From Deltaproteobacteria bacterium (lineage in GTDB: Bacteria; Myxococcota_A; Polyangia; JAAYKL01), in the NCBI GenBank assembly GCA_029565915.1, contig JAKQNG010000334.1:1-48053 (forward strand): 48,053 nucleotides of DNA, written 5' to 3'. Shown here piece by piece: positions 1 to 48,053 of the stretch. The position numbers and the translations under genes are program-made. The number at the start of each line of letters is the position of its first letter. Position 1 is the stretch's first letter. The notes below the pieces were generated by a model that worked only from the letters and a program-made list of their open reading frames with translations, did not search any database and was not told the DNA's origin.

Positions 1-348
1 GAAGCCGGTGTGATCCGCATCGATGGTGCCGTCCGCCGAACAGAAACCCGCGGCTTCTTCTTCTATCGTCAGAGTGACTGCCACAGCTGAGTCGCTGTCG
101 GCATCGGTGTCGCTGTCGGTATCGGTGTCGCTGTCGGTATCCCCGTCGGTGTCCGCATCGCTGTCGCTGTCGGCATCGGTATCGGTGTCGCTGTCGGCAT
201 CGGTGTCGCTGTCACTGTCCGCGTCGGCATCACTGTCCGCGTCACTGTCGGTGTCGGTGTCCGGGGCTTCTTCTCCGGACGCGCCGTTGTCGTGGCAGGA
301 AATCAGCGTCGCACAGATCAGCAGGATGAAAGGAGTGGTTGATGCCAT
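1..348 (-). CDS. Asp/Ser-rich lipoprotein, N-terminal part (C-terminus beyond window)
   Basis: Starts at ATG 348 with AGGGAG six bases upstream and stays open to the window edge (116 codons). A short signal peptide ends in the lipobox LISC (Cys18), so the product should be an exported lipoprotein. Residues about 30-87 are an Asp-Ser/Asp-Thr/Asp-Ala linker encoded by hexamer-like repeats. The last visible stretch ([13 protein letters not shown], then [11 protein letters not shown]) resembles the first strands of CBM6/CBM35 carbohydrate-binding modules; that is inference from a short segment. It lies 10 bases after the PL1 lyase gene on the same strand, so the two are probably co-transcribed and both act on extracellular polysaccharide. 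The catalytic part, if any, is not visible. Confidence 0.75.
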
Positions 349-358
349 GGTCTGCTCC

Positions 359-1945
359 CTATTGCGCCAGTGCGTTGACGTATTCTTCCAGGTTCGTCCA
401 GCCGTCGCCATTGCGATCCCCGTTTCCGTCAGATGCGTCCTGCGGGTCGAGGCCCCGGGCGGATTCCCACGCATCGCTCATGCCGTCCCCGTCTGAATCG
501 GTGGGCGGCGTGCCATTGGCAACGGTGCCCACGTTGCCGGCAATCCCGTTGTCATCTTCGGTGTTGAGGATGGCGCCTGCTGTTCCATACGACAGCAGCT
601 GATCGATCAGCAGTTCATCCACGGCGTCGCGGACGATGGAGGCGCCGACGTGGTCGATGACGTGGTCGAGGGCGTCCTGTGCAGAGAGCAGGTGCGTGAC
701 CCCCGGATGGGCAAAGGGTGCGTCCATGACCGTGGCGGTCTTGTAGTCAGTCATCAGGGTGCCGTCGAGGACGCCGTTCTTGTTCGAGTCGACCCAGTTG
801 TCCGCACCGTACACATAGAATGTCGGGGTCGTGTTGGTGATATGCGAATTGGAACTGCTGGACGGTCCGTAGATGAAGTAGCTGCCCATGAGGTTGCACT
901 CGGACACGCCGCTGGTGTCTCCCATGATGTACCCGTTGGTGCCCCAGTTGTAGAGCACGCTGTTAATAAATTCGTGGGTGCCCCGCGCCTTGGGATTACG
1001 GGTTTTATTGTCAATGTAAAGAGAGCGGATCATGGACCATTTTCCGCTCTGCATGAGCCCGCCGGTGGAATGGTTCGAGTTGTTGATGCCCTGGGAGATG
1101 ATGCATTCTTGAAAGCTCAGGTTGTCGATGCCCGTCCCGTTCACGTCCAGCGTGCCGTCCCGGCCCCACGATATCGATACATGGTCGAACATGTAGTCCT
1201 GTCCCTCTGAGATGGCCACCGCGTCTTTGCCGCTGTCGCCGTTCTTGCCCATGCGCACCCGGATGTAGCGGATGATGTTGTTGCCGGAATCGCCGTTGAA
1301 TGCGATGCCGTTGCCGTAAATCGTGATGCCGCCCCCCGGCGCCGTCTGCCCGGCCACGGTGACGCTGCTGTGCACGACAATCCGTTCGGCAATGTTGATG
1401 ACGCCGCCCACATCGAAAACGACGATCCGGTTGGACTGGCTCACCGCGTCCCGGAACGACCCCGCACCGGAGTCATTCAGGTTGGTCACGTGATAAACAT
1501 CGCCGCCGCGGCCACCGGTGGTGCAGCGGCCGAACCCCTCGGCGCCGGGAAACGCCAGCTGGCAGCCCGTAAGCGGATCCTTGCTCACCACCGTGTCCGA
1601 ATCCACGTCGGTGTCTTCGTCACTCTCCGTATCCCCGTCGGTGTCGGTGTCAGTGTCACTGTCACTGTCACTGTCGGTGTCGGTGTCGGTGTCGGTATCG
1701 GTGTCGACGTCGGTATCGGTGTCGGTGTCGCTGTCGGTATCGACGTCGGTATCGACATCGGTGTCGCTGTCGGCATCGCTGTCGCCGTCCGCATCGCCAT
1801 CGACATCGGTGTCGCTGTCGGCATCGCCGTCACTGTCGCTGTCGGCATCGCCGTCACTGTCGCTGTCGGCATCGCTGCCACCCTCCCCACAAGCGGACAG
1901 AATGGCGATGAAACAGATACTCCAGAACAATTTCGAATCGGACAT
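359..1945 (-). CDS. PL1-family pectate lyase lipoprotein
   Basis: Predicted to cleave pectate by beta-elimination outside the cell. Signal peptide and lipobox LSAC (Cys19 by the ATG start) precede a linker of about 100 residues of Asp-Ser/Asp-Thr/Asp-Val. The beta-helix lyase domain begins near residue 132 with FPGAEGFGR and contains the PL1 hallmarks FDHVSISWG and RNPKARG followed by H-E-F-I-N. The C-terminus has a thrombospondin-3/dockerin-like calcium motif ([12 protein letters not shown], then [10 protein letters not shown]). AAGGAG lies nine bases before ATG 1945; a TTG one codon upstream (1948) is also possible. It is first of a minus-strand pair with the edge lipoprotein and divergent from a second PL1 gene. 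Confidence 0.88.
1591..1882. repeat. Low-complexity Asp-Ser/Asp-Thr coding repeat
   Basis: Imperfect 6- and 12-base repetition of GAC-AGC, GAC-ACC and GAT-GTC type codons on the minus strand, encoding the linker of the PL1 lipoprotein. On the plus strand the same bases read as an open Ser-Val repeat frame, which is an artefact. Comparable stretches lie at about 90-262, 25465-25640, 27541-27700, 28951-29127, 30571-30792 and 33016-33126. Confidence 0.85.
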
Positions 1946-2088
1946 CAATGCATACTCCTTGAATAGGCCGATGGCGGCGTTTCAGATGATATGTGCTCGA
2001 TGGTCCGGGAACGGGTGCCAGAAGATCATTAATTCTGAACGGGGAATCCCGTGGTAACAGAATTGTCGTGCATCGGGTCCGACCCCTG

Positions 2089-2094
2089 TATAAT
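2089..2094 (+). promoter_or_regulatory. Candidate -10 box (TATAAT) for the downstream PL1 gene
   Basis: A perfect TATAAT ends eight bases before ATG 2103, so transcription would begin at or next to the start codon. No Shine-Dalgarno sequence lies between box and start. The -35 is poor (TTGTCG at 2063, spacing 20). The inverted repeat ACGGG-GAAT-CCCGT at 2039-2052 lies upstream, between the two divergent lyase genes, and could be an operator. Confidence 0.4.
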
Positions 2095-2102
2095 GCCTTC
2101 CC

Positions 2103-4718
2103 ATGCGGTTGTTGCCGGTGACAGTCATCCTTCTGGTCGCGCTTGTCGCGGGATGCCGGGACAGTACGATTATCGCCACCGGCCATTCCCCGGCGGACAC
2201 GGATTCCATCGATTCGAATCCGGCCGGTTCGGATTCGGTGGATACGGACACCGCGCCCCTCCTGCCCCGCCTGCGGGTGGACCTCAACATGATCGGCCGG
2301 GCGGAAGACGAGACCAATGAACCGGACTACACCCCGTGGACCATCGAGAAAGCAGATACTGTGTCCCGGGATTTCGACGGCATTTCGGTGACCCTTGCGC
2401 GGACGGGCGATGCGGGCTCCTTCCTCACCACCGCCTGGTACAAGGCCGGCGTGCAACCGCCTGTACTGGCCCGTCTCGCCAATGATGGCGTCATCGTGGC
2501 GGACGGAGATGTCGGTGCGCAGATCGAAATGACCATTTCGGGGTTGCCGCAAGGAACCCACACCCTGCTCACCTGGCACAACACGGTGGACAATCCCGAC
2601 GGGATCACCTTTGCCCCCATGAATATTTCCGTGAACGGCACCACCGAAGAAGAAGCGATGGCCTTGTCCAATCGCGCCCTCACCAATACCGATGCCGCCT
2701 CGGCGTACCTGACGTTTGCGGTCGCCGACGGGGAAGACGTGGTCATCCTCTTCGCCGCGGACACGACAGCGCAGGCCACCCGTCGCAATGTGGTGCTGAG
2801 CGGATTTGAGCTGAACACGCCCGATGTCCGCCATCAGGCGACAAATCCCTTCCCGCGGAACGCGGACGAACACGTGGACGGCGATGACGGCACCGTGGAT
2901 TTGCAGTGGGAAGGCGCCGCCTCTGCCACCGTGCATCACGTGTTCTGGGGCCGGGACCGGGCCGCCGTCGAACAGGCGGACTTCGAGGCGCCGGAATACC
3001 TGGGACCCCGGACAGAAACCGCCATCGTCGCATCGGACCTGTACAGCATGGACACGTATTTCTGGCGCGTGGATGAGGAAGATGCGGAGGGTGTCATCAC
3101 CCCCGGCAACATCTGGTCCTTCCGGATTCGCCAGACCGCCTTCCCCGGAGCCGAAGGCTGGGGACGATTTGCCAGGGGCGGACGGGAAGGCGCGGTCGTG
3201 CACGTGACCAGCCTGGCGGACAGCGGCGACGGCACCCTGCGGCAGGCCGTGGAAACCGACATCGGGCCGCGCACCATCGTGTTTGACGTGGCGGGCCCCA
3301 TCCTTCTCGAATCCCCCCTGCTGGTGAATCAGCGCGCCATTACGATTGCCGGTCAGACGGCACCGGGAAAAGGAATCCTGCTGCGGGGCGCCACCTTCGG
3401 CCTTGTGGGTGCGACGGACGTCATTGTCCGCCACATGCGGGTGCGGGTCGGTGCCGGCGATACACAGGACGGCATGACCGCCGGGGTGAGCGACCACGTC
3501 ATCTTCGACCAGTGTTCCGTCAGCTGGAGCGTCAATGAAGCATTCTCTTCCAGAGGTGCGCGCCATCTGACCGTCCAGCGAACCATTATTGCCGAAGCCC
3601 TTCACATCGCCGGGCACGAGGACTTTCCCGAAGGGACGGGACACGGCTACGGCGGGAACATCGGCGGCGACATCGGCAGCTACCATCACAACCTGCTGGC
3701 CCACAACCAGACCCGGAATTTCGGCCTTGACGGCGGCCTCGACGGCAACGGGGAGTTCGCCGGTCGGTTCGATATTTTCAACAACGTGGTCTACAACTGG
3801 AACACGGGCACCTGCGGCGGCGGCGGCCATGAGGTGCAGTTCGTGAACAATTATTACCGGCCCGGCCCGGCATCGTCGGTCTTCGTGGCCCTGTCGGCAG
3901 ACTACGAAACGTTTCCAGGCACCCAGCGATACTACGTGGCCGGCAACGTGATTCCCGGCTATTTCGATGCGTCGGATCCGGATGCCGCCTGGATCGTCAC
4001 AGGCACACCGGACGGTTACGAGGCCGCCGTCGATGAACCCTTCTTTGAATCCCTGGCAACCATCCAGTCCGCGGCGGATGCATTCCGGACGGTGCTGTCC
4101 GACGCGGGGGCCGGCAATCCATTGCTGGACGACCACGACCGGCGCATCGTCGATGAAACGCGAACGGGAACCGCTGCATTTACAGGCAGTGTGTCCGGGC
4201 TGCCGGGTATTCCCGACAACGAGGCGGATGTGGGCGGATTCGAAGATTTTCCGCAGGAGACCCGCGCCGCGGACTGGGACAGCGACCGGGACGGCCTGCC
4301 CGACTGGTGGGAACGCTGGAACGGAACCCATCCCGACTCAGTCACCGGCGACTGGAGCGACGCCCACCGGGACGACGACCGGGATGGCTTCACCGCCCTC
4401 GACGACTACCTCAACTGGATGGCGGCCCCTCACGGTTTCATTGACGTGAACGACACTCTCACCGTGGACGGCGCGGAGCTGTTCCGCGGATTCACGGATT
4501 CACCGGTGTACACAGTGGTTGCCGTCTCCGGCGGTTCTGCCGCAGTGAGCGGCGCGTCCATCACCTTCACACCGGCGGCCTGTGGCCTGGCCGCCCTCTC
4601 CATCCGCGTGACCGACGAGAACGACAGCACCATGACCCGCACGGTGGGCATCTTTGTCGATTCCTCTCCGGCGGGTACCTGCACGCTGAAGCAGGACGAA
4701 AATCCCCCCGGCCCCTGA
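2103..4718 (+). CDS. Multidomain PL1-family pectate lyase lipoprotein
   Basis: 871 residues. The signal peptide has lipobox LVAGC (Cys18), followed by a short Asp-Ser/Asp-Thr spacer. Residues about 55-240 form a beta-rich N-terminal domain and about 245-345 look fibronectin-III-like (TYFWRVDE, GNIWSFRI). The lyase beta-helix starts near 347 with FPGAEGWGRFARGGREG and carries IFDQCSVSW and FNNVVYNW, as in PL1 relatives that begin with FPGAEG. A calcium-binding thrombospondin-3-like motif (DWDSDRDGLPDWWE) lies near 725, and a final Ig-like domain closes the protein. The start is set by the signal peptide; there is no Shine-Dalgarno, see the -10 box above. It is divergent from the other PL1 gene, so the two may be co-regulated. 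The substrate is inferred as pectate or a related uronan. Confidence 0.87.
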   Translation: MRLLPVTVILLVALVAGCRDSTIIATGHSPADTDSIDSNPAGSDSVDTDTAPLLPRLRVDLNMIGRAEDETNEPDYTPWTIEKADTVSRDFDGISVTLARTGDAGSFLTTAWYKAGVQPPVLARLANDGVIVADGDVGAQIEMTISGLPQGTHTLLTWHNTVDNPDGITFAPMNISVNGTTEEEAMALSNRALTNTDAASAYLTFAVADGEDVVILFAADTTAQATRRNVVLSGFELNTPDVRHQATNPFPRNADEHVDGDDGTVDLQWEGAASATVHHVFWGRDRAAVEQADFEAPEYLGPRTETAIVASDLYSMDTYFWRVDEEDAEGVITPGNIWSFRIRQTAFPGAEGWGRFARGGREGAVVHVTSLADSGDGTLRQAVETDIGPRTIVFDVAGPILLESPLLVNQRAITIAGQTAPGKGILLRGATFGLVGATDVIVRHMRVRVGAGDTQDGMTAGVSDHVIFDQCSVSWSVNEAFSSRGARHLTVQRTIIAEALHIAGHEDFPEGTGHGYGGNIGGDIGSYHHNLLAHNQTRNFGLDGGLDGNGEFAGRFDIFNNVVYNWNTGTCGGGGHEVQFVNNYYRPGPASSVFVALSADYETFPGTQRYYVAGNVIPGYFDASDPDAAWIVTGTPDGYEAAVDEPFFESLATIQSAADAFRTVLSDAGAGNPLLDDHDRRIVDETRTGTAAFTGSVSGLPGIPDNEADVGGFEDFPQETRAADWDSDRDGLPDWWERWNGTHPDSVTGDWSDAHRDDDRDGFTALDDYLNWMAAPHGFIDVNDTLTVDGAELFRGFTDSPVYTVVAVSGGSAAVSGASITFTPAACGLAALSIRVTDENDSTMTRTVGIFVDSSPAGTCTLKQDENPPGP

Positions 4719-5158
4719 CGCATCCCCTCATGCAATCGCATGACAGAAGCCTTTCGTGAGTGCGGTAGTAGCGGTCGGTGCTGCCGAAGCCGCGGTCGGC
4801 GATCACGGTGCCCCTCGCACATCCTGTGGATCGCCTCCCTGCAGCAGCACCATCAGCTCGTGCGCGGCGAGAACCGACGTACCTTCCGAACCGCTCGGCC
4901 AGCAGGGAAATCGCCCCTTCGGAGCGTGACGGCAATCATTTTCGAAGACCCAGAAACACCGCCGTTATCTCCGCGGCTATCTGTGGCGTCGGGTGACTTA
5001 CCTGCAGCCGACACCCGTCGAAACGGACGATCTCCAGCCGACTCTCGAACGCCCCTGTCCCTCGTCCTGCGGGCGACATCTCCACGTCGTCCTGCTGGCC
5101 CGACTGCATCCCTGAGAATCCATCCGGACCGGACCGTCCCTTGACAGACCGGTTGTTG
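4719..5158. other. Gene-poor stretch, possibly decayed coding DNA
   Basis: No reading frame here has a convincing start, ribosome binding site and recognisable product. On the minus strand, 4741-4815 reads GTVIADRGFGSTDRYY followed by RTHERLLS, which resembles the segment around a catalytic Asp in IS4-type DDE transposases. A neighbouring frame reads LAAHELMVLLQGGDPQDV. This would fit a frameshifted transposase remnant, but the match is short. The stretch separates the 3' ends of the PL1 gene and the aconitase gene, which converge on it. I see no clear terminator. Confidence 0.35.
4741..4815 (-). pseudogene. Possible IS4-type transposase fragment
   Basis: A short minus-strand segment with the pattern V-I-A-D-R-G-F-G-S-T-D resembles the block around an active-site Asp of IS4-family transposases. 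There is no full-length frame, no terminal inverted repeats and no target duplication that I could see. It could equally be chance. Confidence 0.2.
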
Positions 5159-7081
5159 TTACAGTCGGGTCTTGATCCAGGGCAGGCGGCCGCCGGCCTT
5201 GAGGATTTCCGCGTCCAGGGCCGAGAGGGTGTGCTTCAGCAGAGCCTTTGTTCCACGGGTGCGGTTGGACAGTGCCACGTCTTCGCGCAGGTCGCCGATG
5301 ATCAGTTCCAGGTCGTCGCCCGGTGCGATGGCGTCATAGTCCGCCGGATTGTCAAAAGTGAGGGGCACGATGCCGAAGTTCACCAGATTGGCCAGGTGGA
5401 TGCGCGCGAAGGATTTGACGATGACCGCCCTGACGCCCAGATACTTGGGGGCCAGGGCCGCGTGCTCCCGGCTGGAGCCCTGGCCGTAATTGTCGCCGCC
5501 GACGATGAAGCCGCCACCCGCTGCCAGCGCCCGCGCGGGAAATTCCGGATCCACCATTTCGAACACGTATTTTGAAATTTCGGGAATGTTGCTGCGCAGG
5601 GGCAGGATCTTTGCGCCCGCGGGCATGATGTGATCGGTGGTGATGTTGTCTTCCACCTTGAGGAGCACCGGTCCGTCCAGCGTGTTGCCGATGGGCGCAA
5701 AGCGGGGCAGGGGAGCGATGTTCGGCCCGCGGAGCACCTCCACCCGGGCGGCTTCGCTGTCGGCCACCGGAAAGATGAACAGGTTGTCGTTGACGTCGAA
5801 CTGCGCCGGAATGGACACGCGGGGACAGGGCATGCCGAGGGTCCGCGGATCCGTGAACACGCCGGTGAGGGCCGTGGCGGCAGCGGTTTCGGGGCTGACC
5901 AGATACACCTGCGCATCCCTTGTGCCGCTGCGTCCTTCGAAGTTCCGGTTGTAGGTGCGGACGGACACCGCGCCCGTGGAGGGCGCCGCGCCCATGCCAA
6001 TGCAGGCACCGCAGGCGTTTTCGAGGATGCGCACCCCCGCGTCCACCAGGGCGTTGAAGTGGCCGTCCTTCACCAGGTGGGACACCACCTGCCGGGAGCC
6101 CGGATTGAGGACCACGTGGAGGGTTGGCGCGATGGTTTTTCCCTTGAGGATTTCGGCGGCCGTCCGCAGGTCCCGCAGGGAGGAGTTGGTGCAGGAGCCG
6201 ATGCCCACCTGCTGCACGGCCATGCCGGCCAGCTCGGACACGGGCCGGACGTTTCCCGGACTGTGGGGACACGCGGCCAGGGGCACCAGATCGGACAGGT
6301 GGATGGTCATCGTTCGATCATAGACGGCGCCCGGATCGGCGCTGAGGGGCACCCATTGATCCGCGCGGTTCTCGGCCTGCAGGAACCGGCGGGTCTGCTC
6401 GTCGGAAGGAAAGATGGAGGTTGTGCAGCCCGTCTCCGTGCCCATGTTGGTGATGGTTGCCCGGTCCGTCACGGACAGGGTGTCCACGCCCGGCCCGAAG
6501 TATTCCAGCACAAAGCCCACGCCGCCCTTCACGTCGATGCGGCGCAGCACTTCGAGAATGACATCCTTGGCGCTGACCCAGTCGGGCAGGGCGCCCGTCA
6601 GCTCGATGCCCATCACCGCCGGATACTTGATGCGGAAGGGCATGCCCGCCATGGCGGCTGCTACGTCCATGCCGCCGGCGCCCATGGCCAGGGAACCCAT
6701 TCCCCCCGCGGTGGGCGTGTGGCTGTCCGAGCCGATGAGCGTGCGGCCGGGACGGGCAAAGCGCTCGATGTGCAGCTGGTGGCAGATGCCGTTGCCCGGG
6801 CGGGAAAACACGATGCCGAAGCGGTTGGCCACGGACTGCAGGTAGCGGTGGTCGTCCGCGTTGCGGAAGTCGCCCTGCAGGGTGTTGTGGTCCACGTAGC
6901 TGACGCTCAGCTCCGTGCGCACCCGGGGAACGCCGATGGCTTCGAACTGCAGGTACGCCATGGTTCCCGTGGCGTCCTGGGTGAGGGTCTGATCGATGCG
7001 CAGGGCAACTTCGTTGCCGACAACCGGGTCACCTTCCACCAGGTGGTTGCGGATGATTTTTGCGGTCAGTGTGTCTGCCAT
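5159..7081 (-). CDS. Aconitate hydratase (Aquifex-type, short form)
   Basis: Interconverts citrate and isocitrate through cis-aconitate in the TCA cycle, using a [4Fe-4S] cluster. 640 residues, in the range of the short Aquifex-type aconitases and shorter than AcnA (about 890). Family motifs include GSDSHTPTAGGMG, the cluster ligands in GIGSCTNSS and ENACGACIGMG, and in the C-terminal swivel domain DNYGQGSSREHAALAP. ATG 7081 is chosen because GGAGGA lies seven bases upstream; the reading frame extends 25 codons further without a ribosome site. It is cytoplasmic and appears monocistronic, divergent from the secretion operon. Confidence 0.92.
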   Translation of the reverse strand: MADTLTAKIIRNHLVEGDPVVGNEVALRIDQTLTQDATGTMAYLQFEAIGVPRVRTELSVSYVDHNTLQGDFRNADDHRYLQSVANRFGIVFSRPGNGICHQLHIERFARPGRTLIGSDSHTPTAGGMGSLAMGAGGMDVAAAMAGMPFRIKYPAVMGIELTGALPDWVSAKDVILEVLRRIDVKGGVGFVLEYFGPGVDTLSVTDRATITNMGTETGCTTSIFPSDEQTRRFLQAENRADQWVPLSADPGAVYDRTMTIHLSDLVPLAACPHSPGNVRPVSELAGMAVQQVGIGSCTNSSLRDLRTAAEILKGKTIAPTLHVVLNPGSRQVVSHLVKDGHFNALVDAGVRILENACGACIGMGAAPSTGAVSVRTYNRNFEGRSGTRDAQVYLVSPETAAATALTGVFTDPRTLGMPCPRVSIPAQFDVNDNLFIFPVADSEAARVEVLRGPNIAPLPRFAPIGNTLDGPVLLKVEDNITTDHIMPAGAKILPLRSNIPEISKYVFEMVDPEFPARALAAGGGFIVGGDNYGQGSSREHAALAPKYLGVRAVIVKSFARIHLANLVNFGIVPLTFDNPADYDAIAPGDDLELIIGDLREDVALSNRTRGTKALLKHTLSALDAEILKAGGRLPWIKTRL

Positions 7082-7309
7082 GGTGCTCCTCCCAGGGTGG
7101 CTGGCGGCGCCGTGCCGCACGGGCGCGGTTATCCCAGAGGCGGCCGGGGGCGACAAGGAAAAATCGGCGGTGTCAGTTCGTCATCGTCCGGCCGGCGGGC
7201 GGATGACATTTTGTCGAAAGAGGCACTGCCCTGGAATGTTTGTTGATGCGTAACTGTTCAGAATAAAAGAAGTATTCTGCGGCGGCGACAGGTGGCACGA
7301 AAATCGCTT

Positions 7310-7323
7310 CGCGGTAGTCCGCG
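7310..7323 (+). promoter_or_regulatory. Small hairpin in gspD leader
   Basis: CGCGG-TAGT-CCGCG: a five-base-pair perfect stem with a four-base loop, extendable by a T-G and a T-A pair. It is not followed by a T run, so it is not a terminator. Confidence 0.35.
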
Positions 7324-7369
7324 GAGAAGAAAAATCATGGTCCTGTCTGCCATCAATGTTTTGTTTACG

Positions 7370-7400
7370 CCGGGAGGGTTGTGTTGTACCTGCCTCCCGG
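7370..7400 (+). promoter_or_regulatory. Eight-base-pair inverted repeat in gspD leader
   Basis: CCGGGAGG and CCTCCCGG are perfect complements separated by 15 bases. As RNA this is a stable GC stem that would sequester a GGAGG-like sequence; as DNA it could bind a dimeric regulator. It sits 76 bases before the gspD start. Confidence 0.45.
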
Positions 7401-7435
7401 ACATCGGGGTTTCCCGTTCTTTCCATGGATGTGTT

Positions 7436-7453
7436 CCGGGCGGAGGCGCCCGG
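7436..7453 (+). promoter_or_regulatory. Seven-base-pair hairpin just upstream of gspD
   Basis: CCGGGCG-GAGG-CGCCCGG: a perfect stem with tetraloop GAGG, ending 23 bases before ATG 7477. The loop carries a Shine-Dalgarno-like GGAGG core, but the functional site for gspD is more likely the CTGGAG at 7466-7471. No T run follows. Confidence 0.45.
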
Positions 7454-7476
7454 CAATGTTGCGATCTGGAGTTTTC

Positions 7477-10113
7477 ATGGCGCACAACCGGTATCTGAAA
7501 AATGCAACCCTGACGACGGTCGCGGCGACCTGCCTCTTTGCCTGCTGCGGCGTCCTGACACCCGGGTCGGCCGTCGCGTCGCCCCAGGTGGACAATCCCC
7601 CTTCCGCCGAGCGGAGACCCTCCCGGTTGCGCCGGGACAACACGGGTGCACCCGCAGCGGGCAAGACGGTCAACGAGGGAAACACGGTCACGCCGGGCCT
7701 CAATCCGCGTCCGGCAGCAACCCCGTCACCGGTGCCCGGTCAGCCGGCCGCCTTCAGAACGGCATCCCCGGCCGCTCCCGCATCCGCCGGGACGCCGACT
7801 TCCGGTGGCGCATCCGCGTGGGATCAGGTCAAGGAGCCGGCTGCCCTCGACACGAACATCGAATACCGCAAGCCGAAGCCCGGTGCGCGATTCGCCTTCA
7901 ACCTGGTGGACGCGGACCTGATTGAGCTCATTAAAATCATCGGCAACATCACGGGAAAGAGTTTCATCCTCGGCGGCAACGTGCCGAAAATCAAGGCGAC
8001 GATTTACGCGCCCACCCAGATTACGGCGGAGGAGGCCTATCACACCTTCCTCAGCGTGCTGCAGGTGAACGGGCTGACGGTCATGCCCTCGGGGCGCTAC
8101 CTGAAAATCGTTCAGGTGGGCAACTCGACGGCGCAGAAGACCCCCATCATGGAAAACGTGCCCGACAACGACCAGATCATCACGCGACTGCAGCCCGTCC
8201 GCTACGTCTCCGCGGAGGATCTGTCCAACCTGCTGGGACGGTTCAAATCCAACGAGGGCGATATCACGGTGTATGTTCCCACGAACACCCTGATCATCAC
8301 GGACTACGGCAGCTCCATCCGCCGGCTGATCAAGTTGATTGCGCTGCTGGATGTGGCGGGCACCCGTGATCAGATCTGGGTGGAGCCCATCAACTACGCC
8401 GCCGCGGAAGACCTGGCCGCCAAGATCGACGAAATCTTTGACGTGAAGAGCAGTGCCTCGCCTGCGAGCGGCGCCAAACCCAAAAAGAAAAAAAACGCTG
8501 CGGCGGATGCGAACAATCCACCGCCCCAGCCCGCCGCCGGCGGTAACGCCGAGATGGGGGATGCGGGCAGCGTGAACTACTCCAAGGTGGTGGCGGATGA
8601 GCGCACCAATTCGCTCATCATCGTGGCCTCCGAAGAAGGCTATCTGCGCATCCTCGAACTGGTCAAGGTGCTCGACGTGCCGGTGGAAGGGGAAGGGACC
8701 CTGCACGTGCGGCGGTTGCAGCACGCCAAGGCGGAGGAACTGGCCCAGACCCTGTCGGCCCTCACCAAGGGTGGACAGGCGTCCAACGCCCAGAAAGGGC
8801 AGGGCAACACGGAGCTGTTCGAAGGGGAGCTGAACATCTCCGCGGACAAGGCCACCAACTCGCTGGTCATCGTGTCGTCCCTGCGGGATTACATGAGCCT
8901 GAAGCCTGTCATCGACAAGCTCGATTCCATGCAGCGGCAGGTGTTTGTCGAAGCGGTCATCATGGAAGTGAGCCTCGATAAAAACCGGGAGGTGGGGCTC
9001 GGGCTCCACGGCGGCAACATGGTGGGCAGCGGCGATGAGCAGAGCCTCATCTACGGGATGAGCCAGCTTCCCGGCAGTCCCAACAGCCTGTTTCTCGATC
9101 CCTCTTCGCTGACGGGCCTGGCGGCCGGCGTCCGGGGACCGGATATCCCCGGCTCCGAGGACATGGTGGGCATATCCATTCCCGCTTTCGGCGTGGCCCT
9201 GCAGGCCCTGCAGCAGAATACGGACGTCAACGTGCTGTCCACGCCCCACAGCCCGGCCACCGAGAACGAGGAAGCGTCCATCACGGTGGGCGAAAACGTG
9301 CCCGTGCTGCAGGGGGTGAATTCGGGACTGGCGGCCCTGACCGGCCTGTCCGGACTCGGGTCGTCAACGGACACCGCGGCCCTGAGCGGTGCTCTCGGCG
9401 GCCGCAGCCTGTCGAGCATGATGAACTCCTACAGCCGGCAGGACGTGGGCATCACCCTGCAGATCACGCCCCACATCAACGACGACAACCAGGTACGTCT
9501 CGAAGTGGATCTGGAAATCAGCGAGGTGAAGTCCATCGACCCGAATTCGGGACCCACGATATCCAAGCAGAACGCCAAGACCACCTCCGTGGTGTCCGAC
9601 CAGCAGACCTTTGTGCTGGGCGGCCTCATTACGGACAATCAGGTGGAGACCACTACCAAGGTGCCGGTGCTGGGCGACATTCCCCTCATCGGCATGCTGT
9701 TCCGGCACAAGGCCAGCCTGACCAAGAAGCGCAACCTGATTATCTTTTTAACGCCGTACATCATCCGCACGCCGGACGACTTCCGCGAAATTTTCCAGCG
9801 CAAGATGGCGGAGCGCCGCGAATTCATCGAGCGCTACACTGCATTCGAATACCACCGCTACGATCCGCACCTGGACTGGAAGCGCACCAAGGGCGCCATC
9901 TCCGTCATCAACGAGGTGGTCGGCAGCGCCCAGAAGGACTCGGACATGCGCCGCCAGGTGGAATCCATGACGGTCCACGACCACGCGCCCAAGCGACCCA
10001 TCAATCTGTCTGCCGTAAAACCGGGGGACGATTCCGTCGTCGTCAACGAGCAGGGCGACATGGTGATCGAGCCCTCGAATCAATCCGGCGCTACCGGAGG
10101 AGACGGTGAGTAG
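7477..10113 (+). CDS. gspD: Type II secretion outer-membrane secretin GspD
   Basis: Forms the multimeric outer-membrane pore of the type II system. ATG 7477 is preferred: CTGGAG precedes it and the next residues form a signal peptide (about 38 residues, ending GSAVASPQ). A Pro/Ala-rich segment follows to about residue 120, then N0 (starting FAFNLVDADLIELI), N1, N2 and N3 ring domains and the secretin barrel with VPVLGDIPLIGMLFRHK. N2 carries an insert of about 40 residues rich in Pro and Lys (KPKKKKN). After the secretin motif about 120 residues remain, longer than usual. 878 residues in all. It opens the operon and overlaps gspE by eight bases. No gspC precedes it. Confidence 0.95.
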   Translation: MAHNRYLKNATLTTVAATCLFACCGVLTPGSAVASPQVDNPPSAERRPSRLRRDNTGAPAAGKTVNEGNTVTPGLNPRPAATPSPVPGQPAAFRTASPAAPASAGTPTSGGASAWDQVKEPAALDTNIEYRKPKPGARFAFNLVDADLIELIKIIGNITGKSFILGGNVPKIKATIYAPTQITAEEAYHTFLSVLQVNGLTVMPSGRYLKIVQVGNSTAQKTPIMENVPDNDQIITRLQPVRYVSAEDLSNLLGRFKSNEGDITVYVPTNTLIITDYGSSIRRLIKLIALLDVAGTRDQIWVEPINYAAAEDLAAKIDEIFDVKSSASPASGAKPKKKKNAAADANNPPPQPAAGGNAEMGDAGSVNYSKVVADERTNSLIIVASEEGYLRILELVKVLDVPVEGEGTLHVRRLQHAKAEELAQTLSALTKGGQASNAQKGQGNTELFEGELNISADKATNSLVIVSSLRDYMSLKPVIDKLDSMQRQVFVEAVIMEVSLDKNREVGLGLHGGNMVGSGDEQSLIYGMSQLPGSPNSLFLDPSSLTGLAAGVRGPDIPGSEDMVGISIPAFGVALQALQQNTDVNVLSTPHSPATENEEASITVGENVPVLQGVNSGLAALTGLSGLGSSTDTAALSGALGGRSLSSMMNSYSRQDVGITLQITPHINDDNQVRLEVDLEISEVKSIDPNSGPTISKQNAKTTSVVSDQQTFVLGGLITDNQVETTTKVPVLGDIPLIGMLFRHKASLTKKRNLIIFLTPYIIRTPDDFREIFQRKMAERREFIERYTAFEYHRYDPHLDWKRTKGAISVINEVVGSAQKDSDMRRQVESMTVHDHAPKRPINLSAVKPGDDSVVVNEQGDMVIEPSNQSGATGGDGE

Positions 10114-11872
10114 TTCGAGGGACAGCTTCATTGCCCGGATCCTGACGGACGCCGCCCTGCTGTCCGTCGGGGAAGCTGAGGCACTGCTGCAGGAAGCGGA
10201 CAAAAAGAAACTTCCCCTGCACGAACACCTCGTGGCGTCGGAAACCCTGAGCGCGGTGCAACTGTGGAAAGCGGTGGCCGAGCGCATGGGCCTGCCGTTT
10301 CTCGAAACCATCCGCGCCGACGAAGTGGCACCCCACCTCATTGCCGACCTGCCCATCGTGTTTGCCAAGAACAACCGGGTGCTGCCCATCTGCGAAACGC
10401 GGGACGGGGTCAGGGTGGCCTGCGCGGATCCGTTTGAGCTGGGTGCTCTGGACGCGGTGCAGGCCATCGTGGGACGTCCGGTGGAGCCCGTGGTGGTCGT
10501 GGGCGACGTCATCGTCGAAACCATCAACGCGGTGTACGAACGCTCGGGCCGGGACGAGGATCTCGAAGGGGAAGGGGCCAAAGAAGAAGAAGAACTGACG
10601 GACCTCATCGATGTGGAGGACGAGGCGCCCATCATCCGCTGGGTGAACAACCTGTTTTTCGAAGCGGTGCGACGGCGGGCCAGCGATATCCACATTGAGC
10701 CCCTCGAAAAAGAAGTGGGCGTCCGCTACCGCGTGGACGGCGTGCTGCAGAACGCGAAGACCGTGAAGAAGGCGTTTCTGCCGTCCATCATCTCGCGCGT
10801 GAAAATTCTGGCCCGGCTCAACATTGCCGAAAAGCGGCAGCCCCAGGACGGGCGCATCGGCCTCAAGATTGCCGGCAAGCCCATCGACGTGCGCGTGTCC
10901 ACGGTGCCCACCAGCCAGGGAGAGCGCGTGGTGATGCGTCTGCTCGACAAGCAGTCCGTGCTTCACGACATCACCGATCTGGGGTTCTGGTCCGACCACT
11001 ACACGTTGTTCCACAGCCTCATCCGCCGTCCCCACGGCATCATCCTGGTCACCGGGCCCACGGGTTCGGGCAAGACGACCACGCTGTACGCGGGATTGTC
11101 CCAGATCAACACGCCGGACAAGAACATCCTCACGGTGGAGGATCCAGTCGAATACGACATCGACGGCATCGGCCAGGTGCACGTGAACCCGAAAATCGAT
11201 CTCACGTTTGCCAACGGCCTGCGGGCCTTCCTGCGCCAGGATCCCGACGTGATCATGGTGGGCGAGATCCGCGACCGGGAGACCGCCGAAATCGCGGTGC
11301 AGTCGTCCCTTACGGGCCATCTCGTGCTGTCCACCATTCACACCAACGACGCGGCGGGGGCCCTGACGCGGCTGGTGGAAATGGACATCGAGCCGTTCCT
11401 GGTGGCCTCGTCCATCATCGGCATTCAGGCCCAGCGACTGGTGCGCGTGCTCTGCCCCCACTGCCGGGAGCTGTACGAACCGACCCGGGCGCAGCTCGAA
11501 GAACTGGGCGTCCAACCGGACAATCCCTATGCGCCCAAGCCGCCCCCCGCCCATCACGTATACCGGGAAGCGGAAAAGAAGCTGTCGCCCCTGAAACCCC
11601 TGCGGGACGGCCATGTGTCCCTGTACCGGGCCGTCGGTTGCGACGAATGCCTGGGCCTGGGCTACCGGGGGCGCACGGGTATTTATGAGATGCTGATGAT
11701 CACCGATGAGATCCGGGCCCACGTGCTGCGCAACGCGGATTCCAACACCATCAAGCGGACGGCCCTGTCCGAGGGAATGGTGAACCTGCGGGAGGACGGA
11801 TCGCGCAAGGTGCTGGCCGGCGTGACAACCATTGAAGAAGTGCTGCGGGTAACGCAGGACGACATGGATTAG
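10106..11872 (+). CDS. gspE: Type II secretion ATPase GspE
   Basis: Cytoplasmic hexameric ATPase that drives pseudopilus assembly through GspL and GspF. The GTG start follows GGAGGAGA and overlaps the gspD end. The N-terminal domain (to about residue 150) is of the GspE/PilB type. The catalytic core has Walker A GPTGSGKTTT near 317 and the Asp/Walker B region with VGEIRDRETAE and the His box LSTIHTNDA. A four-cysteine zinc site (CPHC near 450, CDEC near 512) and GRTGIYEML complete the family pattern. 588 residues, normal length. Confidence 0.96.
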   Translation: MSSSRDSFIARILTDAALLSVGEAEALLQEADKKKLPLHEHLVASETLSAVQLWKAVAERMGLPFLETIRADEVAPHLIADLPIVFAKNNRVLPICETRDGVRVACADPFELGALDAVQAIVGRPVEPVVVVGDVIVETINAVYERSGRDEDLEGEGAKEEEELTDLIDVEDEAPIIRWVNNLFFEAVRRRASDIHIEPLEKEVGVRYRVDGVLQNAKTVKKAFLPSIISRVKILARLNIAEKRQPQDGRIGLKIAGKPIDVRVSTVPTSQGERVVMRLLDKQSVLHDITDLGFWSDHYTLFHSLIRRPHGIILVTGPTGSGKTTTLYAGLSQINTPDKNILTVEDPVEYDIDGIGQVHVNPKIDLTFANGLRAFLRQDPDVIMVGEIRDRETAEIAVQSSLTGHLVLSTIHTNDAAGALTRLVEMDIEPFLVASSIIGIQAQRLVRVLCPHCRELYEPTRAQLEELGVQPDNPYAPKPPPAHHVYREAEKKLSPLKPLRDGHVSLYRAVGCDECLGLGYRGRTGIYEMLMITDEIRAHVLRNADSNTIKRTALSEGMVNLREDGSRKVLAGVTTIEEVLRVTQDDMD

Positions 11873-11882
11873 GGAGATCATC

Positions 11883-13100
11883 GTGCCGCTGTACCGATAT
11901 GAAGGACTGCGCCGGAGCGACGGGAAGACCGTGCGGGGCGTGCTGGACGCGGAGAGCGAAAAGGCGCTGCTGGCGGCCCTGCGGCGGGACGGCATCCTGC
12001 CGGTTTCCACAGCGGTCAAGGGGCAGGACGTGCAGCGCGGCGAAGTGGATTTCGGGCGGTACTTCAACCGCGTCAAGAAGTTTGACATCGCCCTCACCAC
12101 CCGGCAGCTGGCCACGCTGACCCGCAGCGGCGTCTCCCTGGTGGAATCCCTCACCGCGGTGATTGATCAGTGCGACAAGCCCGATTTGAAGGCCGCCATC
12201 ACCGACGTGCGCGATCAGGTGAATCAGGGCAGCAGCCTGTCGGACGCGTTTGCGCGATATCCAAAGATGTTCGACAAGCTGTTCTGCAACATGGTCAACG
12301 CGGGAGAGCAGTCGGGCACGCTGGAGCAGGTACTGGAGCGGCTGGCGGATTTCATCGAGGCCCAGGACCGGCTGAAGAACAAGGTGGTGGGCGCCATGGC
12401 CTACCCGGCCTTCATGCTGGTGGTGGGGATCATCGTCATCAACATCCTCATGGTGGTGGTGGTGCCCAAGGTGACCACGATCTTCGAGAGCTTTGACAAA
12501 CAGCTGCCGGTGTACACCCGTGCCCTGGTGGCGCTGAGCGATTTCATGGCTTCCTGGTGGTGGCTCCTGTTGATCATCGGCGTCGGTGCCGTTTATGGGT
12601 TCCGCCGCTGGAAGCACACGCCGAAGGGCGAGTTTGCCTGGCATCGATTTGTGCTCCGCTCTCCCCTGTTTGGAAAGCTGGCCATGATGGTGGCCATCTC
12701 CCGGTTTGCCAAAACCCTGTCCACGCTGCTGGCGTCCGGCGTGCCCCTGCTGACGGCCATGGACATCACCCGGGGCGTGCTGGGCAACGTGGTGCTCGAA
12801 AAAGTGGTGGTGGATGCCAGCGAGTCCATCCGGGAAGGGGAGAGCATCGCTGACCCCCTGAAGGCGTCCGGGTATTTTCCGCCGGTGGTAACCCACATGA
12901 TCGCCGTTGGCGAGCGTACCGGCCAGCTGGAGAACATGCTCGAAAACGTGTCGTCCTCCTACGATGCGCAGGTGGATGCAAAGGTGCTGGCCCTTACTTC
13001 ACTGCTGGAGCCCCTCATGATTGTCATCATGGGCATCGGCGCCGGCGGCATCGCGGCGGCCATCCTGCTGCCCCTGGTGCAGATCAACCAGTTCATATGA
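11883..13100 (+). CDS. gspF: Type II secretion inner-membrane protein GspF
   Basis: Inner-membrane platform protein. 405 residues with two GspF/PilC repeats (about 70-195 and 270-395) and three membrane segments (near 170-190, 220-240 and 370-395). Motifs TRQLATLTRSGVSLVE and GERTGQLENML match the family. GTG start with GGGAGA seven bases upstream, ten bases after gspE. Its stop overlaps the ATG of the next gene (ATGA). Confidence 0.95.
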   Translation: MPLYRYEGLRRSDGKTVRGVLDAESEKALLAALRRDGILPVSTAVKGQDVQRGEVDFGRYFNRVKKFDIALTTRQLATLTRSGVSLVESLTAVIDQCDKPDLKAAITDVRDQVNQGSSLSDAFARYPKMFDKLFCNMVNAGEQSGTLEQVLERLADFIEAQDRLKNKVVGAMAYPAFMLVVGIIVINILMVVVVPKVTTIFESFDKQLPVYTRALVALSDFMASWWWLLLIIGVGAVYGFRRWKHTPKGEFAWHRFVLRSPLFGKLAMMVAISRFAKTLSTLLASGVPLLTAMDITRGVLGNVVLEKVVVDASESIREGESIADPLKASGYFPPVVTHMIAVGERTGQLENMLENVSSSYDAQVDAKVLALTSLLEPLMIVIMGIGAGGIAAAILLPLVQINQFI

Positions 13101-13528
13101 GGCACCGCGACGACATATTGCTGCAGGGCAGGGGACATCGACGACGGCGACTGACGCCGGGAGAGCGGCGGATGCGGGCTCTGGCGGTCATTGTGGCGCT
13201 GGGATTGTTTTCGATTTTTTCGGTCCGCTGGATGGATCACGAACAGCGGGTCCAGCAGGCCCGGCTCGACGTGTCCCGCATCGCCCACGCGGTGCGCCTG
13301 TTCCGGGCCGATTTCGGGCGCTGTCCCGCGGATGTGGGTGAGCTCGTGGCGCCGCCGGACGGCAGCCCCTACCTGCCGCCCCTGCGGGATCCCTGGGGCC
13401 GGGACTATCAGCTCCAGTGTCCCTCCCGCCACGATGGCGAGGACGCGGATGTGTTTTCCAGGGGGCCCGACGGGGCCGCCACGTCAAGGGATAATGTCAA
13501 GAACATGATCGTGGATCTGACGATCTGA
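13097..13528 (+). CDS. GspG-like protein without a prepilin cleavage motif
   Basis: 143 residues. A basic N-terminus (RRRRLTPGERR) leads into one membrane segment (about 27-43), then a domain resembling the soluble part of GspG: QRVQQARLDVSRIAHAVRL, a CPADVGELV loop, DPWGRDYQLQCP and a final FSRGPDG. It lacks the Gly-Phe-Thr-Leu-Ile-Glu motif needed for prepilin peptidase processing, so it should remain a membrane-anchored protein rather than enter the pseudopilus. It is translationally coupled to gspF (ATGA) and followed 16 bases later by true gspG. Role unknown; it may have arisen by gspG duplication. Confidence 0.85.
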   Translation: MRHRDDILLQGRGHRRRRLTPGERRMRALAVIVALGLFSIFSVRWMDHEQRVQQARLDVSRIAHAVRLFRADFGRCPADVGELVAPPDGSPYLPPLRDPWGRDYQLQCPSRHDGEDADVFSRGPDGAATSRDNVKNMIVDLTI

Positions 13529-13544
13529 ACGAAAGGATTGGACG

Positions 13545-13949
13545 ATGAAACAGAACGAGACAAAACGGTTGCTGCGGCGCGCCGCGGCGGAGCGGCAGAC
13601 GGGCTTCACGCTCATCGAAATCATGATCGTGATTGTGATCATCGGCATGCTGGCCACGGGCGTGACCGTGGGCTACATGTCCCAGCTCAAGCGCTCCCGC
13701 ATGGATACGGCCCGCAACGAGGCCTGCGCCATCCGCAACGCGGTGATGATGTACATCATGCAGAACCCCGGCAAGTGCCCCACCGTGGACGACCTGAAGG
13801 CCGGCGCCTATCTGGACACCAAGATGCGCACCACCGATCCGTGGGGCAACGCCTATTCCATCGAGTGCGATGACGAGTCTCCGGATGTGTTCTCCGGTGG
13901 TCCGGAAGGGAATGAGCGGATCGCCTGCGAAGCGAAGAGCGAGGAGTAG
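13545..13949 (+). CDS. gspG: Type II secretion major pseudopilin GspG
   Basis: Main subunit of the periplasmic pseudopilus. The prepilin motif QTG-FTLIEIMIVIVIIGML gives cleavage after Gly20 and Glu at mature position 5. The C-terminal domain shows CPTVDDLKAG, TDPWGNAYSIEC and the calcium-loop end SGGPEGN. 134 residues, usual size. GAAAGGA lies eight bases upstream of the ATG. The two Cys residues in the soluble domain are shared with the preceding GspG-like protein. Confidence 0.95.
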   Translation: MKQNETKRLLRRAAAERQTGFTLIEIMIVIVIIGMLATGVTVGYMSQLKRSRMDTARNEACAIRNAVMMYIMQNPGKCPTVDDLKAGAYLDTKMRTTDPWGNAYSIECDDESPDVFSGGPEGNERIACEAKSEE

Positions 13950-13961
13950 GCGGACGGTGCG

Positions 13962-14750
13962 ATGAGACCCCGCGGATTCACCATCATCGAGCTGATGATC
14001 GTCATCGTGCTGATTGCGATCATCGTGACGGGTGCGGCCATGGGCATGGGCGCCCTGACGGGTGGAAAGCTCCAGTCGTCCGCCTGGATGATCGTGTCCG
14101 CGTCGCGGTATGCGTACTCCCGCGCCGTTTCCCGGGGCACCACCGTGCGCATGGTGCTGGATTTTGACGCGCGGACCGTGCAGTTGCAGGAAACCAGCGG
14201 CCGGGTGGTGCTGAACCGGGACGATGAGACCGGCGTGGGGTTGAACCGGGAAGAATTTGAAGACGAGTACAAGGCGGACGGGTCGGTGGAGGAGCACGGG
14301 ATGGAAGATCGATTAAAGGATATCGGGCCTTCCATCACCGGGCAGTCCCTGAGCGACGGCACCAGCCCCACCACTTTTACAGACCCGTTTCTGGCGTCCA
14401 TGCAGAGCGGTTTTGCGGGCAGCGGCAACACCCGCTACCGGGGCCCGCGGTTCGAGGTGATTGAGGGACGGAGGGGCGAAGCCCGCACCCTGCCCGGGGA
14501 CGTGGGATTCAGCAGGGTGTACAGCGAGCATGCGCCCGCGCCCATCGAAGGCGGGGGAAAGAATGCCTTCGTGTACTATTTTCCGGGCGGCACATCGGAG
14601 CTGACCTACATCCAGCTGAGCGATTTTGATGACGACCGTCCGCAGATCGCCACCGTGGTCATCCATCCCCTCACCGGGGCGGCAACGGTGTTTCACGAAG
14701 AAAAGGAACCCGACGGCTTGATGAGCGAACTGCAGGAGGCGGAGCGATGA
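13962..14750 (+). CDS. gspH: Type II secretion minor pseudopilin GspH
   Basis: The prepilin motif RG-FTIIELMIVIVLIAII lies directly at the N-terminus. It is followed by an alpha-helix and a beta-rich domain with RGTTVRMVLDFD, as in GspH. At 262 residues it is clearly longer than the usual 150-190, with an extra acidic and Gly-rich stretch around residues 85-190. It is placed between gspG and gspI as in other operons. The last codons overlap the gspI start (ATGA). Confidence 0.85.
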   Translation: MRPRGFTIIELMIVIVLIAIIVTGAAMGMGALTGGKLQSSAWMIVSASRYAYSRAVSRGTTVRMVLDFDARTVQLQETSGRVVLNRDDETGVGLNREEFEDEYKADGSVEEHGMEDRLKDIGPSITGQSLSDGTSPTTFTDPFLASMQSGFAGSGNTRYRGPRFEVIEGRRGEARTLPGDVGFSRVYSEHAPAPIEGGGKNAFVYYFPGGTSELTYIQLSDFDDDRPQIATVVIHPLTGAATVFHEEKEPDGLMSELQEAER

Positions 14751-15520
14751 GGTCGTCGCAAAGCAGGCATCGCGGCTTCACGATTATCGAAATCCTGGTG
14801 GCGATTCTGCTTCTGTCGTCGGCGCTGGTGGCCATTTTCGGCGCCCAGTTCTCCGCCGTGTCGTCGACCAACTACGCCCGCAACATCACCCAGGCCACGC
14901 AGCTGGCGCGGTGCCGGATGAGCGAGCTGGAGCTGCTGTTCATTGAAGAGGGCTTTCAGGAAGGCGATATCGTGGAGTCGGGGGAATGCTGCGAAATCAT
15001 GGAAGGAAATACCCAGACGGAGTTTTCGTGCGAATGGCACATTGAGACCGTGGAGTTTCCCGACATGTCCGCCCTGGCGGATGCCGAAGATGACGACGAG
15101 CTGGAAGACGATCCGGAGAGCCGCCTTTCGTCGATGATGGGCAGCACGGGACTGTCGACGGGCGCCGATGCCCTGGGTGGCGGCACGTCGGATCTGGCGG
15201 CCATGGGCATGGGCATGGTGACCGATCTGCTGCCCCTGGTGACGGACATGCTCGAACAGGCCATCCGGCGCGTCAGCGTAAAGGTGGTGTGGAAGGAAGG
15301 CGCCGCGGAGAAGAGTTTTGAAATTGTCCAGTACGTGACGAATCCGGCCCAGGGCGAGCTGGGGGACCTGCAGGAGGCGGGCGCGGCTCAACGGTGGATG
15401 GACGAAGTCACAGGTGGTGAGGATGCTTCAGGGGGCGGTAATGCTTCCGGGAGGGGTAATGCGGGCGGGGTCCGCAATCGGTTCGGCTTCGAGGGCATCC
15501 GGAGGAAAGCAGATCAATGA
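14747..15520 (+). CDS. gspI: Type II secretion minor pseudopilin GspI, extended
   Basis: The prepilin motif HRG-FTIIEILVAILLLSSAL and ATQLARCRMSELELL are typical of GspI, part of the pseudopilus tip with J and K. The protein is 257 residues, about twice the family norm. The extra length comes from an acidic and Met/Gly-rich insert (about 105-170, including DAEDDDELEDD) and a Gly/Ser/Asn-rich tail (about 220-250). Both ends are coupled to neighbours by ATGA overlaps. Confidence 0.88.
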   Translation: MRSSQSRHRGFTIIEILVAILLLSSALVAIFGAQFSAVSSTNYARNITQATQLARCRMSELELLFIEEGFQEGDIVESGECCEIMEGNTQTEFSCEWHIETVEFPDMSALADAEDDDELEDDPESRLSSMMGSTGLSTGADALGGGTSDLAAMGMGMVTDLLPLVTDMLEQAIRRVSVKVVWKEGAAEKSFEIVQYVTNPAQGELGDLQEAGAAQRWMDEVTGGEDASGGGNASGRGNAGGVRNRFGFEGIRRKADQ

Positions 15521-16248
15521 ACCACCGCGGTTTTACCCTGATGGAAGTCATGATCTCCCTGGCCGTGGTGGGGGTCATCGCCCTGGCGATCTGGGCGGCG
15601 ACCAGCCAGACCGCCAAGGCCCGCGATATCGTGGAAACCACCCAGGATATCCACCATCAGGTCCGCGTGGCCTTTGACATGATCAACCGCGATATCTCGT
15701 CAACATTCCTGTCGGATCACCGGGCGCCCCTGGAAGTGGCCCACGACACCATCTTTGTGGGCACGGACGGCGGCCGGGAAGACAGCCTGGATTTCGCGGC
15801 GTTTTCCCACAACCGGCGCTTCTTTGACGCAGACGAATCCGATCAGGCCGAGATTTCGTATTATCTGGCCAACGACCCCGAAGATCGCGACGTGGTGAAC
15901 CTGGTGCGCCGTGCGTCCCCCGTGCTGGACGAGAAACCCACCGAAGGCGGCCAGACCCTCATTCTGGTGCGCAACGTGTCCGCCTTTGACCTGCAGTTTT
16001 ACGACATTGAAAACAAGGAATGGAAGGACGAGTGGGACACGACCAATTTTACCGGAGAAGGTTCGAAGTTGCCCACGCAGGTGCGCATCCGGTTGTCCGT
16101 GAACGAGCGGGTGGGTCCCGGCCGGTTGAACCGACGGGATAATGAATACCGCGAAGTGGCCTACGGCACCCAGATGCCCGTGCCCATGCGGACGCCCCTG
16201 CTGCTGCCCTTCTGGATTCCGGGCATGCCCCTGGGGGTGAACGAATGA
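15517..16248 (+). CDS. gspJ: Type II secretion minor pseudopilin GspJ
   Basis: The prepilin motif HRG-FTLMEVMISLAVVGVIAL is followed by a GspJ-like domain with HHQVRVAFDMINRDIS and VAYGTQMPVPMR. 243 residues, normal for the family. It forms the tip complex with GspI and GspK. It overlaps gspI and gspK by four bases at each end. Confidence 0.9.
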   Translation: MNHRGFTLMEVMISLAVVGVIALAIWAATSQTAKARDIVETTQDIHHQVRVAFDMINRDISSTFLSDHRAPLEVAHDTIFVGTDGGREDSLDFAAFSHNRRFFDADESDQAEISYYLANDPEDRDVVNLVRRASPVLDEKPTEGGQTLILVRNVSAFDLQFYDIENKEWKDEWDTTNFTGEGSKLPTQVRIRLSVNERVGPGRLNRRDNEYREVAYGTQMPVPMRTPLLLPFWIPGMPLGVNE

Positions 16249-17468
16249 GGGCCCGCGCACAGTCCCAGCGGGGCGTGGCCCTGTTGATGGTGATGATCGC
16301 CCTCGCCATCCTCACGGTGATGACCGCCGACTTCATGGAGAGCAACGAAACCCGGCTCATGACCGCCGTCAACCACCGGGACGCGGTGCAGGCCGAATAC
16401 CTGGCCAGAAGCGGCATCAACCTGTCGCGGCTGCTGCTCAGCGTGCAGTCCATGCCGGGTTTTGAAAAGGCGATGAACTTTCCCTTCTGGGAATATGCGG
16501 ACATGATGCTGGAGCCCTTTGCCTCCAGCGAGGGCGCGGGCATGATGGAAGAGCTGCTGGGGGTCAGCATGGCCGACACCACCGGGCTGGGGCTTCCGGA
16601 GGGCCACGAATTCTCGGTCACCATCGTGGACGAGGAGAGCAAGATCAACATCAACATGGGGGCGGATGCCACCAGGGAAGAGCGGCGCCTGACGCTGGTG
16701 CAGAACCTCTCCACCCTCATGGAACCCGAGATGTACGACGACGTGTTCAAGGGAAAGGATTACCGGGACGAGGTGGAGCGGGAGGATGTGGTGAAGGAGA
16801 TGGTCGATTTCATCGACGGCGATGCGGACCAGTTTCTGGAGGCCTCCGGCGAGGAGGACTACTACTCGTCGCTGGAACCGGAATACCGGCGGAAGAACGC
16901 GCCCTTTGACAGCCTGCAGGAACTGCATCTGGTCCACGGCGTGGGCGACGACTTCTGGAGCGCCTTTGTGGAACCCGACGCGGAAGACCCGAAGTCCCGG
17001 GTGCTGACCGTGTGGGGCAACGCGCGCATCAACGTGAATACAGCCCCCGCGGCGGTGCTTCTGTCGTCCCTGTGCATGCTGGCCATCGACGAGCAGGGCA
17101 ACAATCCGTGCATGGACCTGAACACGAGGGAGAATCTAGCGAATATTCTGCAGGCCCACCTGGTGCTGCGCACCCTCTTGCCGGTGTCCAACGTCAAGGA
17201 ATTCATGCAGCGGGTGAACGGCGGCGATCCCCTCATGCTGCTCATCGATCCGTCGATTGTGCCGTTTCCCGTGCAGGGAAACCGGGCATCGGAGCTGTTC
17301 ATGACAAAGAGCCAGGTGTTTTCCATTTATGCAGAGGGCACCGTGGGCAATGTGACCCGTCGCATCCATGCGGTGGTGGACACGGAACCGAAAATTGCGG
17401 ACATCATCGACCCGACCCAGTCGCTCACCGCTGCCGGGGGACGGATTCTTTACTGGAGGCAGGAATAG
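16245..17468 (+). CDS. gspK: Type II secretion tip pseudopilin GspK
   Basis: The N-terminus QRGVALLMVMIALAILTVMT is the GspK form of the prepilin segment, without the Glu5 found in other pseudopilins. A helical domain follows, with AEYLARSGINLSRLL and FIDGDAD, then WGNARINVNTAPAAVL, typical of GspK helix-hairpin-helix-like regions. 407 residues, somewhat longer than enterobacterial GspK. It caps the pseudopilus. It is coupled to gspJ by ATGA. Confidence 0.9.
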   Translation: MRARAQSQRGVALLMVMIALAILTVMTADFMESNETRLMTAVNHRDAVQAEYLARSGINLSRLLLSVQSMPGFEKAMNFPFWEYADMMLEPFASSEGAGMMEELLGVSMADTTGLGLPEGHEFSVTIVDEESKININMGADATREERRLTLVQNLSTLMEPEMYDDVFKGKDYRDEVEREDVVKEMVDFIDGDADQFLEASGEEDYYSSLEPEYRRKNAPFDSLQELHLVHGVGDDFWSAFVEPDAEDPKSRVLTVWGNARINVNTAPAAVLLSSLCMLAIDEQGNNPCMDLNTRENLANILQAHLVLRTLLPVSNVKEFMQRVNGGDPLMLLIDPSIVPFPVQGNRASELFMTKSQVFSIYAEGTVGNVTRRIHAVVDTEPKIADIIDPTQSLTAAGGRILYWRQE

Positions 17469-17469
17469 C

Positions 17470-19041
17470 ATGACCCAGCATTTCATCGGGCTCGATCTGG
17501 GAAGCCATGCGGTCAAGGCCGTGGTGGTCAAACAGGGACTGCGCAGCGGCGAGGTGATCCGCTTCGACGCGGAGCCCACCGGCGGCGACGACAAAGGCAA
17601 CAGCACCCCCGGCGACATCGTGGCCGCGGCCGGCCGGCTCATTTCGCGCATCAACATTCCCGACGCATCCATTTTCTGCTGCGTGTCCGGCGAACACGTG
17701 TCCGTGCACCGGATTTCACTGCCCCTGAGTGCCGCCAAGCGCGCGCGGGACGTGATGGCCTTCGAGCTCGACGATCGCCTGCCCTATGCGGTGGAAGACG
17801 CGATGTTCGATTTTGTGGAGCAGAAACGGGAGGCGGATGCGGTTGTGTACACCGTGGCCTGCGTGTCCGCGGAACGCCTCCGGAGCCTTGTGGAAGGGCT
17901 GCAGGGCGTGGGTATCGATCCGGCGGAAATCACCATGTCGCCCCTGTGTTACGGCCCGTATCTCGAAGAAATCGGCGCCGTCAGCGCACCGTCGGCCATT
18001 CTGGATCTGGGCCACAACCGCACCAACCTGGTCATTGCCGGTGATGCGGTGACAACCGCCCGTACCCTTCTGCGGGGCGGTCGGGAGCTGACCCTGGCCC
18101 TTTCGGAGGAGGGACATGTCGATTATGCCACGGCGCAGAAATACAAGGAGCAGGCCGGCCTGTCGGGAAAAGTGGGCGAGGTGCTGCGGGATCGGATGAA
18201 CTCCCTGTGCCGCGAAATCGCCCAGACCTTCAACGGCCATCTCGCCAACGGCGGACAACCCGTGCAGCAGCTGCTGATCTGCGGCGGCGGCGCCCGGATG
18301 CCCGGACTGGATGCCCATCTGCAGGAGGTGCTCGGCATTCCCGTGTCCCTGTACCGGGCGCCCGTGTACCGGCACGGCGTGGAAACCTTCGATGCCATGC
18401 TGGCGCCGGAGCTGGCCGTGCTGGCCTCCTGTCTGGCGGGCACGGGGCTGGTGCCGAAGACCCGGCGGTTCAACCTGCGCCACGGGGCGTTTGCCTGGAA
18501 GGGCGATACGGAGGGCGTGCGCCGGCGGATGATCCTGCTGGCCGCGTGTTTTCTCGGCATCATCGGCGCGTGGATTTTTTCGAGCGTCACGCATTACATG
18601 GCCGTCTCCGCCCAGGCGGAGGTGGTGCGCCGGCAACTGGAGAAGGAAACCACCCGCGTGCTGAAAGAGCCCGTCACCAGCCGGACCGTTATCGAGGGCC
18701 GGATGATGCCCAAAGAAGAGACCCGCACGCCTATTCCGAAGCGGGACGCCTTTGAAGTGCTGGTGGAGCTGTCGAAGCGGATACCCGATTCGGTGGTGCA
18801 CGACATCGAGCAGCTCGAAATCCGCCAGCGGCAGGTGGTGATCCGGGGCCTTGTGAATCCGGCCCCGCAGGAAGGGGATGCGGAATTCGACGATGAAGAA
18901 GAAGATCTGTCGCCGACGGACCTGATTAAAAAAGAGCTGGCCGGGTTTGAAGAGTGTTTTACGTCGTTCAAGATTCCCAAGGTGCAGACCGTGGAGGAAC
19001 GCCAGCGGTATACAATGGAGATCGACAGCCGGTGTCCGTGA
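17470..19041 (+). CDS. gspL: Type II secretion inner-membrane protein GspL
   Basis: Links the GspE ATPase to the periplasmic parts. The start at ATG 17470 (GGAGGCAGGAATAGC just upstream) gives the actin/PilM-like N-terminus FIGLDLGSHAVKAVVVKQG. The cytoplasmic domain ends near residue 350, a membrane segment lies at about 355-375 (ILLAACFLGIIGAWIFSS), and a periplasmic domain with an acidic stretch (EFDDEEEDLSPTD) follows. 523 residues. It sits between gspK and gspM as expected. Confidence 0.92.
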   Translation: MTQHFIGLDLGSHAVKAVVVKQGLRSGEVIRFDAEPTGGDDKGNSTPGDIVAAAGRLISRINIPDASIFCCVSGEHVSVHRISLPLSAAKRARDVMAFELDDRLPYAVEDAMFDFVEQKREADAVVYTVACVSAERLRSLVEGLQGVGIDPAEITMSPLCYGPYLEEIGAVSAPSAILDLGHNRTNLVIAGDAVTTARTLLRGGRELTLALSEEGHVDYATAQKYKEQAGLSGKVGEVLRDRMNSLCREIAQTFNGHLANGGQPVQQLLICGGGARMPGLDAHLQEVLGIPVSLYRAPVYRHGVETFDAMLAPELAVLASCLAGTGLVPKTRRFNLRHGAFAWKGDTEGVRRRMILLAACFLGIIGAWIFSSVTHYMAVSAQAEVVRRQLEKETTRVLKEPVTSRTVIEGRMMPKEETRTPIPKRDAFEVLVELSKRIPDSVVHDIEQLEIRQRQVVIRGLVNPAPQEGDAEFDDEEEDLSPTDLIKKELAGFEECFTSFKIPKVQTVEERQRYTMEIDSRCP

Positions 19042-19078
19042 CGCAGGCCCGGTGCAGGGATAGAGGAGTGCAGTTGCA

Positions 19079-19669
19079 ATGTCATCGATTCTGAGAAATT
19101 TCATGGCCGGCCTGTCTCCAAGGGAGCGGCGGCTGGTTCTGGCCATGGCCGCGACGGCGGTTTTGCTGGCCTGTTTTCTGACGGGGTTTGTTCTGCACGG
19201 GGCCACCGCCGAACTGGAGGCGAAGTCCGCCGAGTGGACCGAACTGGTCAAGTTTGTGCGGATGATGGAGCCGAAGTACCTGGAATTGCAGGCCGCCGGT
19301 CCGGCGGTACAGAGCACCGGCAGGCCCACGCCCCTGCGCACGATGGTCGACAACATTGTCAAGCGGGTGGGCATTGACGAGCCCGATACCAAGGAACTGA
19401 ATGACAAGAACCATGCGAGCGGCTGGATTGAGCGCAGCGTGGACGTGTCGTTCCGCTCCATCCCGTTGAAGCCGCTGGTGGATTTCATGGAACAGGTGGA
19501 GGCCAACCGGCGGCAGTTTCCCATTGCCATTTCGCGGCTGGATATCCGGGACCTGAAGCAGGAGGAAAGTCTGTACCGGGTGGAGATGACCATTGCCACC
19601 TACGAGAAGTCCACCGGGGTGCTCGACAAAAACGGCAAACCGGTGGATGCGCGGGAGAGTCGGCCGTGA
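19079..19669 (+). CDS. gspM: Type II secretion inner-membrane protein GspM
   Basis: 196 residues: a short cytoplasmic tail with LSPRERRLVLAMAA, one membrane segment (about 20-40), a coiled coil and a small ferredoxin-like periplasmic domain with VDVSFRSIPLKPLVDFM. SPRERR before the membrane segment is the GspM signature. It partners GspL in the inner-membrane platform. It follows gspL by 37 bases with GAGGAG about 11 bases before its ATG, and overlaps gspN. Confidence 0.88.
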   Translation: MSSILRNFMAGLSPRERRLVLAMAATAVLLACFLTGFVLHGATAELEAKSAEWTELVKFVRMMEPKYLELQAAGPAVQSTGRPTPLRTMVDNIVKRVGIDEPDTKELNDKNHASGWIERSVDVSFRSIPLKPLVDFMEQVEANRRQFPIAISRLDIRDLKQEESLYRVEMTIATYEKSTGVLDKNGKPVDARESRP

Positions 19670-21210
19670 TGTCCCTGAAGTCGATATGGCAGTCGATATG
19701 GCAATGGGTGGAAGCCGTCCACATGAACCCCGGGTTCCGGCGGATTCTCAAAGGCGTTGGCTATCCGTTGTTCTTTTTTATCTGTTTCAGCTTTTTCCTG
19801 GGACTGACGTTTCCCGAGGAGCGGTTCATTCCCGCCGTGGAGAGCCAGTTGTCCGAGTTGCTCGGCCGGGACGTCACGGTGGGGGACATGTCCATCTCCC
19901 CGTTCGGTTCGATGATTCTGTCCGATGTGCAGGTGGAAATTCCCGTCGATGAGGAACAAACACCACGCGACGATGAATCCGGGGATGGTGGTGAGGAGGG
20001 CGACAGTGACGACGGCGCGCAGCAGAAGCCCGCGGTGGCGCCCCGCTACATGATTGATGAAGTGGACGTGGACGTGGGCATTTTTGCGCTGCTGCTGGGG
20101 CGACTCAGCGTGGACGTGGAAATGGATTTTCTGGGTGGGGTGGTGGAGATATCCTGGTCCGGTGCCATGCCCGGCGACGAGGAACCGGTTCCGGCCCCGA
20201 CCCCGGATGCGGCTGAACCGGACGGAGAGCCGGCGCGCGTGTCCCTGATCGCGACGGACTTGAACCTGTCGCAGTTTTTCGAGCTGCGGGAGTTTCTGCC
20301 ACTGCCCCTGCTGGGTACCATGAGCTTTGCGCTGGTGCTCGAAACGGAGACCGGCCGGTTCAAGGATGCGGCGGGCAGCTTTACGGTGGTCGGTCGGAAC
20401 CTGTCCCTGGGACAGGGCCAGACCCCGGTGGAAGTGATTGATGGCATGGGGCCCATGACCGTGGATGCTCTGGCCATCTCCTCCCTCGACATGGCCATGG
20501 AGGCGAAGGGAGGGGTGTGCACGTTCCGGGAATTCAAGCTGGTCTCCAACGATGTCGCCGTCACCGCCGAAGGCGATATCCGGTTTGCCGATCCCCTGTC
20601 GCGCAGCCACATCAACCTGTATTTCGCGTTCCGGCTGCTCGAAGGGTACGAGGCCAGGAGCGACCGGGCGAAGACGCTGGTGTCCATGATGCCCACGGCC
20701 CTTGCGTCGGCGCGGCGGTCCGACGGATCGTACGGCTACGCGTACACGGGACTGTTCAAGGATGCGAAGTTCCGTCCCCGGCGCACGTTCGGTGCGCGGG
20801 ACAGGCGGGGCGTGGCCGACGACGGGGACGGCCGCGGATCTTCCCGGCGACTGGGGATGCGTGCCATGCGCAATCGGGCGGAGGGTGGTCCGGTGCTGCC
20901 CGAGGTGCGTGACATGGATGCGGAAAAACAACGACTGCAGGCGGAAATGGATGCGGCCGCACGGGAGGCAGAGGCACGGGCGGAAGGGGACGACGCCGAA
21001 CTCGACGAAGAAACCATCGACGAAGCGGATCTGAAGGAGGAGTTGAACCGTCCGCCCAGCATCGCGGACATCGAGCAGCAGAAAGCCGACGCATCCGCCC
21101 GGGCCGCCGCGGCCGCTGCTGAAGCGAAGACGGCCATGCAGCAGCCGGACACGGAGGGCGTCGAATCGACCCCGGATACCGCCGCCGCAACCCCGGACAC
21201 GGCCCAGTAG
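19669..21210 (+). CDS. gspN: Type II secretion protein GspN, extended C-terminus
   Basis: The deltaproteobacterial GspN type: one N-terminal membrane segment (about 30-50) and a long periplasmic AsmA-like beta domain with LLGRDVTVGDMSISPFGSM. An acidic low-complexity insert (DDESGDGGEEGDSDDG) interrupts it near residue 105. The last 130 residues are charged and Ala-rich, probably helical or disordered, and absent from short GspN. ATG 19669 overlaps the gspM stop (TGATG); a GTG one codon upstream is possible. It ends the operon; no clear terminator was seen after 21210. Confidence 0.85.
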   Translation: MSLKSIWQSIWQWVEAVHMNPGFRRILKGVGYPLFFFICFSFFLGLTFPEERFIPAVESQLSELLGRDVTVGDMSISPFGSMILSDVQVEIPVDEEQTPRDDESGDGGEEGDSDDGAQQKPAVAPRYMIDEVDVDVGIFALLLGRLSVDVEMDFLGGVVEISWSGAMPGDEEPVPAPTPDAAEPDGEPARVSLIATDLNLSQFFELREFLPLPLLGTMSFALVLETETGRFKDAAGSFTVVGRNLSLGQGQTPVEVIDGMGPMTVDALAISSLDMAMEAKGGVCTFREFKLVSNDVAVTAEGDIRFADPLSRSHINLYFAFRLLEGYEARSDRAKTLVSMMPTALASARRSDGSYGYAYTGLFKDAKFRPRRTFGARDRRGVADDGDGRGSSRRLGMRAMRNRAEGGPVLPEVRDMDAEKQRLQAEMDAAAREAEARAEGDDAELDEETIDEADLKEELNRPPSIADIEQQKADASARAAAAAAEAKTAMQQPDTEGVESTPDTAAATPDTAQ

Positions 21211-21290
21211 TCCATAATATCTTTTTGTCCGCGCTTTTGACGGGACCGCTTTTTTGGGTACATTTGATTTGTTTTTGAAAAGAGGGTCGC

Positions 21291-22865
21291 GTGCAATTCA
21301 GACTTCAAACCAGAACACTCAGTTTTCGCGTATTCCTGATTGCCGCTGTGGCCGTGGCGGTTTTCAGCACGACGTTCACGATTGCATTTGCGTCGTATTT
21401 CGTGTCCGAGTCGGAAAAAAGCCTGGTGATGACCGCCGAGGCCATTGGCAATTTGCTGGCGGTCAACCTGACAGCCCCCATGGATTTTGCTGAAGTACTG
21501 GGGTCTACAGACATTTCCGAGGACGGCAATCTGCTGCTCAAGTCGGCGCTGGCGGACGACAACGTGGTGTATGCCCTGGTGGTGACACAGAGCGGAAGCG
21601 TGTTTGCAAAGGCTGGAAAGGTGCCCGAACACATTGTGCAGCGCTTCAAGAAGCAGGCGGACGGGAATTCCTATTTCATTGATCAGTTGGTGAATACGAA
21701 GACATCCATCCGGGGCGACAAGAAGGAGTACGGCAGTCTGTATCTGGGCCTGTCCCGGGAGCGGTTGAATGCGGCGGGCCAGGAGATTGTGGCCTACAGC
21801 ATTCCCGTGGCACTGGGACTCTCCACCCTGTTCATTGCCGGATTTTTTCTGCTGGTGTCCCGCCTCGTGGTACGCCCCGTCCAGGTGATTACGGGTCTGG
21901 TGCGTCGCATCGGCGAAGGGGACGTGCGTCAGATTGACGATGTGGTCCTCGGCACCAACACGACCGAAATTGTGGCGATGTTCGATGCCCTGCGGCAGAC
22001 CACGGACACCTTCCGGGAGAACCTGCGGGCCATCAGCACGGTGGTCACGGAGCTGAATGCCACCTCCGGGTTTCTGATGGAGGCCTCCGAAAAGCTGTCG
22101 GCAGCGGGCAACGAGCAGGCCACCGCTGTCAGCGAAACCACGGTCACCATTGAACAGGTCGAAAAGACCGGGCACGTGACGGCGCAGAACGCCAGGGACA
22201 TCCAGATGGACGCAGACCGGACCCGTGCCCTGTCCCGGGACGGCCTCGATGCGGTGGGGGATACCCGACGCCAGTTGCAGGAAATCGAAAAGCAGGTGGC
22301 CAACATCGTGGAGAGTTCCATTCAGCTCAATCAGCGGTTGACGGAAGTCGACCGGATTGTTGCATCGGTGGCGTCGGTGACCCAGCAGTCCCACACCCTG
22401 TCCATCAACGCGTCCATTGAGGCCGTGAAGGCCGGGGAAAAAGGGCTGGGGTTCGGCGTGGTGGCCCGCCAGATGCGGGATCTGTCACTGCAGTCGCGGG
22501 AGGCGACGGAGCAGGTGCGCAAGACCCTCACCGGCATTCAGGCGGGGATCGCGGTCATGCTGGCCACCACGGAGCAGGGACTCGCGGCGGTGAAGCAGGG
22601 CGTGGGCAGCATGGAGCGGACCGGCCAGTTGATTTCCCGGGTGGGCGAATCCATCGAAAAATCCACCGGCGCGGCGAGCACAATTGCCCACAACACCATG
22701 CAGCAGGCCACGGGCCTCGCCCAGACGGCCCGCGCCATGAACGAGATCACCGACGCCGCACGGCGGAACGTGGAGAGCATCGACTTTCTGCGGCGCAGCG
22801 GAAACGACCTGAAGGAACACGGCATTGCCATGCAGGCACTGGTGGACCTCTTCCGCATTGAGTAA
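21291..22865 (+). CDS. Methyl-accepting chemotaxis-type receptor with CHASE8-like sensor
   Basis: 524 residues. A first membrane segment (about 13-38), a periplasmic domain of about 130 residues, a second segment (about 168-192), a HAMP domain (about 193-245) and a cytoplasmic signalling coiled coil follow in order. The hairpin tip reads HTLSINASIEAVKAGEKG then FGVVARQMRDLS, close to the chemoreceptor consensus though with Val-Lys where Ala-Arg is usual. The periplasmic part (AEAIGNLLAVNLTAPMDF, ALVVTQSGSVFAKAG) resembles CHASE8, the domain found in YfiN. GTG start. A YfiR-like gene converges from the other side 13 bases away, suggesting a sensory pair. Output may be motility or another chemosensory pathway. 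Confidence 0.85.
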   Translation: MQFRLQTRTLSFRVFLIAAVAVAVFSTTFTIAFASYFVSESEKSLVMTAEAIGNLLAVNLTAPMDFAEVLGSTDISEDGNLLLKSALADDNVVYALVVTQSGSVFAKAGKVPEHIVQRFKKQADGNSYFIDQLVNTKTSIRGDKKEYGSLYLGLSRERLNAAGQEIVAYSIPVALGLSTLFIAGFFLLVSRLVVRPVQVITGLVRRIGEGDVRQIDDVVLGTNTTEIVAMFDALRQTTDTFRENLRAISTVVTELNATSGFLMEASEKLSAAGNEQATAVSETTVTIEQVEKTGHVTAQNARDIQMDADRTRALSRDGLDAVGDTRRQLQEIEKQVANIVESSIQLNQRLTEVDRIVASVASVTQQSHTLSINASIEAVKAGEKGLGFGVVARQMRDLSLQSREATEQVRKTLTGIQAGIAVMLATTEQGLAAVKQGVGSMERTGQLISRVGESIEKSTGAASTIAHNTMQQATGLAQTARAMNEITDAARRNVESIDFLRRSGNDLKEHGIAMQALVDLFRIE

Positions 22866-22878
22866 TTGAAAAATCCGC

Positions 22879-23436
22879 TCAGATGACTTTTGCGAGCTTG
22901 AGGAATTGGGCCGAGAGGGCCAGACCCTGTTCGACGCTCTTTTTCAGGTTAACGATGATCTGGGGCTTTCCGGCGGCGATGGTGATGCCGATGGCCGCGC
23001 CTTTCCGGGCGATGGGCTCGCTGCCGGCCAGGACGGGAATCTTTCTGGTGGACCCGAGGGTGAGGGCCGCGTCGATGGTTCCCTGGGCGCTGTTTTCGGG
23101 CAGATAGATGACGTGGACGCCCGGTTTGGCAACCGCGCCGGCCAGCTCACCCGCAGTCAGGGTGTCGACGGTCACCTTTTTTCCGCCAACACTGGCCCCG
23201 GAAATTGTGGCAAATCCCGCGGTGATGTCGGCCTTCTGGCCCGACGTGGCCCCATCCAGGACGACGTGGATGACAAGGTTCTTGTCCGATCTGCCCGGAA
23301 TGCCGCTGTCGTAGGAGAGGGCTTTCAGGAAGATGGCCGCCTGCAGCTTGACGTCCACGCCGGTCGCATAAACCGGCACAGCGAATGTCGCGAATACGAT
23401 GAGAACGAGAAGACTTGTCTGGAAGGTGCGTTTCAT
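22879..23436 (-). CDS. YfiR-like periplasmic protein (DUF4154 type)
   Basis: 185 residues. ATG 23436 starts a signal peptide (LLVLIVFATFAVPVYA). The mature part has the YfiR pattern: VKLQAAIFLKALSYD at the start, a central Rossmann-like half ending VHVIYLPEN, the ITIAAGKPQIIVNLKKS strand and a terminal helix AQFLKLAKVI. In Pseudomonas, YfiR binds the periplasmic CHASE8 domain of YfiN and represses it. Here the neighbour with a CHASE8-like domain is a chemoreceptor, so a repressor or ligand-adaptor role is inferred. No disulfide Cys pair is visible in the mature protein. Confidence 0.78.
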   Translation of the reverse strand: MKRTFQTSLLVLIVFATFAVPVYATGVDVKLQAAIFLKALSYDSGIPGRSDKNLVIHVVLDGATSGQKADITAGFATISGASVGGKKVTVDTLTAGELAGAVAKPGVHVIYLPENSAQGTIDAALTLGSTRKIPVLAGSEPIARKGAAIGITIAAGKPQIIVNLKKSVEQGLALSAQFLKLAKVI

Positions 23437-23587
23437 TCTGCTCAACTGTAGCACCGAACATGGTGCGGTCAAAATGTTTCCAAGGGTTCGGACGGCGCAG
23501 AACGAACAGCTATTCAAAAATAATCAGCGCGTCCAGAGGGACGATGGTGCAATTGTCATCCGCTTGCCTCCGTGATAGGTTCACCCC

Positions 23588-24055
23588 ATGCGATTCTTTC
23601 CATTTCTGTTGATGCTCCTGGTCGCCATGCCCGCCTGTCGAGATGAAGATCCCTTTTGCCATGATGGATATTGCGGATGTGGTGGTCGACCCGACTGCCC
23701 CATGGATTGCGGAGAGGTTGACGGCTGCGTCATGGATTGCGGGGATGCGGATATCTGCGACACCCGCTGTGAAGACGGGTGCTCCGTCGATTGCCGGAGC
23801 GCGTCCGAGTGCTTTCACGTCTGTGACGAGGCCTGCAGCCTCTACTGTGACTCCGTCGGGAGCTGCACCGGGTTCATCGGCGACGCAAGCGTGGCCACCT
23901 GTACCAGCTTCGGCGCCTGCGCGATCACCTGTTCGGGAAGCTGCAAGGTGAATTGTTACGGTTGCGACGTGATCTGTGCGGACGGAAATGCGCCTGCGGA
24001 ATGCCCCGGTGGGGGCGCATACATCTGCGGGGACGGGGATTGTGCGTGGCAGTGA
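23588..24055 (+). CDS. Cysteine-rich lipoprotein of unknown function
   Basis: 155 residues with lipobox MPAC (Cys17) and 27 cysteines counting that one. The middle is a tandem pattern of C-x3-C units spaced by three or five residues (CPMDC, CVMDC, CDTRC, CSVDC, CFHVC, CSLYC and on), rich in Asp. This suggests a disulfide-stacked, possibly solenoid-like periplasmic or surface protein, or metal binding. I do not recognise a family. The start is fixed by the signal peptide; no strong Shine-Dalgarno is present. It heads the lipoprotein island and precedes the GH16-type gene by 78 bases. Confidence 0.75.
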   Translation: MRFFPFLLMLLVAMPACRDEDPFCHDGYCGCGGRPDCPMDCGEVDGCVMDCGDADICDTRCEDGCSVDCRSASECFHVCDEACSLYCDSVGSCTGFIGDASVATCTSFGACAITCSGSCKVNCYGCDVICADGNAPAECPGGGAYICGDGDCAWQ

Positions 24056-24133
24056 CGAGGGAGGCATACGATTCAAGGGAAAAAATCACCGATTGGTGCG
24101 AACAGTGACCACCGGATGTTTCAGGAGGTTGAA

Positions 24134-25261
24134 ATGAGAACAATCATGATTGCGACAGTATGGATGTGGCTGTTGAGTGCCTGCGGCGGAAATGATTCGT
24201 CCGGTTCTGATATCGACACGGACAGCGACTCCGATTCGGACAGTGATTCCGATTCGGACAGTGATTCCGATTCGGACAGTGATTCCGATTCGGACAGTGA
24301 CAGCGATTCCGATTCGGACGGGGACAGCGATTCCGACACGGACAGCGATTCCGACACGGACAGCGATTCCGACACGGACAGCGATTCCGACACGGACACC
24401 GATAGCGACACGGACACGGACAGCGACACGGACACGGATACGGACACCGACACCGACACGGACACCGACACCGACACCGACACGGACACCGACACGCCGG
24501 GTGTTCTGAGCATCATCTGCAAGAAGGAGAGCGACCACGGTGCGCAGTACACCTCCGGACGGATCAACAGCGAGTTCGCGGTGCCCAATGATCCGGGGAC
24601 CACGGCGGAAGCGCGGGTGAAAATGGCCGCGAAGCGCTGCAGCCATGCCGATCCCTTTGCCAACGGCACCTGGCCGGCGGTGTGGATGCTCGGCGGCGAT
24701 TCCTCCGAGCAGGGATACGGCGGAGGGGTGGCGTGGCCCGGATGCGGCGAAATCGACATCAACGAGTGGCTGGGGTCCGATTCAAATCACTACCAGACCA
24801 ATCAGTGGGGAACGCCCAATTTTACTGTGGATCACAATTCGCCCGCTGTGGTGAACTATCCGGCGGGCGGCGGTCCCGAGGAATGGCATGTGTACGGGGT
24901 ACGGTTCAACGGCGACACGATTACCTACACGTTTGACGGCGCGGACCAGGCCACGAAGACCTATGACGACGCCGATTCCCACACTCACCGGATTATCCTC
25001 AATATGGCCATCGGCGGCGATATGGGCGGCACCATTGCCGGCGATTTCGACGAGGACATGATTCAGATCGACTGGGTGCGGGTGAAGGACAGCGGCGGCA
25101 ACCTGTTGTGGTCCGACGAGATGGACAGTGAAACCTATACAAAGGCCAACTGGTTTACCTTTGTGGGCATGGCTTACAACAACGAAGCCCAGTACTACAC
25201 CAACTGGGAAGCCGACAATTTTGAGTGGCACACCGACCTCACCCGCGGCGAGTGCAACTAG
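24134..25261 (+). CDS. GH16-type beta-glucanase lipoprotein with circularly permuted order
   Basis: Predicted to hydrolyse beta-1,3 or mixed-linkage glucans outside the cell. ATG 24134 follows AGGAGG; lipobox LLSAC (Cys17); an Asp-Ser/Asp-Thr linker runs to about residue 120. The catalytic signature EIDINE is present with Glu206, Asp208 and Glu211. The domain opens directly with LSIICKKE and YTSGRI, which in ordinary GH16 proteins come after about 60 residues. The missing N-terminal segment ([18 protein letters not shown]) appears instead at residues 324-365, after the strand that usually ends the domain. This is the order of a circular permutant, as known for a Fibrobacter succinogenes glucanase. 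375 residues. Confidence 0.88.
24221..24394 (+). repeat. 18-bp tandem repeats in the GH16 linker
   Basis: Three identical copies of GACAGTGATTCCGATTCG lie at 24239-24292, preceded by a near copy at 24221. Four identical copies of GACAGCGATTCCGACACG lie at 24323-24394. Each unit encodes Asp-Ser-Asp-Ser-Asp-Ser or Asp-Ser-Asp-Ser-Asp-Thr. Perfect in-frame copies make gain or loss of units by slippage likely, changing linker length without a frameshift. Confidence 0.9.
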
Positions 25262-25337
25262 CGGACATCTGCCGTTTTTCTTCCTCCGTTCGTTTTTCTG
25301 GACCGCTTTTTCCTTCGCCGCATCTCTCCTTTGAAAC

Positions 25338-25350
25338 GGCGGATTCCGCC
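25338..25350 (+). promoter_or_regulatory. Palindrome GGCGGATTCCGCC upstream of beta-helix gene
   Basis: Perfect six-base arms around one T, 19 bases before ATG 25370. As RNA it can form a five-pair stem with an ATT loop. It lies in a block of about 75 bases (including GCATCTCTCCT and GGAGGACTC) shared with the leaders at 28815 and 30441. Confidence 0.6.
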
Positions 25351-25369
25351 TGTGACAATGGAGGACTCG

Positions 25370-27415
25370 ATGTCTGGAAAATTAGATCTGTTGCTGACAG
25401 TAGTATTGGCCGCGCTGCTCATGGCGATGAACGCCGGATGCGACGAACCGGAATCCACGGATTCCGGCGACAGTGACGCGGACAGCGACAGCGACGCGGA
25501 TTCCGACAGCGACGCGGATTCCGACAGTGATACGGATGCGGACGGCGACAGCGACACCGACGCCGACAGTGACACGGACAGCGACGCCGATACGGACAGC
25601 AATACGGATACCGACTATGACACTGACTTCGACACCGAAGGGTTCAGCGGCACCGCCCTGTTTGCATCTCCGGACGGCACCGGTACGGACTGTACGGACG
25701 AAGCGCCGTGTTCGATTGCCTCGGCTAAGGCAAAGGTTCAGGACTCTCTTGGGTCGGGCAGTGATGATCTGGCTGTATTTCTGGCCGGTGGGACGTATGT
25801 GCTCAATGAGCCGCTGGCCTTCGGCGCGGCGGATTCTTCGGACAGTCGCCGGGTTCACTGGATCGGCAACGGCTGCGACACCCGCGTGAGCGGTGGACTC
25901 CGGGTCACAGACTGGACCGTCCACACGGACGACATCTGGAAAGCCCCTGTTCCCGCGGAATTTGACAGTCGTCAGCTCTGGGTCAACGGCCATCGCGCCA
26001 CGGTGGCGAAAACGCCCACCGACCAGAGCCGGACCGCAGTGGACTACAGTACATCATTCCCGGCCGAATTCTGGGGAATGACGCAGGACGGCGGAAGTGT
26101 TTCCACATCATACGACCTGTCGGGATGGAATCGCATCGATCGGGTGGAGGCCGTGATGCGCTTCAACTGGTGGCGCGTGGAGCGGTGCCGTCTGGCGGGC
26201 GGCGGTAACGGCAGTTTCAGTCTGGTGCTACCCTGCGGCAAGAACGCCTGGGTATCTGAACAGCGCAACGTGGTGTATCTGGAAAACGCCTATGAACTGC
26301 TGGACGAACCGGGCGAGTGGTACCTCGATGTGGACGCCGATGTCGTCTACTACAGGCCCCTGGCCGGCGAAGACATGAATGCCGTTGAATCGTGGCTCGG
26401 CAACCTCGAAGAGCTTGTGCGGCTCGACGGTGCCCGCAACATGCAGTTCGAGAAAATCGCGTTCCAGCACGCCACCTGGCACTATCCGAGCGAAGACCAC
26501 GGCTACACCGGATGGCAGGGCGGCTTCACCTATCCGGGCGACTATGAAGCGACCGGCGACGGGCAGGAAACCGTGGGCAATGTGCAAGTGCGCGGGGCAA
26601 ACAATATTTCATTTGAAAGTTGTCGTTTTGAGCACTTCGGCGCTTCGGGCATCAATATCCAGAGTGGCAGTCACGACATTTCTGTTGTCGGGTGCGTGGT
26701 CCGCGACGTTTCCGGACATGGCATTCAGGTGGGACACAAAGATGATTCAGACGGCAACCACACGGCGGATGTGGTCATCCGCAACAACTGGATAACCGAT
26801 GTGGCCGTTGATTTTCAGGACAATCACGGTGTTCACATTCCGCGTTCAACCGGTGTGTGGGTGGAACACAACGAGATTTCGCATACGCCGTACTCCGCCA
26901 TCGCCATCGGCTGGGGATGGAACAATGCGGACAGCTGGTATGGCGATATTCACGTGAACAGCAACCATATTCACAACGCCATGCGCTCCGGCTCCGATGG
27001 CGGGTCCATCTACGCCATGAGTTCTCATCCCGGATCGGAGATCCGCGATAACTGGTTTGATGAATATCTGGATCCGGGCCGGAAACATGTGGGAACGGGC
27101 TACATGCATGGCGGTCACATCTACATGGAAGATGGTGCAAGTCATTACACCGTGCAGGGCAACGTGGCGACAAACACGACGCGATGGCTGTTCACCTGGG
27201 CCACCAACAACCGGGAGAACGACATCCAGTACAACTGGTCCGACACCAGCGAGAGCCAGAACAGCATCGACGGCATCAACGGTTGTGTCATTGCCAATAA
27301 CACCGTCGTCACGGACGGCAACTGGCCCGCAGAAGCGCAGGCGGTCATGAACGCGGCGGGCATGGAATCGCCGTTCGATGCCATCGTGGACGACATGGGT
27401 CTGTGCAGCCGATGA
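25370..27415 (+). CDS. Right-handed beta-helix lipoprotein, GH141-like
   Basis: 681 residues. ATG 25370 follows GGAGGACTCG; lipobox NAGC (Cys24); Asp-rich linker to about residue 90. The rest is a right-handed parallel beta-helix. Its N-terminal part shows the pattern of GH141 and related helix enzymes: LFASPDGTGTDC, FLAGGTYVLNEPLAFG, VSGGLRVTDW, then RQLWVNGHRATVAKTP. Later rungs include CRFEHFGASGINIQSGS and NSNHIHNAMRSGSDGG. GH141 members act on fucosylated or xylan substrates, so a plant polysaccharide is plausible, but the exact activity is not shown. The GH5 gene follows 26 bases later, probably in the same transcript. Confidence 0.8.
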   Translation: MSGKLDLLLTVVLAALLMAMNAGCDEPESTDSGDSDADSDSDADSDSDADSDSDTDADGDSDTDADSDTDSDADTDSNTDTDYDTDFDTEGFSGTALFASPDGTGTDCTDEAPCSIASAKAKVQDSLGSGSDDLAVFLAGGTYVLNEPLAFGAADSSDSRRVHWIGNGCDTRVSGGLRVTDWTVHTDDIWKAPVPAEFDSRQLWVNGHRATVAKTPTDQSRTAVDYSTSFPAEFWGMTQDGGSVSTSYDLSGWNRIDRVEAVMRFNWWRVERCRLAGGGNGSFSLVLPCGKNAWVSEQRNVVYLENAYELLDEPGEWYLDVDADVVYYRPLAGEDMNAVESWLGNLEELVRLDGARNMQFEKIAFQHATWHYPSEDHGYTGWQGGFTYPGDYEATGDGQETVGNVQVRGANNISFESCRFEHFGASGINIQSGSHDISVVGCVVRDVSGHGIQVGHKDDSDGNHTADVVIRNNWITDVAVDFQDNHGVHIPRSTGVWVEHNEISHTPYSAIAIGWGWNNADSWYGDIHVNSNHIHNAMRSGSDGGSIYAMSSHPGSEIRDNWFDEYLDPGRKHVGTGYMHGGHIYMEDGASHYTVQGNVATNTTRWLFTWATNNRENDIQYNWSDTSESQNSIDGINGCVIANNTVVTDGNWPAEAQAVMNAAGMESPFDAIVDDMGLCSR

Positions 27416-27441
27416 GACGCTTTGTGAAAACGGAGGATGCG

Positions 27442-28752
27442 ATGACTGGCGGGGTGAACCTGATTTTGTCTGTTGCGATGGCTGTGCTGGTGATTGCGAT
27501 ACCCACCGGATGCGACAGCGCGGCATCCACTGATCCGGTTGACGTCGACAGCGACACGGATAGCGACAGCGATGCCGACAGTGACACCGACGCGGACACC
27601 GACACGGACGCGGACACGGACAGCGACACGGACGCGGACACGGACAGCGGTCCGGGCAGCGATACGGACAGTCAGATCGACACGGATGGGGACACGGACG
27701 GGCGGTTTCACGTCGTGGGCACAAAGATCATCGCACCTTCCGGCGAAGAGTTTGTTCCCGTCGGGGCCAACGCCTGCGGGTGGAACTATCCCAACTTCGG
27801 CTGTCCGGGCACACTCAATCCCGATGGTTCCGCCCATGCGTTCGAAGACGACTTGGATTCCTTTGTCAACTTGTGGAAGTTCAACACGGCCCGTCTCAAC
27901 GTCTGGACCAAAGAGTTCTGGTGGGAAGGCGTTCAGCACAGCTGGCTGGAATGGCCGCGGGACGAAGCCGACATGCTCGCCGCACTGGATCGGATCGTGA
28001 ATGCCTACTCGGCACTCGGGGTTGTGCTGATCATTGAAAACCATGATTACACCTGTTCCTATCCGAACACCGAGATCAGTCGCCTGAAAGACTTCTGGCG
28101 TTTGATTGCCGATCGCTACCGCGACAATACGTATGTGTGGTTGAATCTGTGGAACGAAGTGGGCTGGGAAGACGGCGCGGTACCGGTCGCCTGGCGCGAT
28201 CAGCAGCAGGAAGTGATTCAGGTGATCCGCGATGAGGTGGGCGCGCAGAATATTATTGTAATCGATGGCTCCAAGTGCGGCCAGGAGGCGGCATCGTGGA
28301 ACGACAACCCGATATGGGCCATTGCATCAGGCATTCTCACCTACGGAGATGATCTCAAACTATTTAACAGCACGAGCTACAGCGACATTCTGTTCAGCGT
28401 TCATATGTACGATCAATGGGCACTGGATTTCGCGTTCGAGAACAAGTTCCGCGATTATGTGGCGCGGGTTCACACAGCGGGGCACGCGCTGATGATCGGC
28501 GAAGTGGGTTCGACAGCACCTGACCGCTTTACCGGGGTAACGGAGCTGGCGGTGGAGGTGGGCCTGCGGGAGCTGGGGCTGGGAGTGCTGTTCTGGCACT
28601 GGTGGCCCGGTGACGGCTTTGCGCTGGTGGAAGGTCCGGGCTGGAACGGCACCGCGGTGAACAGCACCACGAACCCGACCAACCTGACGAGCTATCAGGG
28701 GCAGTTCTTCTGGAGAGCCACACACGAGTACGGATTCGGCCTCCATCCCTGA
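27442..28752 (+). CDS. GH5-family glycoside hydrolase lipoprotein
   Basis: 436 residues. ATG 27442 follows GGAGG; signal peptide with lipobox PTGC (Cys24); Asp-rich linker to about residue 87. The catalytic barrel has the GH5 pattern: FVPVGANACGWN, FNTARLNVW, VVLIIENHD, the acid/base in LWNEVGW (Glu239), FSVHMYDQW and the nucleophile in IGEVGS (Glu354), ending near LFWHWWPGDGF. GH5 enzymes cleave cellulose, mannan or related beta-glycans; subfamily not determined. It shares the signal-peptide style of its neighbours but lacks their palindromic leader, consistent with transcription from the preceding gene. Confidence 0.87.
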   Translation: MTGGVNLILSVAMAVLVIAIPTGCDSAASTDPVDVDSDTDSDSDADSDTDADTDTDADTDSDTDADTDSGPGSDTDSQIDTDGDTDGRFHVVGTKIIAPSGEEFVPVGANACGWNYPNFGCPGTLNPDGSAHAFEDDLDSFVNLWKFNTARLNVWTKEFWWEGVQHSWLEWPRDEADMLAALDRIVNAYSALGVVLIIENHDYTCSYPNTEISRLKDFWRLIADRYRDNTYVWLNLWNEVGWEDGAVPVAWRDQQQEVIQVIRDEVGAQNIIVIDGSKCGQEAASWNDNPIWAIASGILTYGDDLKLFNSTSYSDILFSVHMYDQWALDFAFENKFRDYVARVHTAGHALMIGEVGSTAPDRFTGVTELAVEVGLRELGLGVLFWHWWPGDGFALVEGPGWNGTAVNSTTNPTNLTSYQGQFFWRATHEYGFGLHP

Positions 28753-28814
28753 ATGCCTCCCGCCTGCTTTATTGAACCGTTCTTTCCCCTGATCGCATCT
28801 CTTCCTTTCAAACA

Positions 28815-28825
28815 GCGGACTCCGC
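28815..28825 (+). promoter_or_regulatory. Palindrome GCGGACTCCGC upstream of second beta-helix gene
   Basis: Five-base arms around one C, 23 bases before ATG 28849. It aligns with the palindromes at 25338 and 30441; flanking matches include GCATCTCTTCCT upstream and GGAGGACTCG downstream. Confidence 0.55.
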
Positions 28826-28848
28826 CTCAGAACATTCTGGAGGACTCG

Positions 28849-30378
28849 ATGATTTTCAGAACGAATCTGTTGCTGACAGTTGCAGTGGCCGCCCTGGCAG
28901 CGGTGATGAATGTCGGATGCGACGGCACGGCGTCCGCAGTTTCAGGAGACAGCGACAGCGACTCCGACACGGACAGCGACTCCGACACGGACAGCGACAG
29001 CGACGGCGATGGGACAGACACGTCGGATGGTACAGACAGCGAAAGCACGGATCCGTCCGATCCGGACAGTGACAGCGATGGAGATACAGACAGTGACAGC
29101 GATGCGGATTCGGACACGGAATGCATCCCGGACACGGAACCGCAGCCTGATGAGTATCCTCTGACCGGTGTGGAATACCGGGTGCGGCCGTCGGATCCGC
29201 CGGGTACACTTCTTTCGGCCCTTCAACAGGCGGCGCCCGGCGACCACGTGATCGTGGAGGACGGTCTCTATGAAGAACCCTGGGAACTGAAGATTGAAAA
29301 CAAGGCCGGAACCGATGCGAATCGCCTGGTGATTCGCGCCGAACATTCCGGCGGGGCGATCATCCGGAGTGCGAGCCAGTGGCATGTCATGTCTCTGTGG
29401 AACTCCACCGGCGTGGTCATCGACGGTTTCGACCTGTCCTACGATACCGCGCAGACGGAGGGCATCTGGGCCGGAATTTACGTGACCGACAGCGAATGGG
29501 TGACGGTTTCGAACAACCGCGTTCACGATTGCGGGCTCAGCGGCATCCAGATCGACAAGTCGGATAACATTGTGATCGAAGGCAATCGCACCATCGGCAA
29601 TTCCATGCGCAACGAGCTGAATGGCAGCGGCATCTCCATCTACCACCCGGTGGTCAAGTCCGAAAGTCCGACGGGCTTCGGGTTCATCATCAGAGGCAAC
29701 ATCAGTGCCCACAACCGCTGTGAACTGCCGTTCCCCGGTTGGGGACAGCCAACAGACGGAAACGGCATTATTCTGGACGACTTCCGCAACACGCAGGGTG
29801 GCGGTCAGGAGGGCGGGTATTCGAAGCCGGTGCTTATCGAAAACAATGTCTGTTTCTCAAACGGCGGTCGCGGCATCCACGCCTTCCTGTCCGATCGTGC
29901 GGTCATTCGCCACAACACGGTCTGGCACAACAATCAACTGCTGTCCTCGTACTACGATTCCGTGGCGGATTTGAGCATCATGCAGGCGGACGGCGCTCTG
30001 GCGGTCAACAACATCTCCGTGAGGGATCCGGACATCGTTCAAGGGCATGCCCTGTGGGTGGAAGGGGTGGACAATATCTTCCTGAACAACATGGTTGTCG
30101 GAACCACCTGGTTTTCTGTCGCCGGAGAATCCCTTTTCACGGGAAGCGCTTCGGGCAACCTGACGGATGTTGCGGACAACTACCCCGGTTTCGTGAATCC
30201 AGCGACGGATACGGGGTCTGCCGATTTCCGGCTCACGGATTCCAGTCCGGCAATCGATGCGGGCACCACGGAACAGGCCGCAGCCTTCGATGCCGACGGA
30301 AAACCCCGGCCCATTGGCGGGCTTCCGGATATGGGCGCCTTTGAATACGGGTTGTCCACACTTCCCGTCTGTCCATGA
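28849..30378 (+). CDS. Right-handed beta-helix lipoprotein, possible polysaccharide lyase
   Basis: 509 residues. ATG 28849 follows GGAGGACTCG; lipobox NVGC (Cys24); linker to about residue 100. The helix begins [19 protein letters not shown] and LYEEPWEL, as in pectate lyases of the PL9/PL6 shape, then runs through rungs such as [19 protein letters not shown] and [11 protein letters not shown], closing with SSPAIDAGT and [10 protein letters not shown]. The closing motif is common in secreted beta-helix proteins. Specific lyase or hydrolase activity cannot be assigned. The first 40 residues and the leader are paralogous to those at 25370 and 30474. Confidence 0.78.
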
Positions 30379-30440
30379 CCGTAAGCCGTGCAACTTTTTT
30401 TGAACCGATTTTATCCGTTGCTGCATCTCTCCCTGCAAAC

Positions 30441-30453
30441 GGCGGATTCCGCC
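30441..30453 (+). promoter_or_regulatory. Palindrome GGCGGATTCCGCC upstream of CBM/beta-helix gene
   Basis: Identical to the palindrome at 25338, 20 bases before ATG 30474. Flanked by GCATCTCTCCCTGCAAAC upstream and GGAGGACTCA downstream. Third member of the conserved leader set. Confidence 0.6.
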
Positions 30454-30473
30454 CCGGGACCATGGAGGACTCA

Positions 30474-32867
30474 ATGGTTATCAGAATAAGTGGGTTATTG
30501 TCTGTAGTCATGGCCGCGCTGCTCACGGCACTGGCCACCGGATGCGACGGCACGGCGTCCGCAATTTCAGGAGACAGCGACACGGACAGCGACAGCGATT
30601 CAGACAGCGACAGTGATACGGATTCGGACAGCGACACGGACAGTGACACGGATTCGGACAGCGACACGGACAGTGACGCGGATTCGGACGGTGACTCGGA
30701 TGCCGACAGCGATGCCGACAGCGACAGCGACGCCGACAATGACGCGGACAGCGACACCGACGCGGATGCGGACAGCGACACCGATAGTGACATCCTGCCC
30801 CTGCGCATCGAGGCCGAGTGCGCCTTCGGGGCGGACGCCGGGGATTGCAACGGCGCCTTTGACGGCACGAACATCGCCCTGCCGGGCAACGAGTGGACAC
30901 CTTCTGTCCCCTGGCTCAAGGACACGAATGTGCTGGGCGCCATGGATGCGGGAGTGTGGCTGGCGTTCCCGGGCGTCGACCTGACCGGGTACGACACCAT
31001 CGCGGCGTACTTCGCCAGTGACGGGAACCCGGGGGCGTTCGAGTTCCGGCTGGATGCGCCGGATGGCACATTGATCGGAACGCTGCAGGTTCCGTCCACC
31101 GGCGGCTGGACTGTCTTTGTGGAGCACACCACTTCGATGGTTCCGACATCTGGCGTGCACACCCTGTATGTGGTGGTGACGAGCTCCACGAATGCCACAG
31201 GCATCGGCGATGTGGACTGGTTTGAACTGCGGGCGTCGGGCGGTGCAGATACGGACCCGGTGGATACGGACACGGGCAGCGACGGGGACAGCGACTCGGA
31301 TGTGGACACGGACCCGGTGGATACAGACCCTGTGGATACGGACCCGGTGGACACGGACCCGGTGGACACGGACGAGTTTGACTGCCTCCGTTACGTGAGC
31401 ACCACGGGCAACAACAGCAACAACGGCTCATCGGGCAGCCCCTGGCGGACGATTGCCCACGCGCTCTCGCAGGTGGCCGCCAACTCGGGCTGTGCGATTC
31501 TGCTCTCGGCCGGTGAGTTCGTCGAGGCGAACATCCTGACGGTTCCCGACGGCGTGAGCCTCATTGGAGAAGGGCCATCGTCCACCACCGTCAAGATAAA
31601 CCACTATTTCAGCCTGACCGATGCCGTGTCCAACGCGAATCCCCACGTGCACACGTTCCCCGAACACTTTGTCATTCAGCTCGGCGGTGAGGACCAGATC
31701 ATCTCCGGCTTCCGGCTCGACGGTCAGAACAAGACCTGTCACGGGGGCGTCATCGCCGAGTACGCCAACCATCTGATTGTTGAAAACCTGCGTGTGGAGA
31801 ACTTCCGCTTCTCGGGCATCTGGGTCATCGACGCGGACAACACGGAAATCCGGAATAACTATCTGAAGAACAACACCTACGGAAACCCCGCCGGTTCCGG
31901 GGACGGCGGCGGCGACAGCGGGTCGTTCATGTATCACCGCGGGTACGGGCTGCTCGTCCACGGCAACACCATCATTGAAGAGGGCAACCTGGAGTTTGAC
32001 AAGGGCGGGTACCCCATCAAGGGGCAGAACCGCACCTATGGCGGTGATTCCAAACCCCTCGAAGAATCCCGGTTCTTCAACAACGTGCTGCAGGCCCCCC
32101 AGGGCGGGGCGTGGGAGAATGGCATGGCGCCGGCGATCACTCTGGAAGGCCTCACCGTAACCATGAAGAATGTGCGCATTCACAACAACTGGGTGAACAA
32201 TCACATCTCGTTACCGACGGGGACACAGGGGTGGGGCGTCCGCATCGATCATAATGTCATCGATATGGGACGAGCCAGATACGCGTATGGCATCGAACAC
32301 GCCCTGTCGAACGTGGAGATCGATCACAACTACTTCTACGGCGGCATCTATCCCATCGCCAACTGGGGCGGGGACCGCAGCAACCACAGCATCCACCACA
32401 ACATCTTCCACGGGGCCTGCGCGGACTGGATGGACGGACGGGAGATGATCCTCTATTCGGGCCACATCACCAACCTGAAGTTCTACAACAACACCATCAT
32501 CGACAACGAAGGCATCGGTGAGATCTTCGCCCTGAACGGCGGCTCCACCAACGCGGATGTGCGCAACAATGTGTTCTACCGGGTCAGTGGGTCCCGGGAC
32601 AACTTCGGCGACACACCGAACGGAACGGTCTCGAACAACCACTTCCACAACATCTCCACCCGGGGCAGCAGCAACACCACGGGAGATCCGGGTATCACCC
32701 TGTCGGGCAGCGCGCCGCTTTCGCCTCCCTTCTACACCCTGAACGGTGGCTCACCGCTTATCGATGGGGGCGTGGTCATCGCCCCCTACACCGATGGCTA
32801 CGCGGGCAGCGCCCCCGACAAAGGCGCCATCGAACAGGGCTCCCCATTCTTCGCCGGTGTGCCATAA
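30474..32867 (+). CDS. CBM6-like plus right-handed beta-helix lipoprotein
   Basis: 797 residues. ATG 30474 follows GGAGGACTCA; lipobox ATGC (Cys24). A first Asp-Ser linker runs to about 105. A CBM6/CBM35-like module follows (about 107-258: [42 protein letters not shown]), then a second linker of Asp-Pro-Val-Asp-Thr units, then a beta-helix domain (about 303-797) opening with [18 protein letters not shown] and [13 protein letters not shown]. Rungs are rich in Asn-Asn turns. It probably binds and cleaves an extracellular polysaccharide; family of the helix not assigned. It ends close to the next lipoprotein gene (66 bases). Confidence 0.8.
31311..31370 (+). repeat. Four tandem 15-bp units encoding Asp-Pro-Val-Asp-Thr
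   Basis: Units at 31311, 31326, 31341 and 31356 are variants of GACCCGGTGGACACG; the last two are identical. They form the second linker of the CBM/beta-helix protein and differ in composition from the Asp-Ser linkers of its neighbours. Confidence 0.85.
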
Positions 32868-32917
32868 TCAGTGAAAGTTTCCGCCCATCCCGTTCCATGG
32901 CGGTGCGTGAAACCGCG

Positions 32918-32927
32918 TAAGGAGGTG
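32918..32927 (+). promoter_or_regulatory. Strong Shine-Dalgarno AAGGAGGTGA deciding a TTG start
   Basis: This is an extended anti-16S match. The next start codons in frame are TTG at 32934, six bases away, and ATG at 32946, eighteen away. Spacing favours TTG. A GTG inside the site is too close. Confidence 0.7.
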
Positions 32928-32933
32928 AGGATT

Positions 32934-34931
32934 TTGAAACGTGAAATGCCAATCATACTGCTGCTGTTGTTGCTCTTGTCCGCGTGCGGTGAAGACGGCG
33001 GCAACGGGTCGGAAGGGGATACGGACAGTGATTCCGACAGCGATTCGGACAGTGATACCGACAGCGATACCGACAGTGATACGGACGGGGACTCCGACAG
33101 CGACACGGAGCAGGAATGGGACACGGATATCGTGACAGTGGTGTCCCCGGACACCCGGGTGTTCTATTCCCACGACGCAGGGGACGAGTGGTTTCACGAC
33201 ATCCACCGTCTGTCCGATGGAACGTGGCTGGTGGCCGGAGGCGCCTCCGGTACGGACTGGCTGCCGGCGGAGCCGGATCTGGTCACCCTGGACATGCCGG
33301 GACTGGATGCGGCGGCCACCGGTCGCGTCGCCCTGCTGCTGCACCTTTCCGCGGACTTTGACACGATTCTCCATGCCATGCGGCTTCCAGCAGACACCGC
33401 GTCGGACATCTTCCGCATCCGCGGCACCGAAAAGCCCGGCACGGTTACGGGCGACCTGTACATCTCGGGCACCCGGGAAAACGGCGCTGCCCACAGCGGC
33501 TATTTCATCGCACGGCTGAACGGAAATTTCATCGATGAGGTGCCCACCGGCGCGCAATGGGTCTTCAACGTGAAGGCCGGAGGGGATCATCAGGCCTGGC
33601 AGCCGTGGGACGTGAGCGCCGATGGTGAGGTCACCTATGCGATGGGGACGCCTTTTGATCCGAACTGGGCGGCCATCTACCGGCTGGATGCGGATGGTCA
33701 GCAGAGGGTCGTGCCGGGATGGAAGACGCACTGGATCGACAACGGCAGCGGCGGTGAGAGCGAAGTCAACGTGCCGTCCCTTGCGGACTACACCGGTGGC
33801 GCCACCGTGAAATACAGCGGCATCGTGCTCAAACCGAGCCGGCCGGGCCTGCGCTCCATGACTGCGGACGACTACAGTGCAGTCCTCGATGACGGGGTCG
33901 GCGAGCCCAAACAGGGCACCTGGCCCAACGACTACTACTACGGCGGCCCCATCGAATACAGCGCGGCCGACTGGTCCGTGTCGGAGGTGGACGGCCCGGG
34001 GTACACGGGGTACACCGCGCGGTCGTCGACCCACCGGTGTGTGGCCATCGTCGTCGATCGGCGCAACGGCGATCTCTATTTCGGCTACAGCGTGCAGAGC
34101 ATCCTGCCCGGCGGCAATCCGGACTTCGAGCCCGCCGTGGTGGCCATGGATGCCGACGGCGGACTGAAGTGGTGGAGCCGCCTGTACACGGAAACCGACG
34201 ACAACTCCACGCCGGATCAATATGTGGACGCCCTGGCCATCGACTACACCGACGCAGACGGCGGCGCGCTGGTGGTGGTGGCCCGTTCCCACGGCAACAA
34301 CGTGATCAACCTGTGGAACGGCACGGATGCGTTTCAGAATCAGTTCACGGGCAACAACGGCAACATCCACGTTTCGTGGATCGGCCGCCTGTCGCTTGAC
34401 CGGGAGACGCTTCGCCACGCCAGCTACCTGGCCGAGCTGAACGAAGGGTCCACCACCCCGGAAACCTACACGGACGACCTGCTCTCGCCCTGGTGGAATC
34501 TCAACTCCGGCTGGCCCGACCTGAACACCACCCGCACAACCCCGGGAAGTGTGAAAGTGGACGCGGAGGGAAATATCCATGTGATGGTTGCGGGACGCCA
34601 GACCATCACCACGTCGAACGCCTATATTGAGAACATCCTGCCCGGCGATCCGGAGGCGCGGACGTGGACAGATTTTGTCCGTATCTACCAGCGGGACCTG
34701 TCGCGGCCCATCTACTCGAGTCTGTTCTGTACAACCAACCGGCTGGGCGTCGACGCGGGTTCGGACAACGCGGAGTTGAGCGCCGTGTGGCCCGTCCCCG
34801 GCGGTCTGGTCATGGTGGGACAGCACACGCTGGTGAACGGCTATCAGGTGCCCGGTGCATTGCCGGCCCCCTGGGCCTCTGACACGGCCCTCGAGGGCGA
34901 CGCCTTCATTGCCAAACTGATGTTCGAGTAG
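32934..34931 (+). CDS. Asp-rich lipoprotein, probable beta-propeller, function unknown
   Basis: 665 residues from the TTG start (see Shine-Dalgarno above). A Leu-rich signal peptide has lipobox LLSAC (Cys18), followed by a linker to about residue 65. The large domain has repeated strand patterns with a turn and aromatic closing, such as GEVTYAMGTPFDPNWAAIY, GDLYFGYSVQSI and GNIHVMVAGRQT, ending DAFIAKLMF. This looks like a secreted beta-propeller similar in style to PQQ or SBBP repeat proteins, but I recognise no family. It follows the beta-helix gene in the same direction without a clear terminator, so it may belong to the same transcript. Confidence 0.7.
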   Translation: MKREMPIILLLLLLLSACGEDGGNGSEGDTDSDSDSDSDSDTDSDTDSDTDGDSDSDTEQEWDTDIVTVVSPDTRVFYSHDAGDEWFHDIHRLSDGTWLVAGGASGTDWLPAEPDLVTLDMPGLDAAATGRVALLLHLSADFDTILHAMRLPADTASDIFRIRGTEKPGTVTGDLYISGTRENGAAHSGYFIARLNGNFIDEVPTGAQWVFNVKAGGDHQAWQPWDVSADGEVTYAMGTPFDPNWAAIYRLDADGQQRVVPGWKTHWIDNGSGGESEVNVPSLADYTGGATVKYSGIVLKPSRPGLRSMTADDYSAVLDDGVGEPKQGTWPNDYYYGGPIEYSAADWSVSEVDGPGYTGYTARSSTHRCVAIVVDRRNGDLYFGYSVQSILPGGNPDFEPAVVAMDADGGLKWWSRLYTETDDNSTPDQYVDALAIDYTDADGGALVVVARSHGNNVINLWNGTDAFQNQFTGNNGNIHVSWIGRLSLDRETLRHASYLAELNEGSTTPETYTDDLLSPWWNLNSGWPDLNTTRTTPGSVKVDAEGNIHVMVAGRQTITTSNAYIENILPGDPEARTWTDFVRIYQRDLSRPIYSSLFCTTNRLGVDAGSDNAELSAVWPVPGGLVMVGQHTLVNGYQVPGALPAPWASDTALEGDAFIAKLMFE

Positions 34932-34982
34932 GTTATCTGGTGGTTGATATCTGAACCGTCCAGGACACCGTCTGTGGTCGTC

Positions 34983-35297
34983 CTATCCATCGAGCAGGAA
35001 ATCGCGGACATTGCGGAATCGAATGCCCTCGAACTCGTCAACCATCAGCGGATCCATGGTCAGAACCAGCCGGGGATAATTGTCCCGGATGGTGCGAAGC
35101 GGGCGAAGCTCTCTGTCCCGTGTGGCGGCGGTTTCCAGCAGATAGACCACTTGAATGTACATCGTTTCGCCTGCGCGGCTGGCGACGAAATCGACTTCCA
35201 GATCACGGTTTTTTCCGACCCGGACGTCAAACCCGCGCCGCAGCAGTTCAAGATAAACGACGTTTTCAAGAAGCTGACCCACATCCGGACCCCGATC
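34983..35297 (-). pseudogene. C-terminal remnant of a DUF4143-type AAA ATPase
   Basis: The minus strand encodes about 100 residues matching the end of ATP-binding proteins with a DUF4143 domain: GQLLENVVYLELLRRGFDV, RDLEVDFVASRAGE, MYIQVVYLLE and a final strand. No ATPase domain, Walker motif or proper start is present upstream; the frame runs antisense into the next lipoprotein gene. It is best explained as a truncated remnant of an accessory gene. Such proteins are common and mobile between bacteria. Confidence 0.7.
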
Positions 35298-35369
35298 GGG
35301 CACCCCACCCGGGGAATACCTGTCCTGTTTCCGGGTTCTCATCTGCTGGCCGGGCGGGATTGGACGGGC

Positions 35370-36017
35370 ATGACAGGACGAACATATATTCTGGTGTTGC
35401 TCATGGCCGGGTGCGCGGAGCCCGGGGCAACGGACCCGCAGCCCGAACCGTGGGACACGGCGGACACTGCCGACACGGCGGGACCGGCCTTCGAGGATGC
35501 AGACGGGGACGGGGCGAACGCGGGCTGGGATTGTGACGACTCGGACGCCGGCGTGTCTCCTCTGGAAGGAGACATGCCCGGCGACGGGATTGACCAGAAC
35601 TGCGACGGCTTCGACGGCGTGGAAGGCGATGCGTGTGAAAACCCGGGGTTGTGGATCGACTGCGCGCCGGTGGAAGAGGCGGCCCTCACGCCAACCTGCA
35701 GTGGGGTGGATCTCGCCGTGGTGGATGCCCACGTGGTGAGGGGATGCGTCTACTACGGGGCCATGGTGGTTGCCAACCTGGGCGCGGAGGACTTCGTCGG
35801 CACGGTGCGGGTGGAGACCTGGTCCATCCGTTACGACGGGACGCAGGAGCCGTGCACATCCGATCATTATGACATTGAACTGGAGGCCGGTGGCCATCTG
35901 TCCGTGGGGGTTCCCGGAGAGGCGGACATGGTGGAATTTGCGGCAACTGCCGGTGGCGACTGCAATCTTTCCAACAACCGGTTCGAGGTTGTCCCGATCT
36001 ACGCGGAATGCGAGTAG
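35370..36017 (+). CDS. Lipoprotein with MopE-like calcium motif
   Basis: 215 residues. Signal peptide with lipobox LMAGC (Cys15), a short Asp-Thr-Ala-Asp spacer, then WDCDDSDAGVSPLEGDMPG and GIDQNCDGFDG. This Asp/Cys pattern is the MopE-type metal-binding repeat, abundant in myxobacterial surface proteins. Residues about 110-210 look like a CARDB-type Ig domain (LAVVDAHVVRGCVYYGAMV, NLSNNRFEV). It is probably a surface or periplasmic binding protein. Start chosen by the signal peptide; the ribosome site is weak. It faces the GH128-like gene tail to tail. Confidence 0.78.
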   Translation: MTGRTYILVLLMAGCAEPGATDPQPEPWDTADTADTAGPAFEDADGDGANAGWDCDDSDAGVSPLEGDMPGDGIDQNCDGFDGVEGDACENPGLWIDCAPVEEAALTPTCSGVDLAVVDAHVVRGCVYYGAMVVANLGAEDFVGTVRVETWSIRYDGTQEPCTSDHYDIELEAGGHLSVGVPGEADMVEFAATAGGDCNLSNNRFEVVPIYAECE

Positions 36018-36041
36018 CCGTGTCGTTCCACGCCGGTCGGT

Positions 36042-37001
36042 TCAGGGCAGGGTGGCCCAGGCGTCGCCCACGGGGGTGAGGGCGCCGGCGGCATCGTAGA
36101 GGTGGTTGGTTTCGAAATCGGTACTGTCGGTGACTTCCCACATGCTGAACCAGGCGTAGCGCTCCACGGATGGATGGGCTTCCAGCATGGCAGCGGCGTC
36201 GATGGCAAAGGCCGCCTGTTCCTCCGCGGTGTGCACGGTGTTTCCGTCCCACAGGCTGAACATGGTGACCCAGATGGGCAGTCCATAGCGCGCGGCGACG
36301 TTGTCTATCACCTGCTGGAGTTCGACCACGCCGCTTTCGGTGAACCAGTGGATGCACACGAAATCGACTCGCAATCCATCCGTCTGCGCCCGGTCCATGA
36401 AATCCCCCAGCCAGCCGGCCGCCGGGTCGTACTGGGGCGCCGGGCTGCCGAGGCGCCGGCCCAGGGATTCGAGCTGCGGCCACAGGGCGATGGCCTCGTC
36501 GACGGTCATGGCCGCCTCTGACGGATTTTCCGGTTCGTGAAATCCCATGACGTCCGGGAAAGGGGAAGCGGCCAACGCCGTCAGGTTTTCTGCGGTGACC
36601 TCCCCGGCATCGTGGAACATCGGCACGAAGGATGCGGTGCCGCCGTAGCCGGGGGAGGGCGTCGGACCGAAGTTGAAATACCAGCCCACGTTGAGCGGGT
36701 CCATGAGCGATGCGCCGAGGGTGGCGGAGACGGGGGCGACAACGCCTTTTTTCGCGCCGGTGTAGGGCAGGACCACCGGGTCGGACGTTGTTTCCGAATC
36801 TTCTGCGGTGGCGGTTTCCGTGCCTGTGGCCGTGTCGCTTTCCGTGCCTGTGGCCGTGTCGCCGGTGGCCGTGTCCGTTGCCGGGTCCCCGGTGTCTGTG
36901 CCGTCGGTTCCCACGTATTCCACCGCCACGCCGTCACCGCACCCGGAGGACCACAGGGTGAAGCCCCACAGCAGGAGTATGGATCGCTCGATGGTTGTCA
37001 T
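36042..37001 (-). CDS. GH128-like glycosidase lipoprotein, nucleophile position altered
   Basis: 319 residues. Lipobox SSGC (Cys21), then a Thr/Asp/Glu linker to about 75. The rest matches the Asl1/GH128 catalytic-core family (beta-1,3-glucan-active): NVGWYFNFG, FHEPENPSE with the acid/base Glu156, VDFVCIHWF and VERYAWFSMW. In the family the seventh strand normally ends Thr-Glu-Phe, where Glu is the nucleophile; here it reads IWVTMFSLWD with Met247. The protein may therefore be a glucan-binding protein, or use another residue. It is last in the sigma/FecR operon and overlaps the previous gene by four bases. Confidence 0.82.
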   Translation of the reverse strand: MTTIERSILLLWGFTLWSSGCGDGVAVEYVGTDGTDTGDPATDTATGDTATGTESDTATGTETATAEDSETTSDPVVLPYTGAKKGVVAPVSATLGASLMDPLNVGWYFNFGPTPSPGYGGTASFVPMFHDAGEVTAENLTALAASPFPDVMGFHEPENPSEAAMTVDEAIALWPQLESLGRRLGSPAPQYDPAAGWLGDFMDRAQTDGLRVDFVCIHWFTESGVVELQQVIDNVAARYGLPIWVTMFSLWDGNTVHTAEEQAAFAIDAAAMLEAHPSVERYAWFSMWEVTDSTDFETNHLYDAAGALTPVGDAWATLP

Positions 37002-37945
37002 GGAAACATCAACTCCAGGGCCGCGAGTCCGCTCAGGAAGGGTCGGCCGAATCGACCCGCCACGCCGCCGTCCACCAGCAGCCGCTGTTCGGGCAGCAGG
37101 ATGCCTGCCGTTCCGTCCAGGCGCAACCGGGCGTTTTTCTGCACGGCAATGGTGATTCCCGTTCGGGCGGCAACGAGAAACGACGCGAGCCGACCGTCGC
37201 GACCGGCAAAGGGATAATCCGCCCGTCCTTCATCCGGGGACCAGGCGGCGCCGATGACCCCGGCGACGGGAATGCGGACCGGGCTGTCTTTTTTCATGGG
37301 GTTGAATTCCAGCGCCACCGTTGCCAGATGGGGCTTCATCCGCGCGGTGCCGGCTTCGGTCCGGGTCTCCATCGGACGGGTGGGAAAGTCCACCCGGCCC
37401 CCCAGTTCAATCCGGTCGTGGACACGGATAAAGATCGTGGGCGTGATGGACAGGACGGGTTCAAATCCGCCCCGGCTCCAGACAATGGACGGCCCGAGGC
37501 CGAAGCCGAACACGCCGCGCCGTTTGCGGGCCACGGGTTCCTCGTCCTCGATGAAGGGCGCACCGGTGTTGTCCGGCGTCCGTGCGATCATTTCCTGTCG
37601 CAGAATCCGCAGTGCCTCCACGGTCCGCATGGCGGCGGCGAATTCCCCGTCGGTCGCCGTATCCCCCAGAGGAACGGTCTTTTCGAAAAGGCGACCGTTT
37701 TTATCGGTGGCGAACAGGAGAATCCGCCCCGTGGAGCGCGATACCTCAACGGTGATGACTCCGGGAGTCGGTTCTTGTGATGCCGCGGCACCGGGGGAGG
37801 TCACCGTTTCGCCGGCGGCCCGCAGTTCGTCTTCGATGCGCATCAACAGGCTGTCGTCCGCGTTGCCCGCAAGGATGACTTCACCGGCCGCGAGGGCGGC
37901 GGGAACTGACAGGATGCACAGTGCGATGGCGATGAAAACGGCCAC
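36998..37945 (-). CDS. Exported protein of unknown function, possible beta-barrel
   Basis: 315 residues. A signal peptide (MAVFIAIALCILSVPAALAA) is followed by an alpha/beta region (about 20-120) with GVITVEVSRSTGRILLFATD. A C-terminal half of alternating strands (GVFGFGLGPSIVWSRG, PTIFIRVHDRIELGGRVDF) ends in ALELMFP. The closing strand ends Phe-Pro rather than Phe, so an outer-membrane barrel is plausible but not certain. I recognise no family. It lies between a FecR-domain gene and a GH128-like lipoprotein, coupled to the latter by ATGA. Confidence 0.7.
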   Translation of the reverse strand: MAVFIAIALCILSVPAALAAGEVILAGNADDSLLMRIEDELRAAGETVTSPGAAASQEPTPGVITVEVSRSTGRILLFATDKNGRLFEKTVPLGDTATDGEFAAAMRTVEALRILRQEMIARTPDNTGAPFIEDEEPVARKRRGVFGFGLGPSIVWSRGGFEPVLSITPTIFIRVHDRIELGGRVDFPTRPMETRTEAGTARMKPHLATVALEFNPMKKDSPVRIPVAGVIGAAWSPDEGRADYPFAGRDGRLASFLVAARTGITIAVQKNARLRLDGTAGILLPEQRLLVDGGVAGRFGRPFLSGLAALELMFP

Positions 37946-37987
37946 GATGCGCCATTCTATGCCAACGGCGCAGAAGAGAAAACAGTT

Positions 37988-39235
37988 CTATCTGACCAGT
38001 TCGCGGGCCAGGTCGGCACCGGCGCCATCCGGGAAGCGCCGCAGGTATTCCCCGGCCGTGCTGCGGGCCATCTGCATGCGGCCCTGCTGGTGCTGGATTT
38101 CCATGACCCGCCCCAGGGCGGGCTCTGCCAGGGGGCCATCGGGGGTTTCCTTCAGGTAGATGAGATTCCATTTTTCGGCGTCCCGGAATTGTCTGCTGCG
38201 GAAGGCCGCATGGCCCAGCATGTAGGCCGCGGTGGCGCTGTGGGTGGAACCGGCGAAGCGGCGGCGGACGCACTGAAGCGCCCGGACCTCCCCCGGGCCG
38301 TTGCCTGCGAAGCGCGAGACATCGGCGAGGCGCAGCAGCAGGGCGCCATCGATCCGGTTGCACAGGTTGTCGAAGCCTTCCTTTTCGGCCGCGGCAAAGG
38401 ATTCCCTGTACAGGCGCCGGGCCGCGAGGGAAATCCAGTCGTCCGCCGGGGGTGACTTTTCGGTCGCCGGGGAAGGAGGAACCCGGTGCCCGCGGCTTCC
38501 ATCTCCCTGTCGATTCCCATTTCCGGGTGCATTTTCAACCGCTGCGGGCGGTGCCCCGGCTTCCTCTGCTGCGGCGGCGGCATCGGGTCCGGGATCGTCG
38601 AGGCGCACGGTCAGGCGCTGTCCTCCGCTGACAGAGCGGGCCGGCGACAGGGTAGGGCCGCTCACCATCACCCGTCCTTCATCCATCTGGATGTCGAACA
38701 CCTGCCGGTCCCTGTTCCAGCTCAGCAGAAACGCCGTACCCGTGACGTTCACGGTAAACGGACCCGCGTCGATGCGCCAGCGGGTGGTCTCCTTGTGCCG
38801 CACCTTGACATAGGCGCTGCCGGTGTCCATTCGGACGGTCGCGCCCCGGTCGTCGACGGCGGTCACCGCGGCCACTGTCCCGCCGTTGATCCAGATCTGC
38901 GAGGCGTCGGTAAACTCCGCGAGGGCCGTCCGGCGCCCATCCACCCGGATGGTGCGGCCTACCTTTCCGTCCGCGCCGTCCAAGGAAAAACCGGGGGGTG
39001 ACGGGCGGAAGAGGACGACGGCGGCAATCAGCAGAGCCGCCGCCGCGGGAATGGCGGCGAGCCGCAGGAAAACCCATCTGCCCGCGGGGGCCGGTTGCGC
39101 GGCCTGGGCGGCGTCCAGAAAGGCGGACAGGCGGGTTTCCTGCTCTTCGATGGAACGGTTCTGCCGCACCGCATCCTGCTCCTGCGCGATCTGCGCTGCC
39201 AGGGCATCGAGTCTGTCAAATGGCTGTTGCGTCAT
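37988..39235 (-). CDS. FecR-domain regulator with TPR-like tail
   Basis: 415 residues. A cytoplasmic N-terminus with DALAAQIAQEQDAVRQN, one membrane segment (about 53-75), then a FecR domain: VGRTIRVDGRRTALAEFTD, VRMDTGSAYVKVRH, FTVNVTGTAFLLSW and FDIQMDEGRVMV. After a Pro/Ala-rich spacer, residues about 265-415 form helical pairs like TPR repeats (SATAAYMLGHAAFRSRQF). FecR proteins sense in the periplasm and control a partner ECF sigma factor. Its ATG overlaps the stop of the sigma gene (ATGA), supporting that pairing. Confidence 0.87.
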   Translation of the reverse strand: MTQQPFDRLDALAAQIAQEQDAVRQNRSIEEQETRLSAFLDAAQAAQPAPAGRWVFLRLAAIPAAAALLIAAVVLFRPSPPGFSLDGADGKVGRTIRVDGRRTALAEFTDASQIWINGGTVAAVTAVDDRGATVRMDTGSAYVKVRHKETTRWRIDAGPFTVNVTGTAFLLSWNRDRQVFDIQMDEGRVMVSGPTLSPARSVSGGQRLTVRLDDPGPDAAAAAEEAGAPPAAVENAPGNGNRQGDGSRGHRVPPSPATEKSPPADDWISLAARRLYRESFAAAEKEGFDNLCNRIDGALLLRLADVSRFAGNGPGEVRALQCVRRRFAGSTHSATAAYMLGHAAFRSRQFRDAEKWNLIYLKETPDGPLAEPALGRVMEIQHQQGRMQMARSTAGEYLRRFPDGAGADLARELVR

Positions 39236-39861
39236 GGTTCCACCCCCTGCGCCAGATCGGCGAGCATGGGATCGTTTTTGGCCCTCCGCATGAAGCGGTC
39301 GCGGGCGTCCGAAAAGCGGCGTTTCGCCGTGGACAGGGACATATCGCAGAGTTCCGCCACGTCTTCCATTTTCATCCTGTCCAGTATCCGCAGGGTGAAG
39401 ACGATCCGATCTTCGGCGTTCAGGGAATCGAGGATGGCGTAGGCGTGGCGCAGGCGGTGGAGGATTTCGGGGTTCGCCTGGGGGGATTCGGGTTCCGGCA
39501 TCCGGTCGTCGCCGATGAACGTCAGCCAGGAGTGGATGCGCCGGCGTCGCAGTTTCTGGCGCACGTTGTTCACCGCGATGCGCAGCAGCCAGAACTTCAG
39601 GTTCGGAATGTCCCCTCGAAACCCTTCGATACCGCGGATGGCGCACAGGAATGTTTCCTGCACCAGATCGGGAATATCCTGATCGAATCCCATGGTGCGT
39701 TGGATGACGCGCTCCACCGCATCGCTGTAGCGCAGATACAGCTCCGCGTGGGCGGCCCGATGGCACTGTCTCAGGTCCTTCAGGAACACCTGATCGTCGT
39801 CATACCGACGATGGAAAGGAACAATCCGGTGTCCGTTCGTGCCTGTGTCCGCGCTTCCCAT
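39232..39861 (-). CDS. ECF-family RNA polymerase sigma factor
   Basis: Region 2 is AELYLRYSDAVERVIQRTMG to DLVQETFLCAIRGIEGF and FWLLRIAVNNVRQKLRR; region 4 is LDSLNAEDRIVFTLRI and MSLSTAKRRFSDARD. 209 residues from ATG 39861, which has AGGAG 12 bases upstream. ATGs at 39900 and 39903 would add 13 or 14 residues but lack a ribosome site. It is predicted to direct transcription of its own operon and perhaps the polysaccharide genes, under control of the coupled FecR protein. Divergent from the sugar symporter gene. Confidence 0.87.
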   Translation of the reverse strand: MGSADTGTNGHRIVPFHRRYDDDQVFLKDLRQCHRAAHAELYLRYSDAVERVIQRTMGFDQDIPDLVQETFLCAIRGIEGFRGDIPNLKFWLLRIAVNNVRQKLRRRRIHSWLTFIGDDRMPEPESPQANPEILHRLRHAYAILDSLNAEDRIVFTLRILDRMKMEDVAELCDMSLSTAKRRFSDARDRFMRRAKNDPMLADLAQGVEP

Positions 39862-40029
39862 GTGTTCTGACCGGCTCCTGACCGTTGTGAATGCCGCCAT
39901 CATACAGGGAAAGATGCAGCGGGTCAGCCGAACGGTTCAATATTCCGTCGGATCTGGACGCGGTCCGGAGGATGTGCTCTACTCGGCGCCGCTCCGCACG
40001 GCAGGCGGCAATCATCCGGGAGGAACCAC

Positions 40030-41652
40030 ATGGCAGATACAGCATCCGGCAGACTGGGAATCATCGAGAAGGTGGGCTACGCCCTGGGTGACGGGGCGGC
40101 CAACATCGCCTGGCGCGGCGTCGCCACCTTTCTGTTTGTATTTTATGTAGACGTATATGGGTTGGACCCGGCCGCGGTGGGCCTTCTGCTGCTCATCGCC
40201 CGGACCGGCGACGGCGTGAGCGACGTGCTGATGGGCATCATCGGCGATCGGACGAACACCCGCTACGGCAAGTTCCGCCCCTGGGTCCTCTGGTCCGCGA
40301 TTCCCCTGGCGGTCAACCTGTCGCTTCTGTTCACGACGCCGGATCTCAGCACCACCGGAAAGCTGATTTACGCCTACACCACGTATATTGTTTTCACGCT
40401 GGTCTACACGGCCAACAACATTCCCTACGGGGCCCTGATGGCGGTCATGACCGGCGACGACAAAGAGCGCACGAGCCTCGGTTCCTACCGACTGGCAGGC
40501 GCCTTTGCCGGCGGGCTTATCGTCCAGAGCGCGCTGCTTTATCTGGTGGCCCATTTCGGCAATATCAATCCCACCGTTCAGGTGACGCCTCTCGACGACG
40601 CCCGTTTTGAGGTGGTCGTCTCGTCCCCGTCGGACGTGCAGAACGTGAGCATCGGCACGACGGATGACATCGCCCTGTTCGCGCCGGGCGAAGCAGATAT
40701 TCCCGGCCTGCGCAAAGGGGAGCCGGCCAAGTCCAGAAGCTTTTCAATGGAGGCGGGTCGCCCGTACACCTTCATCGCCAGCGGCGTTCCCGCATTGCAG
40801 AATTCTGATATCCGCATCGTGGATCAGAAGCGCGGCTACAGCTATTCCATCTATGTGATGTCGGCGATCATGGCACTCCTCATGCTGGTGACCTTCTTCA
40901 CCACGAAGGAGCGCGTGTCGCCGCCGCCCAGCCAGCAGACCCGCCTGCTGAGCGACCTGAAGGATCTGGTGCGCAACCGGCCGTGGCTCATTCTGCTCAT
41001 CATGGGGCTGGTGTTCTGCGTGTACGGGGCCATCAAGCTCTCCATCATGGTCATCTACTTCAAGCACTACCTGCACAACGAACTGCTGTGCGCCACCTAC
41101 ATGGGCGCCCTCATGGCCATTTCCATCGCCGGGGCCCTGGCCACGGCGCCCCTCGGCAAGTGGCTGGGCAAGCGCAATCTGTTCATCTATGCGCTCATCT
41201 TCACCGGCGTCATGAATGCGCTGCTGTACTTCTGCGGCCCCGATGACACATCCGTCATCTTCGCGCTGGGCATTGCCTCCGAATTCGCAGCGGCAATCCT
41301 GCCCACTCTGTTCTTCGTCATGCTGGGCGATGCGGCGGACTATTCCGAATTCGTTAACGGGCGCCGGGCCACGGGTCTCGTGTATTCGGCCGGGTCATTC
41401 TCCACCAAGTTCGGCGGCGGCGTGGGCGGCGCCATCGCGGGATGGGTCCTCGCCTCCTTTGCCTACGACGGACAGAATCCGGCAGCCATCGAAGGGGCCA
41501 TTCCGGGCATCATCTGGCTCATGAGCTGGATTCCCGCCCTCGTTGCGCTGCTGGGCGTCGGCCTCATGGTGATGTATCCGCTGGATCAGAAACGGATGGA
41601 TGAGATCACCACCGAGCTGGGCCGTCGCCGGGCAGTCGGTTCCGATGCCTGA
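40030..41652 (+). CDS. GPH-family sugar:cation symporter with periplasmic insert
   Basis: Inner-membrane MFS transporter of the melibiose-carrier (GPH) type, importing a sugar or glycoside with Na+ or H+. Motifs VGYALGDGAANIAW, ARTGDGVSDVLMGIIGDRT, YGKFRPWVLW and NNIPYGALMAVMT are typical. 540 residues, about 80 more than usual: residues about 178-270 form a polar, strand-rich insert between membrane segments 5 and 6, predicted periplasmic. AGGAACCAC precedes the ATG. It may take up sugars released by the island enzymes; this is inference from proximity. Its end overlaps srkA by eight bases. Confidence 0.88.
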   Translation: MADTASGRLGIIEKVGYALGDGAANIAWRGVATFLFVFYVDVYGLDPAAVGLLLLIARTGDGVSDVLMGIIGDRTNTRYGKFRPWVLWSAIPLAVNLSLLFTTPDLSTTGKLIYAYTTYIVFTLVYTANNIPYGALMAVMTGDDKERTSLGSYRLAGAFAGGLIVQSALLYLVAHFGNINPTVQVTPLDDARFEVVVSSPSDVQNVSIGTTDDIALFAPGEADIPGLRKGEPAKSRSFSMEAGRPYTFIASGVPALQNSDIRIVDQKRGYSYSIYVMSAIMALLMLVTFFTTKERVSPPPSQQTRLLSDLKDLVRNRPWLILLIMGLVFCVYGAIKLSIMVIYFKHYLHNELLCATYMGALMAISIAGALATAPLGKWLGKRNLFIYALIFTGVMNALLYFCGPDDTSVIFALGIASEFAAAILPTLFFVMLGDAADYSEFVNGRRATGLVYSAGSFSTKFGGGVGGAIAGWVLASFAYDGQNPAAIEGAIPGIIWLMSWIPALVALLGVGLMVMYPLDQKRMDEITTELGRRRAVGSDA

Positions 41653-42652
41653 TCAACCTGCAGGCTTCCAGACGGCGGATTCCCGGCTTACCGAGGCCTT
41701 CTACCGACTCACGCCAGAAGCCGTCCTCGACTCTCTTGCGGAACTCGGGCACGCGCCCAGCGGGCGGTTCATCATTCTCAACAGCTACGAAAACCGGGTG
41801 TACCAGATGGAGCTGGAGGATGGCGGCTGGGTGGTGGGCAAATTCTACCGTCCCGGACGGTGGTCCGATGACACCATTCTCGACGAACACCGCTTTCTTT
41901 CCGAGCTGTCCGCGGCCGAAATTCCCGTCGCTGCGCCTCTGCTCCTTTCCAGCGGAAGCACACTGTCCCGTGTGGCGGGCATCCGGTTCGCCCTGTTTCC
42001 ACGAATTGGCGGGCGATCGCCCCAGGAGCTGAACGACGACGAGCTGCGCATGGTGGGACGGCTCATCGCCCGCATCCATAACGTGGGCGCCGCCGGGGAC
42101 GCGCCCCATCGGATGCGCCTGTCGCCGCTGACCTATGGCGAAAACAACCTGCGCTACCTTCTTGAAAACGGAATCATTCCGGACGAAGCGCGGGCGAATT
42201 ACGAAGCCACGGTAGAGGCACTGCTCGCGCGGATTGTGCCGATGTTCGAAGGAGTGCCCTGCCACCGCATCCACGGGGACTGCCATCTGGCCAATCTCAT
42301 CCACACACCGAAGGGGACGACGTTCCTCGATTTCGACGACATGCTGGTGGGGCCCGCCGTGCAGGACATCTGGATGCCGGTGGCGAGCGCGGACGAATAC
42401 GGTCAGCGCCAGCGGGACGTGCTGATCGAGGGATACGAGGAGTTCCGGTCCTTCGAACCGTACTGGCTGCGGCTGGTGGAACCTCTGCGTGCCCTGCGAT
42501 TCATCCACTATTCCACGTGGATTGCCCGTCGCTTTTCCGATCCGGCCTTTGCCCGAACCTTCACCTATTTTGGCACGGTGCAGTACTGGCAGAACGAAAC
42601 GAACGACCTGCGCGAGCAGATCGCCCGCATCGACACGGCGGTTCCGTATTAA
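41645..42652 (+). CDS. srkA: Stress-response kinase A (SrkA/YihE type)
   Basis: 335 residues, typical length. Protein serine/threonine kinase of the aminoglycoside-phosphotransferase fold, which in E. coli protects against stress-induced death. Visible: SYENRVYQMELEDG and VGKFYRPGRW (ATP-binding Lys), DEHRFLSELSAAEIPV, the catalytic HGDCHLANLI and the metal-binding FLDFDDMLVGPAVQDIWM, and the family ending YWLRLVEPLRALRFIHY and STWIARRF. The ATG lies inside the end of the symporter gene, so translation is coupled. Its stop overlaps that of the convergent kinase by two bases. Confidence 0.9.
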   Translation: MPDQPAGFQTADSRLTEAFYRLTPEAVLDSLAELGHAPSGRFIILNSYENRVYQMELEDGGWVVGKFYRPGRWSDDTILDEHRFLSELSAAEIPVAAPLLLSSGSTLSRVAGIRFALFPRIGGRSPQELNDDELRMVGRLIARIHNVGAAGDAPHRMRLSPLTYGENNLRYLLENGIIPDEARANYEATVEALLARIVPMFEGVPCHRIHGDCHLANLIHTPKGTTFLDFDDMLVGPAVQDIWMPVASADEYGQRQRDVLIEGYEEFRSFEPYWLRLVEPLRALRFIHYSTWIARRFSDPAFARTFTYFGTVQYWQNETNDLREQIARIDTAVPY

Positions 42653-44118
42653 GACGCCCGGTCGAGAATGCGTCGCAGGGTCACCTGGATTTCGTGAAGG
42701 TCGAAGGGCTTTTTCAGGAAATCGAAGGTCGTTTCGCCGTTGGCGGGAATGTTGACGCCACTCATGTAGACAATGGGCAACTTCGGTTGGATGCGGTCCA
42801 GGGCGCGGCCCAGATCGTGGCCGGACAGCCCGTTCATGGAGTAGTCGACGAAGGCCGCGTTGAACATTTCGCGACGGCAGAGTTCCAGCGCCTGTTCGCC
42901 ACTGGTCGCGCTGACCACATGGGCGCCGCGCAGGGACAGGGCCGTGCGGATCATTTCGCAGATGTCCGGTTCGTCGTCCACCACCAGCACCGCGACCCCC
43001 GGCGGGAAGGTGGATGGAGATCGGGCGATGGCGGCGCTGTCCGAATGGGGCGCGGCAAAGGGCAGGGTCACGGTGACCACGGTGCCGCCCTGTTCCCGGT
43101 TGCGGACGTCGATGGTGCCGCCGAATTCCTCGATGGTCTTTCGCGAAACCGACAGGCCCAGTCCGCTGCCGCCGTGGACGCCTTCACCGCGCACCTTGGT
43201 TGTGAAGAAGGGCTTGAAGATATTGCCGATGGCCTCTTCGGGAATGCCGGTGCCCGAGTCCGCGAAGGAGGCCGTTACCCCGTCCGGCTGCTGGGCGACG
43301 ATGACTTCCAGGGAGCCGAAGGACGGCGTGGCATCGATGGCGTTGCGGATGATGTTCACGAAGACCTGCACGAGGCGCGTCATGCTGCCCCGGCAGGGGC
43401 GGGTCGGCTCGATGGAGGTGTAGGTGCGGACGTGGGCGTTGCTCAGATCCCAGGTGAGCAGCTTCAGCGCTTCCTGGGCTGCGGTGTCCACCGACACCGA
43501 GGGATTTTTCCGCGTGTCGTCGGGGCGGGCGATTTCCAGCAGGTCGCCGGCAATCTTGCGGGCCCGCCGCATGTTGTTTTCGATGGTTTCCAGCGCGTCG
43601 AGGGCCGGACGGTTCCCTTCGCTTGATCGGATGGCGAGCTGGGTCCAGCCCATCATCGCCGTGAGGATATTGTTGAACTCGTGGGCGATGCCCGCCGCCA
43701 TCTGTCCGGCGGAAGCCACCCGTTCGAGCTTTTCGATTTCGCGAAAGAGCATCTGCTCGGCGGTGATGTCCCTTATCTGGACCGCGACGGCGGGGTTGTC
43801 CGCGAAGAGGATGGGCACGGCCGTCAGTTGCAGATGTCGCTTTTCTTTTTCAGTGTCTTTCTGAAAGACCGTCGCGTAGCGGTTGTCCCCGTCAGCCGTG
43901 TGTAGGAATTCCATCATTTCGGTTTGGACCGCCGGTGACAGCGTCAGTGTCTCCATCAGGGCGTCGATGTCCGCGGGGGGCGCTGCTCCATCGGCATCGG
44001 CTTGTGCCGGCAGGCTGGAAAACGCAATTGTCCCGTCCCGGACAACAATGAACAGGGCGATATCCAGCTTTCCGGTGACATCGCGCAGCAGTTCAATTGC
44101 GTCATATTTTTTCATCAT
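42649..44118 (-). CDS. Hybrid sensor histidine kinase (PAS-HisKA-HATPase-REC)
   Basis: 489 residues. An N-terminal PAS-like region without membrane segments (about 1-125), then a HisKA helix with phosphorylated His146 in AAGIAHEFNNILTAMMGW. The ATP-binding domain has NIIRNAIDA, DSGTGIPEEAIGNIFKPFF and GSGLGLSVSRKTIEEFGG. A C-terminal receiver domain has VLVVDDEPDICEM, the acceptor in NAAFVDYSMNG and Lys in FLKKPFD. The protein is cytoplasmic. ATG 44118 is followed by a second ATG; neither has a strong ribosome site. No DNA-binding partner lies next to it. Confidence 0.9.
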   Translation of the reverse strand: MMKKYDAIELLRDVTGKLDIALFIVVRDGTIAFSSLPAQADADGAAPPADIDALMETLTLSPAVQTEMMEFLHTADGDNRYATVFQKDTEKEKRHLQLTAVPILFADNPAVAVQIRDITAEQMLFREIEKLERVASAGQMAAGIAHEFNNILTAMMGWTQLAIRSSEGNRPALDALETIENNMRRARKIAGDLLEIARPDDTRKNPSVSVDTAAQEALKLLTWDLSNAHVRTYTSIEPTRPCRGSMTRLVQVFVNIIRNAIDATPSFGSLEVIVAQQPDGVTASFADSGTGIPEEAIGNIFKPFFTTKVRGEGVHGGSGLGLSVSRKTIEEFGGTIDVRNREQGGTVVTVTLPFAAPHSDSAAIARSPSTFPPGVAVLVVDDEPDICEMIRTALSLRGAHVVSATSGEQALELCRREMFNAAFVDYSMNGLSGHDLGRALDRIQPKLPIVYMSGVNIPANGETTFDFLKKPFDLHEIQVTLRRILDRAS

Positions 44119-44230
44119 GACAGGATACACATAGTACAACGAAATTAAATGGACAAGGAAAAGTTACCGGCTGGCGGTACAGCCGACACTGGCCGGAAAT
44201 GAGGAATTATCGGTTCCGCCGTGGGGCTGT

Positions 44231-44248
44231 GCGTTGTATGAACAACGC
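44231..44248 (+). promoter_or_regulatory. Hairpin in the mtnA leader
   Basis: GCGTTGT-ATGA-ACAACGC: a perfect seven-pair stem with a four-base loop, 29 bases before ATG 44278. An imperfect GC-rich structure (GGCTGGCGGTACAGCC region) lies at about 44166-44197. No match to SAM riboswitch consensus that I can see and no T run. Confidence 0.35.
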
Positions 44249-44277
44249 GGCATCCGACCAGGATGCAGGGGAGTGAC

Positions 44278-45318
44278 ATGACCGTTTTGACACAGCATTT
44301 CAGGACTGTTTTCTGGGAGGACGATGCGGCGGTCCTGCTGGATCAGCGACTGCTTCCCGTCCGGGAAGTTTACAACCGCTACCGGGACGTGGACGGGATG
44401 GCCGATGCCATCCGGGACATGGTGGTCCGCGGAGCACCCGCCATCGGTATTGCCGCCGCTTTCGGCGTCGTGCTGGCGGCCCGGCAGGCAAGCGGCGACA
44501 GGGAGGCGATCCGCCGGAGTTGCGCACAACTGGCGGCCACCCGCCCCACGGCGGTGAATCTCTTCTGGGCCATTGAGCGGATGAAGCGGCGGATGGACCG
44601 GGACGGGCCATCGGTTTCAGCGCTGCTCGACGAAGCGCAGCGCATTCTCTCCGAAGACATTGCCGCCTGCCGCACCCTGGGCGATCTGGGTGCCGCCTTC
44701 ATCCCCGACGGCGCCACCGTGCTCACCCACTGCAATGCGGGGGCCCTCGCCACCGGCGGATGGGGTACGGCGCTGGGCGTCATCCGTTCGGCCGTGGCTG
44801 CCGGAAAGAACATCCGCGTGATCGCCGATGAAACCCGGCCCCGATTGCAGGGTGCCCGTCTCACCGCCTGGGAGCTGTCGCGGGACGGCATCGACGTGAC
44901 GGTCATCGCCGACAATGCGGCGGCGTCGCTGATGGCTCGGGGTCAGATCTCTGCGGTGGTGGTGGGCGCAGATCGGATCGCGGCGAACGGCGATGTGTGC
45001 AACAAGGTCGGCACGTACAGCGTGGCCCTTGGCGCCCGGGCCGCGGGTGTGCCGTTTTATGTGGCCGCCCCCGTGTCCACCATCGATCGGGCCTGTGCCC
45101 ACGGTGGGCTCATCCCCATTGAGGAGCGCGCAGCGGAAGAGGTGACCTTGATCGATGGCGTTCGGGTGGTGGCAGAGGGCGTGCCGGCGTTGAATCCGGC
45201 CTTCGACGTGACCCCCGCCCACCTGGTGTCCGCCATTTTCACCGAGGCCGGCGTGTTTGAAGGCGACTACGGGAAATCCTTTTCCCGGATGGATGCGCAA
45301 TCTGCTGCGGAAAGATAG
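44278..45318 (+). CDS. mtnA: Methylthioribose-1-phosphate isomerase
   Basis: Isomerises 5-methylthioribose 1-phosphate to 5-methylthioribulose 1-phosphate in the methionine salvage pathway. 346 residues, family length. Motifs: [36 protein letters not shown] with the catalytic Cys, [18 protein letters not shown] and [19 protein letters not shown] with the catalytic Asp. GGGAG lies six bases before ATG 44278. The eIF2B-alpha-like paralogues differ at these motifs, so the assignment is firm. thrC follows after 34 bases. Confidence 0.94.
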
Positions 45319-45352
45319 CCAACCGGCCCGTCCGGTATTACACAGAGAAGCC

Positions 45353-46705
45353 ATGAAGTTCTACAGTACCAATCGACAAGTCCCGCACGTGGATCTCGCC
45401 GACGCGCTGCTCGAAGGGCAGGCGGCGGATCGCGGTCTTTACATGCCTTTGCAGGTGCCTTCCATCGCGGACATCATTTCCCGCGCAAAGGACCTGTCCT
45501 ATCCGGAGCTCGCCGCGCAGGTGCTTTCCCTTTACGCGGACGGAGTGTTTTCCCGCGCGGAAATGGAAGACATCTGCGCGGACGCCTACAACTTCGAGGT
45601 GCCGGTGGAGCCCGTGATCGGTCGGCGTCACATCCTGCGCCTCGACTGTGGTCCTTCCGCCTCCTTCAAGGATTTTGCGGCCCGGTTCATGGGACGCGCC
45701 CTCGGCCGGCTGGTGACGGCCCGGGGAAGGGAATTGCTCATCCTCACCGCCACGTCCGGCGATACGGGCTCGGCCGTGGCCCATGCGTTTCTCGGCGTTC
45801 CGGGCATCCGCGTGCTGGTGCTGTTTCCGACTGACGAGGTGTCCGACCGCCAGCGGCGCCAGATGACGACCCTTGGCGGCAACATCGCCACGATTTCCGT
45901 GAGCGGCAAGTTCGACGATTGCCAGGCGCTGGTCAAACGCGCGTTCTCCGATCCGGATCTGTCCGGGCTCCAGTTGTCGTCGGCCAATTCCATCAACATC
46001 GGGCGGTTGCTGCCTCAGTCCGTCTACTACATCTACGCGGCCTCCCGGATCGCGGATATCGCCGGCGGCGAAAAGGTGATCATTTCGGTTCCGTCAGGCA
46101 ATTTCGGCAATCTGATGGGCGGCGTGCTCGCCTTCCGCGGCGGACTTCCCGTGCAGAAATTTGTCGTCGCCACCAACGCCAACGACGAGGTGCCCGTTTT
46201 CTTTCAGACAGAGCAATATCGAAAAATCGAGCCCTCCATTGTTTGCCTGTCCAATGCGATGAACGTGGGTCATCCATCCAACCTCGCCAGACTCGTGGAT
46301 CTTTACGGAGGCCACCTCGACGAAAAGGGCGTGCTCCACCGGGTGCCGGACATGGCCGCGATCCGGCGGGATTTTTACGGGGTCAGCATCAGCGACGACG
46401 CCACCCGCGACACCATCGGACGCGTGTTCAGGGAAACCGGCGTGATGCTCGAACCCCACGGCGCAGTGGGCTGGGCCGGACTCGAGCGGTTTTTCGAGAG
46501 TCATCCGGAACTGGCGGACTGCCCCGCCCTGTCGCTGGAAACGGCCCATCCGGCAAAGTTTCCCGACGAAGTCATCCGCCTAACGGGGACAGCACCGACG
46601 CTGCCCGATGCGCTGAAGGGACTGGACGCGCTGGCGGAGCGCTACGATCACATGGCAGTGGACTACGCGGCCTTCAAACAGATCCTGCTGGAGAAATATC
46701 GATGA
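45353..46705 (+). CDS. thrC: Threonine synthase
   Basis: Converts O-phosphohomoserine to threonine with PLP. 450 residues of the E. coli/yeast-like type, starting FYSTNRQVPHVDLADALLEG and GLYMPLQVPSI. The PLP lysine lies in GPSASFKDFAARFMG; the phosphate loop is ATSGDTGSAVAHAF; SANSINIGRLLPQSVYY and VPSGNFGNLMGG are family motifs. It overlaps the next gene by four bases (ATGA), which links it to homoserine phosphorylation. Confidence 0.95.
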   Translation: MKFYSTNRQVPHVDLADALLEGQAADRGLYMPLQVPSIADIISRAKDLSYPELAAQVLSLYADGVFSRAEMEDICADAYNFEVPVEPVIGRRHILRLDCGPSASFKDFAARFMGRALGRLVTARGRELLILTATSGDTGSAVAHAFLGVPGIRVLVLFPTDEVSDRQRRQMTTLGGNIATISVSGKFDDCQALVKRAFSDPDLSGLQLSSANSINIGRLLPQSVYYIYAASRIADIAGGEKVIISVPSGNFGNLMGGVLAFRGGLPVQKFVVATNANDEVPVFFQTEQYRKIEPSIVCLSNAMNVGHPSNLARLVDLYGGHLDEKGVLHRVPDMAAIRRDFYGVSISDDATRDTIGRVFRETGVMLEPHGAVGWAGLERFFESHPELADCPALSLETAHPAKFPDEVIRLTGTAPTLPDALKGLDALAERYDHMAVDYAAFKQILLEKYR

Positions 46706-47934
46706 AGACCATCATCATTCTGGGCGACGGCATGAGTGATCATCCGGTGGCGGCACTGGGTGGCCGGACGCCCCTCATGGTGGCCGACAAGCCCCACATC
46801 GATCGCATCGCAAAAGAAGGGCGATGCGGCCTGTTTGCCACCATTCCCGAGGGAATGGACAACGGCTCGGCGGTGGCGAACCTGTCTGTGCTGGGCTACG
46901 ATCCGAGGGTCTGCTACAAGGGGCGGGGCGTGCTGGAAGCGGCGAGCATGAAGGTGGCGATGCTTGGCAACGACGTGGCCATGCGGTGCAATCTCATCTG
47001 CGTGAATCCCGATGGAACGATTAAGAATCATTCGTCGGGACACATCAGCAACGAGGAGGCCGCGGCCATCATCGCGGATCTGGACAGGGCCCTGGGCGAC
47101 GGGAAAGGCGAGCTGCCGGTCCGTTTCTTTGCCGGGGTCAGTTACCGGCACCTGCTGCGGCTGGATGGCAGCTGGGCCTCATCCGAACTGACCTGTGCAC
47201 CGCCCCACGACCATGTGGGCGAGCCCTTACAGACGCTCTATCCGCAGGCGAAAAGTGCGGCGGCCCGGCGGACAGCAGAACGACTGATCGAACTGCACCG
47301 GGCGGCGGAACCCATTCTGGCCGCGCATCCCGTCAATCTCGCGCGGCGGGCGAAGGGGCTCGACGAGGCAAATTCCATCTGGACGTGGTCTCCGGGGACG
47401 AGGCCGGAAATGGAAACCTTGAAGGACCTGTACGGACGCACGGGAGCGGTCGTTTCGGCGGTGGACCTGGTGCAGGGCATCGGCGTGCTGGCGGGAATGG
47501 AAAAAATTGTCGTCGAAGGGGCTACCGGTCTGTACGACACGAATTATGAGGGAAAGGCAGCTGCCGCGCTGGATGCCATCCGCCGTTGCGATCTGGTGTA
47601 CGTCCACGTGGAAGCCACCGACGAGGCGGGGCATGCAAAGGACCTGCCGCTCAAGATCCGCTGCATCGAATATCTGGATCATCGGCTGGTCCGCCCCATC
47701 CTGGAAGGGCTGGAGAAGGATGGACTCGATTGCGCCGTGGCGGTGCTTCCCGACCATCCCACTCCGGTGGAGAGCGGCGCCCATGCGAGCGATCCGGTTC
47801 CCGTGGCCATCCGCATCCCCGGCGTCGCACCGGATGCATGCCAACGATACGACGAAGAGTCGGTCAAGGCGGGCGCTCTCGGCCTTCTCTCCGGCAATGA
47901 ATTTCTGCGGACCGCCCTCGGCCTCCGGTCCTGA
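46702..47934 (+). CDS. apgM: ApgM-type phosphomutase, proposed homoserine kinase
   Basis: 410 residues of the alkaline-phosphatase superfamily, archaeal-type cofactor-independent phosphoglycerate mutase branch. Metal and catalytic motifs: IIILGDGMSDHPV, PEGMDNGSAVANLSVLGYD, HVEATDEAGHAKD and LPDHPTPVESGAH. Some bacterial members of this branch are proposed homoserine kinases. Translational coupling to thrC and absence of thrB here support that role, since thrC uses the product. The glycolytic mutase activity remains the alternative. A hairpin with a T run follows. Confidence 0.88.
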   Translation: MKTIIILGDGMSDHPVAALGGRTPLMVADKPHIDRIAKEGRCGLFATIPEGMDNGSAVANLSVLGYDPRVCYKGRGVLEAASMKVAMLGNDVAMRCNLICVNPDGTIKNHSSGHISNEEAAAIIADLDRALGDGKGELPVRFFAGVSYRHLLRLDGSWASSELTCAPPHDHVGEPLQTLYPQAKSAAARRTAERLIELHRAAEPILAAHPVNLARRAKGLDEANSIWTWSPGTRPEMETLKDLYGRTGAVVSAVDLVQGIGVLAGMEKIVVEGATGLYDTNYEGKAAAALDAIRRCDLVYVHVEATDEAGHAKDLPLKIRCIEYLDHRLVRPILEGLEKDGLDCAVAVLPDHPTPVESGAHASDPVPVAIRIPGVAPDACQRYDEESVKAGALGLLSGNEFLRTALGLRS

Positions 47935-47939
47935 CCCGC

Positions 47940-47962
47940 CATCGCTGGGAGTGATGTTTTTT
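47940..47962 (+). terminator. Rho-independent terminator after apgM
   Basis: CATCGCT-GGG-AGTGATG forms seven pairs (one G-U) with a three-base loop and is followed directly by six T residues. It closes the mtnA-thrC-apgM transcript. Confidence 0.65.
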
Positions 47963-48030
47963 CAGGGTCGGATCATTTTTTTGGCACAGTTTCCGCCAAA
48001 CGGCCGAAATACACATCGAGGAGGTGTCCC

Positions 48031-48053
48031 ATGGGTATGCGTCCACGATGGAT
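48031..48053 (+). CDS. Start of a further gene (cut by window edge)
   Basis: GAGGAGGTG lies five bases before ATG 48031, a strong ribosome site. Only MGMRPRW is visible, so no function can be given. It is separated from apgM by a terminator, so it has its own promoter, possibly at 47970-48000. Confidence 0.6.

Follow-up and report, generated by a model that had tools for sequence, protein, structure and literature searches.

Three neighbouring lipoprotein genes of a Deltaproteobacteria genome, all on the forward strand of the 48,053-nucleotide stretch of DNA analysed here (the window), are preceded by nearly the same bases, and the question raised by this locus is what these leaders are and which part of them is under selection. 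A preliminary description had placed the palindrome at the centre, proposing that it had been selected as a protein operator or as an RNA element near the ribosome site. Our analysis bears out the idea of selection, but not the palindrome as the main signal, because the dyad upstream of it is better evidenced, as a putative promoter for an ECF sigma factor. Judged by its sequence, the block is a real regulatory leader of an ordinary kind, a predicted ECF-sigma promoter followed by a short palindromic 5' UTR, and the new content is the assignment of the sigma factor.

The leaders were aligned using MAFFT. They cover about 75 common bases (25299-25372 for gene A, 28773-28851 for gene B and 30401-30476 for gene C), with 52 invariant columns of 73-79 and a mean identity of 85%, in agreement with the block first described. 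The order of elements is the same in each: a -35-like element (TGGACCG at 25299 in A, TGAACCG at 28773 in B and at 30401 in C, hence TGRACCG), a T/C-rich spacer of 14, 15 and 15 bases, GCATCTCT starting at 25320, 28795 and 30423, and, 6-7 bases later, AAAC with the palindrome behind it; a variable stretch of 9-12 bases then leads to GGAGGACTC and (G/A)ATG. In gene A the Shine-Dalgarno (SD) sequence GGAGGA is followed by CTCG and the ATG at 25370 (25360..25372, forward strand). Invariant positions amount to 5/6 in the -35-like element, 6/15 in the spacer, 8/9 in the -10-like element, 4/4 in AAAC, 11/13 in the palindrome, 4/13 in the bases after it and 11/12 from the SD to the ATG. The palindrome is thus conserved while the bases that follow are not, just as had been noticed (Fisher p = 0.015); the stretch behind it is indeed variable, although its length is 9, 12 and 10 bases and not the 10-13 given earlier. 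The possibility that the leaders are coding sequence was rejected, since indels of 1-2 nt between the copies break the frame.

Scored with a sequence-only model of the leader, A, B and C reach 73-81 bits, while the rest of the 4.1 Mb genome stays at or below 16.7 bits, and therefore the likeness of the three is not due to chance. No further copy of the whole leader was found in this genome with the model, there was no real match in 59 related genomes (13 of them of the same family), and a search for relatives in further genome contigs gave no match. When the core alone (AAAC, palindrome and SD) was searched in 85,000 GTDB genomes, 25 scattered loci in unrelated phyla were recovered, none alike beyond the core, and we read these as chance matches. 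The assembly consists of 343 contigs and is 90% complete, and therefore additional targets may be missing from it.

The upstream half of the leader behaves differently. In the genome-wide motif search envisaged in the preliminary description, the whole leader and the palindrome in its SD context had no further copies, whereas the promoter half recurs, before a sigma factor gene, at 39939. The dyad TGRACCG-N14/15-GCATCTCT lies on the forward strand at 25299..25327 in leader A (with N14, the sole exact match of this form in the genome), at 28773..28802 in leader B and at 30401..30430 in leader C (both with N15), and in position and form it resembles the promoter of an ECF sigma factor. On the reverse strand, about 50 bp upstream of the sigma gene, the sequence beginning at 39939 reads TATTGAACCGTTCGGCTGACCCGCTGCATCTTTCCCTG; it contains TGAACCG, 15 bases and GCATCTTT (39910..39939), followed by CCCTG as in leader C. 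The pattern TGAACCG-N15-GCATCTYT is matched exactly at three places in the genome, namely leaders B and C and the putative promoter of the ECF sigma gene, with no sites at one mismatch and 14 at two; the control with the reversed pattern gave 2. From the strict motif defined by A, B and C the sigma-gene site differs by one mismatch, and 0.3 sites per genome are expected within that distance. For such sites no further than 200 nt upstream of any of the 32 sigma factor genes found by Pfam search in the genome, the expectation is about 2e-4, calculated analytically and from base composition only. The likeness also extends beyond the motif, as the site carries ATTGAACCGTTC as in B and GCTGCATCT.TCCCTG as in C, and it is the best match in the window to both promoters outside the leaders themselves. 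The distance from the end of the dyad to the ATG is about 51 bp at the sigma gene and 42-46 bp in the leaders.

Using a promoter-only model, this site ranked fourth, with 10.2 bits versus 5.9 for the next one. Over the whole genome it was not among the matches listed for that model, and the support for the site therefore comes from the motif defined by A, B and C, its uniqueness and its location, the motif having been chosen after seeing the three leaders. When dyads were compared without constraint, a 14/14 match occurred in 9 of 3188 unrelated pairs of ECF genes and leaders. A looser form, GAACC-N16-19-CATCTC, had 9 matches versus 1 in the control, and those of its forward-strand matches outside the leaders that were inspected overlap long open frames. 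None of the 29 other sigma genes scanned has the dyad upstream; among relatives, homologues of the ECF gene are at most 42% identical, and the dyad precedes none of the 29 inspected. Other ECF genes near lipoproteins with linkers in this genome have no comparable dyad in common with the lipoprotein leaders, and generalising the arrangement to those neighbourhoods was not supported.

The TTGAAC found in B and C also resembles the TTGACA box, and one might suppose that the leaders carry a housekeeping sigma-70 -35 element, or no promoter, the remainder being incidental. We regard this as very improbable, given that the hexamer at 16-17 bp spacing is GCATCT, with only the last T in common with TATAAT, and that several other lipoprotein leaders of the genome have, by eye, TATAAT-like or TACACT-like boxes at that distance.

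The sigma factor gene (39232..39858, reverse strand) is the one of the 32 that lies inside the window, 7-9 kb away from the three neighbouring genes. Its product of 208 amino acids consists of region 2 and region 4 only (Sigma70_r2, PF04542, and Sigma70_r4_2, PF08281). The start at 39858, which lies behind AGGAG, is preferred over that at 39903; the latter ATG falls exactly on the predicted transcript start and would be a possible leaderless start. The start of the next gene (37988..39235, reverse strand) overlaps the stop of the sigma gene, and its product is a predicted anti-sigma factor with a FecR domain (PF04773, E = 1.3e-8) and apparently a single membrane segment, one hydrophobic stretch being visible by eye ahead of the FecR domain. 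Behind it are found an uncharacterised protein of 315 amino acids and a Glyco_hydro_cc protein, with a divergent MFS sugar transporter. In those window genes that were run against Pfam, no TonB-dependent receptor domain turned up.

On the forward strand, the predicted targets form a tandem group. Gene A (25370..27415) encodes a lipoprotein with an Asp/Ser-rich linker, a GH141 insertion domain and a beta-helix; gene B (28849..30378) a lipoprotein with a linker and a right-handed beta-helix; and gene C (30474..32867) a lipoprotein with a linker, CBM6 and DUF1565/beta-helix, the domains being assigned by Pfam. A fourth paralogue, missing from the preliminary description as was the recurrence of the promoter half at 39939, is gene D (27442..28752, ATG at 27442), which starts 26 bp behind gene A and also encodes a lipoprotein with an Asp/Ser-rich linker; it has a GH5 domain, and its signal peptide and the context of its SD are like those of the others; a GH5 of this kind was found in none of the 13 other genomes of the same family. 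Just upstream of the cluster lies a type II secretion operon (7381-21210; by Pfam, secretin and E, F, G, J, K and L/PilM-like components), a possible surface route. The portion of the 4.1 Mb assembly read here contains about 100 genes for lipoproteins with long (DS/DT/DA)n linkers (108 leaders were compared), and those in the window often have carbohydrate-active or beta-helix domains.

The signal-peptide regions of A, D, B and C are homologous, the first 75 coding bases of the four being 60-71% identical, and B and C have a long tract in common after the signal peptide. Such 5' ends, together with the lack of leader copies elsewhere in the genome or in the 59 relatives, would also be expected if the leader were only what is left of a cassette of leader and signal peptide that was recently duplicated in tandem or copied by gene conversion, with a palindrome without function. 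This we consider improbable, since the leaders of A, B and C (73-82% identical pairwise) are more alike than their first 75 coding bases (63-71%), since conservation sits in the -35, the -10, the palindrome and the SD and not in the spacers, and since the promoter half is also found ahead of a gene that does not belong to the duplicated group. For the palindrome itself, plain inheritance through duplication may nonetheless be enough.

Gene D is informative about how the elements are linked. Its SD context, TGTGAAAACGGAGGATGCGATG, aligns with TGTGACAATGGAGGACTCGATG of gene A, and further upstream there is only the end of gene A, so that D retains TGTGA...GGAGGA..CGATG with neither promoter nor palindrome. 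The palindrome therefore travels with the promoter and not with the ribosome site. It reads GGCGGATTCCGCC in leader A (25338..25350, predicted to occupy roughly transcript positions +4 to +17) and in leader C (30441..30453), and AGCGGACTCCGCC in leader B (28814..28826), where the outer pair is broken and only GCGGANTCCGC is symmetric (all on the forward strand). It lies outside the core promoter, and like D, the predicted leader of the sigma gene is without it.

As RNA the palindrome is predicted to form GGCGG-AUU-CCGCC, with a stem of 5 bp, or 4 bp in leader B. This would probably make it a small hairpin at the very start of the message, comparable with the ompA-like stem-loops, in which a short hairpin stands at the 5' end of the mRNA upstream of the SD, although here the stem is a predicted one of only 4-5 bp and the leaders fold no better than dinucleotide shuffles (z of -0.26 to -0.51). 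Among the three copies the stem has a single change, uncompensated, in leader B, and no relative searched carries the leader; an Rfam scan of the window gave no match. Comparison of G-U with C-A pairing in the leaders of the genome gave no RNA signature, the asymmetry of pair types not favouring RNA over DNA.

The same bases could instead serve as an operator in the DNA, at which a dimeric repressor or activator would bind GCGGANTCCGC just past the transcript start and control the three lipoprotein genes. All copies agree in the symmetric half-sites, the A and T beside the centre included, whereas the central base differs between them, the location right after the predicted start would suit a repressor, and the loss of palindrome and promoter together in the operonic gene D fits as well. 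Against this, the half-sites are short, no copies but these precede an SD anywhere in the genome (two further matches to the pattern are unrelated), the predicted leader of the sigma gene is without the palindrome, no adjacent regulator gene was identified besides the ECF/FecR pair, and palindromes of other sequence also precede the SD of other genes. We thus think an operator unlikely and prefer the 5' hairpin, to which we give about twice the weight.

Palindromes just before the SD were also seen elsewhere in this genome. Of the 248 leaders whose upstream space exceeds 70 bp, 39 have a stem scoring at least 14 at -45..-12, against 22 and 18 for windows placed farther from the start codon; perfect GC-rich stems thus show a modest enrichment there, of about twofold. 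A tandem pair of linker lipoproteins on contig C55 (L282; genes at 6865 and 8213) has a different palindrome, TCGGGGAT(A/G)TCCCCGA, directly before the SD, in a common leader that reads TCGGGGAT(A/G)TCCCCGACGGGAGG. At 2-5 kb upstream of this pair are two ECF sigma genes, with which no dyad in common was found. A second type of shared leader was seen in two unlinked lipoprotein genes (C82:13903 and C170:1239), near-identical at 33/40 positions, with GGTGCACTGCCATGGRA.

We consider it likely that a small autoregulated ECF/FecR regulon drives the tandem surface lipoproteins A (with D), B and C from ECF-sigma promoters. Each leader would be a short promoter plus a 5' UTR, with TGRACCG, the 14-15 bp and GCATCTCT as the -35 and -10 read by the ECF sigma factor encoded on the opposite strand, a recognition suggested by the sharing of the motif. 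Carrying the same dyad, the sigma gene is probably self-activating, and the module of sigma, FecR and glycan lipoproteins probably autoregulated. The FecR-domain protein, whose translation is coupled to that of the sigma gene, would keep the sigma factor inactive until it is freed by a signal from the periplasm or envelope, presumably one derived from glycans. Transcripts of A (with D), B and C would then start about 6-8 nt past GCATCTCT, near AAAC, with the palindrome as a GC hairpin of 4-5 bp at their extreme 5' end, 9-12 nt before the SD, where it might act as a 5'-end stabiliser or hold the SD open. The cassette of leader and signal peptide would have spread through tandem duplication, D losing promoter and hairpin together on becoming operonic behind A.

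ECF sigma factors classically recognise AAC at -35 and CGT at -10 and have a co-transcribed anti-sigma factor, and about 55% of them autoregulate; later classifications no longer take the CGT as defining (PMC8103513). The -35 AAC is present in B, C and the sigma-gene site while leader A has GAC, and the -10 reads CAT, not CGT, in all four. Autoregulated ECF regulons, such as sigma-E of E. coli, SigW of B. subtilis and ECF26 of S. meliloti, are alike in the two-domain sigma factor, the adjacent anti-sigma gene, the few targets with the sigma gene's own promoter and the AAC in the -35; they differ from the present case in that leader A has GAC, in that the targets here are tandem glycan-active lipoproteins, and in the palindrome right past the predicted start. 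The ECF26 promoters of S. meliloti (GGAATA...CGTCTCT) have a -10 ending in TCTCT as here, with CATCTCT in place of CGTCTCT (PMC6180224). The FecI/FecR systems share the ECF sigma factor and the FecR-domain anti-sigma factor with, apparently, one membrane segment, but include a TonB-dependent receptor, unlike the window genes searched, and usually lack the autoregulation that is apparent here (PMC8103513). In Clostridium thermocellum, biomass-sensing sigma-I/anti-sigma pairs similarly place extracellular polysaccharide-degrading proteins under an alternative sigma factor through common promoter elements (PMC6056542); the sigma class and anti-sigma architecture being different, this is an analogy of logic only.

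A more tentative idea, which we think doubtful, is that copying a cassette of promoter, hairpin and signal peptide recruits genes of glycan-active surface lipoproteins into the ECF regulon, with promoter, hairpin and SD selected as one unit and the hairpin making a stable or highly translated mRNA. For the glycan-active surface lipoproteins of this organism, the analysis provides a testable assignment of regulator to targets, comprising a sigma factor, an anti-sigma factor, a promoter and at least four target genes, and it suggests how one copied 5' cassette may place different enzymes under a single signal.
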